Below, piece after piece: positions 1 through 64,000 of a stretch of DNA of 64,000 nt (its first letter is position 1; every line of letters begins with the position of its first letter). Made by a program: the position numbers and the translations under genes. The notes beneath the pieces are model-generated. The model made no database searches. It was not told the origin of the DNA and saw only the letters and a list, made by a program, of their open reading frames with translations. The DNA comes from Anaerolineaceae bacterium (lineage in GTDB: Bacteria > Chloroflexota > Anaerolineae > Aggregatilineales > Phototrophicaceae), in NCBI GenBank assembly GCA_026708325.1, contig JAPOVC010000021.1:124001-188000 (forward strand), written 5' to 3'.

Positions 1-1126
1 GCGCCAGGGGATAGCTGCCATCGGACACCCTGGCGGCCTGCGGCGCCACGCCCCCGATCGCGACAGCGTTCAGGCGGTGGCTGTTGGCCTTGTAGGCCGC
101 GTAGCCCAGGAAGCCGACGGCATGAGGGTTGCCCGCCACGCCATGCGCCAGCACGTTGAAGTCGCCGCTCACATTGCTGCGCGCAGCGCCCAGGACGGGC
201 CCGCGGTCCCCGTCGAATAGCGCCTCCACAAAGTAATCGAAACTGCCGCTGTCGCTGCCCGGGATGAAGCGTTCCACCGCTTGCGCCGGCCAGGCCGGGT
301 CGACGTCCTGCCAGGTGTCCGCCGTGCTGAACAGTCGCGCCAGTTGCGTCAAACTCAGGTCATCGGCGAAGGCATTGCCGCTGTTGACGACCACAACCAG
401 CATGTCCATGCCCACCTGCAACGGAAAGGGCTCGCGCCCGATGGCCTCACACTTCTTCCGCTCGGCATCCCTGACAGGCCGGCTGGCATTGACGATGTCG
501 GCGATGCCCTCCCTGCAAAAGCGCTCGAAGCCGGCGCCGGTGCCGATGCTGTAGACGCTGACGTCTCCGCCGCGATAGCCCTCGCGGCGAAAACGCGCGG
601 CGATCACTTCGCTGAGCCAAAAGACGGTCGAACTGCCGGCGCTGATGATGCTGCCCTCCACAAAGGCGGGGACGACCACCTCCAGCTCCTGGGGCGGCAG
701 CAAGACTCGATCGATCGCGCGCAGCAAGCCATTCCCTGCGCGCAGGTCGGGGGCGATGACCCAGGCGTCTTCGACCCTCTGGCTGCCCGTGCCGGGGCCC
801 GCTGCGCCTGTCGCGGCGCCTGCCGGCTCCCGCGCCTCGACGTGAAAGCGCAACAACTCGCCCAGGGCCGCCGGATGGTCCAGCAGCCACGCCGGCACGA
901 AATCCGGCAGGTCGGCGAAGGCCTCGTTCACCGGCGCATGGAGGGTCATGGGCCCTTCAGCGGCCAGAAAGTCCAGCAGCCCTGCCTCGCCGGCCAGCAG
1001 AGAGAAGGTGGAGAAGCGTTCGTCGCCGGCGACCAGGTCCGCCAGACTCGCCTCCCGGGCACGGAGGCCGGCCAGGGGCAGAAAGAGCAGGACGAAGAGC
1101 AGGAGGAGCCGCCCGCGTCTGCTCAT
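1..1126 (-). CDS. FAS1 (fasciclin) domain fused to PstS-like phosphate-binding protein, partial
   Basis: An open frame runs leftward from ATG at 1126 to the window edge (375 residues seen, C-terminus missing). Residues 1-24 form a secretion signal (RR then a leucine-rich core). Residues about 27-144 look like a fasciclin/FAS1 domain (TLHAPVNEAF, then LLRAIDRVLLP). From about 148 the protein resembles PstS-type periplasmic binding proteins: SAGSSTVFWLSEVIA, later IPGSDSGSFDYFVEALF. Known PstS proteins capture phosphate for the PstCAB importer; FAS1 domains mediate adhesion. The fusion suggests a surface-anchored anion-binding protein. No pst permease gene is visible, but the downstream side lies outside the window. 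Confidence 0.8.
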   Translation of the reverse strand, partial: MSRRGRLLLLFVLLFLPLAGLRAREASLADLVAGDERFSTFSLLAGEAGLLDFLAAEGPMTLHAPVNEAFADLPDFVPAWLLDHPAALGELLRFHVEAREPAGAATGAAGPGTGSQRVEDAWVIAPDLRAGNGLLRAIDRVLLPPQELEVVVPAFVEGSIISAGSSTVFWLSEVIAARFRREGYRGGDVSVYSIGTGAGFERFCREGIADIVNASRPVRDAERKKCEAIGREPFPLQVGMDMLVVVVNSGNAFADDLSLTQLARLFSTADTWQDVDPAWPAQAVERFIPGSDSGSFDYFVEALFDGDRGPVLGAARSNVSGDFNVLAHGVAGNPHAVGFLGYAAYKANSHRLNAVAIGGVAPQAARVSDGSYPLA

Positions 1127-1284
1127 GACCTGGTTCCCCTGACGCCCTTGCGACCGGGCCGCGCCAGGGCCCCTGACGGCGACCTGCGCGGCGTCCTGAC
1201 GGAAACAGGGAGAAAAGCAGTCATGGCGGGCATCAGCATAGCATGGCAGTTCAGCGCGGGATACGCAGCCGCCCCAGGCTGCAC

Positions 1285-1290
1285 TATAAT
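1285..1290 (+). promoter_or_regulatory. Putative -10 box (TATAAT) upstream of nadK
   Basis: A perfect TATAAT stands 26 bases before the nadK ATG, in the gap between the divergent FAS1-PstS gene and nadK. No convincing -35 box is seen at 16-18 bases, so this is a -10-only call. Confidence 0.35.
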
Positions 1291-1316
1291 CACCGGCACC
1301 GAAGACCGGAGACTCA

Positions 1317-2210
1317 ATGCCCTTCCGCCGCACAGGCATTCTGGCGCACCCGCGCCGCCCGCAGTCCGCACCCGTCGCCAGGGAAATGGCCGCCCTGCTG
1401 CGCGAACGCGGCCTCGAGACCTGGGTGCGCGAGGTCTGGACGGAGGAAGACGTCCGCCAGGAAGTGAAAGACTCGGACCTCGTGGTCGCCATCGGCGGCG
1501 ACGGCGCCATGCTGCACGCCGCGCGCGTCTGCGCCGAACCCCGCGTGCCGGTGCTGGGCGTGAACATGGGCAACCTCGGCTTTCTGACCGAAATCGTCAA
1601 TCCGGGTGACTGGGCGCAGTACCTGGACCGCCTGCTGGGCGGCGATTTCTGGATCGAGGAGCGCATGATGATCCGCGCCCAGGTGCTGCGCGACGACGCC
1701 GTGCTGGCCAGCGAGGACGCGCTCAACGACGTGGTCGTCAGCAGCAACCGGGTCACGACGACCGCGCGCATGGACATGTACATCGACGGGGACTGGGCCA
1801 CGACCTACACTGCGGACGCGCTCGTGATCGCCACGGCGACCGGCGCCACCGCCTACGCCCTGGCCGCCGGCGGCCCCATTTTGCCGCCGGAACTGTTCAA
1901 CATCCTCGTCGTCCCGGTCGCGCCGCACCTCAGCATGAACCGCCCGATCGTGCTCTCCCAGGGCTCCGTCGTCGACGTCATCCCGGCGGCGGGCGACCGC
2001 AGCCCCTCGCTGCTGAGCGTCGACGGACGCATTCTGCGCGCGCTGGAGCCGGACGAGCAGTTGCGTTTGCAGGCCAGCGCCCGCGTCAGCCGCTTTGTGC
2101 GCATGCGCGATCGCAACTACTTCTATCGCTCGCTGCTGGACCGGCTGGAGCCGCGCCTCGACGCGCCGCCACCGCCGGCCCTGCCCCGGCGGGGCCTCGC
2201 CCCCAGGTGA
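1317..2210 (+). CDS. nadK: NAD kinase
   Basis: A 297-residue protein that phosphorylates NAD to NADP in the cytoplasm. The diagnostic GGDG loop is at residues 60-63 (VVAIGGDGAMLHAAR), followed by NMGNLGFLTE and by LNDVVVSS in the place of the family's NE/D motif; the TATGATAYALAAGGP segment matches the nucleotide-binding C-terminal lobe. Length is normal for the family. The last bases overlap the next gene (stop TGA at 2208-2210, next ATG at 2216), so nadK, the zinc-finger membrane protein and recN probably form one transcript. nadK beside recN is a common bacterial arrangement. The C-terminal tail is proline/arginine rich and probably disordered. Confidence 0.95.
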   Translation: MPFRRTGILAHPRRPQSAPVAREMAALLRERGLETWVREVWTEEDVRQEVKDSDLVVAIGGDGAMLHAARVCAEPRVPVLGVNMGNLGFLTEIVNPGDWAQYLDRLLGGDFWIEERMMIRAQVLRDDAVLASEDALNDVVVSSNRVTTTARMDMYIDGDWATTYTADALVIATATGATAYALAAGGPILPPELFNILVVPVAPHLSMNRPIVLSQGSVVDVIPAAGDRSPSLLSVDGRILRALEPDEQLRLQASARVSRFVRMRDRNYFYRSLLDRLEPRLDAPPPPALPRRGLAPR

Positions 2211-2215
2211 GCGCC

Positions 2216-2689
2216 ATGAGCGAAGCGACCTTTTGTGCACGGCATCCGGAGCGTGAGACCGGCCTGCGCTGCAACCGCTGCGACCGCTACATGTGCCCCG
2301 CCTGCGCCGTGCAGACGCCGGTCGGCTATCGCTGCCGCGAATGCGTGCGCGAGCAGGAGGACCGCTTTTTCAGCGGCACTGGCGGCGACTACGTGCTGGT
2401 CTTCGCCACAAGCGCGGTCGGCGCGGGCCTGGCCCAGTTGCTGGCCGGTCTGCTGCCAACGATCTTTCTCATTTTGCTGGCCATACCGCTGGGTGGCGCC
2501 ATCGGCACGCTGGCGCTGCAACTGAGCGGCCGGCGCCGCGGTCGCTGGTCCGGCTCCGTGGCGGTGGCCGGCGTGGTCGTGGGCAGCCTGCTCTTCGCGT
2601 TGACCCTGGGCGGCCTGGGGATTCGGACCCTGCTCTTCACCGCGATCCTGGCGGTCACGGTCTACGGCCGCTACCGCGTCAGCATTTAG
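2216..2689 (+). CDS. B-box-like zinc-finger membrane protein
   Basis: A protein of 157 residues. The first 40 carry a Cys/His series (CARHPE, CNRCDRYMCPAC, CRECV) like the B-box-type zinc binding regions found at the N-terminus of many bacterial membrane proteins of unknown role. About three hydrophobic segments follow (YVLVFATSAVGAG, TIFLILLAIPLGGAIG, GVVVGSLLFALTLGG, TLLFTAILAV). ATG at 2216 is preferred because AGGTGA lies 5 bases upstream; a GTG at 2207 in the same frame is possible and would overlap nadK. It sits between nadK and recN in a tight plus-strand cluster. Function not known. Confidence 0.8.
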   Translation: MSEATFCARHPERETGLRCNRCDRYMCPACAVQTPVGYRCRECVREQEDRFFSGTGGDYVLVFATSAVGAGLAQLLAGLLPTIFLILLAIPLGGAIGTLALQLSGRRRGRWSGSVAVAGVVVGSLLFALTLGGLGIRTLLFTAILAVTVYGRYRVSI

Positions 2690-2703
2690 GCGGGGCCTCG
2701 CGC

Positions 2704-4449
2704 ATGCTTGAGGAACTGCAGATCCGCAACCTGGCCGTCATCGAGGACCTGACCCTGGTCTTCGGGCCGGGTTTCAACGTCATCACCGGCGAGACCGGCG
2801 CCGGCAAGTCGCTGCTGGTCGACGCCCTCGGTCTGGCGCTGGGCAGGCGGGCGGACCCCGTCTTCGTCCGCGCCGACGCGGAACGCGCCAGCGTCGAGGC
2901 CTGCTTCCGCCTGGACGATGCGACGCGCGCAAACCTGGAGCCCCTGCTGCGCGACGAGGAACTGGACGACGAAGTCGGCAGCTCCCTGCTGCTGTCGCGC
3001 GTGATCCGCCGCAACGGCCGCTCCACCGCCCGCGTCAACGGCATCGCCGTGCGCAGCAGCTTGCTCAAGGCCCTCGGCGAGGAAATGGTCGACATCCACG
3101 GCCAGTCCGATCATCTTTCGCTGCTGCGGCCCGCCACCCACGTCGACCTGCTCGACCGCCACGCCAACCTGCTCGAGGGACGCGCTGCCGTCGCGGCGCT
3201 GGTGGGTCGCCTGCAAGCGACGCGCGCGCGACTGGGTCAACTGCAGCAGGATGAAGGCCAGCGCCAGCGCCGCGCCGAACAACTGCGGCGCGAGGTCTCG
3301 GAAATAGAGGCCGTGGCGCCGCAACCCGACGAGGTCGAGCGTCTGCGCCAGGAACGCGCGCGCCTCGGCAGCAGCGAACAACTGGCGCAACTGGGCGCGG
3401 AGGCGCAACTGGCGCTCAGCGGCGACGAGCGAGGCGGCGCAGCGCCCGGCGCGCTGGAACAGTTGATGCAGGCTGAGCAGTTGCTGGCCCGTCTGGCCCG
3501 CATCGACCCGCAACTGCGGGAGGGACATGCGCTGGCCGACGCCCTGGCGCAGCAGGTGCAGGAACTGACGGGCGCCCTGCAGGACTACCGCGACCGGATC
3601 GAACACAACCCGCAGCGTCTGGCGGAGGTGGAGCAGCGCCTCGAGGCCATCAACACCCTGCGCAGGCGCTTCGGCGCCACCATCCAGGCCGTGCTGGAAC
3701 ACGCCGACGAGGCGCGGGCGCAGCTTGACGCGCTGGAACACAACGAGGAAGAGCTGCTGGCCTGTCAGGCGCAGGAAAGCCGTTTGCTGGCCGAACTGGG
3801 TCAGGCAGCGGGGGCGCTCGGCGCGGCGCGACAGCAGGCCGGCCAGAAGCTCGCGCGCCAGGTGATGCGCGAACTGGCTGACCTGCGCATGGGCGCCACG
3901 CGCTTCGAGGTCAGCATCGCGCGGCAGGAGAGCGCGGATGGCTGCCCCGTCGAGGGTCGCCGCCTGCGCTTCGACAGGGTGGGGATCGACCAGTTGCAAT
4001 TTCTGATGAGCGCCAACCCCGGCCAGCCGCCGCAGCCCCTGGCGAAGGTCGCCTCCGGCGGCGAGGCAGCGCGCCTCATGCTGGCGCTCAAACACGTGCT
4101 GGCCCGCGCGGACCGCACCCCCACCCTGATCTTCGACGAAATCGACCAGGGCATCGGCGGGCGCGTCGGCGCCGTGGCCGGCCACAAGTTGCGCGCCCTG
4201 GGCGACGCCCACCAGGTGCTGGCCGTCACCCACCTGGCCCAGCTGGCCGCCTGCGCCGACCGGCACTACCGCGTCGACAAGGACCCGGCGGACCGGCGCG
4301 CCCGCGCCACCGTGCAAGTGCTGCAGGACGAGGAAGCGCGCGTCGCCGAGCTGGCGTCGATGCTGGGCGCAGCCGGCGACAGCGGCCGGCAGACCGCGCG
4401 CGAGTTGTTGCAGGCCGCCGCAGGGCAGGCTTCCCGCGACGGGGATTGA
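2704..4449 (+). CDS. recN: DNA repair protein RecN
   Basis: A 581-residue SMC-like ATPase for double-strand-break repair. Walker A GETGAGKS is at residues 29-36; the middle third is a heptad-rich coiled coil with many Q/L/E/R residues (about 150-400); the ABC signature region reads KVASGGEAARLMLALK (about 450) and Walker B is TLIFDEID with glutamate near 479. The start at 2704 gives the family's usual MLEELQIRNLAVIEDL opening; the frame remains open upstream but that sequence overlaps the preceding gene and is not protein-like. It follows the zinc-finger membrane gene by 14 bases. Confidence 0.96.
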   Translation: MLEELQIRNLAVIEDLTLVFGPGFNVITGETGAGKSLLVDALGLALGRRADPVFVRADAERASVEACFRLDDATRANLEPLLRDEELDDEVGSSLLLSRVIRRNGRSTARVNGIAVRSSLLKALGEEMVDIHGQSDHLSLLRPATHVDLLDRHANLLEGRAAVAALVGRLQATRARLGQLQQDEGQRQRRAEQLRREVSEIEAVAPQPDEVERLRQERARLGSSEQLAQLGAEAQLALSGDERGGAAPGALEQLMQAEQLLARLARIDPQLREGHALADALAQQVQELTGALQDYRDRIEHNPQRLAEVEQRLEAINTLRRRFGATIQAVLEHADEARAQLDALEHNEEELLACQAQESRLLAELGQAAGALGAARQQAGQKLARQVMRELADLRMGATRFEVSIARQESADGCPVEGRRLRFDRVGIDQLQFLMSANPGQPPQPLAKVASGGEAARLMLALKHVLARADRTPTLIFDEIDQGIGGRVGAVAGHKLRALGDAHQVLAVTHLAQLAACADRHYRVDKDPADRRARATVQVLQDEEARVAELASMLGAAGDSGRQTARELLQAAAGQASRDGD

Positions 4450-4488
4450 AGACTACAATGCTTTTGGCAGGTAACGGGGAATGCAGCC

Positions 4489-5688
4489 ATGACGCTCATC
4501 GGGCATGAGGAAACCCTCGTCGATTTCGACGAGATCATCGACCGCCGCAACTCGGACAGCGCCAAGTGGAATCGCTACGATGCGGACGTCATCCCGGCCT
4601 GGACGGCCGACATGGACTTTCTCTCGCCGCCGGCCGTCACCGAGGCCCTGCAACGGCGCGTCGCGCACGGCGTCTTCGGCTACAGCGCCGTTGGACGCTT
4701 CGGCAACAATGGCGGGCTGCAGGAAGCGGTCAGCGAGCGCTACCGCCAGCGCCATGGTCTGGATTGCGCGCCCGATGACGTGCTGATCGTGCCTGGCGTG
4801 GTCAGCGGCCTCTACGCCATGAGCCAGTACATCGCCGCGGACGAGAGCATCCTGATTCAGACGCCCAACTACTGGCCCTTCTTCAGCGCCGCCGAGACCA
4901 ACGCGCGCGCCACCGTGAGCGCGCCGCTGGTCGCCTGTCAGGAAGGCGCGCTGGACCGCTACGAGATCGACTTCGACGCCCTTGAGGCGGCCATTCAGCC
5001 CCATACCCGCATGTTGATGTTCTGCAATCCGCACAATCCCGTTGGCCGCGCCTACCGCCGCGACGAACTGGAGCGCCTGGCCGACATCTGCCTGCGGCGG
5101 CGCCTGGTCATCTGCTCCGACGAAATCCACGCCGGCCTGACCTTCCCCGGGCACGAGCACCACGCCATCGCCGGCATCGATCCGGAAGTCGCCGCCAGCA
5201 CCGTCACGCTCAACTCTTCCACCAAGTCCTACAACCTGGCGGGCTTCAAGCTGGGCGTGGCCATCGCCACCAACCAGGAGATGCGGGACTGGCTGGGCGC
5301 GTACTACCAACAGGTGGGGGTCTATTCCGTATCGGCGCTGGGTCTGGTCGCCGCCGAGGCGGCCTTCCGTCAGGGCCAGCCCTGGCTGGACTCCTTGCTG
5401 GCCTACCTGCAGGACAATCGCGATTACGCCATCGACTTCGTGCTGCGCGAAATGCCGGCGCTGCGTCCCACCTGCCCCGAGGCGACCTACCTGCTGCTGC
5501 TGGACTGCGCGGCGACGCCTTTCGCCGCCGACCCCGTGCAGTTTTTCCTCGACGAGGCCCGCGTGGCGCTCAGCGGCAACTTCGGCCCCCAGGGCTATCC
5601 CAATCTGGCGCGGTTGAACTTTGGCTGTCCGCGCGCCACCCTGAGCGAGATGCTGGAACGCATGGCGGCGGCTTACGCCCGCGCCTGA
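4489..5688 (+). CDS. PatB/MalY-type PLP aminotransferase (cystathionine beta-lyase-like)
   Basis: A 399-residue fold-type I PLP enzyme. The opening FDEIIDRRNSDSAKWNRYDAD...AWTADMDF is typical of the MalY/PatB branch, which splits cystathionine or other C-S compounds rather than transaminating. Visible motifs: CNPHNPVGRAY, SDEIHAGLTF, and the PLP lysine in NSSTKSYNLAGFK at residue 246. It starts 39 bases after recN; a TACAAT box at 4454-4459 near the recN stop could serve as its own -10. It converges on selA with only 3 bases between stops. The exact substrate cannot be read from sequence. Confidence 0.88.
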   Translation: MTLIGHEETLVDFDEIIDRRNSDSAKWNRYDADVIPAWTADMDFLSPPAVTEALQRRVAHGVFGYSAVGRFGNNGGLQEAVSERYRQRHGLDCAPDDVLIVPGVVSGLYAMSQYIAADESILIQTPNYWPFFSAAETNARATVSAPLVACQEGALDRYEIDFDALEAAIQPHTRMLMFCNPHNPVGRAYRRDELERLADICLRRRLVICSDEIHAGLTFPGHEHHAIAGIDPEVAASTVTLNSSTKSYNLAGFKLGVAIATNQEMRDWLGAYYQQVGVYSVSALGLVAAEAAFRQGQPWLDSLLAYLQDNRDYAIDFVLREMPALRPTCPEATYLLLLDCAATPFAADPVQFFLDEARVALSGNFGPQGYPNLARLNFGCPRATLSEMLERMAAAYARA

Positions 5689-5691
5689 CGT

Positions 5692-7053
5692 TCAGAGGCG
5701 CAACGCACGCTCCAGCGCGGCCAGCAGGGCGTCCTCCTCGTCCGGCAGGACTGTGCGCGGGTCCAGCAGAACGCGGCCCTCGGCGATGCGCGCGATGACC
5801 GGCGGTTCCGCCGCGCGCAGACCCGCCAGAAACGCGTCCGGCTGATCGACCTCCAGCGCCAGTGTCCAGGTCGGCAGGGTCGCGCCGGGCAGTGACCCGC
5901 CGCCCACGGCGGACTCGCCGGCCAGCACTTCCCCGCCCAGACGCCGCGCCCAGTCGTCAGCCGTGGCGCGCAACTCCCCCGCCTCCCGCGCGATCATGCG
6001 CCAGATCGGGATCTGCGTCAGCGCCTGACCCCGTAGCCACAGGTCCAGCGTGGCGGACAGCCCCGCCAGGCAGAGCTTGTCGGCGCGCAGGGCGCGCGCC
6101 AGCGGATGCCGCTTCAGGGCCCCCAGCGGCTCCGAGCGACCGACGATGATGCCCGCCTGCGGCCCGCCGGCCAGCTTGTCGCCGCTGAAGGCCACCAGGT
6201 CCGCGCCCGCCGCCAGGCTCTCCATTACGGTCGGTTCGTGCAGCAGGCCGAAGGCGGCAGTATCCAGCAGCGCGCCGCTGCCGAGGTCGTCGACGAGCAG
6301 GAGTTCTCTCGCATGGGCCAGTTGTGCCAGCTCCGCCAGCGGCGTCTCTTCGGTGAAGCCGCTCATGCGGAAGTTGGAGGCATGGGCCCGCATCAGCAGG
6401 GCTGTGTCGGGGCCGATGGCGCTTTCGTAGTCAGCCAGGCGCGTGCGATTGGTGGTGCCGACCTCGACCAGGCGCGCCCCGGCGCTGGCCATCACTTCCG
6501 GCACGCGAAAACCCCCGCCAATCTCGATCAACTGGCCGCGGCTGATGATGACCTCCCGCCCCCGGGCCAGAGTCGCCAGCAGCAGCACCAGGGCGGCCGC
6601 GTTGTTGTTGACCACCAGCGCCGATTCCGCGCCGGTCAATTCACAGAGTACGTCCTCGCAGTGCTTCAGACGGCTGCCGCGCGCGCCGCGCTCCAGATCG
6701 TATTCCAGCGTGCTGTAACGCCCGCCGACCTCCGCCATGGCCTGGACGGCCGCCGGCGCCAGGGGCGCGCGCCCCAGGTTGGTGTGCAGGATGACGCCGC
6801 TGGCGTTTATCACCGGGCGCAGACCGGGCCGGAAGCGCTGCGCCAGTTGTGCGGCGGCGCGCTCCAGCAGATTCTCGCGTGTGGGTTCCTGTCCCTCACC
6901 GGCGCGGAGCCCGACACGGGCCCGCTGCAGGGAGTCGCGCAGGGCCGCCAGCGTGGCCTCGCGGCCATACTGCGCGCAGAGCGCCCGGGCCGCCTCTTCC
7001 CCCAGCAGCGCGTCCACCGCCGGCAGGCGGCGCAGCGCGTCAGCGACGCTCAC
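5692..7053 (-). CDS. selA: L-seryl-tRNA(Sec) selenium transferase
   Basis: A 453-residue PLP enzyme that converts seryl-tRNA(Sec) to selenocysteinyl-tRNA(Sec) using selenophosphate. Typical features: RPVINASGVILHTNLGRAPL, LVVNNNAAAVL-type stretch, and the PLP lysine in FSGDKLAGGPQAG at residue 293, close to the position in the E. coli enzyme. Length is normal. Its start overlaps the upstream small membrane-protein gene by 14 bases. In many bacteria selB or selD sits beside selA; neither is present here, nor a tRNA-Sec, so the remaining pathway must lie elsewhere or the enzyme is an isolated family member. Confidence 0.93.
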   Translation of the reverse strand: MSVADALRRLPAVDALLGEEAARALCAQYGREATLAALRDSLQRARVGLRAGEGQEPTRENLLERAAAQLAQRFRPGLRPVINASGVILHTNLGRAPLAPAAVQAMAEVGGRYSTLEYDLERGARGSRLKHCEDVLCELTGAESALVVNNNAAALVLLLATLARGREVIISRGQLIEIGGGFRVPEVMASAGARLVEVGTTNRTRLADYESAIGPDTALLMRAHASNFRMSGFTEETPLAELAQLAHARELLLVDDLGSGALLDTAAFGLLHEPTVMESLAAGADLVAFSGDKLAGGPQAGIIVGRSEPLGALKRHPLARALRADKLCLAGLSATLDLWLRGQALTQIPIWRMIAREAGELRATADDWARRLGGEVLAGESAVGGGSLPGATLPTWTLALEVDQPDAFLAGLRAAEPPVIARIAEGRVLLDPRTVLPDEEDALLAALERALRL

Positions 7054-7450
7054 TTGCCAGCTCCCGACCGCGCAGGATGATCTCCAGGATGATGAAGACC
7101 AGCGCCACCAGCAGCACCACGTGCAGTTGCAGGGCGCGGGGAATCTGCAGCCAGACGCAGATCACGGTGAATAGCCCGATCCACACGCTCTGCCGCACCA
7201 GCACCACGGCCGGCGGCAGGGGCATCGCGCGCGGCGTGAAGCGCGCGTTGAGCGCGCGCACCAGCGGCAGAACCGTGCCGGTGACGGCGACCTGCAGCAG
7301 CACGAAAAAGACCCAGCGCGGCCCGATGCGCGGCGTCGTGCTGATGACCAGCAGATAGATGCCACCCCAGCCGATCAGCAGCATCAACAGGGCGGCGATC
7401 AACACGCCGACGTGATCGGCGGGGAAGCGTCGCCTGCGCGGTTCATTCAT
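7040..7450 (-). CDS. Small four-helix membrane protein upstream of selA
   Basis: A 136-residue protein from ATG at 7450 (MNEPRRRRF). The same frame extends upstream to 7681, but that part is translated repeat DNA. Four hydrophobic segments can be seen: HVGVLIAALLMLLIGWGGIYLL, VFFVLLQVAVTGTVLPLV, SVWIGLFTVICVWLQI and LHVVLLVALVFIILEIIL. The C-terminus overlaps the selA start by 14 bases, implying translational coupling. No family recognised; the architecture only supports an inner-membrane location. Confidence 0.7.
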   Translation of the reverse strand: MNEPRRRRFPADHVGVLIAALLMLLIGWGGIYLLVISTTPRIGPRWVFFVLLQVAVTGTVLPLVRALNARFTPRAMPLPPAVVLVRQSVWIGLFTVICVWLQIPRALQLHVVLLVALVFIILEIILRGRELASERR

Positions 7451-7919
7451 GGCGTTCAGTATAGCGAGGGCCCCTGCCCGAAGCATCCCCGTGGGATAGC
7501 GACGGCCCCAGCCGGAAGCATCCCTTTTGGGATAGCCAGGGCGTAAGCCCGCAGCATCTCGTGAGATAGCGAGGGCCCCTGCCCGAAGCATCCCGCAGGG
7601 ACGATTGATCAGAACGCCTGCATCCCACAAGGCGCAGCGCCTCTGTAGGGGTAGCGAGAGCGCAAGCTCGAAGCATCCCACAGGGACGATTTATCAAATC
7701 GCCCGCCGTAACCCGCAACGCCCGCGAGCGACATCGTGTGTCTGCGGGCGACATGATATGTCGCCCGTACAACATTCCCAATTTGTGGTACGGGCAGCGA
7801 CGGCTCCAGCCGGAAGCATCCCTGTGGGACAGCGACGGCCCCAGCCCGAAGCATCCCCGTGGGATAGCGACGGCCCCAGACGGAAGCATCCCTGTGGGAT
7901 AGCGACGGCGCCCTGGCTG
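7451..7919. repeat. Intergenic repeat array: GAAGCATCCC units plus GGGCGA palindromes
   Basis: No gene is seen here. At least eight copies of a roughly 35-45 base unit built on GAAGCATCCC-(3-5 nt)-GGGATAGCGACGGC occur near 7481, 7516, 7553, 7586, 7671, 7816, 7848 and 7884; each can fold because GCATCCC and GGGAT are complementary. In the middle lie two 21-22 base palindromes with GGGCGA/TCGCCC-type arms at 7683-7704 and 7746-7766. The array separates the selA pair from the next minus-strand gene. Confidence 0.75.
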
Positions 7920-8345
7920 TCAGCCCGCCTCCGCCTCCGGCACTTCCAGCAGATGTTGCGCCAGCGCCCGCAGGCGCGTCTGCAGGGCGGGCGCAGCGGG
8001 CAGCGCGTCGGCCAGTTTCCCCAGGCGAAAGCTGTCGTCGAGGCAGTTGGCGCGCAGTACGCCCAGGCTCTCGTCGCCGAAACGCCGCCGCAACTGCGGG
8101 AACTCCTCGTCGAGGTGGAAGCGCAGCCCCGCCAGAATGAGCGCCATGCTCATCTCGCGCCGGTCGATGCGCAGGCGCAGGGCTTCCGGCGCGACGCCCT
8201 CGCGCGCAGCCTGCGCCTCAATCGCCGTCAACTGTTCACTGGCCGACAGACGCCAGCGCTCGATGGCGTCCGCGTTCGCCGCTTCATTGCGCAGGGTCCG
8301 CAGCAGGGCCACGACGAAGGCCCGCAGCACGCGCCGCGCCTTCAT
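7920..8345 (-). CDS. Hypothetical helical protein
   Basis: A protein of 141 residues starting at ATG 8345 (MKARRVLRAF). This start makes a 4-base ATGA overlap with the stop of the upstream CAP-LysM gene (8342-8345), the usual sign of coupled translation. The sequence is rich in Ala, Leu, Arg and Glu with no hydrophobic membrane helix and reads as mostly alpha-helical. No known domain is recognised. Being cotranslated with a cell-envelope protein is the only functional hint. Confidence 0.6.
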   Translation of the reverse strand: MKARRVLRAFVVALLRTLRNEAANADAIERWRLSASEQLTAIEAQAAREGVAPEALRLRIDRREMSMALILAGLRFHLDEEFPQLRRRFGDESLGVLRANCLDDSFRLGKLADALPAAPALQTRLRALAQHLLEVPEAEAG

Positions 8346-9319
8346 CGCCGCCGCCACAGGACGAAGAAGATCACCGCCAGGCCCAGCAGCGCCGCCTGCG
8401 CGGCCAGCGCCAGAATCACCCACAGCGGCGCGCCGCCACCCCCTTGCCCGGAGGGCGCCGGGTGGGGCGTGGCGCGGACGGGCGACGGACGGGCGGCGGT
8501 GACGAGGTCCGGCGGCAGACGCTCGCTGGTGGCCCCGGCGCGCGGCGTCGGGGTGGAGGTCGCTCCAGGCGTCGGCGTCGGCGCGGGCGTACCGGTCGGG
8601 ACCGGCGTACCGGGCGTGGGCGTGTAGGTGCCGTCGGCGGGCGGCACGAGGAAAATCTCGCCCGGCTGCAGCAGGTTGTCGTTCTCCTCCATGCCGTTGA
8701 TCGCGCGCATGTAGGGCAGGTCATCCCAGGAGTAGCCGTAAATCAGCGCGATCAGGCCGAGCGTGTCGTCGGGCTGGATGCGGTGCATGATGAAGCCGCG
8801 CGGGTCGCGGCCGACCACGTAGGAGGGCGGCCCGGCGGGCGCGCTGCGACCTGGCGCCACAGGCGCGCCGCCCGGGTTGCCGAAGACGATCACGTAGGCG
8901 GTACGTCCGTTGGCGGCCCTGGCGTAGCCGATGCCCATCTCCTGCAGGTAGGGGCCGGTGAGCGTATCGTAGTGGATTTTCGAGCCGAGCCAGAAGCTCC
9001 AGGCGTTGGCGACGGCCCCGCCCATATAGATGATCTCCGCCACCCAGGTGGTGGGGTAGCCGGCGGCGCGGGTGCGCGCGCGCAGGTCGGTGCCGTCGGG
9101 TCGGGTGTGGCGGATCAGGCCGGTTTCGGCCATCCAGCGCGCCTGGCTGCGCGCGGCGATCCCCAGCGCGTTGTTGAGACGCATGGCCGCCAGGCCCTGC
9201 GACGCCCGCAGTCTGTTGACGCGCTGCGCCAGGTCCGCGCCGGGGTCCTGGGCCTGCGCGGTTGCGGCCCCGATGAGCAGCGCCGCAAGCAACAGGCAGC
9301 GTCGAAACATGACATACAT
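8342..9319 (-). CDS. Secreted CAP/SCP domain protein with LysM and C-terminal membrane anchor
   Basis: A protein of 325 residues. Order: signal peptide (residues 1-23, ending AQAQ), CAP/SCP-like domain about 28-150 (LNNALGIAARSQARWMAETGLIRHTRPDG, IYMGGAVANAWSFWLGS, MGIGYA), LysM motif about 176-227 (IQPDDTLGLIALIYG...LQPGEIFLVPP), a Thr/Pro linker with PTPTP repeats, and a final membrane helix LWVILALAAQAALLGLAVIFFVLW before WRRR. CAP proteins act outside the cell; LysM binds peptidoglycan; the last helix should anchor it. A second in-frame ATG at 9310 (MFRRC) gives a neater signal peptide. The downstream hypothetical gene overlaps by 4 bases. Confidence 0.85.
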   Translation of the reverse strand: MYVMFRRCLLLAALLIGAATAQAQDPGADLAQRVNRLRASQGLAAMRLNNALGIAARSQARWMAETGLIRHTRPDGTDLRARTRAAGYPTTWVAEIIYMGGAVANAWSFWLGSKIHYDTLTGPYLQEMGIGYARAANGRTAYVIVFGNPGGAPVAPGRSAPAGPPSYVVGRDPRGFIMHRIQPDDTLGLIALIYGYSWDDLPYMRAINGMEENDNLLQPGEIFLVPPADGTYTPTPGTPVPTGTPAPTPTPGATSTPTPRAGATSERLPPDLVTAARPSPVRATPHPAPSGQGGGGAPLWVILALAAQAALLGLAVIFFVLWRRR

Positions 9320-9343
9320 TCTAACACGCGCCAGGGCCGGGGC

Positions 9344-9349
9344 TATAAT
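9344..9349 (+). promoter_or_regulatory. Putative -10 box (TATAAT) for the SLATT-like pair
   Basis: TATAAT lies 39 bases before the ATG at 9389, in the short divergent gap with the CAP-LysM gene. The -35 region (about 9320) is poor, so confidence is low. Confidence 0.35.
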
Positions 9350-9388
9350 GACGGAGCAGCGTTAAGCCACCCAGGAGATCTCGTTGCA

Positions 9389-10039
9389 ATGAGACCGGCT
9401 GTGGAGGGGCGCGCCCCGGCCAGCCAGGGCGGGAGCTTCTTCCGCCGCCATTTGCCCGTCTGGCTGCGCGAAATGCCGCGCTACGGGCCCTTCCGTCCCG
9501 CCCAACCGGACTCCCGTTTCCGGCTGCTGGACCCCGACCAGCTGGAGCAGGTGTTGCAGGGCGTGCCGGAGGTCGTGCGCCAGGAGATCTACGAGGACGT
9601 CGACTACCTCGAATACGAGGTGCTGCGCCTCTTTCGTGAGCGCGATCACCGCGCCAAGATGCAGCAGAACCGCTATCGCCGCCAGCAAATCAACTTCCTG
9701 CTGCTGGCCATTCTCTCCACCCTGGTCGGCTCCCTGCAGCTGATCGCCCTCTCCAGCCAGCCGGAGCAGATGCCGGTCTTCGCCTTCATCGAGACGGTCA
9801 TCTCCCTGCTGACGGCCTTCCTTGCGGCCGTCGGCGGGCGCGTGCCGCCCCAGGAGCAGTGGCTGCTCAACCGGCGCCGCGCCGAGGAATTGCGCCGCGA
9901 GTACTTTCGCTTCCTCACCCGCGTGCCGCCCTATGACGAGATCGGCGGTTACCAGCGCCGCATGCTGCTGGCGCAACGCGCCGCCGAGATCAACCGGGGC
10001 CTGCAGCCGCGGGACGCCGCCACGGGGGCGACGACATGA
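9389..10039 (+). CDS. SLATT/DUF4231-like two-helix membrane protein
   Basis: A protein of 216 residues. After a charged N-terminal half (EIYEDVDYLEYEVLRLFRERDHRAKMQQNRYRRQQ) come two membrane helices (INFLLLAILSTLVGSLQLIAL and VFAFIETVISLLTAFLAAVGG), then EQWLLNRRRAEELRREYFRFLTRVPPYD. The pattern W-x3-R-x2-AE-x-LR-x-E-x-F after a helix pair is what I remember of DUF4231/SLATT proteins, which are predicted pore-forming effectors of nucleotide-signal defence systems. ATG 9389 was chosen because the frame upstream overlaps the divergent gene. It overlaps the next gene by 4 bases (ATGA). No cyclase gene is adjacent, so a role in defence is only an inference. Confidence 0.6.
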   Translation: MRPAVEGRAPASQGGSFFRRHLPVWLREMPRYGPFRPAQPDSRFRLLDPDQLEQVLQGVPEVVRQEIYEDVDYLEYEVLRLFRERDHRAKMQQNRYRRQQINFLLLAILSTLVGSLQLIALSSQPEQMPVFAFIETVISLLTAFLAAVGGRVPPQEQWLLNRRRAEELRREYFRFLTRVPPYDEIGGYQRRMLLAQRAAEINRGLQPRDAATGATT

Positions 10040-10875
10040 TGCCGCCCGAGCAACTCGAACGCATGCGCCTGCGCGCCGCCTATCGTCTCTTCCAGTGGTT
10101 TTCGCTGGAAGACCAGCGCAACTACTGGCAGCGCGCCGCCGGCCAGTACCGTCGCGCCGGCAACCAGGTCAATTTCATCGTGGCCGTCTTCGCCTTCATC
10201 GCCGGCCTGGCCGCCGCGCTGGCCGGTCTGCTGGCCACCGGCTGGCTGGTGCCGGGCTCCTTCGCCAACAACGGCGCCTGCGCCGAACTGGCGGACAGCC
10301 AGGGGCTGGTGCGCAGCATGCATCAACTGGGGCTCATCGAAGAGGTGGAGGCCGAGGACGACGCGCTGGAGGAATTCGGCGAACTGCTGGCGACCTCGCC
10401 CATCGCCCAGGCGCGCGTGGATGGCATGGAATTCATCGCCGCTCTGAACGACATGGCCGGCATCGACAGCGACGAATGCAGCACGGTGCACTCCCTCACG
10501 AACCTGCTGATGCTGGTCGCCGTGGTCGCGCCCGCCGTCGGCGGCGCCTTCACCACCCTCGCCGGCCTCTATCAGTGGGACCGCTCGGCCAACATTTACG
10601 AGAGCGCGCTGGAGAGTCTCGAAGTGGCCGATTCGCAGTCGCCGCTGGACGACATGGACACCCTGACCTACCGCGCCGCCCTGCGCGCCTACGTGGAAAA
10701 CACGCTGCAGGTGATGAGCGACGAGTCCGCCCAGTGGGGCCAGTCGGTGCGCCCGCCGGCGCAACTGGAACAATTCCTGAGCGAAGAACGCGAAAAAGCC
10801 CTGCGCGCCACGCGCCTGGGCAACGCCTGGGACCTCGGCGGCGGTGAAGACGAGGGAATCGGCCCGCTCGGCTGA
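10036..10875 (+). CDS. Second SLATT-like membrane protein, overlapping partner
   Basis: A protein of 279 residues whose ATG overlaps the previous stop by 4 bases. It starts with a charged segment (EDQRNYWQRAAGQYRRAGNQ), a first helix pair region (VNFIVAVFAFIAGLAAALAGLLATGWLV), a soluble insert of about 110 acidic residues (about 80-150), a second hydrophobic segment (LTNLLMLVAVVAPAVGGAFTTLAGLY) and a helical tail (YESALESLEVAD, YRAALRAYVENTLQVMSDESAQWG). The tail pattern resembles other SLATT families. Known function absent; the close coupling suggests a two-subunit membrane assembly. Confidence 0.55.
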   Translation: MMPPEQLERMRLRAAYRLFQWFSLEDQRNYWQRAAGQYRRAGNQVNFIVAVFAFIAGLAAALAGLLATGWLVPGSFANNGACAELADSQGLVRSMHQLGLIEEVEAEDDALEEFGELLATSPIAQARVDGMEFIAALNDMAGIDSDECSTVHSLTNLLMLVAVVAPAVGGAFTTLAGLYQWDRSANIYESALESLEVADSQSPLDDMDTLTYRAALRAYVENTLQVMSDESAQWGQSVRPPAQLEQFLSEEREKALRATRLGNAWDLGGGEDEGIGPLG

Positions 10876-10883
10876 GCCTGCAC

Positions 10884-11642
10884 TCAGTGCTGCTGCTTGA
10901 TGGTCGCGGGGTCGATGATGCCCGCCGTCGCGCCCTTGCGTACGGCCAGCTTGACCTCGCCGATGGCGCGCGTCACCTCGATGCCGCGCGGGCAGGCCGG
11001 CGTGCAGTTGAAGATTGTGCGGCAGCGCCAGACGCCATCCGGCGCGCCGAGGGCCTCCAGGCGGGCGTCGTCGCCCGTGTCGCGGGTATCGAAAAGGAAG
11101 CGGTGCGCCTGCACGATGGCCGCCGGCCCGACGTACTCGCCATTGGCCCAGAAGCTGGGGCAGGACGTCGTGCAGGCCGCGCAGAGGATGCAATTGGTGC
11201 TGTCGGTGACGAGGTCCTTGTCTTCCTGCGTCTGCAGACGCTCGCGCCCGTCCGCCGGCAGCGGCCCGTCGTTGACGAACCAGGGCAGCACCTGCCGGTA
11301 ATGCGCGAGGAAGGGCTCCATATCCACGATCAGGTCCTTGATCACGCGCAGACCGAGAATCGGCTCCACCTGAATCTTCGGGCCCACGTCGCGCGCCAGC
11401 AGCTTGCAGGCCAGGGCGTTGCGCCCGTTGATGCGCATGGCGTCCGAGCCGCAGATGCCGCTGGAGCAGGAACGGCGGAAGGCCAGGGTGCCGTCCTGTT
11501 CCCACTTGACGCGATGCAGCAGTTCCAGCACGCGCTGGGTCGGCTCGACGTCGTTTAGCGCGAATTCCTGCCAGTATGGCTTCGGCCGCCCGGCTTCCGG
11601 GTTGTAGCGCCGGATGCGAAAGCTGATGTCCATGCGGCTCAC
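10884..11642 (-). CDS. sdhB: Succinate dehydrogenase iron-sulfur subunit
   Basis: A 252-residue subunit that carries electrons from the flavoprotein to quinone at the membrane. The [2Fe-2S] site is C59, C64, D67, C79 (CSSGICGSD...C); aspartate in the third place is also found in E. coli SdhB. The [4Fe-4S] and [3Fe-4S] motifs are CILCAACTTSCP and CTPACPRGI. It is the last gene of the minus-strand operon, 9 bases after sdhA. It converges on the SLATT-like pair, whose stop is 8 bases away. Confidence 0.95.
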   Translation of the reverse strand: MSRMDISFRIRRYNPEAGRPKPYWQEFALNDVEPTQRVLELLHRVKWEQDGTLAFRRSCSSGICGSDAMRINGRNALACKLLARDVGPKIQVEPILGLRVIKDLIVDMEPFLAHYRQVLPWFVNDGPLPADGRERLQTQEDKDLVTDSTNCILCAACTTSCPSFWANGEYVGPAAIVQAHRFLFDTRDTGDDARLEALGAPDGVWRCRTIFNCTPACPRGIEVTRAIGEVKLAVRKGATAGIIDPATIKQQH

Positions 11643-11651
11643 CGTCCCCTG

Positions 11652-13472
<1,821 letters not shown>

Positions 13473-13490
13473 CTTCTCCGCGTCTCCACT

Positions 13491-14507
13491 TCAGGAGCCG
13501 GCGTGCAGGCGCTCCATGGCCTCCACGCCCATCTCGACGGCAGTTTCGTCGATCGTGCCCAGCAGCGCGCCCACGCCCAGCACCAGCAGCGTCAACGCGC
13601 CCAGCATACACAGGTAAACGCTGGCGCGGCGCAGAAAGGGACTGTGCGAGGTGTAGTCGGTGAGCACGTAACGCAGGCCGTTGAAGCCGTGCGCCACCAC
13701 CAGCGCCAGCAGCGCGAAATCGTAGACGCGCCAGACCGCCACGCCGCCCACCAGCAGGTTCCAGCGCCTGGCGACGAACTCGACGGCGGTGCCGCTCTCG
13801 TTAATGAGGCCCGTGCCAACCACGTCGTGCCCCTGGGCCGTGATGTCGAAAACACCCTGCAACACGTGCATCACAGCCAGATGGCCGAAGACCAACGGCA
13901 GAATCAGCAGCGAACTGACGCGCATGAAGGACCACCAGAAGCGCTCGCTGCGGCTGCCCTGGGGGTCAACGGCGCCGGTCGCGCCGTCGCCGCCGGAGAT
14001 CAGGCCGTGCAGGCCGGACAGGATCAGCGCGGCGACGATGGCGGCGATGAAGCCGGGCAGAAAGACCAGTTGCGCGCGCAGCACCTCCGTCAGCGGCAGC
14101 ACCTGCGGCGCCGAATTGTAGAAATCCAGCACGTGGCCGAACATCAGCAGAAACACGGGAGCCAGGATAATTAACGTGACGACCGCCACGACCTTCGCCG
14201 CGCGTGCCTGGTAGCGCCAGAGGTGCGGTTTGTAATCGAAGAAGACGATGCGCAATCCGTTGATGGCATGGTAGACCACCGCCGCCACCAGGCCGAACTC
14301 GCCGATCGTGAAGAGCGGCGACTGATAGGTGGCGATCGCCTCTTCGTAGAGCTCCGGCCAGAAGACGGCCCAGGAGGTATCGACGACGTGCAGCACAAGG
14401 AAGAGCACCACGCCCAGCCCGCTCAGGCGGTGCAGCACCCAGCTCCACTGGCCGATGGCGCCCCGGTAGCGCAGCGTCTCGGTGACCGTGATGACCAGTG
14501 ACGTCAA
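13491..14507 (-). CDS. Fused succinate dehydrogenase cytochrome b / membrane anchor (SdhC-SdhD)
   Basis: A protein of 338 residues, about three times a normal SdhC. The N-terminal half has SdhC hallmarks (WSWVLHRLSGLGVVLFLVLHVVDT, then HAINGLRIVFFDY); the C-terminal half repeats an anchor-like pattern (RVSSLLILPLVFGHLAVMHVLQG, then HGFNGLRYVLTDY) expected of SdhD. At least six hydrophobic segments are seen, and the histidines in the H-x-NGLR motifs and HLAVMH are candidate haem/quinone ligands. The start is a TTG at 14507 with GGAGG 7 bases upstream; the frame continues upstream but enters repeat sequence. It heads the operon anchor-sdhA-sdhB. Confidence 0.87.
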   Translation of the reverse strand: MTSLVITVTETLRYRGAIGQWSWVLHRLSGLGVVLFLVLHVVDTSWAVFWPELYEEAIATYQSPLFTIGEFGLVAAVVYHAINGLRIVFFDYKPHLWRYQARAAKVVAVVTLIILAPVFLLMFGHVLDFYNSAPQVLPLTEVLRAQLVFLPGFIAAIVAALILSGLHGLISGGDGATGAVDPQGSRSERFWWSFMRVSSLLILPLVFGHLAVMHVLQGVFDITAQGHDVVGTGLINESGTAVEFVARRWNLLVGGVAVWRVYDFALLALVVAHGFNGLRYVLTDYTSHSPFLRRASVYLCMLGALTLLVLGVGALLGTIDETAVEMGVEAMERLHAGS

Positions 14508-14594
14508 GGGTTGCCTCCGGGCTGCGGGCGCAGGCGCGCAGTATAGCAGCGCGGGCAGGCCGTCGCAATGCCGCCAGAGCGCGGGCAACGTGGC

Positions 14595-14615
14595 GGGCGA
14601 CATGATATGTCGCCC
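14595..14615. repeat. 21-bp GGGCGA/TCGCCC palindrome
   Basis: One copy of the dispersed palindrome with arms GGGCGACAT and ATGTCGCCC around a 3-base centre, in the gap between sdhCD and the first Uma2 gene. Confidence 0.85.
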
Positions 14616-14667
14616 CTGCATCCGGCGCAGGGCGAAAGCGCCCGACAGTCCTGTTTGCTGTGGCAGT

Positions 14668-15219
14668 TCAGGACATTTCGGAGAAGATGTCGCTGACGTG
14701 GGCGCGGAAGCCCGGCAGCACCTCGCCGCCTTCGATGAGGTCGTCGCCGCGCAGGGTCCGTGGCGGGCTGCCGGCGACGTGAAGCACGAGCGTACCCGTC
14801 CGCGGGTAGAGGAGCCAGACCATGGACGTGCCATGCTGCAGGTAGCGCGCCGCTTTCGCTTCCAGCTCGCTGCGGGTGTTGCTGCGGCTGTGGACTTCCA
14901 CCGCCAGCAGGGGGGCTTCGGTCGGAACGCCGGGGTCAGCACCTGTGCGCTGAATGGCGACATCCGGCTGACAGAACCAGCCGTCGAGGTCGTGCAGGGC
15001 TTCGGTGCCCACGTCGTAGCCGGGCAAACCGCCGGCATCCAGCCACGCAGCCAGCAACACGGCGACGCGCGCCTGCTTCCTGGAGTGCAACCAGCTCGGC
15101 GCCATCTCGACGATTTCCCCCCTGGAGTTGAATGTGAACTTCTTGCCGGGGTATTGCCTGACCAACTCGAAATACCGCTCCAGGGTCAGTTCGGCCGGGT
15201 TGCGAACGGTGACAGCCAT
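14668..15219 (-). CDS. Uma2 family (DUF820) putative nuclease, copy 1
   Basis: A 183-residue protein of the Uma2 family, PD-(D/E)xK-fold proteins of uncertain biological role common in Chloroflexota and cyanobacteria. Seen: LTLERYFELVRQYPGKKFTFNSRGEIVEMAP, the catalytic aspartate in CQPDVAI, the acidic residue in LLAVEVHSRSNTRSE and the downstream K in LEAKAARYLQHG, VWLLYPRTGTL. The neighbour at 15346-15894 is a close paralog in the same orientation, so this is a tandem duplication. Confidence 0.85.
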   Translation of the reverse strand: MAVTVRNPAELTLERYFELVRQYPGKKFTFNSRGEIVEMAPSWLHSRKQARVAVLLAAWLDAGGLPGYDVGTEALHDLDGWFCQPDVAIQRTGADPGVPTEAPLLAVEVHSRSNTRSELEAKAARYLQHGTSMVWLLYPRTGTLVLHVAGSPPRTLRGDDLIEGGEVLPGFRAHVSDIFSEMS

Positions 15220-15345
15220 GCTGCGCTCCCTTTACGCTCCGCCTTCAGTATAACCGACAGTCGCGCAGGCAGAGACATCGGGGTTGTGACGCGCCCTGCC
15301 CCGTCCCGGGGCGGGATCGTTGGACAGTTTCGTCGCTATGGTCGT

Positions 15346-15894
15346 TCAGGACGCGTCGGAGAAGATGTCGCTGACGGGGATGCGGAAACCCGGCAGCACC
15401 TCGCCGCCCTCGATGAGGTCGTCGCCGCGCAGGGTCCGTGGCGGGCTGTCGGCGACGTGAAGCTCGAGCGTGCCCGTCCGCGGGTAGAGGAGCCAGACCA
15501 TTGGCGTACCATGCTGCAGGTAGCGCGTCGCTTTCGCTTCCAGTTCGCTGCGGGTGTTGCTGCGGCTGTGGACTTCCACCGCCAGCAGGGGGGCTTCCTG
15601 TGCAACGGGCGGGCCTTCCGCGCGGCAAATCACCACGTCCGGCTGACACAGCCAGCCATCGAGATTGTGAAGGAGTTCTACACCGGCCCGATAGCCGGGC
15701 AGCGCGCCGCCTTGCAACCAGATCCTTAGCAGCGAGCCGACGTCCACCTGCAGGAAGCCGTGAGCGCGTAAAGTTGCCGTCTCGACGATTTTCCCTTTGG
15801 AGTCAAACCTGTACTTTTTGCCGGGATATCGCCTTGCCAACTTGAAATACCGTTCCAGGGCCAGTTCGACCGGGTTGCGAACGGTGACAGCCAT
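15346..15894 (-). CDS. Uma2 family (DUF820) putative nuclease, copy 2
   Basis: A 182-residue paralog of the gene at 14668-15219. The C-terminal half is almost the same (QEAPLLAVEVHSRSNTRSELEAK, MVWLLYPRTGTLELHV, SPPRTLRGDDLIEGGEVLPGF), while the middle differs more (HGFLQVDVGSLLRIWLQGGALPGY). The core acidic residues CQPDVVI and AVEVH are kept, so both copies look intact. The short upstream stretches of both genes are also similar, which dates the duplication after promoter formation. Confidence 0.85.
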   Translation of the reverse strand: MAVTVRNPVELALERYFKLARRYPGKKYRFDSKGKIVETATLRAHGFLQVDVGSLLRIWLQGGALPGYRAGVELLHNLDGWLCQPDVVICRAEGPPVAQEAPLLAVEVHSRSNTRSELEAKATRYLQHGTPMVWLLYPRTGTLELHVADSPPRTLRGDDLIEGGEVLPGFRIPVSDIFSDAS

Positions 15895-16035
15895 GCTGCG
15901 CTCCTGTTACACTCCGCCTTCAATATAACCGACTGTCGTGCAGCCAGAGAATCGGGCATGGTAACGCGGGCTGGCCGTCGCCACACCGCCTGGCTTGACG
16001 CTGCGCCGCCGCCTCCTGTAAAATGCGCCGCCAGC

Positions 16036-16111
16036 GGGCCTGTAGCTCAGTTGGGAGAGCGCCACAATCGCACTGTGGAGGCCAGGGGTTCGAGTCCCCT
16101 CAGGTCCACCA
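16036..16111 (+). tRNA. tRNA-Ala (anticodon CGC)
   Basis: A 76-base cloverleaf: acceptor GGGCCTG/CAGGTCC, D stem GCTC/GAGC, anticodon stem CCACA/TGTGG with loop ATCGCAC (anticodon CGC at 16069-16071), T stem AGGGG/CCCCT with loop TTCGAGT, encoded CCA at 16109-16111. The third acceptor pair is G-U (G3:U70), the alanine identity element, and position 73 is A. It would read GCG codons. Confidence 0.95.
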
Positions 16112-16168
16112 AAATCTGAAATGTGAGGCCCCGACCAGGCGCACGAGGGGCGGCCAGGAGCGAGCGGG

Positions 16169-16669
16169 ATGGCCGGCAAGTCTTCAGGCAAGTCAACCAG
16201 CTTCGAGGAGAGAGCGGCTGCCCTGCGGGCCAGCGGGAAGCCAGTCCTGCTCTCCGGCGGCAACCCGCAGATCCCCAAAGGCGACGGCGACGCGCCCGTG
16301 CAGGCCTACATCGCCGCCATGCCTGGCTGGAAGAGCGCGCTGGGGCGGCGCATCGACGAGATCATCGTGGAACAGGTGCCCAACGTGCGCAAGGCCGTGC
16401 GCTGGAACTCGCCATGGTATGGCATCGAGGGCCAGGGCTGGTTTCTTAACACCCACGTCTTCGCGCGCTACGTGAAGGTGACCTTCATCGACGGCAAGTC
16501 GCTGGACCCCATCCCGCCCGGCTCGGGCACGCACCCCGACGCGCGCTGGTACAATATCTACGAGGATGCCTTCGATGAGGAGCAGTTCGTCGAGTGGGTG
16601 CGGCAGGCCGCCGCCCTGCCCGGCTGGGACGGCTTTGATACCCTGGAAAGCCAGGGCCGTCGCCGCTGA
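16169..16669 (+). CDS. DUF1801 domain protein
   Basis: A protein of 166 residues matching DUF1801/YdhG-like proteins: PVQAYIAAMPGWKSALGRRIDEIIVEQVPNVRKAVRWNSPWYGIEGQGWFL, then VKVTFIDGKSLDPIPPG. The fold is small and cytoplasmic; some relatives are described as iron chaperones or heavy-metal-binding proteins but the role is generally unknown. It starts 57 bases after the tRNA and runs the same way. Start at 16169 is the first ATG; an internal start would cut the conserved part. Confidence 0.82.
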   Translation: MAGKSSGKSTSFEERAAALRASGKPVLLSGGNPQIPKGDGDAPVQAYIAAMPGWKSALGRRIDEIIVEQVPNVRKAVRWNSPWYGIEGQGWFLNTHVFARYVKVTFIDGKSLDPIPPGSGTHPDARWYNIYEDAFDEEQFVEWVRQAAALPGWDGFDTLESQGRRR

Positions 16670-16684
16670 CCGGTCCGCCCGTCT

Positions 16685-17074
16685 TCAGATCTCATACTCA
16701 AAAGTCATGTCGTGCTCTTCGGCGTGGCCGGCAGCGAAGCCGCCGCTGCCCGACAGCCCCGCCAGCTCGCCGGTCCCCGAGCCCGGCACGACCTCACAGC
16801 TCGCCCTGGCCTGCTCGCCATCATAGACGCCCGTATGCCGCAGCACGAAGCTGCCTGAGCGCCCGTCCAGGCTGCCCGTCACCTTCTCGAAGCCCAGGAA
16901 GGAGGCGTTTTCGTCGTCGAGGTAGGTCATCACGTACATCAGGACGCCGGTCGCGACCAGATCGCCCTCAAAGGACTTCCTGATCTGCGCCCGGGTCAAT
17001 TTCGGGCCCTCCTCCGGCTCGTCAAGGGCTTCCTCGTCCCAGCCCAGAATTCTGAACGTCACGCTGGCCTGCAT
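16685..17074 (-). CDS. DUF3224 domain protein
   Basis: A protein of 129 residues with the DUF3224 pattern: SFEGDLVATGVLMYVMTYLDDENASFLGFEKVTGSLDGRSGSFVLRHTG, ending GLSGSGGFAAGHAEEHDMTFEYEI. The family is a small beta-barrel related to allene-oxide-cyclase-like folds; biochemical function is unknown. AAGGAAAGG-type purines lie just upstream of the ATG at 17074. It converges with the DUF1801 gene. Confidence 0.82.
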   Translation of the reverse strand: MQASVTFRILGWDEEALDEPEEGPKLTRAQIRKSFEGDLVATGVLMYVMTYLDDENASFLGFEKVTGSLDGRSGSFVLRHTGVYDGEQARASCEVVPGSGTGELAGLSGSGGFAAGHAEEHDMTFEYEI

Positions 17075-17176
17075 ACGCCTTTCCTTTCATGGTTGACTGG
17101 ACTCAGCATACACCGGGCGCGCCGTGAATCCCGGGCGTAAACGTTCGATCGCGGGGTGACGCGGGCCGTCCGACCC

Positions 17177-17566
17177 TCAGGCCTCGTCAAGGGGCTGATG
17201 AAAGTAGTAGCAGAGGCCGTCCGGCGCGATGACGAAGAAGACCTGCAGCTTACGTCCGTCCTCCTCGTCCACGCGCCAGTTGCCGGTTTCGACGCCTTTC
17301 GCCTGCAGTTCGTCGCGGGCCCGATGGATGTCCGTGACGCGGATCGCCGCGCCCTCGACTTCAGGATTGCCGCCGTTGACCGCAAAGCCGATGCGCACGC
17401 CGTCGCGCTCCAGCGTCACCGCCGGCTGCGGACCGTCCCGCCTCTCGACTTCCCGCAGCCCGAAGGAGTCACTGTACCAGCGCGCGGCAGCGTCGATGTC
17501 CGCCACCGGCAGGGCGAGGACGTCGTCGCCATAGGGGAAGGCCGCCTCGTACAATTTCTCGCTCAT
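17177..17566 (-). CDS. VOC (glyoxalase/bleomycin resistance) family protein
   Basis: A protein of 129 residues with one VOC module: VLALPVADIDAAARWYSDSFGLREVERR, VRIGFAVNGGNPEVEGAAIRVTDIHRARDELQAKGV, ending FFVIAPDGLCYYFHQPL. The metal-binding residues typical of active glyoxalases are only partly recognisable, so the reaction cannot be named. It is flanked by other single small genes and is probably monocistronic. Confidence 0.85.
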   Translation of the reverse strand: MSEKLYEAAFPYGDDVLALPVADIDAAARWYSDSFGLREVERRDGPQPAVTLERDGVRIGFAVNGGNPEVEGAAIRVTDIHRARDELQAKGVETGNWRVDEEDGRKLQVFFVIAPDGLCYYFHQPLDEA

Positions 17567-17668
17567 CCTGCTGTGGTCTCCGCTGATGTTGAGTCGATTG
17601 CGGGAAGACTGAGGGGCTTATCCCGCTCTGGAGATGATTGTACAACCCTCCGGCCAACCGTCCAGCGT

Positions 17669-18835
17669 TCAGACCCGGAATTTGAAGGGCTTCTCGTGGC
17701 GGTACTGCGGAATCTCCACGCGGGCGCCGCCCTGCATCGCCGACTCATGGGCGCAGATGCCGGCGGCCGTCCAGCCGGCCGTCAGCACCGCGTCCGGCCA
17801 GGGCAGGCGCTCCTCCACGATGGCGCTGACGAACTCGTGCACCATGTGCGGGTGCGAGCCGTCGTGGCCGCCACCCTGCACGAAGGACAGATGCTCGTGG
17901 CTCTCGTCGTAGACGCCGCGCTGCGTGAAGCGCGCGATTTCCGGCGGCAGCAGGTCCTGGCGATCGGGCACGTCCAGCTTCTCGTGGCGAATCTCGTTGC
18001 CGCGCCCCCAGGTTTCGACGACCGGACGCATGCGGAAGATGACCGGCTGCTCGCCCTCCACCTGCTCCCACTCGAAGCTGGCCGCCTCGCCGTAGACGTT
18101 GAAGCTCTCGACGTAGCCGTGCGCGGTGTGAAAGAGGCTGCGCGTGACCTCGGCGGCCAGCGGCGGGTCGTCCTGCAGCTCGTAGATGGCGGTCTCGATC
18201 GGGAAGGGATTGCCGTACTGTTCGTGCAGTTCGGCGCGCATGACGCCGGAGCCGAAGCAGTGCACGGCCTTCGCCTGCATGCCGGCCAGGGCCAGCACCG
18301 GCGAGACGGCGTGGGTGGCGTAGTGCATGGGCGGCAGGCCCAGCCAGTAGGGCGGCCAGTACTCCATGTCCTGGTAATGGGCGCCGCGCAGGAACTGGAT
18401 GCGACCCAGTTCGCCCTTCGCCTGCATCTCGCGGGCGTAGATGAAGCGTTTGGTGTAGACGGCCGTCTCCATACCCATGTAGATTTTGCCGCTGGCCTGC
18501 TGCGCGTCGATGATGGCCTGCAGGTCCTCCAGGCGGGTGGCCATGGGCACGGTGCAGGAGCAGTGTTTTCCGGCGTTCAGCACGGCGAGGGTCTGTTCCG
18601 CGTGCAGCGGGATGGGCGACACCAGGTGGATGGCGTCGATCGAGTCGTCGTTGATCAGGTCGTCGAGATCGGTCGTGCGGTGTGCAACCTCGAAGCGGTC
18701 GCCGATCTTCTGCAGCACGGCCGGGTCCGAATCGCAAATGACCAGGTGCTCCACGCGCGGGTGATGCAGGTAGATGGGCACGAACTCCGCGCCAAAGCCC
18801 AGCCCGGCCAGCCCTACCCGGATGTTTCGGTCCAT
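17669..18835 (-). CDS. Gfo/Idh/MocA family oxidoreductase
   Basis: A 388-residue NAD(P)-dependent oxidoreductase usually acting on sugars or inositols. The N-terminal Rossmann motif is VGLAGLGFGAEFVPIYLHHP, followed by DSDPAVLQKIGDRF; the catalytic-type lysine lies in the GKHCSCTVPMAT region. The C-terminal domain is long and beta-rich. It lies downstream of the minus-strand sugar ABC importer, beyond 339 bases of repeats, and may act on the imported sugar; that link is an inference. Confidence 0.9.
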   Translation of the reverse strand: MDRNIRVGLAGLGFGAEFVPIYLHHPRVEHLVICDSDPAVLQKIGDRFEVAHRTTDLDDLINDDSIDAIHLVSPIPLHAEQTLAVLNAGKHCSCTVPMATRLEDLQAIIDAQQASGKIYMGMETAVYTKRFIYAREMQAKGELGRIQFLRGAHYQDMEYWPPYWLGLPPMHYATHAVSPVLALAGMQAKAVHCFGSGVMRAELHEQYGNPFPIETAIYELQDDPPLAAEVTRSLFHTAHGYVESFNVYGEAASFEWEQVEGEQPVIFRMRPVVETWGRGNEIRHEKLDVPDRQDLLPPEIARFTQRGVYDESHEHLSFVQGGGHDGSHPHMVHEFVSAIVEERLPWPDAVLTAGWTAAGICAHESAMQGGARVEIPQYRHEKPFKFRV

Positions 18836-18898
18836 GGTTACTCTCGCCTTCTGTTCGATTCACCGTCTGAACAATCTGGATGAGAGGTTTGGTCTTTT

Positions 18899-19079
18899 GG
18901 CGGCCCTCACCCTAAATCCCTCTCCCTGAGGGAGAGGGACTTTAACTCAGGTAGCGATTCAGGTTCGTTCTGACTATTCAAGAAACCAGGAAGAAAATAA
19001 ACGATCATGTCTCCCCCTCTCCCTGAGAAGGGCTCCCGCGACTGAGCGGGAAAAAGGGGGCCGGGGGGTGAGGGCCGCG
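18899..19079. repeat. GCCCTCACCC-ended inverted-repeat element
   Basis: This fills most of the 339-base gap between the importer and the oxidoreductase. Both ends are inverted (GCGGCCCTCACCC-type at left, GGGGTGAGGGCCGCG-type at right). Next to the left end is the palindrome CTCTCCCTGAGGGAGAG; near the right end is a hairpin CTCCCGC-GACTGA-GCGGGA. About 70 bases of unrelated DNA lie inside. No reading frame is seen. Confidence 0.75.
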
Positions 19080-19174
19080 CATCAGGTCCCCCACAGCAAC
19101 ACCCCTAACCATCGCTCGCATCAGGTGATTCACCGGAATCGAAAATCACGGAAAGGGACCCCAAAACCCCGCCG

Positions 19175-20056
19175 CTATTCCTTGACGGCGCCGAAGGTGA
19201 TACCCGTCACCAGCTGCTTCTGCACGCGGAAGAGCAGCGGCACCAGCGGCAGCAGCACCAGCACGCCGCCCACCGCGTAGAGGTCATAGGGCACCTGCAT
19301 GATGTTGGTGCCGCTGGGCACCTCCAGCAGGCGCAGGGTGAGCACCCGAATCTCCGGCCCCACCGTCAGCACGAAGGCGAAAAGGAACTCGTTCCAGCCG
19401 GCGATCAACAGCAGCAGGAAGGTGACGAAGGCGCCGGGCAGGGCGATCGGCAGGATGACGCGAAAGAGCGTGCCGAACCAGCCGCAGCCGTCGATGGCCG
19501 CGGCGTCGTCCAGTTCGCGCGGGACGGAGTTGTAGTAGGTGAAGAGCACCAGCACGGCCAGCGGCAGCCCGCCGGCGAGATACACGAGGATGATGCCGTG
19601 GCGCGTATCCAGCAGGCCGATGTCGAAGTAGGTGATGAAGATCGGGCCGAGCGTCACCATGGCCGGCACGGCGATGCTGGCCACCAGCAGGCTGTACATC
19701 AGCGCCTTGCCAGCGAAGGTCGCGCGGCTGAAGCTGTAGGCCGCCATGCCGCCCAGCAGCGTCGCGCCCAGCGCCGACAGGCCTGCGATCATGATGGTGT
19801 TGATCAGCCCCGGCACGTAGTCCCAGCGGCGGATCATGAAGGGATAGTTGTCGAAGTTGATGCTCCCCGGGACGATGCGCGGCGGAACGCGCAAAAACTC
19901 GTCGAGAGTCATGACGGAGGTGGCGAACATGTAGTAAATCGGGAAGAGCAGCAGCACCAAAGTGACGAGCAGCAGGGCGTATTGCAGCAGGCGCAGCAAG
20001 CGTTCTCCCGTCAAAAACGGGACAGGGCGCGCGCGCTGTGTGACCTGGGCGGACAT
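19175..20056 (-). CDS. Sugar ABC transporter permease (MalG family)
   Basis: A 293-residue inner-membrane permease with six predicted helices. The EAA loop that docks on the ATPase reads ELDDAAAIDGCGWFGTLFRVILPIALP. The C-terminal FGAVKE is typical. The start overlaps the preceding MalF-type gene by one base. It is very similar to the orphan permease at 22738-23574, including SFSRATFAGKALMY. No ATPase gene lies near, so a shared MsmX/MalK-type ATPase is presumably encoded elsewhere. Confidence 0.93.
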   Translation of the reverse strand: MSAQVTQRARPVPFLTGERLLRLLQYALLLVTLVLLLFPIYYMFATSVMTLDEFLRVPPRIVPGSINFDNYPFMIRRWDYVPGLINTIMIAGLSALGATLLGGMAAYSFSRATFAGKALMYSLLVASIAVPAMVTLGPIFITYFDIGLLDTRHGIILVYLAGGLPLAVLVLFTYYNSVPRELDDAAAIDGCGWFGTLFRVILPIALPGAFVTFLLLLIAGWNEFLFAFVLTVGPEIRVLTLRLLEVPSGTNIMQVPYDLYAVGGVLVLLPLVPLLFRVQKQLVTGITFGAVKE

Positions 20057-20991
20057 CAGCGGGCCACGCGGGTGCCGGAGCGATACAGCAGCCAGGCGAA
20101 GACGCCGCCGATGGCCACCGTCAGCAGCAGCAGCAGGACGTTAATGGCCGAGCCGTAGCCGTAGCGCAGCTCGACGAAGAAGCGTTGGTAGGAGTAGAGC
20201 GCGAGCGTGCGCGTGGCGTTGCCGGGTCCGCCCTGCGTCAGGCCCAGAATTTGCTCGAAGGTCTGCACTTCGGCCATGCCGCGCAGCATCAGCACGAGAT
20301 AGATGCTCGGCCGCAGCAGCGGCAGCGTCACGTACCAGAAGCGCTGCAGGGCGTTGGCGCCATCGACGGCGGCGGCCTCCAGCACTTCCTTCGACAGCGA
20401 GCCGAGCGCCGCCATGAAGATCAGCGCGACCCAGGACACGTTCTTCCAGACGGTCAGCACGATCACGGAGACGCGCGCCATGGCGGGGTCGCTGAGCCAG
20501 CGCACCAGTTCGTCAACCAGGCCGGCCTCCAGCAGCATGAAGTTCAGCAGGCCGGATTGCTCCCAGTAGAGCACGCGCCAGACGACGCCGGCCAGCAGCG
20601 GCGCCATGACCCAGGGCAGCAGCATCACAAAGTTGCTAAAGCCGCGGCCGCGCAGCCTTTGCATCATCAGCACGGCGATGCCCAGACCCAGCACAGTCTC
20701 CAGTATTGTACTGGCCGCGGTGTAGGCGATGGTGTAGCCCAGGGAGTTGATGAGCGTCTTGTCGCGCGTCAGGGCGAACTGGTAGTTCTGCAGGCCCACG
20801 AAAGCGCCCGGGTTGACCAGCGAGCGGTTGGTCAGGCTGAGCCAGACGGTCTGCACCAGGGGGATGAAGCTGTAGAGCATGCGCAGCACGAAGGCCGGCA
20901 GCACAAAGAGATAGATGATGGCGTACCTGCCGGTGAGCAGCCGCGGGCGGCCGTGCTCCCTGGCGCCTGGCGCGGCAGTGCTTGTGGTCAT
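20056..20991 (-). CDS. Sugar ABC transporter permease (MalF family)
   Basis: A 311-residue permease. Seen: six hydrophobic helices beginning YAIIYLFVLPAFVLRMLYSFIPLVQTVWLSLTN, and an EAA loop KEVLEAAAVDGANALQRFWYVTLPLLRP. It pairs with the MalG-type gene directly downstream (1-base overlap) and follows the binding protein by 110 bases. The first about 25 residues are polar, as usual for MalF-type proteins with a short N-terminus. Confidence 0.93.
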   Translation of the reverse strand: MTTSTAAPGAREHGRPRLLTGRYAIIYLFVLPAFVLRMLYSFIPLVQTVWLSLTNRSLVNPGAFVGLQNYQFALTRDKTLINSLGYTIAYTAASTILETVLGLGIAVLMMQRLRGRGFSNFVMLLPWVMAPLLAGVVWRVLYWEQSGLLNFMLLEAGLVDELVRWLSDPAMARVSVIVLTVWKNVSWVALIFMAALGSLSKEVLEAAAVDGANALQRFWYVTLPLLRPSIYLVLMLRGMAEVQTFEQILGLTQGGPGNATRTLALYSYQRFFVELRYGYGSAINVLLLLLTVAIGGVFAWLLYRSGTRVAR

Positions 20992-21064
20992 TATGCCTGT
21001 GGCCCTGAATCGTCAGGGCGGGCCCCCGCCGACCTGATTGCCGGCAGGGACCCGCGCTTGCCCT

Positions 21065-21089
21065 GGCGCCGGGCTCTTGCGCCGGCGCC
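21065..21089 (-). terminator. Hairpin between binding-protein and permease genes
   Basis: A perfect 8-base stem (GGCGCCGG/CCGGCGCC) with a 9-base loop lies 12 bases after the binding-protein stop. It lacks a T-run, so it is more likely an mRNA-stabilising or partial attenuator structure than a full terminator, as known for malE-malF type operons. Confidence 0.5.
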
Positions 21090-21101
21090 CGCCTGCATGG
21101 G

Positions 21102-22361
21102 TCAGATGCCCATCTTGATGATGTCGTATTCGGCCACGGCCCACTCCTGCACCTCTTCCGGAGTCAGCTCGAGCGCGAGCACCTGCTGGCCCAGCTGCTC
21201 GAACATCTGCCACAGCTGGGTCGTCTGCGGGCTGTTGACGATCGGCTCGCGGAACTTCGCGCCGCGCAGCAACTCGGCCCAGCCGGGACCGGCGCTCAGC
21301 ACCTTGGCCAGCGCAGTGATTTCCTCATCCTCGATGAGCGAGTTCATGGCCGGCACCAGGCCGTTGAAACGGATGCTGATGTCCTTCATCTTCTCGCGCG
21401 AGGCCAGCACGTCCATCAGTTCCAGCGCGGTGGCCTTGTTCTGGCCGGCCGCCGGCACCGAATAGCCCCAGCCATGCACCAGACCGACGTCGCTGCCCGG
21501 GCCCATCGGGAAGCGCGCCAGACCCAGATTCTCCTCGGTAAACACCGAATCCTCGACGGTCAGCAGGGAGTTGTAGTTGCCCTCGTAATTCCAGAACATG
21601 CCGACCTTGCCGGCGGCGGCGAGGCCGAAGTTGTTCTCGGAGATGATGGTGGGCGACGAGATGCCGCGCTTGATCCAGTCCTGCATGAACTGGAAGGCCA
21701 CCAGGCTGTTCTCGTCCGCCAGGGTCTCGAGGTCGCCGCCGGCGTGGTTGAGCGCCAGCAGCACCGTGTTGAAGGCGTGGCCGCCTTCCGTGCGCGGGTG
21801 CCAGCCCCAGACGCCGTTCTCCTGGTCGGTGACGGCCTCGCCGATGCTGAAGAGCTCTTCCCAGGTCGTGGGCGGCTCGGGCACCAGGTCCTTGTTGTAG
21901 AAGAAAGGTTCCAGGCCCAAAAAGTAGAAGAGGCGGTAGACGCCGCCGACGGCCTCGTTCAGCACGTGCACGTTGTCGACCACGTCATCCTTGTTGTCCT
22001 GCCAGGCGTTGGTGTTGGTCATGTCCTCGGCCCAGCCGTTCATGCCCCACAGGCCGCCGATCAGGTCGTCGGCCCAGAGCACGTCGATGCCGTCAAATTG
22101 CGTCTGGCCCCAGAGCGTGATCTTGGCCATCACGTCGTTCCAGACCGGCGGCAGCGCGTCGTAGTTGATCTGGATGCCGGTCTCCTCCGAGACCGCCGCC
22201 ATGAACGCGGGCGGGACGTCGCCGCCCCAGCCAACCATGTTGACGACCTTGTCTTCCTGCGCCACGCCGAATGTCGTGGTCGCCGTCAACCCGAGGCCGG
22301 CGCCGGCCACGGCCGTCGTTCTGAGGAAATCCCGACGTGAAAGTTTCTGCGAACTGCCCAT
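21102..22361 (-). CDS. Extracellular sugar-binding protein with Tat signal
   Basis: A protein of 419 residues, the solute-binding subunit of the importer. It opens MGSSQKLSRRDFLRTTAVAGAGLG, a twin-arginine (RR-x-F-L) signal, followed by an extracellular-solute-binding family 1 body (VNMVGWGGDVPPAFMAAVSEETGIQINYDALPPVWNDVMAKITLWGQTQFDGIDVLW). ATG at 22361 is chosen because GGGAGG is 8 bases upstream; the frame upstream is repeat DNA. It is followed by a hairpin and the two permeases. The substrate cannot be read; family members usually bind oligosaccharides or glycerol phosphodiesters. Confidence 0.92.
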   Translation of the reverse strand: MGSSQKLSRRDFLRTTAVAGAGLGLTATTTFGVAQEDKVVNMVGWGGDVPPAFMAAVSEETGIQINYDALPPVWNDVMAKITLWGQTQFDGIDVLWADDLIGGLWGMNGWAEDMTNTNAWQDNKDDVVDNVHVLNEAVGGVYRLFYFLGLEPFFYNKDLVPEPPTTWEELFSIGEAVTDQENGVWGWHPRTEGGHAFNTVLLALNHAGGDLETLADENSLVAFQFMQDWIKRGISSPTIISENNFGLAAAGKVGMFWNYEGNYNSLLTVEDSVFTEENLGLARFPMGPGSDVGLVHGWGYSVPAAGQNKATALELMDVLASREKMKDISIRFNGLVPAMNSLIEDEEITALAKVLSAGPGWAELLRGAKFREPIVNSPQTTQLWQMFEQLGQQVLALELTPEEVQEWAVAEYDIIKMGI

Positions 22362-22505
22362 GCTACGTTCCTCCCAAATCAACAAAATTTTTCCTGGACG
22401 TCTGGACACTAGCGCGGGACAGGTAATGTTGCAACAGCCGTTCCAGGGTACATCCGGGTCGGGAGTCGCCGGCGCAATACGCTCCGGTGTTGGTGAATTG
22501 AGGGT

Positions 22506-22702
22506 GGTCGCCCTCACCCTAAGTCCCTTTTCCCGCGACTGAGCGGGAAAGGGGTTGGGGGGTGAGGGCGTGCTGGCCCTGGATTGGCCCTCACCCCCGG
22601 CCCCGGCCCCCGCGTAGGAGCAAGATATCAAATCGCCCGTCAATCCCGGGCATCGCGCCGCGCAGGGGCGAAGGGGTTGGCGGGCGACATGATATGTCGA
22701 CC
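22506..22702. repeat. Two repeat types between permease copy 2 and binding protein
   Basis: The 376-base gap holds a CGCCCTCACCC-to-GGGTGAGGGCG element (22506-22570) enclosing the TTTCCCGC-GACTGA-GCGGGAAA hairpin, and, at 22682-22702, a copy of the 21-base GGGCGA palindrome with one arm mismatch. A partial palindrome (ATCAAATCGCCC) lies at about 22627. No gene seen. Confidence 0.7.
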
Positions 22703-22737
22703 GTACAGGCGGCAAGGGACTCGGGGTCAAGGTCACT

Positions 22738-23574
22738 CTAGCGCTCCCCCAACAGGCCAACCCTGAAGGCCTCCGCCAGACGCCGCTGCAGACGCAACAG
22801 CAACCACAGCAGCGGCAGCAACATCAACACGCCGCCGGCCGAGCCAGGCAGGGCGGAACGCCCGGCGGCCTCCAGCAGCCGCACGCTCAACACCCGCGTT
22901 TGCGGCCCCACCGTCAGCACGAAGGCGAAAGGGAACTCGTTCCAGCCGGCGATCAACAGCAGCAGGTACGTGACCACCACGCCGGGCATGACCACCGGCA
23001 GAATCACGCGAAAGAGCGTACTGAACCAGCCGCAGCCGTCCATGGCCGCCGCGTCGTCCAGTTCGCGCGGGACGGAGTTGTAGTAGGTGAAGAGTATCAG
23101 CACGGACAGCGGCAGGCCCGTCGCCAGGTTGACCAGCACGAGGCCCGACAGGGTGTCCAGCAGACCGATTTCGCTGTAGGCGAGGAAGAGCGGCCCGAGC
23201 GTCACCATGGCCGGCACGGCGATGCTGGCCACCAGCAGGCCGTACATCAGCGCCTTGCCGGCGAAGGTCGCGCGGCTGAAGCTCCAGGCCGCCATGCCGC
23301 CCAGCAGCGTCGCCCCCAGCGCCGAGAGGCCGGCCACGATGACGGTGTTGCGCAGCGCCGTGAAATAGTCCATGCGCCTGAACACCCAGGCATAAACGTT
23401 CAGCGTCGGCTCCCGCGGAAAAAGCGTCGGCGGCACGCGCGCGAATTCGTCGCCTGACTTCAGCGAGTTCAGCAGCATCAGGAGCACGGGGAAGAGCAGC
23501 GCGATGAGCACCAGCGCCAGCAGCGCATAAAGCAGCAGCCGCGCAAGGGCGTGGCGCCAGACTCGCGCGGGCAT
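22738..23574 (-). CDS. Orphan duplicate of MalG-type ABC permease
   Basis: A 278-residue permease closely similar to the one at 19175-20056 in the core (ALGATLLGGMAAWSFSRATFAG, MVTLGPLFLAYSEIGLLDT, ELDDAAAMDGCGWFSTLFRVILP). The EAA loop is intact, so it may work, but the segment that in the sister reads SGTNIMQVPYDLYAVGG is shortened here (AGRSALPGSAGG) and the C-terminal FGAVKE is replaced by an unrelated tail. No partner MalF or binding protein lies upstream. It could alternate with the main MalG or be decaying. Confidence 0.85.
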   Translation of the reverse strand: MPARVWRHALARLLLYALLALVLIALLFPVLLMLLNSLKSGDEFARVPPTLFPREPTLNVYAWVFRRMDYFTALRNTVIVAGLSALGATLLGGMAAWSFSRATFAGKALMYGLLVASIAVPAMVTLGPLFLAYSEIGLLDTLSGLVLVNLATGLPLSVLILFTYYNSVPRELDDAAAMDGCGWFSTLFRVILPVVMPGVVVTYLLLLIAGWNEFPFAFVLTVGPQTRVLSVRLLEAAGRSALPGSAGGVLMLLPLLWLLLRLQRRLAEAFRVGLLGER

Positions 23575-23699
23575 CAGGAGGCCGGACCTGTCCGGGCGGG
23601 TCGATTCATGCCTGCGTCTTCATTCCCTTCAATTTTTGGCGGCATGCCTGAGATGTACATCCTTTTCCCGCTCAGTCGCGGGAGCCCTCTCCCGGCCCC

Positions 23700-23820
23700 T
23701 TGTACCGCGCAGGGGCCATTAATCAAATTGCCCGCCGCCCTGCGTGCCGGTGTGGCGGGCGACATGTTATGTCGCCCGTACAACAAACGCTGCAGGGGCG
23801 ATTTGATAAATCGCCCGCCC
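23700..23820. repeat. Palindromic repeats in the 461-base divergent gap
   Basis: The gap 23575-24035 between the orphan permease and the beta-helix gene holds two 21-base palindromes, at 23757-23777 (GGGCGACAT arm) and 23796-23816 (GGGCGATTT arm), plus an imperfect one at about 23713-23733. A CCCGCTCAGTCGCGGG-type hairpin lies near 23668. The rest shows no gene until the promoter at 23952. Confidence 0.75.
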
Positions 23821-23951
23821 TGCGGCGCAGGCCGACGAGCGCAGGGCGCGGAGCCGCAGCCCGATCCCCGATGCAGGCCCGCTTTCGCGCCAGGTCCGCG
23901 CTCGCCGCGCCAGGGCAGCCACCAGTTGCACTTGAGACAACACCGTCGCAC

Positions 23952-23980
23952 TGGACAAACCGCAAGGAAAACCTGATAAT
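23952..23980 (+). promoter_or_regulatory. Sigma70-type promoter for the beta-helix/LysM gene
   Basis: TGGACA (23952-23957) and GATAAT (23975-23980) are separated by exactly 17 bases and each matches consensus at 5 of 6 positions. The ATG follows 55 bases later, in a locally A+T-rich leader. Confidence 0.6.
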
Positions 23981-24035
23981 TCCTTATGTGTAACTCATGA
24001 CTTTGTAAGTAATTCGTGAATCTCGGGCGAGATCC

Positions 24036-26228
24036 ATGAGTCAGGTCTCAACGAATGTGTTGCGCCTGTTGTTGCTGTCCCTGTGCCTGACCTGCATGGC
24101 GCCAGTTGCCCGGGCGCAGGCCAGCAATCCAGAACAAGAAGACTGTGAACTGCCCTCTTCCGGCGTCATCGTCGCCAGCGTTACCTATACGCTCGACGAG
24201 GACTGCACGCAGACGGGCACGCTGGAAATCAGGACCGCCAATACGCCCTCGGTCACGCTGACCATCAACGGCAACGGACACACCATTTCGAACGGGACCG
24301 AAACGGATTACGGCATGAATTTCCTCGTTGTTGACGACCAGGGCGCAAGCACCCTTTTCAACAAGGACAGCACTGCCAGCCCAAACGTCAAGGTCATCAT
24401 CAAAAACGTCACTTTCGATGGCAAGGACTGGTTGTTCAAAAGACACGTCCGCCAGGGCGAACGGGAGGACGGGTCGACCTGGCTCTATTCCGGGGGAATC
24501 GGCTCCTGGATTTCGGCCGAGGGTACGCTGGAGATGGAGAACGTCACCTTTACCAACGGCAATGGCAGCTGGCTGCGGGCCGAGGGAACGGCGACCCTGA
24601 GCAATCTGCTTTTTGAAGACAGCAAAACCTGGAGCTGGGGCTTCTCCCCTACCGTCCAGGGCTCCCTCTATGTAACCAAAACCGGCAGCGTAACACTCAA
24701 CAATGCCGTCTTCCGCGATATCAGGCGCACGGCCATCGCCGTGGAAAAGGGCGGCAGTTTAAGCACCACCGGTTGCCTGAGTTTCGTGCGCCCCTTCATC
24801 CACAAGGTGCTTCACAGCGGGTCCAATAGCGTAATGGGCACCTGGACTGACAGCAGCAGCGGTCCCTGCACTGGCAGCAATGACCCCGTTGGCAACGGCG
24901 GCTCGGCTGTAGTCACGTATTCCCCGGAACTGCTGGATTGCGGCCTGCCCAAGGACGCCGTGATAGGCGTGGACAGCGTCTACACGCTTAATCAGGACTG
25001 CGTTTGCCTGAAAAGATTCATCGTGGCCACCGGCGTGACCGTCACGATCAACGCCAATGGCCATCGCATCGTCGGCTGCGAAGGCACCCAGTTTTATGTA
25101 GCCGACACCCTTGCTCGTGGCGCCTCGATTTTCATCGGCGACATGGCCCACCTGATTATCAACAATGCCAACATTTACGGTGTCCAGACGAGGATTTATG
25201 GCGGCGCGCTGACCGTGGGAAATTCCATGATCGCGGAGACCTCCCCGACGCCGATACACAATCACGGCTTTGTCCACGTCTATAAGACGATCTTCCAGGA
25301 TAACCAGGGCTACAGCAACGGCAAGCGAGGCACTGTGTATTACGCCACCGACTCCTTTCGCCTGGGCCGGGCCGTCTTCAGGGACAATATGTTCCGCGGC
25401 AACTCGGTTGGCGCGGCCGAGGCGTTGGCCAGGGGCGGCGGGACGGCGATATACTTCTGCGGCGACAATGAACGTGAGGTTCCGGAGCCGGAGGACGGCA
25501 CTGAGTTGCCGCCGCTGGTCCCGCTTTGGCTGGGAACCGAAGGCGGCGCCGTTCATAATTTCTGCCCGGAGAACATCCCCCACAACAGTGCCGGAGGCAG
25601 TTGCTACAAGCAGCAGCCCCTGGGCGCCATCGGCCTGATCTGCCACGTCGACCGGCAGCCGGCGGCGATCGAAATCCTGGAAATTTCACGCCAGAGCGAG
25701 GGACGCCGCATTTTGCGCGTCGACCAGAGTCAGATTGAGGCGTCTGGCGCAGGCCTGGTCGCCTGTTCGGCTGACGGGCGCGCCGCCGTGCGAGTCGGAC
25801 TGACGGGGCCGGTGGGACAAATGATGGTGGGCACCAGGGCCTGGCGGGATGCGGGCCCGCAGCGGGTCATTCAGGTGTCCATGGGCCCCACCCTTGAGGA
25901 CAAGGTGCATCACGTCGTGATCGACGACGTACTCGACGGTCACGTCCTGGGCACCGTCGATACCCGCCCGGACAGCGCTCCCTGCCCCGTTACGGCCCAG
26001 GCCGTCGCCGCCGTCAGCGCGCCGGCTCCCGTGTATGCGCCGCCCGTCGTCACGCAGCAGCCCCGGGCGGACGGCTCGATCATCCACGTGGTCCAGGCCG
26101 GCGACACGATATGGACCATCGGCGTCGCCTATGACGTCCACCCCCATGTGATCATCGAGCGCAACGCGCTCGGCATGCGCGGTCGCTTCATTTACCCGGG
26201 CCAGGAGCTGCTCATCCGCGAGGCTTGA
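24036..26228 (+). CDS. Secreted beta-helix protein with C-terminal LysM
   Basis: A protein of 730 residues. Signal peptide 1-28 (LLLLSLCLTCMAPVARAQA). Two copies of a Cys-containing opening (CELPSSGVIVASVTYTLDEDC near 34, CGLPKDAVIGVDSVYTLNQDC near 308) each start a stretch of short repeats with VTLTINGNGHTI / VTVTINANGHRI, VIIKNVTFDG and similar, the look of a right-handed parallel beta-helix. A C-terminal module ends with a LysM motif (VVQAGDTIWTIGVAYDVHPHVIIERNALG...YPGQELLI, about 685-728). Likely a peptidoglycan-bound surface protein. It stands alone between repeat-filled gaps. Confidence 0.82.
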   Translation: MSQVSTNVLRLLLLSLCLTCMAPVARAQASNPEQEDCELPSSGVIVASVTYTLDEDCTQTGTLEIRTANTPSVTLTINGNGHTISNGTETDYGMNFLVVDDQGASTLFNKDSTASPNVKVIIKNVTFDGKDWLFKRHVRQGEREDGSTWLYSGGIGSWISAEGTLEMENVTFTNGNGSWLRAEGTATLSNLLFEDSKTWSWGFSPTVQGSLYVTKTGSVTLNNAVFRDIRRTAIAVEKGGSLSTTGCLSFVRPFIHKVLHSGSNSVMGTWTDSSSGPCTGSNDPVGNGGSAVVTYSPELLDCGLPKDAVIGVDSVYTLNQDCVCLKRFIVATGVTVTINANGHRIVGCEGTQFYVADTLARGASIFIGDMAHLIINNANIYGVQTRIYGGALTVGNSMIAETSPTPIHNHGFVHVYKTIFQDNQGYSNGKRGTVYYATDSFRLGRAVFRDNMFRGNSVGAAEALARGGGTAIYFCGDNEREVPEPEDGTELPPLVPLWLGTEGGAVHNFCPENIPHNSAGGSCYKQQPLGAIGLICHVDRQPAAIEILEISRQSEGRRILRVDQSQIEASGAGLVACSADGRAAVRVGLTGPVGQMMVGTRAWRDAGPQRVIQVSMGPTLEDKVHHVVIDDVLDGHVLGTVDTRPDSAPCPVTAQAVAAVSAPAPVYAPPVVTQQPRADGSIIHVVQAGDTIWTIGVAYDVHPHVIIERNALGMRGRFIYPGQELLIREA

Positions 26229-26245
26229 GGCCAGGCGGCGCCATT

Positions 26246-26470
26246 GTAGGGGCGACTCGTCAAGTCGCCCGCCGTAATGCGAAACGCGTCGGGCGACGTC
26301 GTTTACGCGCGGGCGACATGGTATGTCGCCCGTACAACAATCCCCGATCTGTACAGGGACGATTTACCAAATCGCCCGCCCGAACAAAATGCAGCGCGAC
26401 TGTAGGGGCGATCTATCAGATCGCCCGCCGCAAGCCGCAACGCTCGCGGGCGACATGGTATGTCGCCCGC
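26246..26470. repeat. Cluster of five GGGCGA/TCGCCC palindromes
   Basis: The 356-base gap before the desaturase array contains palindromes at 26250-26270, 26311-26331, 26356-26377, 26406-26426 and 26448-26468. They alternate between a TTTATCAAA-type centre and an ACATGGTATGT-type centre. Two pairs are flanked by TGTAGGGG or CCGTACA, suggesting paired mobile units. Confidence 0.8.
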
Positions 26471-26535
26471 ATCACCCCGGCGCCCACATGGTGCAGGGCG
26501 GTCGCCGGAAAAGGCCGCCGGGCAGGCCCTCGGTT

Positions 26536-26575
26536 CCCTGGCTATACTCCGGCGCAGGTGGCGTCTGTGTCAGGA
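26536..26575 (+). promoter_or_regulatory. Desaturase promoter/leader block, copy 1
   Basis: CCTGGCTATACTCCGGCGCA begins a block of about 40 bases shared by all four desaturase genes. TATACT at 26543-26548 looks like a -10 and ends 36 bases before the ATG; CAGGAG near 26571 is the ribosome binding site. No clear -35. Confidence 0.6.
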
Positions 26576-26584
26576 GCATGAACA

Positions 26585-27730
26585 ATGGACTACCAGCCAC
26601 TGGACGAAGTGCGCAAGACGCTGCGGGTGGAGTGGTACCGCAGCCCGATCCCCGGCGCGAAACTGCGCGAACTTTCGCGCCGCAGCGACCGTCAGGCCTG
26701 GTTCCAGGCCGGCGGGCACCTGGCGCTTTTCGTCATCACTGCCGCGCTGGTCACCCACTTCTGGTCGCTGCAACTGTGGGGCGCCTTTCTGGTCGCGCTC
26801 TTCTGTCACGGCACGGTCACCAGCTTCTTCACCGGTGTGGCGCCGCACGAACTGGGCCACGGCACCGTCTTCCGCACGAAATGGCTCAACAAGGTCTTTC
26901 TCCACCTCTTCAGCCTCATCGGCTGGTGGGATATCTACGATTACGGCAGCAGCCACACCTATCACCATCGCTATACCCTGCACCCCGAGGGCGACCGCGA
27001 GAACCTCTTGCCGCTGGAACCCTCGCTGGCCTCCTTCTTCATGCTGCAGCTCTTCACAGTCAATCTGGTGACGCAGCCGCGACGCGTTTTCAGCAAGGGC
27101 GGTCTGATCTCGACCGTGCTGGTCACGCTCAAGGCCGCCTTCGGCGTCGTCGGACCGCCCGAGGTGCCAATCTTTGAATGGCTGCGCGCCCTGCACGTCG
27201 ACCAGCCGGAAGAGTTTCGCAAGTCGGTGCGCTGGTCGCGCATCCTGATCCTCTTCCACGGGGGTATTCTCGTCATCGCCATCGTGACCGGCCTGTGGGT
27301 GCTGCCGCTTATCTTTAGCGTCGCGCCCTTCATCGCCAACTGGCTGCACTACTTCGTCGGCATGACGCAGCATTGCGGCCTGATGGAAAACGTGCCCGAC
27401 TTCCGCAAGAGCGTGCGCTCGATGCGCCTCAACCCGCTTTTCTCCTTCCTCTACTGGCGCATGGAATGGCACACCGAGCACCACATGTACGCCGGCGTGC
27501 CCTGCTATAACCTCGGCCGGCTTTACGAGGCAATCGCCGACGACATGCCCGAGCCGCGCAGCCTCATCGGCGCCTGGCGCGAGATGCGCATGATCTGGCG
27601 CAAACAGAGGGGTGACCCCGACTACCAGTTCGACACGCCCCTGCCAGCGACGGCGCGCAGCGTCCGCAGGGACGCACCCGACGAACTGGAAAGCTCGATC
27701 GGCGACCTGGCGCCGGCGGGCCTGCGGTAG
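26585..27730 (+). CDS. Fatty acid desaturase-type di-iron membrane enzyme, copy 1
   Basis: A 381-residue membrane protein of the fatty-acid-desaturase superfamily, which inserts double bonds or hydroxyls with a di-iron centre. Three histidine boxes: HELGH at 88-92, HTYHH at 124-128, HTEHH at 296-300. Hydrophobic segments flank them (FVITAALVTHFWSLQLWGAFLVALF, ILILFHGGILVIAIVTGLWVLPLIF). The C-terminus is soluble and ends SSIGDLAPAGLR, shared by all four copies. It is the first of four same-strand paralogs. Substrate unknown; electron donor not encoded nearby. Confidence 0.9.
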   Translation: MDYQPLDEVRKTLRVEWYRSPIPGAKLRELSRRSDRQAWFQAGGHLALFVITAALVTHFWSLQLWGAFLVALFCHGTVTSFFTGVAPHELGHGTVFRTKWLNKVFLHLFSLIGWWDIYDYGSSHTYHHRYTLHPEGDRENLLPLEPSLASFFMLQLFTVNLVTQPRRVFSKGGLISTVLVTLKAAFGVVGPPEVPIFEWLRALHVDQPEEFRKSVRWSRILILFHGGILVIAIVTGLWVLPLIFSVAPFIANWLHYFVGMTQHCGLMENVPDFRKSVRSMRLNPLFSFLYWRMEWHTEHHMYAGVPCYNLGRLYEAIADDMPEPRSLIGAWREMRMIWRKQRGDPDYQFDTPLPATARSVRRDAPDELESSIGDLAPAGLR

Positions 27731-27747
27731 GGGCAGCGAGAGCGCAA

Positions 27748-28003
27748 GCTCGAAGCATCCCTCAGGGACGATTGATTTTTTCGCCCGTCCCTCCCCTATG
27801 TATGTCTGTAGGGGCGACTTGTCAATTCGCCCGCCCTGTCAGCAGGACGTACTCGGGCGACGTGATACGTCGCCCCTACAGCACAGGTCGGTTGCGGGAA
27901 AGGACTTGGGGTGAGGACTCTCTGGCTCGACGTTTGGCCCTCACCCCCCGGCCCCCTTTTTCCCGCTCAGTCGCGGGAAAAGGGATTTAGGGTGAGGGCC
28001 GCC
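27748..28003. repeat. Repeats between desaturase copies 1 and 2
   Basis: Contains a GAAGCATCCC unit (27752), a paired palindrome unit at 27807-27880 with perfect 12-base inverted ends TGTAGGGGCGAC/GTCGCCCCTACA, and a GGCCCTCACCC-to-GGGTGAGGGCC element at about 27938-28002 enclosing TTTTCCCGC-TCAGTC-GCGGGAAAA. No gene. Confidence 0.8.
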
Positions 28004-28020
28004 ATGCAGACCCCCACCCT

Positions 28021-28060
28021 CCTGGCTATACTCCGGCGCAGGTGGCACCTGTGTCGGGAG
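28021..28060 (+). promoter_or_regulatory. Desaturase promoter/leader block, copy 2
   Basis: Same block as at 26536; TATACT at 28027-28032, ending 36 bases before the ATG at 28069. Confidence 0.6.
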
Positions 28061-28068
28061 TGTGAGCG

Positions 28069-29244
28069 ATGAGTTACCCGCCGCTGGCTGACGTGCGCAA
28101 GACCTTTCGCGTCGACTGGTACCGCAGCCCGATCCCCGGCGCGAAACTGCGCGAGCTCTCGCGCCGCAGCGACCGGCAGGCCTGGTTTCAGGCCGGCGGT
28201 CACCTGGCCCTCTTCTGCCTGACCGCCGCGCTGGTCTTTCACTTCTGGTCGCTGCAGCTCTGGGGCGCCTTTCTGCTGGCGCTCTTCTGCCATGGCACGG
28301 TCACCAGTTTCTTCAGCGGCATCGCCTCGCATGAACTGGGCCACGGCACCGTCTTCCGCACCAAATGGCTCAACAAGGTCTTCCTGTATATCTTCAGCCT
28401 GATCGGCTGGTTCGACACCTACGACTACAACATGAGCCATACCTACCACCATCGCTACACCCTGCATCCCGAGGGCGACCGCGAGGTGCTGCTGCCGATA
28501 GAACCCACGCTGGCCTCCTTCTTCATGCTGCAACTTTTCACGATTAGCCTTGCGACGAAGCCGCGGCGCGTCTTCGACAAGGGCGGCCTGATCTCGACCG
28601 TGGTGGTCACGCTGCGAGCCGCCTTCGGCGGCGTCGGCCCGGACTTCGGCGTCGTCGTCGGCCGGGACAGGTTGCCGGCATTCGAATGGCGGCGCGCCCT
28701 GCACGCCGACCAGCCGGAGGAGTTCCGCAAGTCGGTCCGCTGGTCGCGCATTCTGCTACTCTTCCATGGCAGCATTTTGCTGATTGCCATCGCCACCGGC
28801 CTGTGGGTGCTGCCGCTGATCTTCAGCACCGCGGTCTTCACCGCCAACGCGCTGCGCTACTTCATCGCCCTGCCGCAGCATTGCGGCCTGCGCGACAACG
28901 TCAACGACTTCCGCAAGAGCGTGCGCTCGATGCGCGTCAACCCGCTCTTCTCCTTCCTCTACTGGCGCATGGAATGGCACCTCGAGCACCACATGTACGC
29001 CGGTGTGCCCTGCTACAACCTCCCCAAACTCTACGAGGCGGTTGCCGACGACATGCCCGAGCCGCGTACGCTTATCGGCGCCTGGAAGGAAATGCGCATG
29101 ATCTGGTGCAGGCAGAAGGGTGACCCCGACTTCCAGTTCGACACGCCCCTGCCGCCGACGGCCAGGGTCGCCCGCAGCGACGCGCCGGAAGAAATCGAAC
29201 TGGAGAGCTCCATCGGCGACCTGGCGCCGGCGGGCCTGCGGTAG
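28069..29244 (+). CDS. Fatty acid desaturase-type di-iron membrane enzyme, copy 2
   Basis: A 391-residue paralog of the gene at 26585. Histidine boxes HELGH, HTYHH and HLEHH are all present, as are the two paired membrane segments. It has about 7 extra residues (GPDFGVVVGRDRLPAFEW) before the second membrane pair compared with its sisters. Bases 28846-29066 are identical to 30344-30564 of copy 3, a sign of recent gene conversion or duplication. It probably has its own promoter in the conserved leader. Confidence 0.9.
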   Translation: MSYPPLADVRKTFRVDWYRSPIPGAKLRELSRRSDRQAWFQAGGHLALFCLTAALVFHFWSLQLWGAFLLALFCHGTVTSFFSGIASHELGHGTVFRTKWLNKVFLYIFSLIGWFDTYDYNMSHTYHHRYTLHPEGDREVLLPIEPTLASFFMLQLFTISLATKPRRVFDKGGLISTVVVTLRAAFGGVGPDFGVVVGRDRLPAFEWRRALHADQPEEFRKSVRWSRILLLFHGSILLIAIATGLWVLPLIFSTAVFTANALRYFIALPQHCGLRDNVNDFRKSVRSMRVNPLFSFLYWRMEWHLEHHMYAGVPCYNLPKLYEAVADDMPEPRTLIGAWKEMRMIWCRQKGDPDFQFDTPLPPTARVARSDAPEEIELESSIGDLAPAGLR

Positions 29245-29248
29245 GGGC

Positions 29249-29523
29249 GCCCTCACCCCCCGGCCCCCTCTCCCTCAGGGAGAGGGGGAGCAATGGCTCG
29301 TTGCGACTTCCTGGAAAGCATTTTTATTCCTTCCGGGGCAGGCTCCCCTCTCGTGAACCAGTGATGCGAAGATTGCTAATTCCAGACTGTTTGCCCCTTT
29401 GCCTGACTATGGAATCCGGAGAAACCAGGCGTTCGAAAAACTCTCGTCCCGACTCAGGTTCGTCCCTAGCCCTGCAAGTCTCCCCCTCTCCCTGAGGGAG
29501 AGGGGGTCGGGGGGTGAGGGCCG
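29249..29523. repeat. GCCCTCACCC-ended element between copies 2 and 3
   Basis: A 275-base element with GCCCTCACCCCCCGGCCCC at the left and its inverted partner GGGGTGAGGGCC at the right. CTCTCCCTCAGGGAGAG-type palindromes lie inside each end. The A+T-richer centre (29293-29480) contains no convincing gene. Confidence 0.75.
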
Positions 29524-29542
29524 CCAGGCAGCGCCTCACCTC

Positions 29543-29582
29543 CCTGGCTATACTCCGGCGCAGGTGGCACCTGTGTCAGGAG
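29543..29582 (+). promoter_or_regulatory. Desaturase promoter/leader block, copy 3
   Basis: Same block; TATACT at 29549-29554, ending 36 bases before the ATG at 29591. Confidence 0.6.
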
Positions 29583-29590
29583 TGTGAGAG

Positions 29591-30742
29591 ATGAGTTACC
29601 CACCGCTGGCTGACGTGCGCAAGACCTTCCGCGTCGACTGGTACCGCAGCCCGATCCCCGGCGCGAAACTGCGCGAGCTCTCGCGCCGCAGCGACCGCCA
29701 GGCCTGGATCCAGGCCGGCGGCCACATGGCGCTCTTCATTCTCACCGGCGCGCTGGTCTTTCACTTCTGGACGCTGCAACTCTGGGGCGCTTTTCTCGCC
29801 GCGCTCTTCTGCCACGGTACGGTCACCAGCTTCATGCGGGGCGTGGCCGCGCACGAACTGGGCCACGGCACGGTCTTTCGCACCAAATGGCTCAACAGGG
29901 TCTTCCTCTATCTCTTCAGCCTGATGGGCTGGTGGGACCACCACGACTACAGCAGCAGCCACACCTATCACCATCGCTACACCCTGCACCCCGAGGGCGA
30001 CCGCGAGGTGCTGCTGCCGATCGAACCCACGCTGGCCTCGACCTTTGTGCTGCAACTCTTCACGATCAACCTGTTGACCAAGCCGCGGCGCATCCTGGAC
30101 AAGGGCGGCCTGATCTCAACCGTGGTGGTCACGCTGCAGGCCGCCTTTGGCGTCGTCGGCCCGGACAGGGTGCCGGTATTCGAATGGCGGCGCGCCCTGC
30201 ACGTCGACCAGCCCGAGGAGTTCCGCAAGTCGGTGCGCTGGTCGCGCATCCTGCTGCTCTTCCACGGCTCGATTCTGGTCATCGCCATCGCCAGCGGCCT
30301 GTGGGTGCTGCCCCTGATCTTCAGCACCGCGTCCTTCACCGCAAACGCGCTGCGCTACTTCATCGCCCTGCCGCAGCATTGCGGCCTGCGCGACAACGTC
30401 AACGACTTCCGCAAGAGCGTGCGCTCGATGCGCGTCAACCCGCTCTTCTCCTTCCTCTACTGGCGCATGGAATGGCACCTCGAGCACCACATGTACGCCG
30501 GTGTGCCCTGCTACAACCTCCCCAAACTCTACGAGGCGGTTGCCGACGACATGCCCGAGCCGCGCACGCTCATCGGCGCCTGGAAAGAAATGCGTATGAC
30601 CTGGCGCAAACAGAAGGAAGACCCCGGCTACCAGTTCGACACGCCCCTGCCGCCGACGGCGCGGCGCGTCCGCAGCGAAGAGCCGGAAGAAATCGAACTG
30701 GAGAGCTCCATCGGCGACCTGGCGCCTGCCGGCCTGCAGTAG
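29591..30742 (+). CDS. Fatty acid desaturase-type di-iron membrane enzyme, copy 3
   Basis: A 383-residue paralog. HELGH, HTYHH (in DHHDYSSSHTYHHRY) and HLEHH are intact. The N-terminus MSYPPLADVRKTFRVDWYRSPIPGAKLRELSRRSDRQ is nearly the same as copy 2. The stretch 30344-30564 is base-for-base identical with copy 2, whereas the segments just before and after differ. It runs in line with the other copies. Confidence 0.9.
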   Translation: MSYPPLADVRKTFRVDWYRSPIPGAKLRELSRRSDRQAWIQAGGHMALFILTGALVFHFWTLQLWGAFLAALFCHGTVTSFMRGVAAHELGHGTVFRTKWLNRVFLYLFSLMGWWDHHDYSSSHTYHHRYTLHPEGDREVLLPIEPTLASTFVLQLFTINLLTKPRRILDKGGLISTVVVTLQAAFGVVGPDRVPVFEWRRALHVDQPEEFRKSVRWSRILLLFHGSILVIAIASGLWVLPLIFSTASFTANALRYFIALPQHCGLRDNVNDFRKSVRSMRVNPLFSFLYWRMEWHLEHHMYAGVPCYNLPKLYEAVADDMPEPRTLIGAWKEMRMTWRKQKEDPGYQFDTPLPPTARRVRSEEPEEIELESSIGDLAPAGLQ

Positions 30743-30802
30743 GGGCGCCCTCACCCCCGGGCGTCTTTGCCCCGAGAGATGAGGACGAAAACTATTGAAG
30801 CA

Positions 30803-30933
30803 TGCCCTCACCCCCCGCCCCCCTCTCCCTCAGGGAGAGGGGGAGAGCTGTATACACAAACAAGCATTAAAGTCCCTCTCCCTGAGGGAAGGGCTCCCGC
30901 GATTGAGCGGGAAAGGATTTAGGGTGAGGGCCG
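30803..30933. repeat. GCCCTCACCC-ended element between copies 3 and 4
   Basis: About 130 bases with inverted ends, CTCTCCCTCAGGGAGAG-type palindrome at left and GGGCTCCCGCGATTGAGCGGGA hairpin near the right end. A partial left end (GCCCTCACCCCC) also occurs at 30747. Confidence 0.7.
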
Positions 30934-30952
30934 CCAGGCGGACCGTCCCCTC

Positions 30953-30992
30953 CCTGGCTATACTCCGGCGCAGGTGGCATTTGTGTCAGGAG
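30953..30992 (+). promoter_or_regulatory. Desaturase promoter/leader block, copy 4
   Basis: Same block; TATACT at 30959-30964, ending 36 bases before the ATG at 31001. The invariant distance in all four copies also argues for ATG 31001 as the true start of copy 4. Confidence 0.6.
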
Positions 30993-31000
30993 TTTGCGAG

Positions 31001-32152
31001 ATGAGTTACCCACCGCTGGCCGACGTGCGCAAGACACTGCGCGTGGAGTGGTACCGCAGCCCCATCCCCGGAAAGAGACTGCGCGAGCTGTCCCGCCGCA
31101 GCGACCTGCAGGGCTGGTTCCAGGCCGGCGGGCACCTGGCCCTCTTCTGCCTCACCGGCGCGCTGGTCTTTCACTTCTGGTCGCTGCAACTTTGGGGCGC
31201 CTTTCTGCTGGCGCTTTTCTGCCACGGCACGGTCACCAGCTTTTTCAGCGGCATCGCTCCGCATGAACTTGGCCACGGCACCGTCTTCCGCACCAAATGG
31301 CTCAACAAGGTCTTCCTGCACATCTTCAGCCTGATCGGCTGGTTCGATACCTACGACTACAACATGAGCCACACCTACCACCACCGCTACACCCTGCACC
31401 CCGAGGGCGACCGCGAGGTGCTGCTGCCGATAGAGCCCACGCTGGCCTCGACCTTTGTGCTGCAACTCTTCACGATAAACCTGCTGACGCGGCGCGGGCG
31501 CACCTTCAGCAAGGGCGGGCTGCTGGACAACATCGTCACGTCCCTGCGCACCGCTCTCGGTCTCAACGACCCGGGCAGGGCGCCCGGTACGGACTGGGTG
31601 CGCGCCCTGCACCAGGACCAGCCGGAGGAATACCGCAGGACCGTGCTCTGGTCGCGCATCCTGATTCTCTTCCACGGTTCAATTCTGGTCATCGCCATCC
31701 TGACCGGCCTGTGGGTGCTGCCGCTGATCTTCAGCACCGCAGTCTTCACCGCCAACTGGCTGGGCTACTTTCTCGGCCTGCCGCAGCACTGCGGCCTGCA
31801 GGACAACGTCAACGACTTCCGCAAGAGTGTGCGCTCGATGCGCCTCAACCCCTTCTTCTCCTTCCTCTACTGGCGCATGGAATGGCACATCGAACACCAC
31901 ATGTACGCCGGCGTGCCCTGCTACAACCTCGGCCGGCTCTACGAGGAAATCGCCGACGACATGCCCGAGCCGCGCACCCTTGTCGGCGCCTGGCGCGAGA
32001 TGCGCGCCGTCTGGCGCAAACAGAAGGAAGACCCCGATTACCAGTTCGACACGCCCCTGCCAGCGACGGCGAAGCTCGCCCGCAGGGATGCCGTGGAAGA
32101 TCTCGAACTGGAAAGCTCGATCGGCGAACTGGCGCCGGAAGGGCTGAGGTAG
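31001..32152 (+). CDS. Fatty acid desaturase-type di-iron membrane enzyme, copy 4
   Basis: A 383-residue paralog. ATG 31001 (MSYPPLADVRKTLRVEWYRSP) aligns with the other three; an in-frame ATG at 30974 would lie inside the conserved leader and is rejected. HELGH, HTYHH and HIEHH boxes are intact. The central stretch (RRGRTFSKGGLLDNIVTSLRTALGLNDPGRAPGTDWVRALHQDQPEEYRRTV) is the most diverged of the set, so it may prefer another substrate or chain position. Confidence 0.9.
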   Translation: MSYPPLADVRKTLRVEWYRSPIPGKRLRELSRRSDLQGWFQAGGHLALFCLTGALVFHFWSLQLWGAFLLALFCHGTVTSFFSGIAPHELGHGTVFRTKWLNKVFLHIFSLIGWFDTYDYNMSHTYHHRYTLHPEGDREVLLPIEPTLASTFVLQLFTINLLTRRGRTFSKGGLLDNIVTSLRTALGLNDPGRAPGTDWVRALHQDQPEEYRRTVLWSRILILFHGSILVIAILTGLWVLPLIFSTAVFTANWLGYFLGLPQHCGLQDNVNDFRKSVRSMRLNPFFSFLYWRMEWHIEHHMYAGVPCYNLGRLYEEIADDMPEPRTLVGAWREMRAVWRKQKEDPDYQFDTPLPATAKLARRDAVEDLELESSIGELAPEGLR

Positions 32153-32166
32153 GGGTAAATTGCCAG

Positions 32167-32236
32167 GGGCGATTGATCAGATCGCCCGCATCCACATAAC
32201 CCTACGCCATTGTACGGGCGACTTATCAAGTCGCCC
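32167..32236. repeat. Paired GGGCGA palindromes after the desaturase array
   Basis: Palindromes at 32167-32187 (TTGATCAGA-type centre) and 32216-32236 (CTTATCAAG-type centre), 28 bases apart, in the gap before the carbamoyltransferase gene. Confidence 0.8.
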
Positions 32237-32304
32237 GTGTCACCCCGACGCCCACATGGTGGCAGGCGACACGGAATGGCGCCCCCTTCGCATCCCTTAT
32301 CCTG

Positions 32305-32310
32305 TACAAT
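32305..32310 (+). promoter_or_regulatory. Putative -10 box (TACAAT) for the carbamoyltransferase
   Basis: TGTACAAT 72 bases before the GTG start; no strong -35 partner. A low-confidence call from motif only. Confidence 0.3.
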
Positions 32311-32381
32311 GGCAGCGGCCCGGCCAGTCCTGAACTGGTTCGTGCCGCGCAGCGTCCGCCGACAGGAGCGAACCAGGCCCC

Positions 32382-34124
32382 GTGAGCGTCATCCTCGGCA
32401 TCAACAGCGAACACGCCGGCGCCTCGGCCGCCCTGGTCATCGACGGCCAGCCGGTCGCGGCCATCGCCGAGGAGCGCCTCAATCGCGTCAAGTATTACGC
32501 CGGTTTCCCGCGCCAGGCCATTCGCCAGGTGCTGGACATGGCCGGCATCGGCCCGCAGGAGGTCGACTGCGTCGCCATTCCGCGCGATCCCGCGGCCAAC
32601 CTGACGCGCAAGGCCGCCTTCCTCTTCGGCAACCCGACGCGCCTGCCCGCCCTGCTGCAGGCCGGCGCCGGTCAGGTGAAACAACTGGACGTGAAATCGC
32701 AACTGGCCGCGGAATTCGGCATCGAAGCTGCCGCCCTGACCTTCCGCCAGCTGCGCGTCGAACACCACCTGGCCCATATCGCCAGCGCCTACTTCAGCTC
32801 GCCCTATGACGATGCCGCCGGATTCAGCGTGGACGGCTCCGGCGATTTCGTCACCTGCATGCTGGCCCGTTGCCAGGGCAATGACATTGTGGTGCTGCAG
32901 CGCATCCACGTGCCGCATTCGCTGGGTTCGCTCTACACCATGATCTGCCAGTTCATTGGCTACGGGCGCTATGGCGACGAGGGCAAGGTGATGGGTCTGG
33001 CGCCCTATGGCGAGGACGTCTACCACGAGCATTTCGACGACATGCTGCGCCTGACCGACGAGGGCCTTCACCTCAACAGTCGCTGGTTCCTGCCCTTCGG
33101 CGCCGAGCAGTCCATCAGCATCAACGCGCGCGGCGAAATGGAAATCGGGCGGCACTGGTCCGACCACATGGTCGCGACTTTCGGCGCGCCACGGGCGCCG
33201 GGCAGCCAGATCACGCAGCGCGACATGGACCTCGCCCGCGGCCTGCAGGTCGCCTTTGAACGCGCCTGGCTGCATTTGCTGCAGCGTCTGCACGCCCTCG
33301 CCCCTTCCGACCAGGTGGTGATGGCCGGCGGTTGCGCGCTCAACAGCGTCGCCAATGGCCTCGTCACAGCGCAGACGCCTTTCCACAAGACCTGGATCCA
33401 CCCCGCCGCCGGCGACGAGGGCCTGTCGCTGGGCGCGGCGCTCCATGCCAGCCGGCAAACCCCCGGCACCGGCGAGCGCTACGTGATGGGCAGCGCCGGA
33501 CTCGGCCCGGAGTACACGCAGCAGGAGATTCGCAGCGCCCTGGCGCGTCGGGGCGTGGAGGCGCAGGAGCTGGCGGAGCCGCAACTGCTGGAACGCACGG
33601 CGGCGGCGATTGAGGCCGGGGCGGTCGTCGGCTGGTTCCAGGGCCGCATGGAATGGGGGCCGCGCGCCCTTGGCAACCGCTCCATCCTCGCCCACCCCGG
33701 CCTGCCGCACATGAAGCAGACCCTCAACGACCGCATCAAGCGCCGCGAGTGGTTCCGCCCCTTCGCGCCGGCCGTGCTGGCGGAGGCGCAGACCCGGGTC
33801 TTTGAGCAGGGCGAGCCCTCGCCCCACATGCTGCACGTCTATCGCATCCGCGATGACTGGCGCGAGCGTCTCTGCGCCGTAGCTCACGTCGACCAGACCG
33901 GTCGTCTGCAGACCGTGCTGCGCGAGCACAACCCGCGCTATTACGACCTGTTGAAGGCCTTCGAAGGGCGCACGGGCCTGCCCGTCGTGGTCAACACCAG
34001 CTTCAACGAGAACGAGCCCGTCGTTTGCACGCCGGAAGAAGCCATCGACTGCTTCCTGCGCACCCGCATGGACCTGCTCGTCATCGGCGACAGTTTCTGC
34101 GAAAAGCCGGACTCTCGCGCCTGA
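32382..34124 (+). CDS. Carbamoyltransferase (NodU/CmcH family)
   Basis: A 580-residue enzyme that transfers a carbamoyl group from carbamoyl phosphate via ATP to a hydroxyl, as in nodulation factors and antibiotics. Seen: the ASKHA-like opening VILGINSEHAGASAALVIDG, metal/nucleotide motif HHLAHIASAYFSSPYDDAAGFSVDGSGD (about 127-155), MAGGCALNSVANG, and the C-terminal domain RMEWGPRALGNRSILAHP and NTSFNENEPVVCTPEEAI. GTG start with AGGAGCG upstream. No polyketide or glycosyltransferase genes are near, so the acceptor is unknown. Confidence 0.92.
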   Translation: MSVILGINSEHAGASAALVIDGQPVAAIAEERLNRVKYYAGFPRQAIRQVLDMAGIGPQEVDCVAIPRDPAANLTRKAAFLFGNPTRLPALLQAGAGQVKQLDVKSQLAAEFGIEAAALTFRQLRVEHHLAHIASAYFSSPYDDAAGFSVDGSGDFVTCMLARCQGNDIVVLQRIHVPHSLGSLYTMICQFIGYGRYGDEGKVMGLAPYGEDVYHEHFDDMLRLTDEGLHLNSRWFLPFGAEQSISINARGEMEIGRHWSDHMVATFGAPRAPGSQITQRDMDLARGLQVAFERAWLHLLQRLHALAPSDQVVMAGGCALNSVANGLVTAQTPFHKTWIHPAAGDEGLSLGAALHASRQTPGTGERYVMGSAGLGPEYTQQEIRSALARRGVEAQELAEPQLLERTAAAIEAGAVVGWFQGRMEWGPRALGNRSILAHPGLPHMKQTLNDRIKRREWFRPFAPAVLAEAQTRVFEQGEPSPHMLHVYRIRDDWRERLCAVAHVDQTGRLQTVLREHNPRYYDLLKAFEGRTGLPVVVNTSFNENEPVVCTPEEAIDCFLRTRMDLLVIGDSFCEKPDSRA

Positions 34125-34144
34125 ATTTCAGTTATCCTGACGAA

Positions 34145-34176
34145 AAGGGCCGGTCCCCGCGCGGAGACCGGCCCTT
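34145..34176. terminator. Bidirectional rho-independent terminator
   Basis: An 11-base stem AAGGGCCGGTC/GACCGGCCCTT with a 10-base loop lies between two convergent genes. T-runs follow on both sides (TTCCGTTT on plus, CTTTTC on minus), so it can end both transcripts. Confidence 0.8.
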
Positions 34177-34197
34177 CCGTTTAAGGCGTCTTGCTGT

Positions 34198-35523
34198 CTA
34201 CCACTGCACGTACCTGACGGTGTTGTGCGTGTCGATGGTGATGATATAGGGCTTGTCGACGTCCGGCCCCTTGTCGGCGTAATAGGTGCTGAGGGTCATG
34301 ACGCCCTCGCCATCGTAAGTGAGCGTGTAGGACTTGTTGGCGGCGCTGTTCGTGCCGCTGGCCAGGGTACTGGCCGCCGCCTGGGACTCGTGTAAGGCGC
34401 TGCTGCTGCTCACCGTCGCCAGATCCGTGGTGCTGCTGTCCTGGAAGACGCCGTAGAGCGTGTATTGGGTGTAATCGCTGTTGGCGCAGACCTTGATCGG
34501 CGCGGCGTTGTCGGTGTTCAGGCAGTTGCCGAAGGATCCCGAGCCGCCGGCACCACCGGAGCCGGCGCCATTGCCGTTGCCGTTGTTGTTGTTGCCGCCA
34601 TTGTTGCCACTCGTTGCCGACGACCACAGCGACGCGCAATCCGGATTGGCGTCATTCGGGTCCTCACAGAAATAGTAGACCACGGGGTGGCTGTCCACAT
34701 AGCGCGAGGAATCCTCCTGCGCCAGGCTGCGCAGGATGATCCGCAGGATGTCTCCCACGTCGTATTGCACCAGATTTGAACCAAACTGGATGGTCTCCAC
34801 GGTTTCTTCGGCCTGGGCCTGGGCCCCTTCCCCGCCAAGATTTTCCTGGCCGCTGGCCGAATTGCCATCCGAGTTGTCAGCCGACCAGCCAAAGCCCTGG
34901 GCGTTGGTGATGACGTTGCCAACCAGAGGAACGCTGACCTGGAAGGTGCCGCTGTCGTCGCTGGTCTGGGACTCCGCTGACAGGGCCTGGGCGTTGGGGT
35001 CCGGCGTGGCGGTTGGCTCGGGCGTCACCAGGCTGATGGTCGCGTTCAGTGGCGGTGGCAGGGATCGAATGATGGTCTCGGGATCATCGCAGGATTCGTG
35101 CACCGGATAGCAGAAGATGAGGCGCGCGCTGTTCGTGTAGGTGGCGTCATCGAGGGCGGCTATCTGCACCAGCGAGAAGGAAATGATGTGGCCGTCCTCG
35201 TATTCGAGGTCTTCGGCCTCTACCGTTATGGTGCCGGCATCGGAGGGGGTCAGGCTGCCTTCGGCTTCGCCCCGGGTACTCGCGTTCACCGCCAGCCAGT
35301 CGACCGATTCAGCGTTGGCGAACTGGGTGGTGTTGGGCGAAACAATGGTGAAGTTGCCGGTCTCGTCACCATTGTCATCGATGTTCGAGTTCAGGGTGAT
35401 GACCGGCGACAGGGGCGTCGGTAGCGGAGTTTTATCCGTACCCTGCGCCAGCAGGTGGCTGGCCAGCAGCAGGGCCGGCAACAAATACAGGACCAGGACG
35501 TGGCGACCAGTCAGGGATTTCAC
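34198..35523 (-). CDS. Secreted protein of unknown family, paralog A
   Basis: A protein of 441 residues from GTG 35523 (VKSLTGRHVLVLYLLPALLLASHLLAQG, a signal peptide); GGAAGGAGAG lies 7 bases upstream. The region around 55-190 is beta-rich (DAGTITVEAEDLEYEDGHIISFSLVQIA, LIFCYPVHESCDDP); a Q/E/A-rich linker follows, then SSRYVDSHPVVYYFCEDPN, a Gly/Asn low-complexity stretch and a conserved tail ANSDYTQYTLYGVFQDSS...STYYADKGPDVDKPYIITI ending VRYVQW. Six or more cysteines are kept in both paralogs. I do not recognise the family. Its sister is directly upstream. Confidence 0.8.
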   Translation of the reverse strand: MKSLTGRHVLVLYLLPALLLASHLLAQGTDKTPLPTPLSPVITLNSNIDDNGDETGNFTIVSPNTTQFANAESVDWLAVNASTRGEAEGSLTPSDAGTITVEAEDLEYEDGHIISFSLVQIAALDDATYTNSARLIFCYPVHESCDDPETIIRSLPPPLNATISLVTPEPTATPDPNAQALSAESQTSDDSGTFQVSVPLVGNVITNAQGFGWSADNSDGNSASGQENLGGEGAQAQAEETVETIQFGSNLVQYDVGDILRIILRSLAQEDSSRYVDSHPVVYYFCEDPNDANPDCASLWSSATSGNNGGNNNNGNGNGAGSGGAGGSGSFGNCLNTDNAAPIKVCANSDYTQYTLYGVFQDSSTTDLATVSSSSALHESQAAASTLASGTNSAANKSYTLTYDGEGVMTLSTYYADKGPDVDKPYIITIDTHNTVRYVQW

Positions 35524-35687
35524 GAATGCGCTCTCCTTCCCCTCGCCAGGACAGCCATCCCCATGGATCTGGCCGCCCCGCAGGTAACCGGTCACGAAGC
35601 CAGAACAGGGCAGCAGACCCTGACACAAACACTTACAACCTTGGGTGGCCTCAGTGACTCAATTGGTGGATGCTGCACAGAGGGTTA

Positions 35688-35715
35688 ACTATACACCCAC
35701 CACGATGAATTGCAA
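35688..35715 (-). promoter_or_regulatory. Promoter for secreted paralog A
   Basis: On the minus strand TTGCAA (35715-35710) and TATAGT (35693-35688) with a 16-base spacer, about 165 bases before the GTG start. The remainder of the 427-base gap 35524-35950 holds the terminator of the upstream paralog and no further gene. Confidence 0.55.
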
Positions 35716-35894
35716 ATCGCTTTTCATGGACATGATCTGACGGCGCGACGGCCCGCGCCTGCAGACCCGCCGCAAAACGCGTCGGACCCCCTGGGTGGTC
35801 TGCAGCCTGCGCCCCACATGCGCTTCGTCAGGAGCAGGGGCCGGCCCGTCAGCGGCGAGAGCGACGCAGGGAGGCCGCCGGGCCACACCTGCAC

Positions 35895-35928
35895 AAAAAA
35901 AAGGCCGGCCCCGCAAGGGGACCGGCCT
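35895..35928 (-). terminator. Rho-independent terminator of secreted paralog B
   Basis: On the minus strand an 11-12 base GC stem (AGGCCGGTCCCC/GGGGCCGGCCT, one bulge, TTGC loop) is followed by eight T. It lies 23 bases after the stop at 35951. Confidence 0.9.
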
Positions 35929-35950
35929 GCCGGTCAGTGGCAGCTTCAGA

Positions 35951-37294
35951 CTACCACTGCACGTAGCGCACCGTATGGTGCTCGTCGATGGTGATGACGT
36001 AGGGCTTGTCGACGTCCGGCCCCTTGTCGGCGTAGTAGGTGCTGAGCGTCATCGTGCAGTCACCATCGTAGCTGACGGTATAGGCCTTGTTGGTGGCGAC
36101 GTTGGTGCCGCTGGCCAGATTGTTGTCGGCGGCGGCCTTCGCGCCGCAGAGACTGGAGGCGCTGGTGACGCTGACGAGCGATTGCACGCTGCTGTCCTGG
36201 TAAACGCCGTAGAGCGTGTAGGACGTGTAGTCGGCGTTGGCGCAGACCTTGATCGGGGCGCCGCCGTCAGTATTCAGGCAGGTCCCGCTGGTCCCGCCAT
36301 CGCCGCCATCGCCGTCGTCACCGTCACCACCAGGGGGCGAAGAACCCCAGAGGTTGGGGCAATTCACGTTCGGATCGGTGCAGTAATAGTAGACGACCGG
36401 GTGGCTGTCCACGTAGCGATTGGAACCACTCGGGGCCAGGGCGCGCAGGGTGATGCGAATGGCTTCCTCTTCCTGGAAATCGATCAGGTCCGCGCCAAAT
36501 TGAATGACTTCAGTGCTTTCCACCGCCTGAGCATCGGCCTCGGCCTGGGCCTGGGCCTGGAATTCGGCCTGGGCCTGACCGTTGCCCCGATTTTCTGTAC
36601 CGCTGGCCGAATTGCCATCCGAGTTGTCCGCCTGCCAGTTGTACCCCTGGGCGTTGGTGATGACCGAGCCTATCTCGGGAATGGAAATCGTAATGGTGCC
36701 GCCCCCGCCGCTGGTCTGGGCCTGGGCCTCCCCCTCTGCGGGCGGCTCGGGAGTCACGAGAGCGATGGTCGCACCCAGTGGCGGCGGCAAGGAGCGGATC
36801 AGGGTTCTGGGGTCGCGACACGATTCGTGGACCGGGTAGCAGAAGATCAGGCTGGGGCTGTCGCTGTAGGTCTCGTCATCAAGGGCGGCGAGGCTGGTCA
36901 GCGAGAAGGAGATGATGTCACCTGCCTGGTAACCCAGGTCCTGGGCGCCAATGCGGATGGTGCCGGCATCGGCGGGCGCGATCGTGTCTTCCTCGACGTC
37001 GCGCGTCGACTCGTTGGCCGCGATCCATTCCACGGATTCAGCGTTGTCAAACTGGCTCGTGTTGGAAGATGTGATGACAAAGTCGCCGGTTTCCGTGTCC
37101 ACACCATCTGTGGTGACGATGTTCGAATCAAGAGTCACGACCGGCGACTCCGGCACGGGCAGCGGCGTCTTGGGCACTGGCGTGGCCGTGGGCTCCGGAG
37201 TCGTTCCAGCACCCTGAGCCAGGGCGTGTCCCGTTGCTGCCAGCAACAACACAAGGATCAAACACAAGACGAAATGGCGCTTATCAGTGTTCAT
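35951..37294 (-). CDS. Secreted protein of unknown family, paralog B
   Basis: A protein of 447 residues from ATG 37294 (MNTDKRHFVLCLILVLLLAATGHALAQG, signal peptide) with GGGAAGG upstream; an earlier ATG at 37342 would add basic residues and is less likely. Same order as paralog A: Pro/Thr linker, beta-rich domain with LIFCYPVHESCRDPRTLIRSLPPP, Q/A/E-rich linker (QAQAEFQAQAQAEADAQA), NRYVDSHPVVYYYC, Gly/Asp-rich spacer and the YTLYGVYQDSS...YYADKGPDVDKPYVITI...VRYVQW tail. Separated from paralog A by its own terminator, so the two are expressed independently. Confidence 0.8.
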   Translation of the reverse strand: MNTDKRHFVLCLILVLLLAATGHALAQGAGTTPEPTATPVPKTPLPVPESPVVTLDSNIVTTDGVDTETGDFVITSSNTSQFDNAESVEWIAANESTRDVEEDTIAPADAGTIRIGAQDLGYQAGDIISFSLTSLAALDDETYSDSPSLIFCYPVHESCRDPRTLIRSLPPPLGATIALVTPEPPAEGEAQAQTSGGGGTITISIPEIGSVITNAQGYNWQADNSDGNSASGTENRGNGQAQAEFQAQAQAEADAQAVESTEVIQFGADLIDFQEEEAIRITLRALAPSGSNRYVDSHPVVYYYCTDPNVNCPNLWGSSPPGGDGDDGDGGDGGTSGTCLNTDGGAPIKVCANADYTSYTLYGVYQDSSVQSLVSVTSASSLCGAKAAADNNLASGTNVATNKAYTVSYDGDCTMTLSTYYADKGPDVDKPYVITIDEHHTVRYVQW

Positions 37295-37574
37295 GAGTGA
37301 CCTTCCCAACCTTAATGTGGCTGTCCGTGCGGTCATAAGCATACGTTAACTCGCCAAACTTCGCCAGCGCAAAACCAACACATACTTCGCGCCCCTGTCA
37401 GCGTTTCGCCGACAACGCAGGGACTTTCTTACACCCTGCGGCGTTGAAGTGTCAGCACGTCCTCACACTATAGCGTTTCCCGACTGTGTCGCAAACTCTC
37501 GCCCTGTTAGAAATATCCCGCTTCCCGTCGCCCCGCCTCATTCAGGAATCGCCCGGGGGGGCTGCCGGCGCAGT

Positions 37575-37603
37575 TTGCGTGGCCAGGAAAACTGTGTTAC
37601 AGT
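37575..37603 (+). promoter_or_regulatory. Promoter of the LacI-type regulator
   Basis: TTGCGT (37575-37580) and TACAGT (37598-37603) with a 17-base spacer. The 346-base gap 37295-37640 otherwise holds the upstream region of the divergent secreted gene and no ORF worth calling. Confidence 0.5.
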
Positions 37604-37616
37604 CCTGCGCAGGTAG

Positions 37617-37630
37617 CGAAATCGTTTTCG
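37617..37630 (+). promoter_or_regulatory. LacI-family operator candidate
   Basis: CGAAATCGTTTTCG is a 14-base near-palindrome with the central CG typical of LacI/GalR operators; only the pair next to the centre mismatches. It lies just downstream of the predicted -10 and 10 bases before the regulator GTG, a position fit for autorepression. Confidence 0.6.
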
Positions 37631-37640
37631 GAAGCGCCCT

Positions 37641-38636
37641 GTGCCTACCTCGCTCACGGACATAGCGCGGCGGCTGGAACTCTCCCCTTCCACCGTCTCC
37701 AAGGCCCTCAACGGCTATCGCGACGTCTCCAGTGATACGCGCGAACTGGTGCTGCGCGCCGCTCTTGAACTCGATTACCAGCCCAGCAGCGCCGCGCGCG
37801 ACCTGCGTCGCGGCCGCACCGACCGCATCGGCCTCTTCCTTAACACGGCCCTCGAATACGTCGTCGATTACCTGTCCGGCATCATCCCCGGCGCCGTTCG
37901 CTGCTCGCAGGAATGCGGCAAACGACTGCTCATCTACACCCTGACGGACAACGACCCCGGCCAGTTGCTGCAGGTCTGCCGCGCCGGTGAAATTGACGGC
38001 GTCATCCTTTTCTCCACCCACTACGACAGCCACACCATCGAGGCCCTGCTGCAAGACGATTTCCCCTTCGTCGTCATGGGTCGTTACATCCCCGATGATC
38101 GCGTCTCCTGCGTCGTGCCCGACTACTACGACGGCACGCGCCAAATCATGGACCATTTGCTGGCTGCGGGGCATCGACGCATCGCCTTCATGACACGCCC
38201 GGAACTGACCACCGCCAACGAGGCCCGCCTGCAGGGCTATCTCGATGCGCTGGCCGCGGCAGAAATCGGGTGGGACGATCGACTCATCGTCGAGACGCGC
38301 CTCGAACCCGACAGCGGCGTCGCGCCCACCCGTCAGTTGCTGGCCCTGACGCCGTATCCCTCGGCCATCGTTGCCGCCCACGATCTGGTGGCCGTGGACG
38401 TGATCAATACCTTGCAGACGGCCGGTCTGCGCGTCCCGCAGGACGTGGCCGTCACCGGTTTCGACGGCCTGCGCGCCGGTTTCCGCACCCTGCCGCACAT
38501 CAGCACCGTGCAACAGCCCCTGGAGCGCATCGGCGAACGCGTCGTCGAACTGGTCAACCGTCGTTTGAACGAGCCCGCCGCCCCGGCCGTGCAGGAGACC
38601 CTGCCGGTGCAACTGGTGCTGCGTGGTTCCGCCTGA
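37641..38636 (+). CDS. LacI family transcriptional regulator
   Basis: A protein of 331 residues from GTG 37641. N-terminal helix-turn-helix: SLTDIARRLELSPSTVSKALNGYRDVSSDTRELVLRAALELDYQPS, with the minor-groove hinge segment SSAARDLRRGRT. The rest is a periplasmic-binding-protein-like sugar sensor (IGLFLNTALEYVVDYLSGIIPG, PSAIVAAHDLVAVDVINTLQTAGLRVPQDVAVTGFDG). It opens the plus-strand importer/SnoaL island and likely regulates it in answer to the imported compound. Confidence 0.93.
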   Translation: MPTSLTDIARRLELSPSTVSKALNGYRDVSSDTRELVLRAALELDYQPSSAARDLRRGRTDRIGLFLNTALEYVVDYLSGIIPGAVRCSQECGKRLLIYTLTDNDPGQLLQVCRAGEIDGVILFSTHYDSHTIEALLQDDFPFVVMGRYIPDDRVSCVVPDYYDGTRQIMDHLLAAGHRRIAFMTRPELTTANEARLQGYLDALAAAEIGWDDRLIVETRLEPDSGVAPTRQLLALTPYPSAIVAAHDLVAVDVINTLQTAGLRVPQDVAVTGFDGLRAGFRTLPHISTVQQPLERIGERVVELVNRRLNEPAAPAVQETLPVQLVLRGSA

Positions 38637-38659
38637 GCATGCCGCAGCAAGGAGGCCCC

Positions 38660-39751
38660 ATGAGCGAGAGAGAAGAGGCGACGGCCGCGCAGGAGAGCGG
38701 CATCACCCTGCAGGACAAGGTGGATATCCGCTATCAGCGCGACGCCAACGGGCGGCCGCGCCAGGGCATGCAGGGCTTCAACCCCCGCTATGAGGATTTC
38801 GTGGACTACATCATCGGCATCACCCACGAAATCTGGGAAGAAAAGGCCATCGGCAAGCTCTACGACTATTACGCCAACACCATCCGCCTGCACACCTCGG
38901 ATGGCACCAGTTACGGCCGTGAGGCGGTCTTCGCAGCCACCCTCGGCACCCTCGCCGCCTACCCCGACCGCCGACTCTATGGAGACGAGGTCATCTGGGA
39001 TGGCGACGATGAACAGGGCTACTACTCCTCGCACCGCCTGGTGCATACGGGCACCAACCGCGGCTGGTCGCTCTACGGCCCGCCGACCAACAACCGCGTG
39101 CGCTACTACGCCATCGCCGATTGCCTCTGCCGCCGCAACATGGTGGTTGAGGAGTGGCTGCTGCGCGACGAACTGACCCTGGTGCATCAGCTGGGCCTGG
39201 ATCCGGTAAAGACGGCGCGCGCCATGGCCTGCGCCGAGCCCCCGCAACAGCATGCCGCCGACATTGAGCGCGGCACCGGCCAGTTGCCGCCGCCCGCCCT
39301 GGCGGAGCCGCAAGGCCCCTTCGACCCCGCCGACTTCGCCCGTCGCGCCATGCAAGAGATCTGGAACTGGCGCCTGCTCAACAAGGTGCGCGAGTACCAT
39401 GCGGAGACCCTGCGCGCCGAAGGGCCTTCGCTGCGGCGCATGCACGGCCACAACGAGTACCAGGGCTACGCGCTGGCCCTGCTGGCGCCCTTCCCGGACC
39501 TGGCCTTCAATATCGAGCGCAGCACCTGCTGCGGCGATGCGGAGAAGGGCTGGCGCGTGGCCCTGCGCTGGCGCATGCAGGGCACGCACAGCGGTTTCGG
39601 CAACTACGGCGAACCCTCCGGCCAACGCATCAACATCCTCGGCATCAGCCACATGCTCATTAAGGACGGGCGCATTCAGCAGGAGTGGATGCTCTTCGAC
39701 GAATTTGCGCTGCTCAAACAGATACACCGCCCGCAGGAAACAGGGAGTTAG
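38660..39751 (+). CDS. Double NTF2/SnoaL-like protein, gene 1 of the island
   Basis: A protein of 363 residues with AAGGAGG 7 bases before ATG 38660. Two NTF2-like halves: about 30-165 (VDYIIGITHEIWEEKAIGKLYDYYANTIRLHTSDGTSYGREAVFAATLGTLAAYPDRRLYGDEVIWDGD) and about 220-355 (RRAMQEIWNWRLLNKVREYHAETLRAEGPSLRRMHGHNEYQGYALALLAPFPDLAF). SnoaL-like proteins are small cone-shaped enzymes or binding proteins (cyclases, hydrolases). It lies between the LacI gene and a sugar-binding protein. Reaction unknown. Confidence 0.8.
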   Translation: MSEREEATAAQESGITLQDKVDIRYQRDANGRPRQGMQGFNPRYEDFVDYIIGITHEIWEEKAIGKLYDYYANTIRLHTSDGTSYGREAVFAATLGTLAAYPDRRLYGDEVIWDGDDEQGYYSSHRLVHTGTNRGWSLYGPPTNNRVRYYAIADCLCRRNMVVEEWLLRDELTLVHQLGLDPVKTARAMACAEPPQQHAADIERGTGQLPPPALAEPQGPFDPADFARRAMQEIWNWRLLNKVREYHAETLRAEGPSLRRMHGHNEYQGYALALLAPFPDLAFNIERSTCCGDAEKGWRVALRWRMQGTHSGFGNYGEPSGQRINILGISHMLIKDGRIQQEWMLFDEFALLKQIHRPQETGS

Positions 39752-39801
39752 CGGAGTGCGCGCTCCGTATTCGTATTGATCGCTCGGGAGCAAGGAGACA
39801 C

Positions 39802-41112
39802 ATGATGTATCGACAGAAACTGTTCATTGTTGCGTTGCTGGCCCTGGTCACAGGCCTGGTCGCCGCTCCGGGCGCCTTCGCCCAGGAAGCCGGGGTCTGC
39901 AATGTCGAGGCGCCGGCCGAACCGGTAGAACTCAACATGATTGGCTGGAGCTTCCCGATCGCCGACTTTTACGCGGCCGAACTGGAAGGCTGCAGTGCGG
40001 TGGAGAACCTCACGGTTAACGCCAGCCTGCTCTCGTCCTCGGACGTGCAGGAACAGGTGAATCTGGCGTTGTCGACCGGCGGCGATTCGCCCTACGACAT
40101 CATGCACGCGGCCAACGGCCAGGTGTCTGACTGGGGCGGCAAGGGCTGGCTGATGCCCCTCAACGACCTCATCGACAAGTACCGTGACGAGTATGATCTT
40201 GACGACATCCCGGCCGTGATCTGGGAAGGCGGCACCCTGGATGGCAACATCTACGGTGTGCCGATCATCGGCAATACGCTGCACCTCTTCTATCGCAGCG
40301 ACGTGCTCGCCGAGATGGGCATGGAAGCGCCGGAGACCTACGCGGACGTCATCGCCTTCTGCGACGCCGTCGGCATGGACAACATGGACTGGGACGCGCC
40401 CTTCGGTATGGACCTGTCCCGCGCCCGCGGCTGGGAACTGGAGTTCTTCATGGTGCTGGGCGCCCTGGGCGGCACCTACATCGGGGAAGGCAACCAGCCC
40501 GCCTTCAACGGCCCGGAAGGTGTACAGGCCCTTGAACTGATGGTGGACGTCTACAACGCCTGCCTCGGTGATGCCGCCTCCTCGCTGAGCAACAACGGCA
40601 TGGAGACCGGCATGCACCAGGGCGTGCTGCCCATGGTCAAGCTCTGGGCCAGCCGCGCCGCCGGCATGAGCAACCCGGACAACACCGATCTCACGGACGT
40701 CATCGACTTCGCTCCGGCGCCGCGCGTGGTGGAGGGTGGCCCGCGCGCCGGATCGGCCTGGAACGACTTTTTCTTCATTCCGGCCAACACCACCAACGAC
40801 CCGGACCTGATCTTCCGCGTCATCATGGAAGCGGCCGATGCCGCCTCGCAGCAGCAGGCGGCCGTGCTGGGCATCCCCTCGCGCGTGTCGGCTTCTGATT
40901 TCGGCGGCAAGTATCTGCCGGCGGCCAACGCGACCCTGGCCGAGAGCGTCGGCAACTACGCCAAGAACCCGGCCGTCAACATCGCCATCACCAAGCTGAG
41001 TGAATTCCTGCCGCTGACGGCGACCGGTGAAATGACCCCGGCCGAGGCGCTGGATGCCGCCGCCGCCGCCTACGTCGAGGAAGCGACTGCCCAGGGCTTT
41101 ATCGAGGGTTAG
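39802..41112 (+). CDS. Extracellular sugar-binding protein 1 of the island
   Basis: A protein of 436 residues; Sec signal 1-28 (KLFIVALLALVTGLVAAPGAFAQ). Body of solute-binding family 1: PVELNMIGWSFPIADFYAAELEGC, SPYDIMHAANGQVSDWGGKGWLMPLNDLIDKY, DGNIYGVPIIGNTLHLFYRSDVLAEMGMEAPETYADV. Paralog of the binding protein at 44185-45474 with two conserved cysteines near the N-terminus. AAGGAGA upstream. A strong hairpin follows before the permeases, typical for making more binding protein than permease. Confidence 0.92.
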   Translation: MMYRQKLFIVALLALVTGLVAAPGAFAQEAGVCNVEAPAEPVELNMIGWSFPIADFYAAELEGCSAVENLTVNASLLSSSDVQEQVNLALSTGGDSPYDIMHAANGQVSDWGGKGWLMPLNDLIDKYRDEYDLDDIPAVIWEGGTLDGNIYGVPIIGNTLHLFYRSDVLAEMGMEAPETYADVIAFCDAVGMDNMDWDAPFGMDLSRARGWELEFFMVLGALGGTYIGEGNQPAFNGPEGVQALELMVDVYNACLGDAASSLSNNGMETGMHQGVLPMVKLWASRAAGMSNPDNTDLTDVIDFAPAPRVVEGGPRAGSAWNDFFFIPANTTNDPDLIFRVIMEAADAASQQQAAVLGIPSRVSASDFGGKYLPAANATLAESVGNYAKNPAVNIAITKLSEFLPLTATGEMTPAEALDAAAAAYVEEATAQGFIEG

Positions 41113-41127
41113 CAGCGACCATCACCC

Positions 41128-41159
41128 GGGCGGGAAGGCGCACAGCCGCCTTCCCGCCC
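41128..41159 (+). terminator. Strong hairpin after binding protein 1
   Basis: A perfect 13-base stem (GGGCGGGAAGGCG/CGCCTTCCCGCCC) with a 6-base loop, 15 bases after the stop. No T-run follows, so it probably stabilises upstream mRNA or partly attenuates rather than ends transcription. Confidence 0.6.
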
Positions 41160-41189
41160 CCGCAGCAGCAGGCAGAGACTCGCAGGCCC

Positions 41190-42053
41190 ATGGACCGTCG
41201 CATCTTTCTCGGCTTTGCCGCCCCCAGCATGGTGATCATGACCCTGTTGATGGTCGTTCCCCTGGCCATGGCCATCTGGCTGGGCATGCACTTTATGACC
41301 TACGACAACGTGCTGGAACCGCAGTGGGTCGGATTGCGCAACTATGGCGACGCGCTCGGCGACGAGCGCTTCTGGCAGTCCGTCACCTTCACCGCCATTT
41401 ACATCGCCGTGGTCGTGCCGTCATGGATCGTCATCGGCTTTGTCGTAGCCCTTTTGCTGGACCAGGTGACCGGCCTGGCGCGCGGCGTCTACCTGTCCGT
41501 TTTCCTCCTGCCCTTCATCATCGTGCCCGTCGTCGGCACCATCATGTTTCGTCAACTCTTTGAACCTTCCGGGCTGTTGCGCTGGGTCTACCAGGAACTG
41601 TTCAACGAGCGCTTCCGTTACACAGAGCAGACCGTCAAGTCCCTCGTTCTGATTCACGGTATCTGGCACGTCACGCCCTTCACCCTGGTCGTCTACTTCG
41701 CCGGTCTGCAGACCCTGCCCCAGGACCTGATGGAAGCCTCCGGCATCGACGGCGCCAGTCGCCTTCAGAAGATTCGCCACATCGTCATCCCGCACGTGCG
41801 CTCGCTCACCCTGTTCATCCTGCTCTTCAGCATCATGGATTCCTACCGCGTCTTTGACAGCGTCTACGTGTTGACGGAATTGAACCCGCTCTACAAGGCC
41901 AACACCATCATGACCTACACCTTTCAGACGGCGACGCAACTGGAACGCCTTGGCAAGGCCAATGCCATGGCCGTCCTCACCGTCATCGGCATTATGGTGG
42001 TGCTCATCCCCAATCTCTACCTGTCCTGGAAAGAACAGATTGCGGAGCGCTAG
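41190..42053 (+). CDS. Sugar ABC permease (MalF type), importer 1
   Basis: A 287-residue inner-membrane protein with six helices, beginning FLGFAAPSMVIMTLLMVVPLAMAIWLGMHFM. EAA loop: QDLMEASGIDGASRLQKIRHIVIPHVR. Pairs with the following MalG-type permease, 3 bases downstream. It is paralogous to the gene at 46565. Confidence 0.92.
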   Translation: MDRRIFLGFAAPSMVIMTLLMVVPLAMAIWLGMHFMTYDNVLEPQWVGLRNYGDALGDERFWQSVTFTAIYIAVVVPSWIVIGFVVALLLDQVTGLARGVYLSVFLLPFIIVPVVGTIMFRQLFEPSGLLRWVYQELFNERFRYTEQTVKSLVLIHGIWHVTPFTLVVYFAGLQTLPQDLMEASGIDGASRLQKIRHIVIPHVRSLTLFILLFSIMDSYRVFDSVYVLTELNPLYKANTIMTYTFQTATQLERLGKANAMAVLTVIGIMVVLIPNLYLSWKEQIAER

Positions 42054-42056
42054 GCG

Positions 42057-43061
42057 ATGGACCCCGTGACCAGCCGCCCCGGCCGCCTCCTGATTCATGC
42101 TTTCCTGTTGATTTTCGCCATCTACAGTTTCGTGCCCTTCTTGTGGACGACCCTGCAATCCATCAAAAAGCTCAAGGACGCCAGTTCGCGCACCCCGAAA
42201 TTCCTCTTCACACCCTCGCTGGAAAACTATGAGGAACTCTGGCTGCGCTCGACGCCGGACAATCCGGAAGCCCTCGCCTTTCTGTTTTTGCTGGCTCTGC
42301 TGATTCTGCTCTGTATGCTGCTCTTCGCCCAATACATCCCCTTGCGCCGCAGCATCGTGTACGGCGCTGCGACCCTCGGTTTTATCGCGCTGCTCTGGAT
42401 GATGCCCCGACTGCTGCATACGGCGCGTTTTTACGATTACTTCATCAATACCCTGGTCGTCACCGGCGGCACCATCCTCGTCTCGATCAGCATCGGCTGT
42501 CTGGCGGGTTACGCCCTCGCCCGCTACGCCGGCCTGCTGGGCGTGGTGGTGCTGATCGCGGCGCTGGCCTTCCGCGCCCTGCCGCGCCTCGCCTACGTCC
42601 TGCCCTATTACTGGATCGGCAGCGCGCTCAACCTCATCGACTCCCACATCCTCGTCATCGTCACCCTCGTCGCCGTCAACCAGCCCTTCACCATCTGGAT
42701 GCTGCGCAGCTTCTTCATGGAGATTCCGAAGGACCTGGAGGAATCGGCCATGGTCGACGGCGCCGGGCGTCTCGTCGCCTTCCTGCGTGTCATCATCCCG
42801 GTCATGTGGCCGGGAATCGTCGCCACTGCGCTCTTCACCCTGCTGCTGGCCTACAACGAGTTCCTGCTGGTTCGTATATTGACCCAGACCAACTGGACCC
42901 TGCCGGTGGCCATCTCGCGCTTCACCGGCGGCGAGGACCCGCGCCACCTGACCCTGGCGGCCGCGGCCTCGGTGTCGGCCACAATCCCCATCGTCATCGT
43001 CATCCTCTTTTTCCAGAAGCAACTGGTCAAGGGACTGGCGGCCGGCGCGGTGAAGGGTTAG
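42057..43061 (+). CDS. Sugar ABC permease (MalG type) with extra membrane segments, importer 1
   Basis: A 334-residue permease, longer than the usual 270-290. After the first helix (LIHAFLLIFAIYSFVPFLWTTLQSIKK) comes an insert with two extra hydrophobic segments (ALAFLFLLALLILLCMLLFAQYIPL, IVYGAATLGFIALLWMM) before the standard core (FINTLVVTGGTILVSISIGCLAGYALAR). EAA loop: KDLEESAMVDGAGRLVAFLRVIIPVMWP; ends GAVKG. The sister gene at 47431 has an even larger insert at the same place. Confidence 0.92.
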   Translation: MDPVTSRPGRLLIHAFLLIFAIYSFVPFLWTTLQSIKKLKDASSRTPKFLFTPSLENYEELWLRSTPDNPEALAFLFLLALLILLCMLLFAQYIPLRRSIVYGAATLGFIALLWMMPRLLHTARFYDYFINTLVVTGGTILVSISIGCLAGYALARYAGLLGVVVLIAALAFRALPRLAYVLPYYWIGSALNLIDSHILVIVTLVAVNQPFTIWMLRSFFMEIPKDLEESAMVDGAGRLVAFLRVIIPVMWPGIVATALFTLLLAYNEFLLVRILTQTNWTLPVAISRFTGGEDPRHLTLAAAASVSATIPIVIVILFFQKQLVKGLAAGAVKG

Positions 43062-43068
43062 GGGTTAC

Positions 43069-44067
43069 ATGGGAGATCGCCTGGCGCAGGCCAAACAGAT
43101 GGTGTGGGACTTCGCGCAAGCCCGCGAAGAGGGTCCCGCCGCGCGTCGCGATCTGGCCCGCACCCTCGCGCCAGACCTTGAGTGGCACGGCATCCAGCCC
43201 CTGCGTACGCTGGCAGGCCGCGACGCCTTTCTGGAGCGCTTTCTGCAGCCCCTCTACCGCGCCTTCCCGGACTGGCAGCGCCGACCCTACCTCTTCCTCG
43301 GCGGCGAATTCGAGGGCAACGTCTGGGTCGCCGCCATGGGCGACGCCATCGGCAGCTTCGTGGACGCGTGGCGTCTGACGCCGGACCTCGTCATCGCGCC
43401 GACGGGTTTCAGCCTGCGCACGCGCTACGGCGAGTTCTGTCGCGTGGAGGGCGGCCGCATCGTCGAAATGCGTTACCTGATGGACCTGCCCGCCCTGCTG
43501 CTGCAGGCCGGTATCGACCTGATCCCGCCTGGCGCCGCGCACGAGGTCTGGCCGCCCGGCCCGGCCACCGGCGACGGTCTCGACCATGCCGCTCGCGACC
43601 CCGCCGAGTCGGCCAGGACCCTGGCGCTGGTCGAGGCGATGATCTTCGGCGGCCTCAACAAGTACGACGGCCACGACCCCGACAGCCAGGACCTGGTGGA
43701 ATACTGGCATCCGCAGATGACCTGGCACGGGCCGCGCGGCACGGGTTCCTCGCTGGACCTCGACGAGTTCCGCCACCTGGCCCAGGCGCCCATCTTGCGC
43801 ATGACGCCGGACCGCGTGGGCGTGGGCCATCGCGCGCGCATCGCCGAGGGCCACTTCGCCGCCTCCACCGGCTGGCCCGCCTCGGTGGGCACCATGACCG
43901 GGGACTTCCTCGACTGGCCCGCCAGCGGCCGCGAGATGCGCCTGAACGTCATGGACTTCTGGCGCCGTGAAGGCGACATGCTGCGCGAGGACTGGGTGAT
44001 CATCGACATGATAGACGCCGCCGCCCAGGCCGGCGTCGACGTCTGGCGCAAGGCCGGCCTGCGATGA
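43069..44067 (+). CDS. Double NTF2/SnoaL-like protein, gene 2
   Basis: A protein of 332 residues with two SnoaL-like halves. First: ARTLAPDLEWHGIQPLRTLAGRDAFLERFLQPLYRAFPDWQRRPYLFLGGEFEGNVWVAAMGDAIG. Second: about 190-325, with QMTWHGPRGTGSSLDLDEFRHLAQAPILRMTPDRVG and DFLDWPASGREMRLNVMDFWRREGDMLREDWVIIDMID. The W-[YH]-GP-x-G-x-G motif is shared by the other island members. It begins 7 bases after the permease stop, so cotranscription is near certain. Confidence 0.8.
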   Translation: MGDRLAQAKQMVWDFAQAREEGPAARRDLARTLAPDLEWHGIQPLRTLAGRDAFLERFLQPLYRAFPDWQRRPYLFLGGEFEGNVWVAAMGDAIGSFVDAWRLTPDLVIAPTGFSLRTRYGEFCRVEGGRIVEMRYLMDLPALLLQAGIDLIPPGAAHEVWPPGPATGDGLDHAARDPAESARTLALVEAMIFGGLNKYDGHDPDSQDLVEYWHPQMTWHGPRGTGSSLDLDEFRHLAQAPILRMTPDRVGVGHRARIAEGHFAASTGWPASVGTMTGDFLDWPASGREMRLNVMDFWRREGDMLREDWVIIDMIDAAAQAGVDVWRKAGLR

Positions 44068-44120
44068 ATCGCCCGTTGGTCGCCGCTGAGCCTCACCACC
44101 CCTTTTCGCAAAATGGCGAC

Positions 44121-44144
44121 CGTCCCCCTGGGGACGCGCCTTTT
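44121..44144 (+). terminator. Weak terminator/hairpin between the two importers
   Basis: CGTCCCC/GGGGACG stem with a tight loop, followed by CGCC and four T. It lies 54 bases after the SnoaL gene 2 stop and 41 bases before binding protein 2, so it may partly separate the two importer units. Confidence 0.4.
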
Positions 44145-44184
44145 GTATCGTTTCATTTACCGTTGTGACAGAGAGGACTCTCAC

Positions 44185-45474
44185 ATGAAGAAGTTCGTTC
44201 TACTGCTCGCCGTACTGGGGCTGGCCCTGACCGGCCTGCCCGCCATGGCGGACATGCACGGCTGTGACGTCGCCGCGCCGGCGGAACCGGTGCAGGTCAA
44301 CTTCATCGGCTGGACCTTCCCGATTCTTGACTTCTACGCCAGCGAAATCGAAAGCTGCAACCAGATCGAGAATCTGGACGTCAACGCCCAGGTGTTGCAG
44401 AGCGCCGACGCGCAGAATGAAATGCGTCTGGCCGCGTCCAGCACCGGCGCTTCGCCCTACGACATTATCCACGGCAGCAACGCTTTCATCGGCGAACTGG
44501 CCGCCCTGGGCTGGCTGATGCCGCTCAACGACCTGATCGACGAATACAGCGAGGCCTATGACCTCGGCGACATGTCGGACGCCATGTACGCTGCGGCCTC
44601 CCTTGACGGCAATGTCTACGGCATCCCGATCATCGTCAACACGTCGATCTTCATGTACAACAGAGATCTCCTTGAGGCCGCCGGCGTCGAGCCGCCGCAG
44701 ACCTATGACGACGTCATCGGCATCTGCAACTCGATGGCCCTTGAGGGCGCGGGCGCGGACATGGGCTTCGGCCTGGTTGTTTCCGCCGGCTGGGCCTGGC
44801 GCGTCGAGTACGTCAACCTCTACGGCACCTACGGTGGCCATCTGCTGGATGAGAACCTGATGCCGGCCTTCAACAGCGAGACCGGCGTGGCCGCGCTGGA
44901 CAAGCTGCTGGAAATCGTCGATGCCTGCCTCGGCGAGGAAGGCGTCCTGCTCTCCACCGATGACGTGCAGGCCGGCCTCGCCAACGGCAGCATCGCCATG
45001 GCGCACATCTGGGCCAGCCGCGCCGCCATGATGGACGACGAGGAACTCTCCGACGTGGTCGGTGTGATCGAGTTCGCCCCGGCGCTGCACGCCACAGTGG
45101 ATACGCCCAAACGCGGCGGAATCCCCTGGGCGGACTTCCTCGCCATCCCCGCCACCAGCGAGATCGACAAGGACCTGCTCTTCCAGATCATCATGGAAGC
45201 GGCTGACCTCGACTCGCAGCTGGGCGCGGCAGAGTTCGGTCTTGTGCCGCGTAACGGCGCCTCGGCCAACGCGCCCCGTTATTCCGAAGCCTCCCTGACG
45301 ACTATCGCCGAGGGCGGACCCGCCATCGACCATCCGGCCCAGCAGATCGCCAACTCGGCCCTGGGGCAATTCCTGCCCATGGCCGCCACGGGCGAAATGA
45401 CCTCCGCGGAGGCCCTGCAGGCCGCGGCCGATCTCTACGTTGAGGAAGCGACGGCCCAGGGTTACATCGGCTAG
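44185..45474 (+). CDS. Extracellular sugar-binding protein 2 of the island
   Basis: A 429-residue paralog of the binding protein at 39802. Sec signal 1-22 (KKFVLLLAVLGLALTGLPAMA), then CDVAAPAEPVQVNFIGWTFPILDFYASEIESC and SPYDIIHGSNAFIGELAALGWLMPLNDLIDEY. ATG 44185 is chosen because MKK begins the signal and GAGAGGA lies upstream. The two binding proteins agree along the whole length but differ in the presumed ligand loops, so related rather than the same ligands are likely. Confidence 0.92.
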   Translation: MKKFVLLLAVLGLALTGLPAMADMHGCDVAAPAEPVQVNFIGWTFPILDFYASEIESCNQIENLDVNAQVLQSADAQNEMRLAASSTGASPYDIIHGSNAFIGELAALGWLMPLNDLIDEYSEAYDLGDMSDAMYAAASLDGNVYGIPIIVNTSIFMYNRDLLEAAGVEPPQTYDDVIGICNSMALEGAGADMGFGLVVSAGWAWRVEYVNLYGTYGGHLLDENLMPAFNSETGVAALDKLLEIVDACLGEEGVLLSTDDVQAGLANGSIAMAHIWASRAAMMDDEELSDVVGVIEFAPALHATVDTPKRGGIPWADFLAIPATSEIDKDLLFQIIMEAADLDSQLGAAEFGLVPRNGASANAPRYSEASLTTIAEGGPAIDHPAQQIANSALGQFLPMAATGEMTSAEALQAAADLYVEEATAQGYIG

Positions 45475-45490
45475 GCTTCTTCGCACATTG

Positions 45491-45522
45491 CTGACGGGCG
45501 GGCAGGCCTGCCCGCCTGTCAG
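45491..45522 (+). terminator. Strong hairpin after binding protein 2
   Basis: CTGACGGGCGGGCA...TGCCCGCCTGTCAG, a stem of about 14 bases with one mismatch and a 4-base loop, 16 bases after the stop and without a T-run. Same placement as the hairpin after binding protein 1. Confidence 0.6.
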
Positions 45523-45548
45523 TTATACGAACAGGGGCGGAAAAGCAC

Positions 45549-46568
45549 TTGCTCGCAGACGAAAGCCAGGCCGCAAAAGAGACCCTGCGGGCGCTGTGGC
45601 AGGCCCTGCTGCAAGAGGGGGAGGTCGCAGCGGCGCTGGACTCATTCGCCGCGCCGGACCTGCGCCTGCAGGCCTTTCACCCCGTCAACGACGTGGCGGG
45701 CGTAGTACAAGTCGTAAGCGACTTCGTGACGCCCCTGCGCCGCGCCTTCCCGGACCTGCAGCGCCGCCCCTACATCAGCATCGCCGGTGAACACAAGGGC
45801 TCTACCTGGGTCGCCAGCACCGGTGACTTCATCGGCAGCTTCATGAACGACTGGCTCGGCATCCCCGCCTGTGGCCACAGCGTCCACCTGCGCTTCGGCG
45901 AATTCTGCCGCGTGTCGGAGGGCCGCGTCTGCGAGATCATGCTGCTGCTCGACCTGGTCAGTCTGCTGCGACAATGCGGCCGCCAGGCCCTGCCGCCGGA
46001 AAGCGGCGACACGCGCTGGATCCCCGGGCCGCGCGCCGGCGACGGGCTGCGTCAGGACGGCGCCGACCCCGCCGACTCCGCCCGCAGCCTCGAGCTGGTG
46101 CTGACCATGATCGACGCGCTCAACGACTACGACGGAAACAACCTGGCCAGCATGGGAATGACGCGCTTTTGGGCGGAGGACATGCGCTGGTACGGTCCGG
46201 CCGGCATCGGCTCGACCGTCGCGCTGGCCGGCTTTGAAGAGCACCACCAGGTCCCCTTCCTGCGGGCCTTTCCGGACCGCGTCGGCGGCACGGAAGACAC
46301 CGTCTGGATCGCCGAGGGCCCCTACGTGGCCTGCGCCGGCTTCCCGGTCCTGCACATGCGCCACCTGGGCCCGTATCTGGGGCATCCGGCTACCGGCCGT
46401 CCCGTCACCATGCGCGGCATCGACTGGTGGCGACGTGAGGGCGACCGCCTGGCGGAGAACTGGGTCTTCGTCGACCTGCCGCACTTTTTCGACCAACTCG
46501 GCGTGGACCTGCGCCAGCGGGACCCGGTCCATTCCGAAATGACAGCAGATGGAAAGGAGGAGCGATGA
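45549..46568 (+). CDS. Double NTF2/SnoaL-like protein, gene 3
   Basis: A protein of 339 residues from a TTG at 45549; no better start is seen nearby and GGGGCGGAAA lies upstream. First half: LWQALLQEGEVAAALDSFAAPDLRLQAFHPVNDVAGVVQVVSDFVTPLRRAFPDLQRRPYISIAGEHKGSTWVASTGDFIGSF. Second half: MRWYGPAGIGSTVALAGFEEHHQVPFLRAFPDRVGGTEDTVWIAEGPYVACAGFPVLHM. It overlaps the next permease by 4 bases (ATGA), tying it to importer 2. Confidence 0.8.
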   Translation: MLADESQAAKETLRALWQALLQEGEVAAALDSFAAPDLRLQAFHPVNDVAGVVQVVSDFVTPLRRAFPDLQRRPYISIAGEHKGSTWVASTGDFIGSFMNDWLGIPACGHSVHLRFGEFCRVSEGRVCEIMLLLDLVSLLRQCGRQALPPESGDTRWIPGPRAGDGLRQDGADPADSARSLELVLTMIDALNDYDGNNLASMGMTRFWAEDMRWYGPAGIGSTVALAGFEEHHQVPFLRAFPDRVGGTEDTVWIAEGPYVACAGFPVLHMRHLGPYLGHPATGRPVTMRGIDWWRREGDRLAENWVFVDLPHFFDQLGVDLRQRDPVHSEMTADGKEER

Positions 46569-47431
46569 GCCGCAAACACTTTTCCTTCTTCGTCGGCCCC
46601 AGCGTCGTCATCATGCTGCTGCTGATGGTCGCGCCCCTGCTGGCGGCCATCTGGCTCGGCTTCCAGCTCATCACCTTTCGCAACGTGACCAGCCCGGAAT
46701 GGGTCGGGCTGGAGAACTACCTCTTCATGCTGGGCGACCCGGGCTTCTGGAACGCCCTGCGCTTCACCCTGATATACATCGTCGTGACCGTGCCGCTGCA
46801 AATGATCATCGGCCTGGGGGTGGCGCTGCTGCTGGACCAGGTGAGCACCTTCCGCGGCCTTTACATCGCCGCCACCCTGCTGCCCTTCATCGTCACGCCC
46901 ATCGTCGGCACCCTGGTCTTCCGCCAGACCTTCGACCGCTACGGCATTTACCCATTCATTCTTGAGCAGGTCCTCGGTCTCGACATAAACTTTTTTACGA
47001 CCGACAACATCACCTGGCTGGTCATTTTCCACGCCATCTGGTACGTGACGCCCTTCGCCATCATCACGCTCTTCGCCGGCCTGCAGACCGTGCCGCAGGA
47101 GCCACTGGAGGCCGCGAAGGTCGACGGCGCCGGCTGGCTGATGCGCCTGCGACACGTCGTGCTGCCGCATCTGCGCAGCCTCTTCCTTTTCATCGCGCTC
47201 ATCTCGGTCATGGACGCCTACCGCGTCTTCGACAGCATCTTCGTGCTCACCAAGCAGAACCCGATCTACAGTCATATCGAGACCCTGATGTACTACAACT
47301 ACCTGGTGGCGGTGGAGTTCCAGCGCCTCGGCCGCGCCAACGCCATGAGTGTGCTGACCGTGCTCGGCATCTTCATCATCCTCATCCCCTTCCTCGTCAT
47401 TTCCTATCGTGAGCAGGTGGAGGACCGCTGA
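46565..47431 (+). CDS. Sugar ABC permease (MalF type), importer 2
   Basis: A 288-residue permease paralogous to 41190-42053: SFFVGPSVVIMLLLMVAPLLAAIWLGFQLI, EAA loop QEPLEAAKVDGAGWLMRLRHVVLPHLR, and the shared DAYRVFDSIFVLTKQNP. GGAAAGGAGG precedes the ATG. It overlaps the upstream SnoaL gene by 4 bases and the downstream permease by 1, a fully coupled block. Confidence 0.93.
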   Translation: MSRKHFSFFVGPSVVIMLLLMVAPLLAAIWLGFQLITFRNVTSPEWVGLENYLFMLGDPGFWNALRFTLIYIVVTVPLQMIIGLGVALLLDQVSTFRGLYIAATLLPFIVTPIVGTLVFRQTFDRYGIYPFILEQVLGLDINFFTTDNITWLVIFHAIWYVTPFAIITLFAGLQTVPQEPLEAAKVDGAGWLMRLRHVVLPHLRSLFLFIALISVMDAYRVFDSIFVLTKQNPIYSHIETLMYYNYLVAVEFQRLGRANAMSVLTVLGIFIILIPFLVISYREQVEDR

Positions 47432-48648
47432 TGCAACGTACCAACAGCGCCTGGGCCCGCGGCGCCATCCACCTTGTGCTCATCCTGTGGGTCATCTACA
47501 GCGTCGGCCCCTTCATCTGGGCCATCATCGGTTCCACCCAACGCACGCGCGACGCCATCGCGCGCGAACCGCGTTTCGTGCCGCAGTTCATCGTCGACAG
47601 CCCCTTCGCCATCGTGCTGCTGATCGCCCTGCTGGTCCTCGGGGCCGCGTTCTGGATCCGCCGCAACGCCAAAGTCAACGAGGAGACCGGCGTCGTGCCC
47701 AAACCCCTCGCCTGGCGCTGGCCGCTTCTGGCCATTCTGGTGCTGGCGGGGGTCTTCCTGCTGGCCCACGCCGGCATCGACGATCGCAACCTCTTCAGCG
47801 GCTCCATGAACAACTACCAGGAGCTGTGGCTGAGCGAGGACCCGGCCGGCCTGGTCGGCATCGGCTTCGGCCTGGTCGCCCTGCTGATCATCCTGATCGC
47901 CGTCGGCGTCTACGCCCGCAACCTGGAAAAGTGGCGCACGCAGGTCTACTTCGCCATCGCCGCCATCGTCGTGGGCGTCATCCTGTGGCTGCCCTCAATC
48001 GTGCAGTTCGCGGAGTTCTACGACTACTTCCTCAACAGCGTGGTGGTCACCGTGGGCACCGTGCTGATCTCGATCAGCATCGGCTGCCTCGCCGGTTACG
48101 GCCTGGCGCGCTACTCGGGCATCGCCGGCGTCGTCATCCTCTTCGCGGCGCTGGCCTTTCGCGCCCTGCCGCGCATGGCCTTTATCCTGCCCTACTACTA
48201 CTTCGCGCAACTCTCCGGCCTCTACGACACCTTCCCACTGCTGATCGTCACCTTCGTCGCCATCAACCAGCCCTTCACCATCTGGATGCTGCGCAGCTTC
48301 TTCATGGAGATTCCGCATGAACTGGAAGAGGCGGCCATGATCGACGGCTGCAACCGGCTGACCGGCTTCGTGCGCGTCATCGTGCCCATCGTCTGGCCGG
48401 GCATCATCACCACCGCGCTCTTCACCCTGCTGCTGGCCTACAACGAGTTTCTGCTGGCGCGCCTGCTGACGGCCACCAACTCCACCCTGCCTGTTGGCAT
48501 CTCGCGCTACACCAGCGGCGAGGACGCGCGGCTGATCCCGCTCTCGAACGCCAGCGCGGTCTCCATCACGCTGCCGATCGTCTTCATCATCATTTTCTTC
48601 CAGCGCTATCTCATCAAGGGCCTCGCCGGTGGCGCGGTCAAGGGTTGA
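47431..48648 (+). CDS. Sugar ABC permease (MalG type) with a large membrane insert, importer 2
   Basis: A 405-residue permease, about 120 longer than family norm. Helix 1 (IHLVLILWVIYSVGPFIWAIIG) is followed by an insert with about four extra hydrophobic segments (PFAIVLLIALLVLGAAFWI, PLLAILVLAGVFLLAHAG, LVGIGFGLVALLIILIAVGVY, YFAIAAIVVGVILWL) before the usual core (YFLNSVVVTVGTVLISISIGCLAGYGLAR). EAA loop HELEEAAMIDGCNRLTGFVRVIVPIVWP; ends GGAVKG. The core and EAA loop look fully functional. Confidence 0.92.
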   Translation: MQRTNSAWARGAIHLVLILWVIYSVGPFIWAIIGSTQRTRDAIAREPRFVPQFIVDSPFAIVLLIALLVLGAAFWIRRNAKVNEETGVVPKPLAWRWPLLAILVLAGVFLLAHAGIDDRNLFSGSMNNYQELWLSEDPAGLVGIGFGLVALLIILIAVGVYARNLEKWRTQVYFAIAAIVVGVILWLPSIVQFAEFYDYFLNSVVVTVGTVLISISIGCLAGYGLARYSGIAGVVILFAALAFRALPRMAFILPYYYFAQLSGLYDTFPLLIVTFVAINQPFTIWMLRSFFMEIPHELEEAAMIDGCNRLTGFVRVIVPIVWPGIITTALFTLLLAYNEFLLARLLTATNSTLPVGISRYTSGEDARLIPLSNASAVSITLPIVFIIIFFQRYLIKGLAGGAVKG

Positions 48649-48666
48649 ACAACAGGAGGGCACACC

Positions 48667-49173
48667 ATGGGCGACGCGGAGCGCCGCAACCACCAGCTGG
48701 TCGAGGACATGTACGCCGCCATGAACGAGAACCGCACCGGCGTCATGGGCGAATACTGGTTCGACGACATGGTCTGGTACGGCCCGGCCGGCATCGGCAC
48801 CAAACGCGGCATCGGGGAGTTCGACCTCGATTACCGCAGGGAATTCATCCACTCCTTCCCCGACAAGGTCGGCAGGGACGTCATTCGCCTCGCCCAGGGC
48901 AATTGGGTCGCCGGCACCGGCTACCAGACTACAACCTTCGCCCGCGACTGGCTGGGCATCCCCGCCACCGGCCAACAGATCAAAATGCGTTACATGGACT
49001 TCTGGCGCGTGGAGGAACGCGAGGGCGTCCACAAGCTCGCGGAAAACCACGTGCTGATCGACATCCTGGGCGTGCTGGAGCAGGCCGGTTACGACGTCAA
49101 CAAGGTGCTGCGCTTCGTCGGCTCGAAGCCGCCCGAATTCTTCGAGCAGCAGGACGGCGAGGCGGGTGACTGA
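48667..49173 (+). CDS. Single-domain NTF2/SnoaL-like protein, gene 4
   Basis: A protein of 168 residues, equal to the second half of the double-domain members: MVWYGPAGIGTKRGIGEFDLDYRREFIHSFPDKVG, WVAGTGYQTTTFARDWLGIPATGQQIKMRYMDFWRVE, AENHVLIDILGVLEQAGYDVNKVL. ACAGGAGGGC upstream of the ATG is a strong ribosome binding site. Its stop overlaps the next ATG by one base. As the simplest member it would be the best one for a structure. Confidence 0.82.
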   Translation: MGDAERRNHQLVEDMYAAMNENRTGVMGEYWFDDMVWYGPAGIGTKRGIGEFDLDYRREFIHSFPDKVGRDVIRLAQGNWVAGTGYQTTTFARDWLGIPATGQQIKMRYMDFWRVEEREGVHKLAENHVLIDILGVLEQAGYDVNKVLRFVGSKPPEFFEQQDGEAGD

Positions 49174-50327
49174 TGTCGCCCAACGCCAACCCTGACGAGC
49201 GCGCCGCGGACCCGTCAAAAGCCTTCACGCCCGTTGACCAGAGCCGCAACCTCGCCAACAAGCGCCTGGTCCAGGCCGCCTGGCGGGACCTGACGCTGGC
49301 GCCGGTGGAGCAGCTGGACCGGGTCCTCGCCGCCGTCTACAGCGAGGACGCCGGTTTCCACGGCACGCACCCGGTCAACGACCTGACCGGCCCTGACGCC
49401 ATCCGCCGCGAGTTTCTGCAGCCGCTACGCCAGGCCCTGCCCGACGTCGAACGGCGCGAGGGCATCCTCGCCGGCGGCGTCTACCAGGGCCGCGAACTGG
49501 TCGCCTGTTACGGCCACTACTTCGGCACCTTCGCTGAAGACTGGTTCGACATCCCCGCCACGCAGCAAATCCTGAATGTCCGCTTCTGCGAATGCCACGA
49601 CGTGCTGGACGGGAAGATTCGCCGCAGTTACGTCTTCATCGACTATCTCGACGTTATGCGCCAGGCCGGTTACTGGCCGCTGGCCCCGTCGCTGGGCCGC
49701 GAGGGCGTCTGGCAACACCCCATGACCAATGACGGCGTGATCCTCTCCCCGCAGGACGGGGCGACCTCGCGCCGCAGCCTCGACCTCGTCATGGCCATGC
49801 AGACCGCCATGGGCTGGTATGGCGGCGGCGCCCCGACGCGCGCCAACCTCGACGACATGCAGCAGCGGCGCTTCTGGCACCCCTGGATGCTGTGGTATGG
49901 CCCGGCCGGCATCGGCAGCACCCGCGGCCTCGCCAACTACGAGCAGTACCACCAGATCCCCTTCCTCGTCGCCTTCCCGGACCGCGGCAAGCTGCAGGAC
50001 AAGGGCTTCAGCGGCCATTTCATCCGCATCGGCGACGGCGACTACGCGGTCACCGGCGGCTGGGGACACCTGCTGGCCACGCATACGGGCGTCGACTGGC
50101 TTGGCCTGGCGCCGACCAACCGGGTCGTCAACATGCGCGTGATGGACTTCTACCGCTGCGATACGGACGAGGCCGGCGTGACCGCCCTGCGCGAGAACTG
50201 GGTACCGATCGACATCCCGCATTTGCTGCTGCAAATGGGCGTGGACGTCTTCGGCCGCATGCGGCACCAGTTCCGTCAGAGGGGCGCCATCAGCGCCAGC
50301 GACTTTCTGCTGCGCGATCCGACCTGA
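49173..50327 (+). CDS. Double NTF2/SnoaL-like protein, gene 5
   Basis: A protein of 384 residues. First half about 30-165 (VQAAWRDLTLAPVEQLDRVLAAVYSEDAGFHGTHPVNDLTGPDAIRREFLQPLRQALPDVERREGILAGGVYQGRELVACYGHYFGTF), second half about 215-370 (WMLWYGPAGIGSTRGLANYEQYHQIPFLVAFPDRG, DYAVTGGWGHLLATHTGVDWLGLAPTNRVVNMRVMDFYR). Coupled to gene 4 by a one-base overlap; it ends the main operon. The shared LPD[VL]-type segments in all first halves suggest one ancestral double-domain gene copied several times. Confidence 0.8.
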   Translation: MSPNANPDERAADPSKAFTPVDQSRNLANKRLVQAAWRDLTLAPVEQLDRVLAAVYSEDAGFHGTHPVNDLTGPDAIRREFLQPLRQALPDVERREGILAGGVYQGRELVACYGHYFGTFAEDWFDIPATQQILNVRFCECHDVLDGKIRRSYVFIDYLDVMRQAGYWPLAPSLGREGVWQHPMTNDGVILSPQDGATSRRSLDLVMAMQTAMGWYGGGAPTRANLDDMQQRRFWHPWMLWYGPAGIGSTRGLANYEQYHQIPFLVAFPDRGKLQDKGFSGHFIRIGDGDYAVTGGWGHLLATHTGVDWLGLAPTNRVVNMRVMDFYRCDTDEAGVTALRENWVPIDIPHLLLQMGVDVFGRMRHQFRQRGAISASDFLLRDPT

Positions 50328-50392
50328 GCGCGCCGCCGAAGCCGGTGGCCCTGTATATCTTCCCCGGGAATATCCTGCTCCGCGTCCTGCGG

Positions 50393-50557
50393 TTAACGGT
50401 TTCTGTCCGGCACGAAGAGCGCGATGGCCAGGCCGATGGGGCCCAGCAGGAAGCCGAGCAGACAGCCTGCCACGCGCGATTGCCCCCGATTTGCCAGAAT
50501 GTTGCCCGCAACAATGCCACAGACCAGCCAAATGAGCGGCAGGATCAATAATTCCAC
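50393..50557 (-). CDS. Small two-helix membrane protein
   Basis: A 54-residue ORF from GTG 50557 on the minus strand, opposite to the island. Sequence shows two hydrophobic helices: LLILPLIWLVCGIVAGNIL, then NRGQSRV and AGCLLGFLLGPIGLAIALFVP, ending DRNR. The GFLLGPIGLAIAL segment is common in small bacterial membrane proteins of unknown role. GGGAG lies 9 bases before the GTG. It occupies the 401-base gap between the island and the enolase-superfamily gene. Confidence 0.6.
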   Translation of the reverse strand: MELLILPLIWLVCGIVAGNILANRGQSRVAGCLLGFLLGPIGLAIALFVPDRNR

Positions 50558-50728
50558 GCTTTACTGCTCCCTTTCACCCTGTCCCCTGGTTTGGGACGCG
50601 CGCCCGTCCCCCGCAAGTGACCCGGCGCATCCCGCTCGACAGCGCGGCAAAAAACGTGGCACACTACGCTTTCCGGCGGCGCCGGAGGCGGCGTTGACGG
50701 CACATCCACCCCCAGGAGAGGCGGCGAC

Positions 50729-51835
50729 ATGAAGATCATCGACATAGAACTACGACAATACCGTTGGGAGCGGGGCACAGCCATCCGCAACGGCAAGCAC
50801 GTTTACACCCACAGCGGTCTGAATCTGACCTGCGTCCATACCGACGAGGGCGTCAGCGGCTTCGGCTGGGCGCACAAGCCGCAGACGATGGGCATGGCCA
50901 AAGTGACGCAGGGCTTGCTGGAATACTTCAAACCGCTGGTGATCGGCCAGGATCCCTTCGATTACCGCCGCATCTGGGAGACGCTGTGGGAACCCAAACT
51001 GGTCGGGCGCCGCGGCATCACGACGCGCTTCATCAGCGGGCTGGACATCGCCCTCTGGGACCTGATGGGGGTGGCGACGGGCAAGTCCGTCCACAAACTG
51101 CTGGGCGGCTTTCGCGATCGCGTGCCCGCCTACATCGCCGGCGGCTACTACGAAGAGGGCAAGGGGCTCGCCGGCCTGGCCGCGGAAATGGAAGAGAACC
51201 TGAGGCTCGGCGCCAAAGCCGTCAAGATGAAAATCGGCGGCGCCCCGATCCATGAAGACGTCGAGCGCGTGCGCGTCGTGCGCGAGACTGTCGGCGACGG
51301 GATCAAACTGATGGTGGACGCCAATTGCGCCTACAGCGTGCCCGAGGCGATCAGCATCGCCCGCAAGATGGAGCCTTATGACGTCTTCTGGTTTGAAGAA
51401 CCGATCGCGCCGGACGATTATCGCGGGCACGGCAAACTGGCGCAGGCCACCGCGATCCCGATCGCCACGGGCGAAAACGAATACACGCGCTACGGCTTCC
51501 GTGACCTGATCGCCGCCGACGCCGCGGCGGTTTTCAACGCGGATGCGCAGGTTCTCGGCGGCATTACGGAATTTATGAACGTCGCCGCCCTGGCGGCCGC
51601 CCATGATCTGCAGATCGCGCCCCATGGCGACCAGGAGGTCCATCTGCATCTGGTCGGCGCCATCCCCAACGGTCTCATCGTTGAGTTCTATCGCGAGACC
51701 GTCGATGTCAACCGTGGCAAGGTCTTCCAGGAAAAACTGACTCTGGATGAAGACGGCTGTCTCACCGTTCCCGATCGCCCGGGACTGGGGGTCACGCCGG
51801 ACTTCGATTTCCTTGAGCCCTTCCGCATCTACTGA
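50729..51835 (+). CDS. Mandelate racemase/muconate lactonizing enzyme family (acid-sugar dehydratase-like)
   Basis: A 368-residue enolase-superfamily enzyme. Catalytic pieces: K-x-K in AVKMKIGG (near 166), metal ligands in LMVDANCAY (near 194), FEEP (near 221) and TGENEYTRYGF (near 248), and the histidine in APHGDQEVHLHLVG (near 300). The pattern points to a sugar-acid dehydratase. AGGAGAGG upstream of the ATG. It lies just after the importer/SnoaL island and is a candidate for metabolism of its substrate. Confidence 0.92.
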   Translation: MKIIDIELRQYRWERGTAIRNGKHVYTHSGLNLTCVHTDEGVSGFGWAHKPQTMGMAKVTQGLLEYFKPLVIGQDPFDYRRIWETLWEPKLVGRRGITTRFISGLDIALWDLMGVATGKSVHKLLGGFRDRVPAYIAGGYYEEGKGLAGLAAEMEENLRLGAKAVKMKIGGAPIHEDVERVRVVRETVGDGIKLMVDANCAYSVPEAISIARKMEPYDVFWFEEPIAPDDYRGHGKLAQATAIPIATGENEYTRYGFRDLIAADAAAVFNADAQVLGGITEFMNVAALAAAHDLQIAPHGDQEVHLHLVGAIPNGLIVEFYRETVDVNRGKVFQEKLTLDEDGCLTVPDRPGLGVTPDFDFLEPFRIY

Positions 51836-51854
51836 CGCCCGCGCGACACGGCAC

Positions 51855-52064
51855 TACGACCACCTCGTCATCGGTGGCGGCAGCGCCGGTTGCGTCGTGG
51901 CGGAAGACAGGGACGCTGTCGTCGACCCGCAGCTGCGTCTGCGCGGCCTCGACAGGCTGCGTCTGGCGGACGCCTCGATGTTTCCGCTGCAGGTGGGGGT
52001 CAACCCCAATCTGACGATCGCCATGCAGGCCGGGCGCTGCGCCGCGTGGCTGCCGGGCGGCTAG
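51855..52064 (+). pseudogene. GMC oxidoreductase deletion remnant
   Basis: One open frame joins the extreme N-terminus of a GMC (glucose-methanol-choline) flavoenzyme, YDHLVIGGGSAGCVVAE, directly to its extreme C-terminus, AVVDPQLRLRGLDRLRLADASMFP...NPNLTIAMQAGRCAAWL. About 450 residues of the middle are absent and there is no good start codon. It must be an internal in-frame deletion and cannot be a working enzyme. It lies right after the enolase-superfamily gene, so the intact gene may once have belonged to the same pathway. Confidence 0.8.
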
Positions 52065-52438
52065 AGTTCGCCGCGCCAGATGATGAATTCTTCGAGATAA
52101 CCTTCTTCGTAATCGTCCATGATCCTGTCGCCGATGGCTTCCCAATCCTGGTACGTAACCTCATTACGCGGCCGATCGGACAGAAACAGCGAAACGATAT
52201 CTCCCCGCTGCCCATAGATACGATAGATCATGCGATGCCTTCCCACACGCGCCCGCCATACATTGCCTTGCGCCAGCGGGTCTCTCAGGTAGCGAACCCG
52301 AGCATGGCCGCTGCCCGGCCCTTCCCGCAAGGCCTCAAGGACGGCTATCGCCTGTGGTTTGAGTTCCCTGTAACGACGAAAAGTCTTGCGGGCTCTGGCG
52401 CGGAAGTTTGTGTGAAGAAGAATGCTAAAAAGCTTCAT
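52061..52438 (-). CDS. RelE-like protein of two-gene module 1
   Basis: A protein of 125 residues: FSILLHTNFRARARKTFRRYRELKPQAIAVLEALREGPG, then WRARVGRHRMIYRIYGQRGDIVSLFLSDRPR and a C-terminal tail ending EFIIWRGEL. The R-x-RVG-x-HR-x-IY-x-I segment followed by a hydrophobic strand resembles RelE/ParE toxins (ribosome-dependent mRNA cleavage or gyrase poisoning). The tail of about 35 residues goes beyond the RelE core. It starts inside the last bases of the upstream gene (14-base overlap). Toxin activity is an inference. Confidence 0.7.
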   Translation of the reverse strand: MKLFSILLHTNFRARARKTFRRYRELKPQAIAVLEALREGPGSGHARVRYLRDPLAQGNVWRARVGRHRMIYRIYGQRGDIVSLFLSDRPRNEVTYQDWEAIGDRIMDDYEEGYLEEFIIWRGEL

Positions 52439-53054
52439 CGAGTGAGCGAATGACGCGCACCTTGCTGGTATCGAACTCGCCTTGTGCCATGGCCCTGTCC
52501 ATGCGCCGCATCGATTGCAGGAAAACAGGACTAAGCATCATGTCCAGTTCTTCCGCCAGGTCATCGTCCAGCGCGACGCGAACAGGTCGCCGGGATGTCT
52601 CGCGCATCAACACCCGTCCGCAGCGCAGACCCTGCAGGCGCGGATCAGCGGCCAGAAGCCCGTTCAGCCTGCCCTGTTTCAGGCTGCCGAACTCCGCCAC
52701 GCTGGCGCGCAACGCGTCTGCGTGTTGAGGCAAACCTTCTTCATAAGCTTCGCAAAACTCACGACAGGTTTCCGTGTCATGAGCCATCCAGGTTGCGTCC
52801 CGCGCCGAACCGTTCGGAGTCTCACGCCGCACAATATCGGTCTCAAACATGTGCAGTAGCCGCACCGAGGCGTCGCGGCTGAAAGGCCCCTCTTCCGTAA
52901 AGTGAAAAGTGAAGGGTTTCGGTTCCACGTCGCGCGTGGCAAGGTACAAGACCTTTTGCAGGTGGCGGTCATTGTCCACGCCGTCCGGAAATTGCGCGAT
53001 CAGGTACATCAGCGTCAGGCGCTGAAAGGTCTCGCGATCGATTATCGAACTCAT
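52425..53054 (-). CDS. Putative antitoxin (LQK-LYYA protein) of module 1
   Basis: A protein of 209 residues. N-terminal motif ETFQRLTLMYLIAQFPDGVDNDRHLQKVLYLATRDVEPKPFTFHFTEEGPFSRDASVRLLHMFE recalls Panacea (SocA/DUF4065) and YwgA-type proteins, where LQK-LxY followed by GPxS is typical. The C-terminus ends FDTSKVRVIRSLDEAF. Panacea domains are known antitoxin domains. It precedes the RelE-like gene and is cotranslated with it. Homologs in this window: 53520-54155 and 59775-60404. Confidence 0.7.
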   Translation of the reverse strand: MSSIIDRETFQRLTLMYLIAQFPDGVDNDRHLQKVLYLATRDVEPKPFTFHFTEEGPFSRDASVRLLHMFETDIVRRETPNGSARDATWMAHDTETCREFCEAYEEGLPQHADALRASVAEFGSLKQGRLNGLLAADPRLQGLRCGRVLMRETSRRPVRVALDDDLAEELDMMLSPVFLQSMRRMDRAMAQGEFDTSKVRVIRSLDEAF

Positions 53055-53079
53055 GGAACTGGCTCCCTCTCCAGATGCC

Positions 53080-53090
53080 AGTGTAGCACA
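53080..53090 (-). promoter_or_regulatory. Extended -10 promoter of module 1
   Basis: Minus strand reads TGTGCTACACTG, an extended -10 (TGC-TACACT), 24 bases before the ATG at 53054. The same block stands 24-25 bases before the starts of modules 2 and 3. Confidence 0.55.
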
Positions 53091-53155
53091 GCCCGGGCCA
53101 GTAGCCTCCGGCGTTCCAGCCTGGCCGCGCGCTGCGCGGCGTGGCTGCTGTGGGG

Positions 53156-53536
53156 TTAGAGGTCGCCCTGCCAGATTTCAAATTGGTCAACATTGCGTGA
53201 CCGGTATTCGAAGGTAATTTCCAGGGCGGCAGCCTGCCAACCCACGTAGGTGTCCTCGCTGCGAGGCTTGCCCGACAGGAAAACAGGGATGATTCGTCTG
53301 TTCTGTTCGTCAAGAAGATAAATCAGTCGATGTCGCCCAACCCAGGTTCGACGGAACAGTCCCTGCAATTCAGGATCGTCGACGCCCCGCATCGGCGCGT
53401 GTTTGCCGCGGGGGCCCTGCTGCAATTTCACAAGTTCGGCGACCAGCCTCTTGCGAAGCGTGGTGTATCGTTTCAGGGTTTTCCTGACATCCGCCCGGAA
53501 GATTCCGTGCAGCAGGATTTCATATGAAGTAGTCAT
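53156..53536 (-). CDS. RelE-like protein of two-gene module 2
   Basis: A protein of 126 residues from ATG 53536 (MTTSYEILLHGIFRADVRKTLKRY); a longer form from 53572 is possible but module 1 supports the shorter. Core: LFRRTWVGRHRLIYLLDEQNRRIIPVFLSGKPRSEDTY, tail ending DQFEIWQGDL. Aligned with module 1: ILLH near the start, GP in the middle, VGRHR-[ML]-IY, then FLS-x-[RK]P and a final IW-x-G-[ED]-L. Overlaps its upstream partner by 17 bases. Confidence 0.7.
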   Translation of the reverse strand: MTTSYEILLHGIFRADVRKTLKRYTTLRKRLVAELVKLQQGPRGKHAPMRGVDDPELQGLFRRTWVGRHRLIYLLDEQNRRIIPVFLSGKPRSEDTYVGWQAAALEITFEYRSRNVDQFEIWQGDL

Positions 53537-54155
53537 CCAGGGAGTTGATTCTGCGAACCTTGCTGGTATCAAAGTCGGTTTCAGTGACGGCCCGGTTCAA
53601 CTCCGCCATGGACCGGAGCAACTCCGGTCGGGTCATGATTTCCAGGTCTTCCGCCTGTTCATCATCCAGCGTGATGGACACAAAACTCCCGCTTTGCCCA
53701 CGCAACAGAACACGTCCGCGACGCATGCCCTGCAGACGCGGGTCACGACGCAGGTTGTCGTCGATTTCGCGGCGCTTCAGGCGGGCGTGGCACGCCACAC
53801 TGTCACGTATTGCTGCTGCATGGGCGGGCAGGCCTTCCGCAAAGGCATCACAACATTCGCGCCAGGGTTCGCCGGGCCATGCCATCCAGCGACTTTCTCC
53901 ACCAGCGCCGTTTCGTGAAACCTGGCGCTGCACGAGGTCATCCTCGAACATATGCAGCAACTGGACCGATACGTCGCGGCTGTAAGGGCCCTGGCTGCTG
54001 AAGTGAAAGGTGAAGGGTTTGGGATCGACGTCGCGCGTGGCGTAATAGAGCAGTTTCTGCAGGCGGTAGCTGCTGCGGACGCCATCGGGAAGCTGGTCGA
54101 TGAGGAATATCAGCGTGAGCCGCTGGAAGGTCTGGCGGTCTATGGTCCCGGTCAA
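53520..54155 (-). CDS. Putative antitoxin (LQK-LYYA protein) of module 2
   Basis: A protein of 211 residues from a TTG at 54155 (reads M-TGTIDRQTFQRLTLIFLIDQLPDGVRSSYRLQKLLYYATRDVDPKPFTFHFSSQGPYSRDVSVQLLHMFE). No ATG is in a suitable place and the TTG aligns with the ATG starts of modules 1 and 3. The C-terminus ends FDTSKVRRINSLDDYFI. Together with module 1 it forms a direct tandem duplication of about 1.1 kb. Confidence 0.7.
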   Translation of the reverse strand: MTGTIDRQTFQRLTLIFLIDQLPDGVRSSYRLQKLLYYATRDVDPKPFTFHFSSQGPYSRDVSVQLLHMFEDDLVQRQVSRNGAGGESRWMAWPGEPWRECCDAFAEGLPAHAAAIRDSVACHARLKRREIDDNLRRDPRLQGMRRGRVLLRGQSGSFVSITLDDEQAEDLEIMTRPELLRSMAELNRAVTETDFDTSKVRRINSLDDYFI

Positions 54156-54180
54156 CGCGCTGGCCCTGTCTACTACAGTC

Positions 54181-54191
54181 AGTGTAGCACA
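54181..54191 (-). promoter_or_regulatory. Extended -10 promoter of module 2
   Basis: Minus strand TGTGCTACACTG (54191-54180), 24 bases before the TTG start at 54155; identical to the module 1 block. Confidence 0.55.
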
Positions 54192-54308
54192 GCGGCGGGA
54201 TTACAGGGGCTCTTCATCCAGCGCGTTGATCGCGCAGGTGATGAAGCCCCGCACCGGACAGCTTCAGTGTTTCGGCTTCCCTGTTAACTCAATGCCGCAG
54301 TGATTGCA

Positions 54309-54386
54309 GTTGATGGCTTGCGCTGGTTCATTTCAGTGCAGTGAGCGCATTCACGGCGTCATGCGGTTGATGGCTTGCGCCGGTTC
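54309..54386. repeat. 21-base direct repeat in intergenic gap
   Basis: GTTGATGGCTTGCG followed by C[TC]GGTTC occurs at 54309-54329 and 54366-54386 with a 57-base period and one mismatch, in the 210-base gap between module 2 and the SDR gene. No gene is seen in the gap. Confidence 0.6.
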
Positions 54387-54401
54387 GCTTTTGAGCAGCG
54401 C

Positions 54402-55154
54402 TCAGTTCAGCGGCCGGCCGCCGTCCACCGGGATCACCGCGCCGGTCGTGAAGCGCAGTTGCGTCGCGACGGCCAGAACCGCGTCGGCCACTTCTCCAGG
54501 ACTGGCGATGCGGCCCAGCGGCGTCTTGTCGCGCTGCTCCTGGACCAACGCCGGCGGCATGCGCAGCGCATATTCGCCCTCGACCCAGCCGGGCGACACG
54601 CTGACCACGCGGACCTGCGGCGCCAGGGCCCGCGCCAGACTCTTCGTCACGTTGTCCAGCGCGGCCTTGCTGGCGCAGTAGGCGATGTTGCTGCCCAGCC
54701 CCGTGCGCCCCGCCACCGAAGAGATATTGACCACCAGGCCGCCCTCCCCAGCCGCCAGCAGGGGCCGCATGGCGCGCACACAAGCGATGGCGCCGCGCAC
54801 GTTGACGCGGAAGATGGAGTCGATGAGTTCGTCGTCCAGGGCGTCAAGATCGTGGTGCGGCACAGGTTTTGTGATGCCCGCGTTGTTGACCAGCAGGTCC
54901 AGACGACCGGGGCCTTCGCCAATGCGCTGCGCAAGCGCTGCCAGCGCGGCGCTGTCCTCTACCCGGACCTGCGCCACCAGATGGCCCGCCCCCGGCAGCT
55001 CCGCCGCGAGGGCGTCGGCCCGCGCCTGGTCGCGGTTGAAGGTGATGACCAGGGTGGCGCCGGCCTCCGCCAGGGTGTGGCAGATGGCGCTGCCGATGCC
55101 GCCAGCGCCGCCGGTGACCAGCGCAACCTGGCCCTTCAGCGGCCGGGAAGCCAT
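54402..55154 (-). CDS. SDR family oxidoreductase
   Basis: A 250-residue short-chain dehydrogenase. Seen: TGGAGGIGSAICHTLAE (nucleotide binding, residues about 14-30), NNAG, SSVAGRTGLGSNIAYCASKAAL with the catalytic Ser, Tyr and Lys, and PGWVEGEY. Cofactor loop FNRDQARAD suggests NADP use. Its start overlaps the stop of the HpsN-like gene by one base, so the two enzymes are cotranslated and probably catalyse successive oxidations. Exact substrate unknown. Confidence 0.9.
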   Translation of the reverse strand: MASRPLKGQVALVTGGAGGIGSAICHTLAEAGATLVITFNRDQARADALAAELPGAGHLVAQVRVEDSAALAALAQRIGEGPGRLDLLVNNAGITKPVPHHDLDALDDELIDSIFRVNVRGAIACVRAMRPLLAAGEGGLVVNISSVAGRTGLGSNIAYCASKAALDNVTKSLARALAPQVRVVSVSPGWVEGEYALRMPPALVQEQRDKTPLGRIASPGEVADAVLAVATQLRFTTGAVIPVDGGRPLN

Positions 55155-56452
55155 CAGGCTTTCGCGGAAGCGCCCGCGCCGTAGCGTTCGGCGCGCAGGT
55201 CACACTGGGCCTGGTGGCCGCTGAAGCCCTCAATGGCGCAGAGCCGCGCGCCGACCTCCCCCAGTCGCGCGCTGGCCTCGTCGCTGGTGACGCGCTGGAA
55301 GGTGACGGTCTTGAGAAACTTGCCGACCCACAGGCCGCCGGTGTAACGGGCCGCGCCTTTGGTGGGCAGGGTGTGGTTGGTGCCGATGACCTTGTCGCCG
55401 AAGGCCACGTTGGTGCGCGGCCCGAGGAAGAGCGCGCCGTAATTGTTCAGGCGCTCGAGGAACCAGTCCGGCTCGCGCGTGAGCACCTCGACGTGCTCGC
55501 TGGCGATCTCGTCGGCGGCCAGCAACATGTCCTCGTCCCCGTCGGCGAGGATGATTTCACCGTAGTCGCGCCAGGCGACGCCCGCCAGATCGGCCGTCGG
55601 CAGGGTCTCCAGCTGTCGCCCGATCTCGACCTCGACGGCCTCGGCCAGCGCCCGGCTGGTGGTCAGCAGCACGGCCGGTGAGGTCGGGCCGTGTTCGGCC
55701 TGGCCCAGCAGATCTGTGGCGCAGATTTCGGCGTCGCTGGTCTCGTCGGCGATGACCAGCACCTCGGTGGGGCCGGCCAGCAGGTCGATGCCCACGCGGC
55801 CATAGAGTTGGCGTTTGGCCTCGGCCACGAAGGCGTTCCCCGGGCCGACCAGCATGTCGACCGGCTCGATACCGATCAGGCCGTAGGCCATGGCCGCCAG
55901 AGCCTGCACCCCGCCCAGCAGGTAAATATCGTCCGCGCCGCCGAAGTGAATGGCGGCGACGGTCGCCGCCGGCACTTCGCCGTTGATGGGTGGCGTGCAG
56001 GCCACCAGGCGGGGGACGCCGGCCGTTTTCGCGGTCACCACACTCATGTGCGCGGAGGCGACCATCGGGTAGCGGCCGCCGGGCACGTAGCAGCCCACGC
56101 GCGCCACCGGAATGTTGCGCTGGCCGAGAATCACGCCAGGCAGAGTCTCCACCTCAATGTCGCGCAGGGAAGCGCGCTGGGCTTCGGCGAAGTTGCGCAC
56201 CTGCGCCTGGGCGAAGCGAATGTCGTCGCAGACCTGCGCCGGCAGCGTGGCGATGGCCGCCTCGATCCGCCCGGGCGTGAGACGAAAGTCCTCCGGCGAC
56301 CAGTTGTCAAAGCGCTGCGAGAGTTCGCGCAGGGCCTCGTCGCCGCGCGTCTCAAGGTCCGCCAGCAACCCGCGCACCGTGTCCTCGACCTGGGCGGCGG
56401 CGGCATCCCGCGCGGCGGCGGTCCTGCCACGTTTCAGATAGTGCAGGGGCAT
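55154..56452 (-). CDS. Histidinol dehydrogenase-family protein, HpsN (sulfopropanediol dehydrogenase)-like
   Basis: A 432-residue zinc/NAD dehydrogenase of the HisD fold: [99 protein letters not shown]. The [16 protein letters not shown] segment and lack of other his genes make it closer, as I remember, to HpsN-type enzymes (oxidation of 2,3-dihydroxypropane-1-sulfonate) than to biosynthetic HisD. The adjoining SDR fits, since that pathway also uses SDR-type dehydrogenases. The substrate remains an inference. Confidence 0.8.
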
Positions 56453-56464
56453 CCCCGTTCCCTT

Positions 56465-57373
56465 TCAGCTCCTCGTTGACGGCGCGTCTGTCGCTGCGGC
56501 GGCCCCAGGCCCCGCATCACGCCGCCAGTGAAACACGGCCCACTTCGCCGCCCCGTCGCCTGACCGGTAGAGCTGTCCGGGGAAAGCATCCAGCCACAGA
56601 TTCAGCATGCGTCGGGACTCCGGCCGGTCAACGTCGTCAATCACGATGTCGGCCTTCGCAGCGAGCGACCCGTGCAGCAGGAAAAGCGCCATGACGCGCT
56701 CCCGGTTTCCCGGTCCATCCACAAACAGCAACTCCACGTCGGCCAACCCTTCCAGGGGCGAAAGGGCGTACCAGAGACCTTGCCGACCGGCGACACTCTG
56801 CTTCTGCAACGGCGCATCCATCACCCGCACGTGGCCCTCCAGTCCATGCTCCGCCAGTTGACGTCGGGTCAGGGCGGAGAAATGCGGGTGGCTCTCAAGG
56901 GATACGATTTCTCCACCCTCCTGGTTTTGCTCCAGGGCATGAGCCATCACAAGCGTCGACAGGCCGCTGCCAAGTTCCAGCACGCGCGCCGGCCGCTTGT
57001 CGCGAATGAGGCGCCAGAGCGCGACAAGCAGATCGGGGTTCGCTGTCCAGGTGCCCAGTGGCGGCAGCGGTCGCCGGGGCTGCATCACCTGGTTCAGCCA
57101 GATCAGGTGCGTCAGTTCCGTGGCGTCTCTGGCGCGCAGCCGGCGCGTCGTGAGGTACCAGACCAGGCCGGCCATTGCTGCACTGATCACGACACACAGG
57201 CCCAGCAGCAAGAGCGCGACAAAGAGACCGTCTTCCCGGTCACGCAAGGCCAGCGCCGCCAGCGCCCAGGCCAGCCACAGGGCGCAGATCGCCAGCGCCG
57301 GCCGGGCGACACGAAGGATGCGAGTCTTCAGCAAGCGCCAGGTCCAGAGGACGGGCGGGCCCGGGTCGTTCAC
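56465..57373 (-). CDS. Membrane-anchored class I SAM-dependent methyltransferase
   Basis: A protein of 302 residues from GTG 57373, directly after the upstream stop; the frame continues further upstream but overlaps the MetE-like gene and is not protein-like there. Two membrane helices (LAICALWLAWALAALAL, LFVALLLLGLCVVISAAMAGLVWYL) precede a methyltransferase domain with motif I ARVLELGSGLSTLVMAHAL and acidic ends of strands (VSLESHPHFSALT, LLFVDGP, DIVIDDVDRPE). It resembles Methyltransf_24-like enzymes on the inner face of the membrane. Confidence 0.75.
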   Translation of the reverse strand: MNDPGPPVLWTWRLLKTRILRVARPALAICALWLAWALAALALRDREDGLFVALLLLGLCVVISAAMAGLVWYLTTRRLRARDATELTHLIWLNQVMQPRRPLPPLGTWTANPDLLVALWRLIRDKRPARVLELGSGLSTLVMAHALEQNQEGGEIVSLESHPHFSALTRRQLAEHGLEGHVRVMDAPLQKQSVAGRQGLWYALSPLEGLADVELLFVDGPGNRERVMALFLLHGSLAAKADIVIDDVDRPESRRMLNLWLDAFPGQLYRSGDGAAKWAVFHWRRDAGPGAAAATDAPSTRS

Positions 57374-57374
57374 T

Positions 57375-58529
57375 TCAGGCCCACAGGCCTTCGCTGGCGC
57401 GGCGCGCGCCTTCGGCCAGGGAGCGCAGCTTGGCCCAGGCGATGTCCGGATGCACCGAGCCGAAGCCGGCGAAAGTGCCGAAGCCGCAATCCGTGCCGGC
57501 CAGCACCCGCTCGCGTCCGACGATGGCCGCGTAACGTTCGATCCGCTCGGCGACCAGCTGCGGATGCTCGACAAAGTTGGTGGTGGTATCCAGCACGCCG
57601 GGGATCAGGATGCGCTCGTCGCCCAGGTCGGCGTCGGCCCAGACCCGCCACTCGTGCGCGTGGCGCGGGTTGGCGCCTTCGAACTGGATGGCCTGCGCCT
57701 TCACCTGCAGCACGATGTCGATGACCTCGGCCAGGTCGACGTCGTGCGTGTGCGGCCCCTCGTAGTTGCCCCAGCAGAGGTGAATGCGCACCTTTTCCGC
57801 CGGGACATTTTCCAGCGCGGCGTTCAGCGCCTCCACCTGCATGATGGCCGCGCGGCGGAAGGTCGCCGTGTCCGCGTCACGAAAGCGAATGTGGCGCCCC
57901 ATGGCCAGGTCCGGGCAGTCGACCTGCAGCAGCAGGCCCGCCCCGGTGATGCGCTCGTATTCCACCTTCATCACCGCCGCCAGGGCCTCAAGGTAGTCCG
58001 CGTCGCTGCGGTAGTACTCGTTGGGCTGGAAGACGGCGATGACGCCCGGCGAGGCCGCGTTCATGAAGGCTTCCTGCGCGCCGGCGGCGCTGGCCGCAGC
58101 CTGCAGGTTGGCGATGTCCTTCTCCAGCGGCGCCAGATCGCGCACCTCGATGGGCCCGCGCACCACCGGCCGGTGATACTGCGGCGTGCCGCCCTGCTGC
58201 GCCAGACGATCGCGAAAAGCCGGGAACTCGTCCAGGTCCAGCGGGGTGGCGCGCGGCGGCGGCGCATCCGACAGCTCGAAGCCGGTCAGGCGGTGGCGCA
58301 TGTAGGTCGCGTAACTGATCTTGCTCATCTCGCCGTCGCTGATGACGTCCACGCCGGCGTCGGCCTGCTGCTGCGCGACCTCGCGCACGGCGCGGGTCAT
58401 GGTGGCGTCGAAGGCGGCCTCGTCGTAATCGGCGCCACCGTCCTGGGCGAAAAGCTGGTCGACGACCTCTTGCGGCCGCGGCAGGCTGCCGACGTGCGTG
58501 GTGAGGATGCGCTCGCGGCTGTGCTTCAT
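57375..58529 (-). CDS. MetE C-terminal-like (cobalamin-independent methionine synthase family) protein
   Basis: A 384-residue TIM-barrel protein: ILTTHVGSLPRPQEVVDQLFAQ, DAGVDVISDGEMSKISYATYMRHRLTGFE, LLQVDCPDLAMGRH, RIHLCWGNYEGPHTHDV, LAGTDCGFGTFAGF. The H-x-C and C residues fit the zinc site of MetE. It lacks the N-terminal half of true MetE, like the many stand-alone relatives that transfer thiol-linked groups in catabolism (for example epoxyalkane-CoM transferase types). It overlaps the upstream cupin gene by 4 bases. Confidence 0.85.
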   Translation of the reverse strand: MKHSRERILTTHVGSLPRPQEVVDQLFAQDGGADYDEAAFDATMTRAVREVAQQQADAGVDVISDGEMSKISYATYMRHRLTGFELSDAPPPRATPLDLDEFPAFRDRLAQQGGTPQYHRPVVRGPIEVRDLAPLEKDIANLQAAASAAGAQEAFMNAASPGVIAVFQPNEYYRSDADYLEALAAVMKVEYERITGAGLLLQVDCPDLAMGRHIRFRDADTATFRRAAIMQVEALNAALENVPAEKVRIHLCWGNYEGPHTHDVDLAEVIDIVLQVKAQAIQFEGANPRHAHEWRVWADADLGDERILIPGVLDTTTNFVEHPQLVAERIERYAAIVGRERVLAGTDCGFGTFAGFGSVHPDIAWAKLRSLAEGARRASEGLWA

Positions 58530-59200
58530 ACGCCGTTCTTCCCCTGCCCGTCCGGTCGCCAGTCCGCCAGGCTGCAGCCGGTGAGCTCCTGATAGAGCGC
58601 GAGCAGGCGTTCCTGCTGCTGCTGCTTCAATTGCTCATAGTCCGGCGGCTGGACCATCTTGCCCTTGTCGTCCGCGTGGAAGCCATGCGTTGCCGCCTGC
58701 TGCTCGATCTGCGGCGACCAGTAGGGGTCCTTGCCCTGGTAGACCTCGTGCGTCTCCAGCACGGCGAAGAACCAGCCGACCTCCTCGCCGCGATATTCGA
58801 AGCTGCGGTACATGCCGGGCGGCAGCGAGATCAGGTCCCACTCGTCGAGGTCAAAATGGCCCCCGGCCTCGGCCGGGTTGTCGCTGTTGCCCCAGTAAAA
58901 GCGCCAGGGGCCGCGCAGGATGAAGAAGCTCTCGATGTAATCGTGGGTGTGCCAGGCGGGGCCGCAACCGGGCGGCGCCCAGGCCATGCCCAGCTGGTAA
59001 CGGTGCGGCGCAGTGATCATGCGCTGCAGGCGGAAGTCCGGGTTCTCGCTGGCGGTGTCGCCGATGACGGCGAAATTCATGCGCCAGTGCTCCGGCAGAA
59101 TGCTGTCGATAAACATCAGCGGCATGCCGCGCGCCTTCATATCATCGAAGCGCATGACCATTTTGCTCATGCTTTCCTGTGTCTGTTCGGGATGTTTCAC
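58526..59200 (-). CDS. Cupin domain protein
   Basis: A protein of 224 residues with a single cupin: MAWAPPGCGPAWHTHDYIESFFILRGPWRFYWG (His-x-His ... Glu metal site) and DEWDLISLPPGMYRSFEYRGEEVGWFFAVLE. A charged tail (QLKQQQQERLLALYQEL) follows. It heads the minus-strand cluster cupin, MetE-like, methyltransferase with 4-base and 1-base joins. Cupins beside MetE-like proteins suggest dissimilation of a small methylated or thiol-bound compound; no reaction can be named. Confidence 0.85.
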   Translation of the reverse strand: MKHPEQTQESMSKMVMRFDDMKARGMPLMFIDSILPEHWRMNFAVIGDTASENPDFRLQRMITAPHRYQLGMAWAPPGCGPAWHTHDYIESFFILRGPWRFYWGNSDNPAEAGGHFDLDEWDLISLPPGMYRSFEYRGEEVGWFFAVLETHEVYQGKDPYWSPQIEQQAATHGFHADDKGKMVQPPDYEQLKQQQQERLLALYQELTGCSLADWRPDGQGKNGV

Positions 59201-59350
59201 GGCTTCGCCTCGCGCGGGTGAGAGTCGTCAGATACGGCGGCCCAGTCTACTCCGCGCCGGGGTCAGGGACAAGAATTGGGGAACAGTTAACAGGAGATCA
59301 ACACGCGGGCCTTTTGGGCGTCCGTCAGGTCGTAGAGCGAGCAACCGGCC

Positions 59351-59800
59351 TCATCGATTTCCGCGCCCGCGCTTTTGTTCAGAAGGTGGCTGCCAGCGAA
59401 CAAAGCTGCCGTAATTCTCTGCGAAGAAATCTGCGTTTATGTCCTCGATAACTGAAACCAGGTCCAGATTCCTGAGTTCCTTTTCTACGTCTTTCCTTGC
59501 GGAGGAGAGATGGTACAAGATGACCTGCCGCTTCTCTTCAAACAATCCGTAACGACGACGTCGCCCGCTTCTTCCGCCAACGCGGGTGACAAGGTAGATC
59601 ATTCCCTGCTTGTCCTGTAGCGGAAAGTCCGCAATCTTTCTGTTTGCGTTGCTTACATATGGATGTTGACCCAGACGCTCCAGCGCCTTGTCCAACTGAT
59701 CCTGGAGTTGACTTCCCCTGGACTTGCGCAAAATGTTTGCCAACTGGTCTGAAAATGAGTCATGCAGCAGGATCTCAAAGGAGGGCGTCGAGGGTGTCAA
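59351..59800 (-). CDS. RelE-like protein of two-gene module 3 (diverged)
   Basis: A protein of 149 residues from TTG 59800 (MTPSTPSFEILLHDSFSDQL), overlapping its partner by 26 bases. The ILLH opening matches modules 1 and 2. The core is more distant: GMIYLVTRVGGRSGRRRRYGLFEEKRQVILYHLSSARKD, and the tail ends FVRWQPPSEQKRGRGNR. The arginine-rich GRSGRRRR stretch fits an RNA-binding toxin. The module is richer in A+T than modules 1 and 2, so it may have come separately. Confidence 0.6.
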   Translation of the reverse strand: MTPSTPSFEILLHDSFSDQLANILRKSRGSQLQDQLDKALERLGQHPYVSNANRKIADFPLQDKQGMIYLVTRVGGRSGRRRRYGLFEEKRQVILYHLSSARKDVEKELRNLDLVSVIEDINADFFAENYGSFVRWQPPSEQKRGRGNR

Positions 59801-60404
59801 TCGTGCGCACCTTGCTGATGTCGAAATCCGTTTCGCTAACAGTCCTGGCCAGTCTGGCCATCGCCAGAGAGAGCATAGGGTTCAATGCAAACTCCAAATC
59901 TTCTACTGTATCTTCGTCCAGACTGATCCGGATCCGTTTTTCACCATTTTCCTTTATCAGGATTCGACCGCGCCGACGCTCTTTCAGGATTGGATCACTG
60001 TGGACAAGTTCGTCGAGCACTCCTTGCTTCAGATTCCCAACTTGCTCAACACTCTTCCTGATCGCATCAGCGTGCTCAGGTATACCTTCCTCAAATGCGC
60101 CAAGAATTTCATCCACATTGGAAAGGCTGCCGACCTTCCACAGCGCTCCACCATACCCGCCTGACAATGACTCCCGCTGAACGATTGATCCCTCCAGCAT
60201 GTGCAGAAGCTGAATCGAGGCATCGCGACTGTACTGTCCCCACTTCGTGTGGTGGAAAGTGAAGGGTCTGGGCTCTACGTCACGAGTCGCGTAGTACAAG
60301 ACTTTTTGCAAACGAAAGCTGCTGAAAACGCCTCTTTCGAAGCAGCCAACCAGATAAAACAGAGTCAGTCGCTGAAATGTCTCCTTGTCAATGCTACTGG
60401 TCAT
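59775..60404 (-). CDS. Putative antitoxin (LQK-LYYA protein) of module 3
   Basis: A protein of 209 residues from ATG 60404 (MTSSIDKETFQRLTLFYLVGCFERGVFSSFRLQKVLYYATRDVEPRPFTFHHTKWGQYSRDASIQLLHMLE). The C-terminus ends FDISKVRTIDTLDALL. Start chosen because it aligns with module 1 and has AAGGGGG upstream; an earlier ATG at 60440 lies upstream of the promoter block. It is the third copy in 8 kb of the same gene, here with lower GC. Confidence 0.7.
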   Translation of the reverse strand: MTSSIDKETFQRLTLFYLVGCFERGVFSSFRLQKVLYYATRDVEPRPFTFHHTKWGQYSRDASIQLLHMLEGSIVQRESLSGGYGGALWKVGSLSNVDEILGAFEEGIPEHADAIRKSVEQVGNLKQGVLDELVHSDPILKERRRGRILIKENGEKRIRISLDEDTVEDLEFALNPMLSLAMARLARTVSETDFDISKVRTIDTLDALL

Positions 60405-60430
60405 GGCACAAACCCCCTTGTAACAGGAGC

Positions 60431-60441
60431 AGTTTAGCACA
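60431..60441 (-). promoter_or_regulatory. Extended -10 promoter of module 3
   Basis: Minus strand TGTGCTAAACTG (60441-60430), 25 bases before the ATG at 60404; one base different from modules 1 and 2. Confidence 0.55.
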
Positions 60442-60477
60442 TTTGTTTATTGGGTAGAGACAAGCGTGGACTGCCCC

Positions 60478-62295
60478 CTACCCCTGCTCGATCGCGGCGG
60501 GGCGCTGCTGGGCGGCGCGGATGCGCGCCATGTCGAACTTGACGCGCCGGTCGTAGGTGTAGATGCCGTTCTGCTCCTGCAGGATGTCCGTCAACTGTGT
60601 GTAGCAGTAACCGAACATGTTGACGTCATCCAGCAGCACCGCGCAAAGCCGCTCGAAGCGATCGTAAAACTCCTCGATGTCGCGCGGCCGCTCGCCGTAG
60701 CCCCAGGAGTCCTCGTCCTCGCCGGCCTGCGGGTTCCACCAGATGCCGCCGAACTCGCTGACGAAGTAGGGTTGACCGGCGTAGGGAATCGACCAGCGCG
60801 CGTTGCCGCGGTAGCGCTGCGGGATGCCGCGGCCCTCAAAGCTGTTCTCGTAGGGCCTGCCCTCCGCCAGACCGGCGTGCCGCCGCGCCAGCTCGTCCGG
60901 GTCCTGGCTGTAGTCATGGCTGTCGTAGACGTCGGCGCCGCGCACGCGGTGCGAGTAGCCGGAGGCGTCCAGCACCGGCCGCGTCGTGTCCATCGCCTTC
61001 GTCGCCAGGTACATGCCCTGGGTCACGTCATCCAGCATCGTGATGCGGTCCGTGAGCGACTGCCATGTCTCGTTCAGCGGGCACCAGCCCACGATGCAGG
61101 GATGCGAGTAGTCGCGCTCCAGCACCTCCAGCCATTGCGTGATGTAGTCCGGCCCCGGCCTCTGATGCTCGCCGTCCAGCGGGCCCATCTGACGGCAGCC
61201 CCAGTCGCCGAATTCGCCCCAGACGAGGTAGCCGAGGCGGTCGGCATGGTAGAGGAAGCGCTCCTCGAAGACCTTCTGGTGCAGGCGCGCGCCGTTGAAA
61301 CCGGCCGCCAGGCTGAGCTCGATGTCCGCCCGCAGCGACTCGTCGTCGGGCGCGGTCATGATGCCGTCGGGGTAGTAGCCCTGGTCCAGCACCAGGCGCT
61401 GAAAGACTGTCTCGCCGTTGATTTTGATCGCCGCGCCGTCGATGGCCACGCTGCGCAGTCCGGCGTAGCTGCGCGCCTCGTCGACCGCATTTCCGTCGGC
61501 GTCCAGCAACTGAATGTCGACGTCATAGAGCTGGGGGTCGCCGGGCGCCCAGAGCCGTCGCCGCTGCGCCGGAATCGGCAGATCGAGGCGCGGCGCCAGG
61601 TCGAGGTCGGCGGCGCATTCGGCCTCACTGACCACGCCTTCAGCGTCGCGCAGGGTCGCGCGCAGACGCATGCCTGGCCGGTTGCCGCTGATCGGCTGCT
61701 CCAGGCGAATCAGGCTGTTGGCGACGTCGGGGGTCAGGCGCGGGCGACGCAGGGCGATCTCCGGCACGGGCTCCAGCCAGACGCTCTGCCAGATGCCGGT
61801 GGTACGCACGTAGATCGCGCCCTGGGGCCCGAAGGCCGTCGCCTGCTTGCCGCGCGGCTGGGCGCCGCGATGCGTGTCGCGCGCTCGGACGACCAGGGTG
61901 ACCCTGTCGCCGGGCGCGGCCGCGCCATGCAGGTCACAACTGAAGGGCGAGAAGCCGCCGCGATGCCGCCCCACCTCGACGCCGTCCACCCACACCGTCG
62001 CGTCGTAATCGACCGCCTGAAAGTGCAGCAGGACGCGCCGCCCGGCCCAGGCCGCCGGGATCGTCACTTCGCGCCGGTACCAGACCGCCTCGAGGAAGTC
62101 GTGGTTGCCAATGCCGGAGAGTTCTGCTTCAGGGCAGAAGGGGACGACGATGCGCTCGTTCAGCTCACGCTGCAGCAGGCCGCGTTCTAGGCCGCTGTCC
62201 CCCTGGTCGATCTCGAACTGCCACTCGCCGTTGAGGCAGAGCCAGTCCTCACGCACAAATTGCGGCCGCGGGTATTCGCTGCGGGGGATGGTCAT
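60478..62295 (-). CDS. Glycoside hydrolase family 2 (beta-galactosidase/glucuronidase-like)
   Basis: A 605-residue enzyme from ATG 62295 with AGGAGT upstream. Order: sugar-binding jelly-roll (about 15-180, YRREVTIPAAWAGRRVLLHFQAVDYDATVWVDGVEVGRHRGGFSPFSCDL), an immunoglobulin-like domain (about 185-290), and the TIM-barrel with acid/base Glu at 409 (GWCPLNETW) and nucleophile Glu at 514 (YFVSEFGG). No signal peptide, so it acts in the cytoplasm on an imported glycoside. No importer is next to it; the islands at 19-23 kb and 37-50 kb are candidates. Confidence 0.92.
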   Translation of the reverse strand: MTIPRSEYPRPQFVREDWLCLNGEWQFEIDQGDSGLERGLLQRELNERIVVPFCPEAELSGIGNHDFLEAVWYRREVTIPAAWAGRRVLLHFQAVDYDATVWVDGVEVGRHRGGFSPFSCDLHGAAAPGDRVTLVVRARDTHRGAQPRGKQATAFGPQGAIYVRTTGIWQSVWLEPVPEIALRRPRLTPDVANSLIRLEQPISGNRPGMRLRATLRDAEGVVSEAECAADLDLAPRLDLPIPAQRRRLWAPGDPQLYDVDIQLLDADGNAVDEARSYAGLRSVAIDGAAIKINGETVFQRLVLDQGYYPDGIMTAPDDESLRADIELSLAAGFNGARLHQKVFEERFLYHADRLGYLVWGEFGDWGCRQMGPLDGEHQRPGPDYITQWLEVLERDYSHPCIVGWCPLNETWQSLTDRITMLDDVTQGMYLATKAMDTTRPVLDASGYSHRVRGADVYDSHDYSQDPDELARRHAGLAEGRPYENSFEGRGIPQRYRGNARWSIPYAGQPYFVSEFGGIWWNPQAGEDEDSWGYGERPRDIEEFYDRFERLCAVLLDDVNMFGYCYTQLTDILQEQNGIYTYDRRVKFDMARIRAAQQRPAAIEQG

Positions 62296-62507
62296 GGGGC
62301 TACTCCTGTTGGCCTGTCTCGCTATGAACGACGAAAGCATACATCACTGACAGGGAAAGCTGCCCGGTGTTGCGTCCTGTTCCACGCGACGCTAGCATCG
62401 CTGACACATTTTCAATGCAAGGCAAATTAAACTGTACGCACGATGATGCAAGTTTTGATGGTGTTCCAAAGTCGTTACGGTGAATTCGACAGGAGCGAGG
62501 TGACCCC

Positions 62508-63665
62508 GTGAACAGGGTTCACGTAGAACCTGCCTTGCTGCAATGGGCTTGTGAAAGATCCGGGCGCAGCGTAGATGAATTGAAGGAAAAAGACGATTTC
62601 AGGAACCTTGATGCCTGGCTAAAGGGAGACGATGAATCGTTACCCACATTTAGGCAACTGGAAAAGTTTGCCAAAGCTACGTACACACCTGTCGGATACT
62701 TTTTCCTGGAAGAACCACCATTAGAAAGGCTTCCCGTAAAAGACTTCCGGACTATGCGGGATGCGGAAATCGCGCGACCTTCCCCAAATCTGCTGGAAAC
62801 CATTTACTTATGTCAGCAACGACAGGATTGGTACCGTAACGAAGCAAACATAGCGGGTGACCAACCCCTGAAATTTGTTGGCAGCCTGACAACACTGGAA
62901 AAGGTCATTTCCGCCGCTTCTGTCATCAGAGACACCATCGAGTTCGACATTGAACAGCGACGGCAAGAAGCGACCTGGACAGGGGCGCTGCGGCAATTCA
63001 TTGAGCAAGTGGAAGCGTCGGGCATCCTTGTAATGGTCAACAGTGTGGTTGGTTACAACAACCATCGCAAACTTGATCCCGAGGAATTCCGTGGCTTTGC
63101 ATTGGCTGACCCTTTGGCACCCCTCATTTTCATAAATGGAGCGGACACCAAAGCAGCACAAATGTTCACGCTAGCCCATGAAGTGGCCCACATTTGGCTC
63201 AATCAGTCTGGCGTGACCAACTACAGGACAGCAAACATTCCGGAAAACATGAACGAACGCTGGTGCAATCAGGTAGCAGCCGAATTACTGGTGCCGTCGC
63301 ATCTCATTGGCAAAGAGTTCAAACAAACCGACCAGTTGCTTCCAGAAGTGAACCGCTTGGCCAGCCTCTTCAAAGTCAGTTCTTTGGTAATTCTCCGGCG
63401 CCTCCTCGACGAATCGTTTTTGGAGAAAAAGGAGTTCTGGAGCGCCTGGGCAGCAACTATCGAAAGTTTGCCGACAAGACGGAAAGAAGGAGGAGGAGAT
63501 TTCTTCCGCAACGTGGGCCCCAAGTCCAGCAAGAAATTCGCTCGAGCCATCGTGTTGAGCGCAAAGGAAGGTCGAACGACTTACACCGAAGCCATGAGAC
63601 TCTTGAGTCTGAGCAAAGTTTCGACACTCAAGAAATATGCTCAATTCCTAGGTGTAGCATTGTAA
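62508..63665 (+). CDS. ImmA/IrrE family metallo-endopeptidase with N-terminal helical/HTH-like region
   Basis: A protein of 385 residues in an A+T-richer segment. GTG-AACAGG reads MNRVHVEPALLQWACERSGRSVDELKEKDDFRNLDAWLKGDDESLPTFRQLEKFAKATYTPVGYFFLEEPP, an XRE-like opening typical of this family. The zinc protease motif HEVAH is at 224-228 (MFTLAHEVAHIWLNQSG), with NERWCNQVAAELLVP following. The stop is immediately followed by the DUF4411 gene; this pair is a known type of toxin-antitoxin-like module. Confidence 0.9.
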   Translation: MNRVHVEPALLQWACERSGRSVDELKEKDDFRNLDAWLKGDDESLPTFRQLEKFAKATYTPVGYFFLEEPPLERLPVKDFRTMRDAEIARPSPNLLETIYLCQQRQDWYRNEANIAGDQPLKFVGSLTTLEKVISAASVIRDTIEFDIEQRRQEATWTGALRQFIEQVEASGILVMVNSVVGYNNHRKLDPEEFRGFALADPLAPLIFINGADTKAAQMFTLAHEVAHIWLNQSGVTNYRTANIPENMNERWCNQVAAELLVPSHLIGKEFKQTDQLLPEVNRLASLFKVSSLVILRRLLDESFLEKKEFWSAWAATIESLPTRRKEGGGDFFRNVGPKSSKKFARAIVLSAKEGRTTYTEAMRLLSLSKVSTLKKYAQFLGVAL

Positions 63666-64000
63666 ATGGCCTATCTTCTGGATGCCAATGTTTTCATCCA
63701 CGCCCAAAATGCACATTATGGATTTGACTTCTGTCCGGCCTTTTGGGATTGGCTGGTCAGGGAGAACGCGGCAAGACGTTTGTACAGTGTCGACCAGGTC
63801 AAAAGGGAACTAATGCATGAAGAAAAGGATGACCTGTTGCGGCAATGGGCGAAAGAAAGGGGCAGGGGCTTTTTCCTTCCTCCAGACGCAACTACAACTG
63901 CTTCATTTCCTGTTATTAGTGAATGGGTAAGGGCACAAAGGCTCTCGGGAAGATACACGGAAGCTGCAGAAAGTGACTTCTTTGATGCTGCGGACTTTTA
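63666..64000 (+). CDS. DUF4411 (PIN-like) protein, partial
   Basis: Starts at the base after the ImmA/IrrE stop and runs off the window (111 residues seen). MAYLLDANVFIHAQNAHYGFDFCPAFWDWLV shows the PIN-type strand with catalytic aspartate (LLDAN) and the DUF4411 hallmark that follows, then YSVDQVKRELMHEEKDDLLRQWAKERGRGFF. PIN-domain proteins are often RNases and act as toxins. With the protease/HTH partner it likely forms a toxin-antitoxin pair. Confidence 0.85.
   Translation, partial: MAYLLDANVFIHAQNAHYGFDFCPAFWDWLVRENAARRLYSVDQVKRELMHEEKDDLLRQWAKERGRGFFLPPDATTTASFPVISEWVRAQRLSGRYTEAAESDFFDAADF

Follow-up and report, generated by a model that had tools for sequence, protein, structure and literature searches.

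An apparently old, diversifying tandem array of four desaturase-like genes with duplicated promoter and leader sequences in an Anaerolineaceae genome

The stretch of Anaerolineaceae DNA that we analysed (the window: 64,000 nt from a host genome of 3.3 Mb; coordinates are positions within it) contains a run of desaturase genes, each preceded by a nearly identical promoter and leader. This raises the question of whether the genes are equivalent copies that increase the amount of one enzyme, parts of a single operon or regulon, or specialised enzymes that each inherited the same upstream sequence. As an earlier note on this DNA had proposed, the run consists of four tandem desaturases: all four open reading frames are intact, lie on the + strand, match FA_desaturase (Pfam PF00487), and are 77-89% identical to one another in pairwise comparisons (Table 1). 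That note also held that only repeats lie between the copies, which is roughly correct: set against a 444 kb sample, each intercopy stretch has 35-82% of its length in repeats that recur elsewhere, although the segment at about 29305-29465, between copies 2 and 3, is unique within that sample.

Table 1. Features of the desaturase array in window coordinates; G001 and G002 are two congeners
Feature	Position	Strand	Remarks
Promoter and leader of copy 1	26536..26584	+	-10 TATACT at 26543-26548; SD CAGGAG
Desaturase copy 1, 381 aa	26585..27730	+	ortholog of G001_1 and G002_1
Intercopy stretch 1-2	27731..28019		dispersed repeats for the most part
Promoter and leader of copy 2	28020..28068	+	TATACT at 28027-28032; SD-like CGGGAG
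Desaturase copy 2, 391 aa	28069..29244	+	middle group with copy 3
Intercopy stretch 2-3	29245..29541		repeats at both ends; middle unique
Promoter and leader of copy 3	29542..29590	+	TATACT at 29549-29554; SD-like CAGGAG
Desaturase copy 3, 383 aa	29591..30742	+	gene-conversion-like tract with copy 2 in 3' part
Intercopy stretch 3-4	30743..30951		dispersed repeats for the most part
Promoter and leader of copy 4	30952..31000	+	TATACT at 30959-30964; SD-like CAGGAG; same as the G001_3 leader at 49/49 positions
Desaturase copy 4, 383 aa	31001..32152	+	ortholog of G001_3 and G002_3; copy-specific residues lie in 165-216
Carbamoyltransferase (PF02543/PF16861)	32382..34124	+	downstream neighbour, syntenic in both congeners

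Several neighbouring genes were also recorded. Just 5' of the array, a gene at 24036-26228 (+) encodes a secreted beta-helix-like protein with a C-terminal LysM; in both congeners, the open reading frames of at least 150 aa listed 5' of the array include no beta-helix/LysM-like one. Beyond the carbamoyltransferase lies an adjoining pair of secreted-looking proteins on the - strand (34198-35628 and 35951-37342), which are 56% identical, have no Pfam match, and share the ending ADKGPDVDKPY.ITID..HTVRYVQW; relatives of this pair adjoin the carbamoyltransferase in both congeners. Farther along, at 41190-46568 (+), ABC transporter genes alternate with those of two SnoaL-like double-domain proteins (43069-44067 and 45549-46568).

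The four proteins score 89.8-98.5 bits against PF00487, for which the gathering cut-off is 29.7, and they carry the three histidine boxes of a di-iron site (HELGH at 88-92, HTYHH at 124-128, and WHxEHH at 295-300), which, like a QHCG motif at 262-265, are invariant or nearly so among 39 relatives. An AF2 model (pLDDT 79.6, pTM 0.81, with low confidence around 120-170) matched FtAlkB with a Z of 10.3 over 279 residues and SCD1 with a Z of 4.8, and a Z of 16-17 was obtained for one unnamed chain from the FtsHi motor complexes of Chlamydomonas. The fold, as modelled, is that of the AlkB/SCD-type membrane di-iron oxygenases. The array enzymes resemble members of the FA_desaturase superfamily such as AlkB and stearoyl-CoA desaturase in their Pfam match, their histidine boxes, and their predicted fold, but differ from them in having no close characterised relative among PDB sequences or NCBIfam equivalogs. 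Neither phmmer with one of the proteins nor a 39-row profile search of PDB sequences returned a true solved relative, and every characterised NCBIfam equivalog fell far below its cut-off; CrtR and CrtW (carotenoid enzymes), DesB, and GntB were rejected at 12-30 bits against cut-offs of 350-500. The enzymes are predicted to be O2-dependent desaturases or hydroxylases.

We found that both congeners carry three copies, each with its own leader, followed by the carbamoyltransferase as in the window, and that copies cluster in the gene tree by position and not by genome. Copy 1 corresponds to the first gene of each congener (90-95% identity) and copy 4 to the third (93-96%), while copies 2 and 3 group with the middle genes. 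Values of dN/dS were 0.09-0.39 (NG86) for all pairs computed, indicating purifying selection. Twenty-seven residues are fixed within positional groups. Those specific to copy 4 all fall (14/14) in 165-216, a block that lies after the second histidine box and before the third and that could also stem from conversion by an unseen paralog. Neighbouring copies have also exchanged sequence in a conversion-like manner: copies 2 and 3 have in common a tract at nt 784-996 in which 66 polymorphic sites match (0/5000 permutations), copies 1 and 2 of G001 share one at their 3' end, and the leader plus the preceding 50 nt of copies 2 and 3 of G002 are 96% alike, versus 74% at four-fold sites. Together, the shared tracts and the positional tree indicate that the array's history combines old duplication with divergence and local gene conversion. 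Orthology by position, purifying selection, and intact histidine boxes likewise point, at the level of sequence, to an old array, diversifying and in part made uniform again by gene conversion, and not to a recent dosage amplification.

Could the copies nevertheless be equivalent, having been multiplied with their promoter in a way that raises the amount of enzyme? Such an amplification would fit the near-identical promoter and leader on every copy, the parts kept alike by gene conversion, and a copy number that is not constant within the genus (three or four). We regard it as unlikely, however, because position-specific sequence, including the 27 group-fixed differences, is kept across species, and because a purely dosage-driven array would tend towards homogeneity, whereas these copies are only 77-89% identical. 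The proposal that a complete expression unit was amplified holds as an account of the array's history, although the mechanism is an ordinary one; as a dose increase it is disfavoured. Given that the copies and their order are kept in close species, the array probably encodes specialised enzymes and not a freshly increased dose of one.

We also considered how the genes are expressed. The block described in the earlier note is present before every copy, with TATACT ending 36 bases from the ATG at all four genes and an SD-like element (CAGGAG, or CGGGAG in copy 2) 5' of every start. Searching the whole 3.3 Mb genome for the exact 17-mer GGCTATACTCCGGCGCA returned four matches, each before one array desaturase, and four further sites with one or two mismatches. 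The -10 element, the 5' leader, and the Shine-Dalgarno sequence are part of the duplicated unit in 10/10 copies from the three species. The block is not a product of chance, and it is common to the copies by descent with their genes.

Promoter statistics were drawn from the 444 kb sample, in which genes were called by a procedure of our own, and from one whole-genome pattern count. In that count, GCTATACT had 134 copies, compared to 27 for a reversed control pattern. Fifteen occurrences in the sample fall within the 100 nt that precede a predicted start; when the four desaturases are set aside, 9 of 11 sit 29-40 nt from the start, which has a p near 4e-7 under uniform placement, although the range was picked after inspection. 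These patterns identify GCTATACT, where it stands some 29-40 bases ahead of a start, as the genome's ordinary -10 element, and the array genes carry it at the usual distance. Their predicted promoter is thus not special but was simply inherited with each gene copy. The description of the promoter and leader as cloned is borne out to the extent that the -10, leader, and SD were duplicated with the gene; its implication of a distinctive promoter is not, since GCTATACT is common. We found no -35 match to TTGACA at the array, and a consensus sigma-70 scan found no -35/-10 pair.

It is quite unlikely that the genes instead form one operon, with transcription starting before copy 1 or upstream, reading through all four genes, and leaving the other -10 elements as relics of duplication. 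The intercopy gaps yielded no terminator-like site, which leaves room for one long transcript, and in a sister genus the homologous genes sit 30-210 bp apart without TATACT, in an operon-like arrangement. In the window, however, the gaps between genes are 258-346 bp, and the -10, the 36-base spacing, and the SD are kept before nearly all copies in three species, whereas the preceding 50 nt are only 34-74% alike in most compared pairs. Very improbable is a further alternative, that the CCGGCGCAGGTGGC leader is a shared regulatory site coordinating the four genes as a regulon: although the exact 17-mer is found only at the array and a 26-nt core around the -10 is nearly invariant (25-26/26 identical among the four window copies), the leader shows no overall excess conservation over four-fold synonymous sites in most pairs, so that its similarity outside that core is explained by descent with the gene, and in G002 the leader downstream of the -10 is changed in all copies, so that a fixed operator conserved across species beyond descent was not kept and the block was rejected as an exclusive regulatory site.

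We conclude that this is probably an old tandem array of di-iron paralogs, built of ordinary-promoter units and encoding a specialised set of enzymes that share one chemistry. Each gene would have been copied along with the -10, short leader, and ribosome-binding site in front of it, yielding four units (three in the congeners) that are apparently independently promoted, their promoters being predicted by position and sequence. Purifying selection would have accompanied the later divergence of the copies, giving at least three position-specific types that predate the species split and have been retained since, while neighbours now and then underwent gene conversion. Most likely, the enzymes carry out one chemistry with different substrate or position preferences and so may have diverged in function, that chemistry being a putative O2-dependent desaturation or hydroxylation of a lipid or lipid-like membrane substrate. 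Expression would come from ordinary housekeeping-type promoters. Compared with other tandem duplications that carry a promoter with the gene, this one, whose unit includes the -10, leader, and SD, differs in nothing but gene family and lineage.

Close homologs were confined to the window's family in a sample of the class (5/298 genomes). Within that family, the desaturase is present in 44/98 genomes, and the window's genus and g18 are the only ones with adjacent multi-copy arrays. Named genomes with a homolog belong to Chloroflexota, Poribacteria, Alphaproteobacteria, and Trueperaceae, with one Spirochaetaceae bin in addition; identities beyond the window's genus are 61-74%. In genome G047, a desaturase homolog (L047:4492-5635) is apparently in two pieces, with a change of frame around residue 72 that would reflect either an assembly error or a pseudogene. 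Sister-genus Chloroflexota arrays (L075-L088, L095, L108) resemble ours in enzyme family (65-74% identity) and in having two to three tandem copies with their own orthologous positions, but they lack TATACT within 100 nt of their closely spaced copies and have PhyH dioxygenases upstream. A sugar-type ABC transporter is nearby, and in several there is also a LacI/DeoR-type regulator. These arrays form a clade separate from the window genus in the gene tree; thus, expansion apparently took place on two or more occasions, although a similar pattern could result from gene conversion. A PhyH partner was sought beside the window array and not found, and the genome has 27 PhyH genes elsewhere, among them three in tandem at G000:C25:105787-108170 (-). 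Single-copy Alphaproteobacteria and Poribacteria showed no recurrent neighbours except unrelated ABC transporters, and a plasmid search returned only distant desaturases (<60% identity, the best among the matches listed at about 30-32%).

Marine sponges are the almost exclusive setting of Poribacteria (PMC3909097). The bin codes RHO, COS, and APA fit the sponge hosts sampled in PMC8163846, and we infer that they denote those hosts. The array is a case of ordinary tandem paralogy, with recurrent expansion, apparently in sponge-associated Chloroflexota; papers on sponge Chloroflexi and desaturases, judged by titles, abstracts, and term counts, describe no such array. A broader and decidedly tentative possibility is that these enzymes belong to a previously undescribed di-iron oxygenase family with repeatedly expanded arrays, serving as an oxidative module for a sponge-holobiont compound, with the copies differing in the position or congener on which they act. 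Its range would cover Chloroflexota (apparently mainly sponge symbionts), Poribacteria, and some Alphaproteobacteria, and in one genus the arrays stand beside PhyH dioxygenases and a sugar-type ABC importer.

While the promoter side of the array is ordinary, its three to four paralogs in three species, with single-copy outgroups, offer a natural series for following specificity change in a di-iron oxygenase, within an uncharacterised enzyme family that is common to several phyla and many of whose carriers are apparently sponge symbionts.
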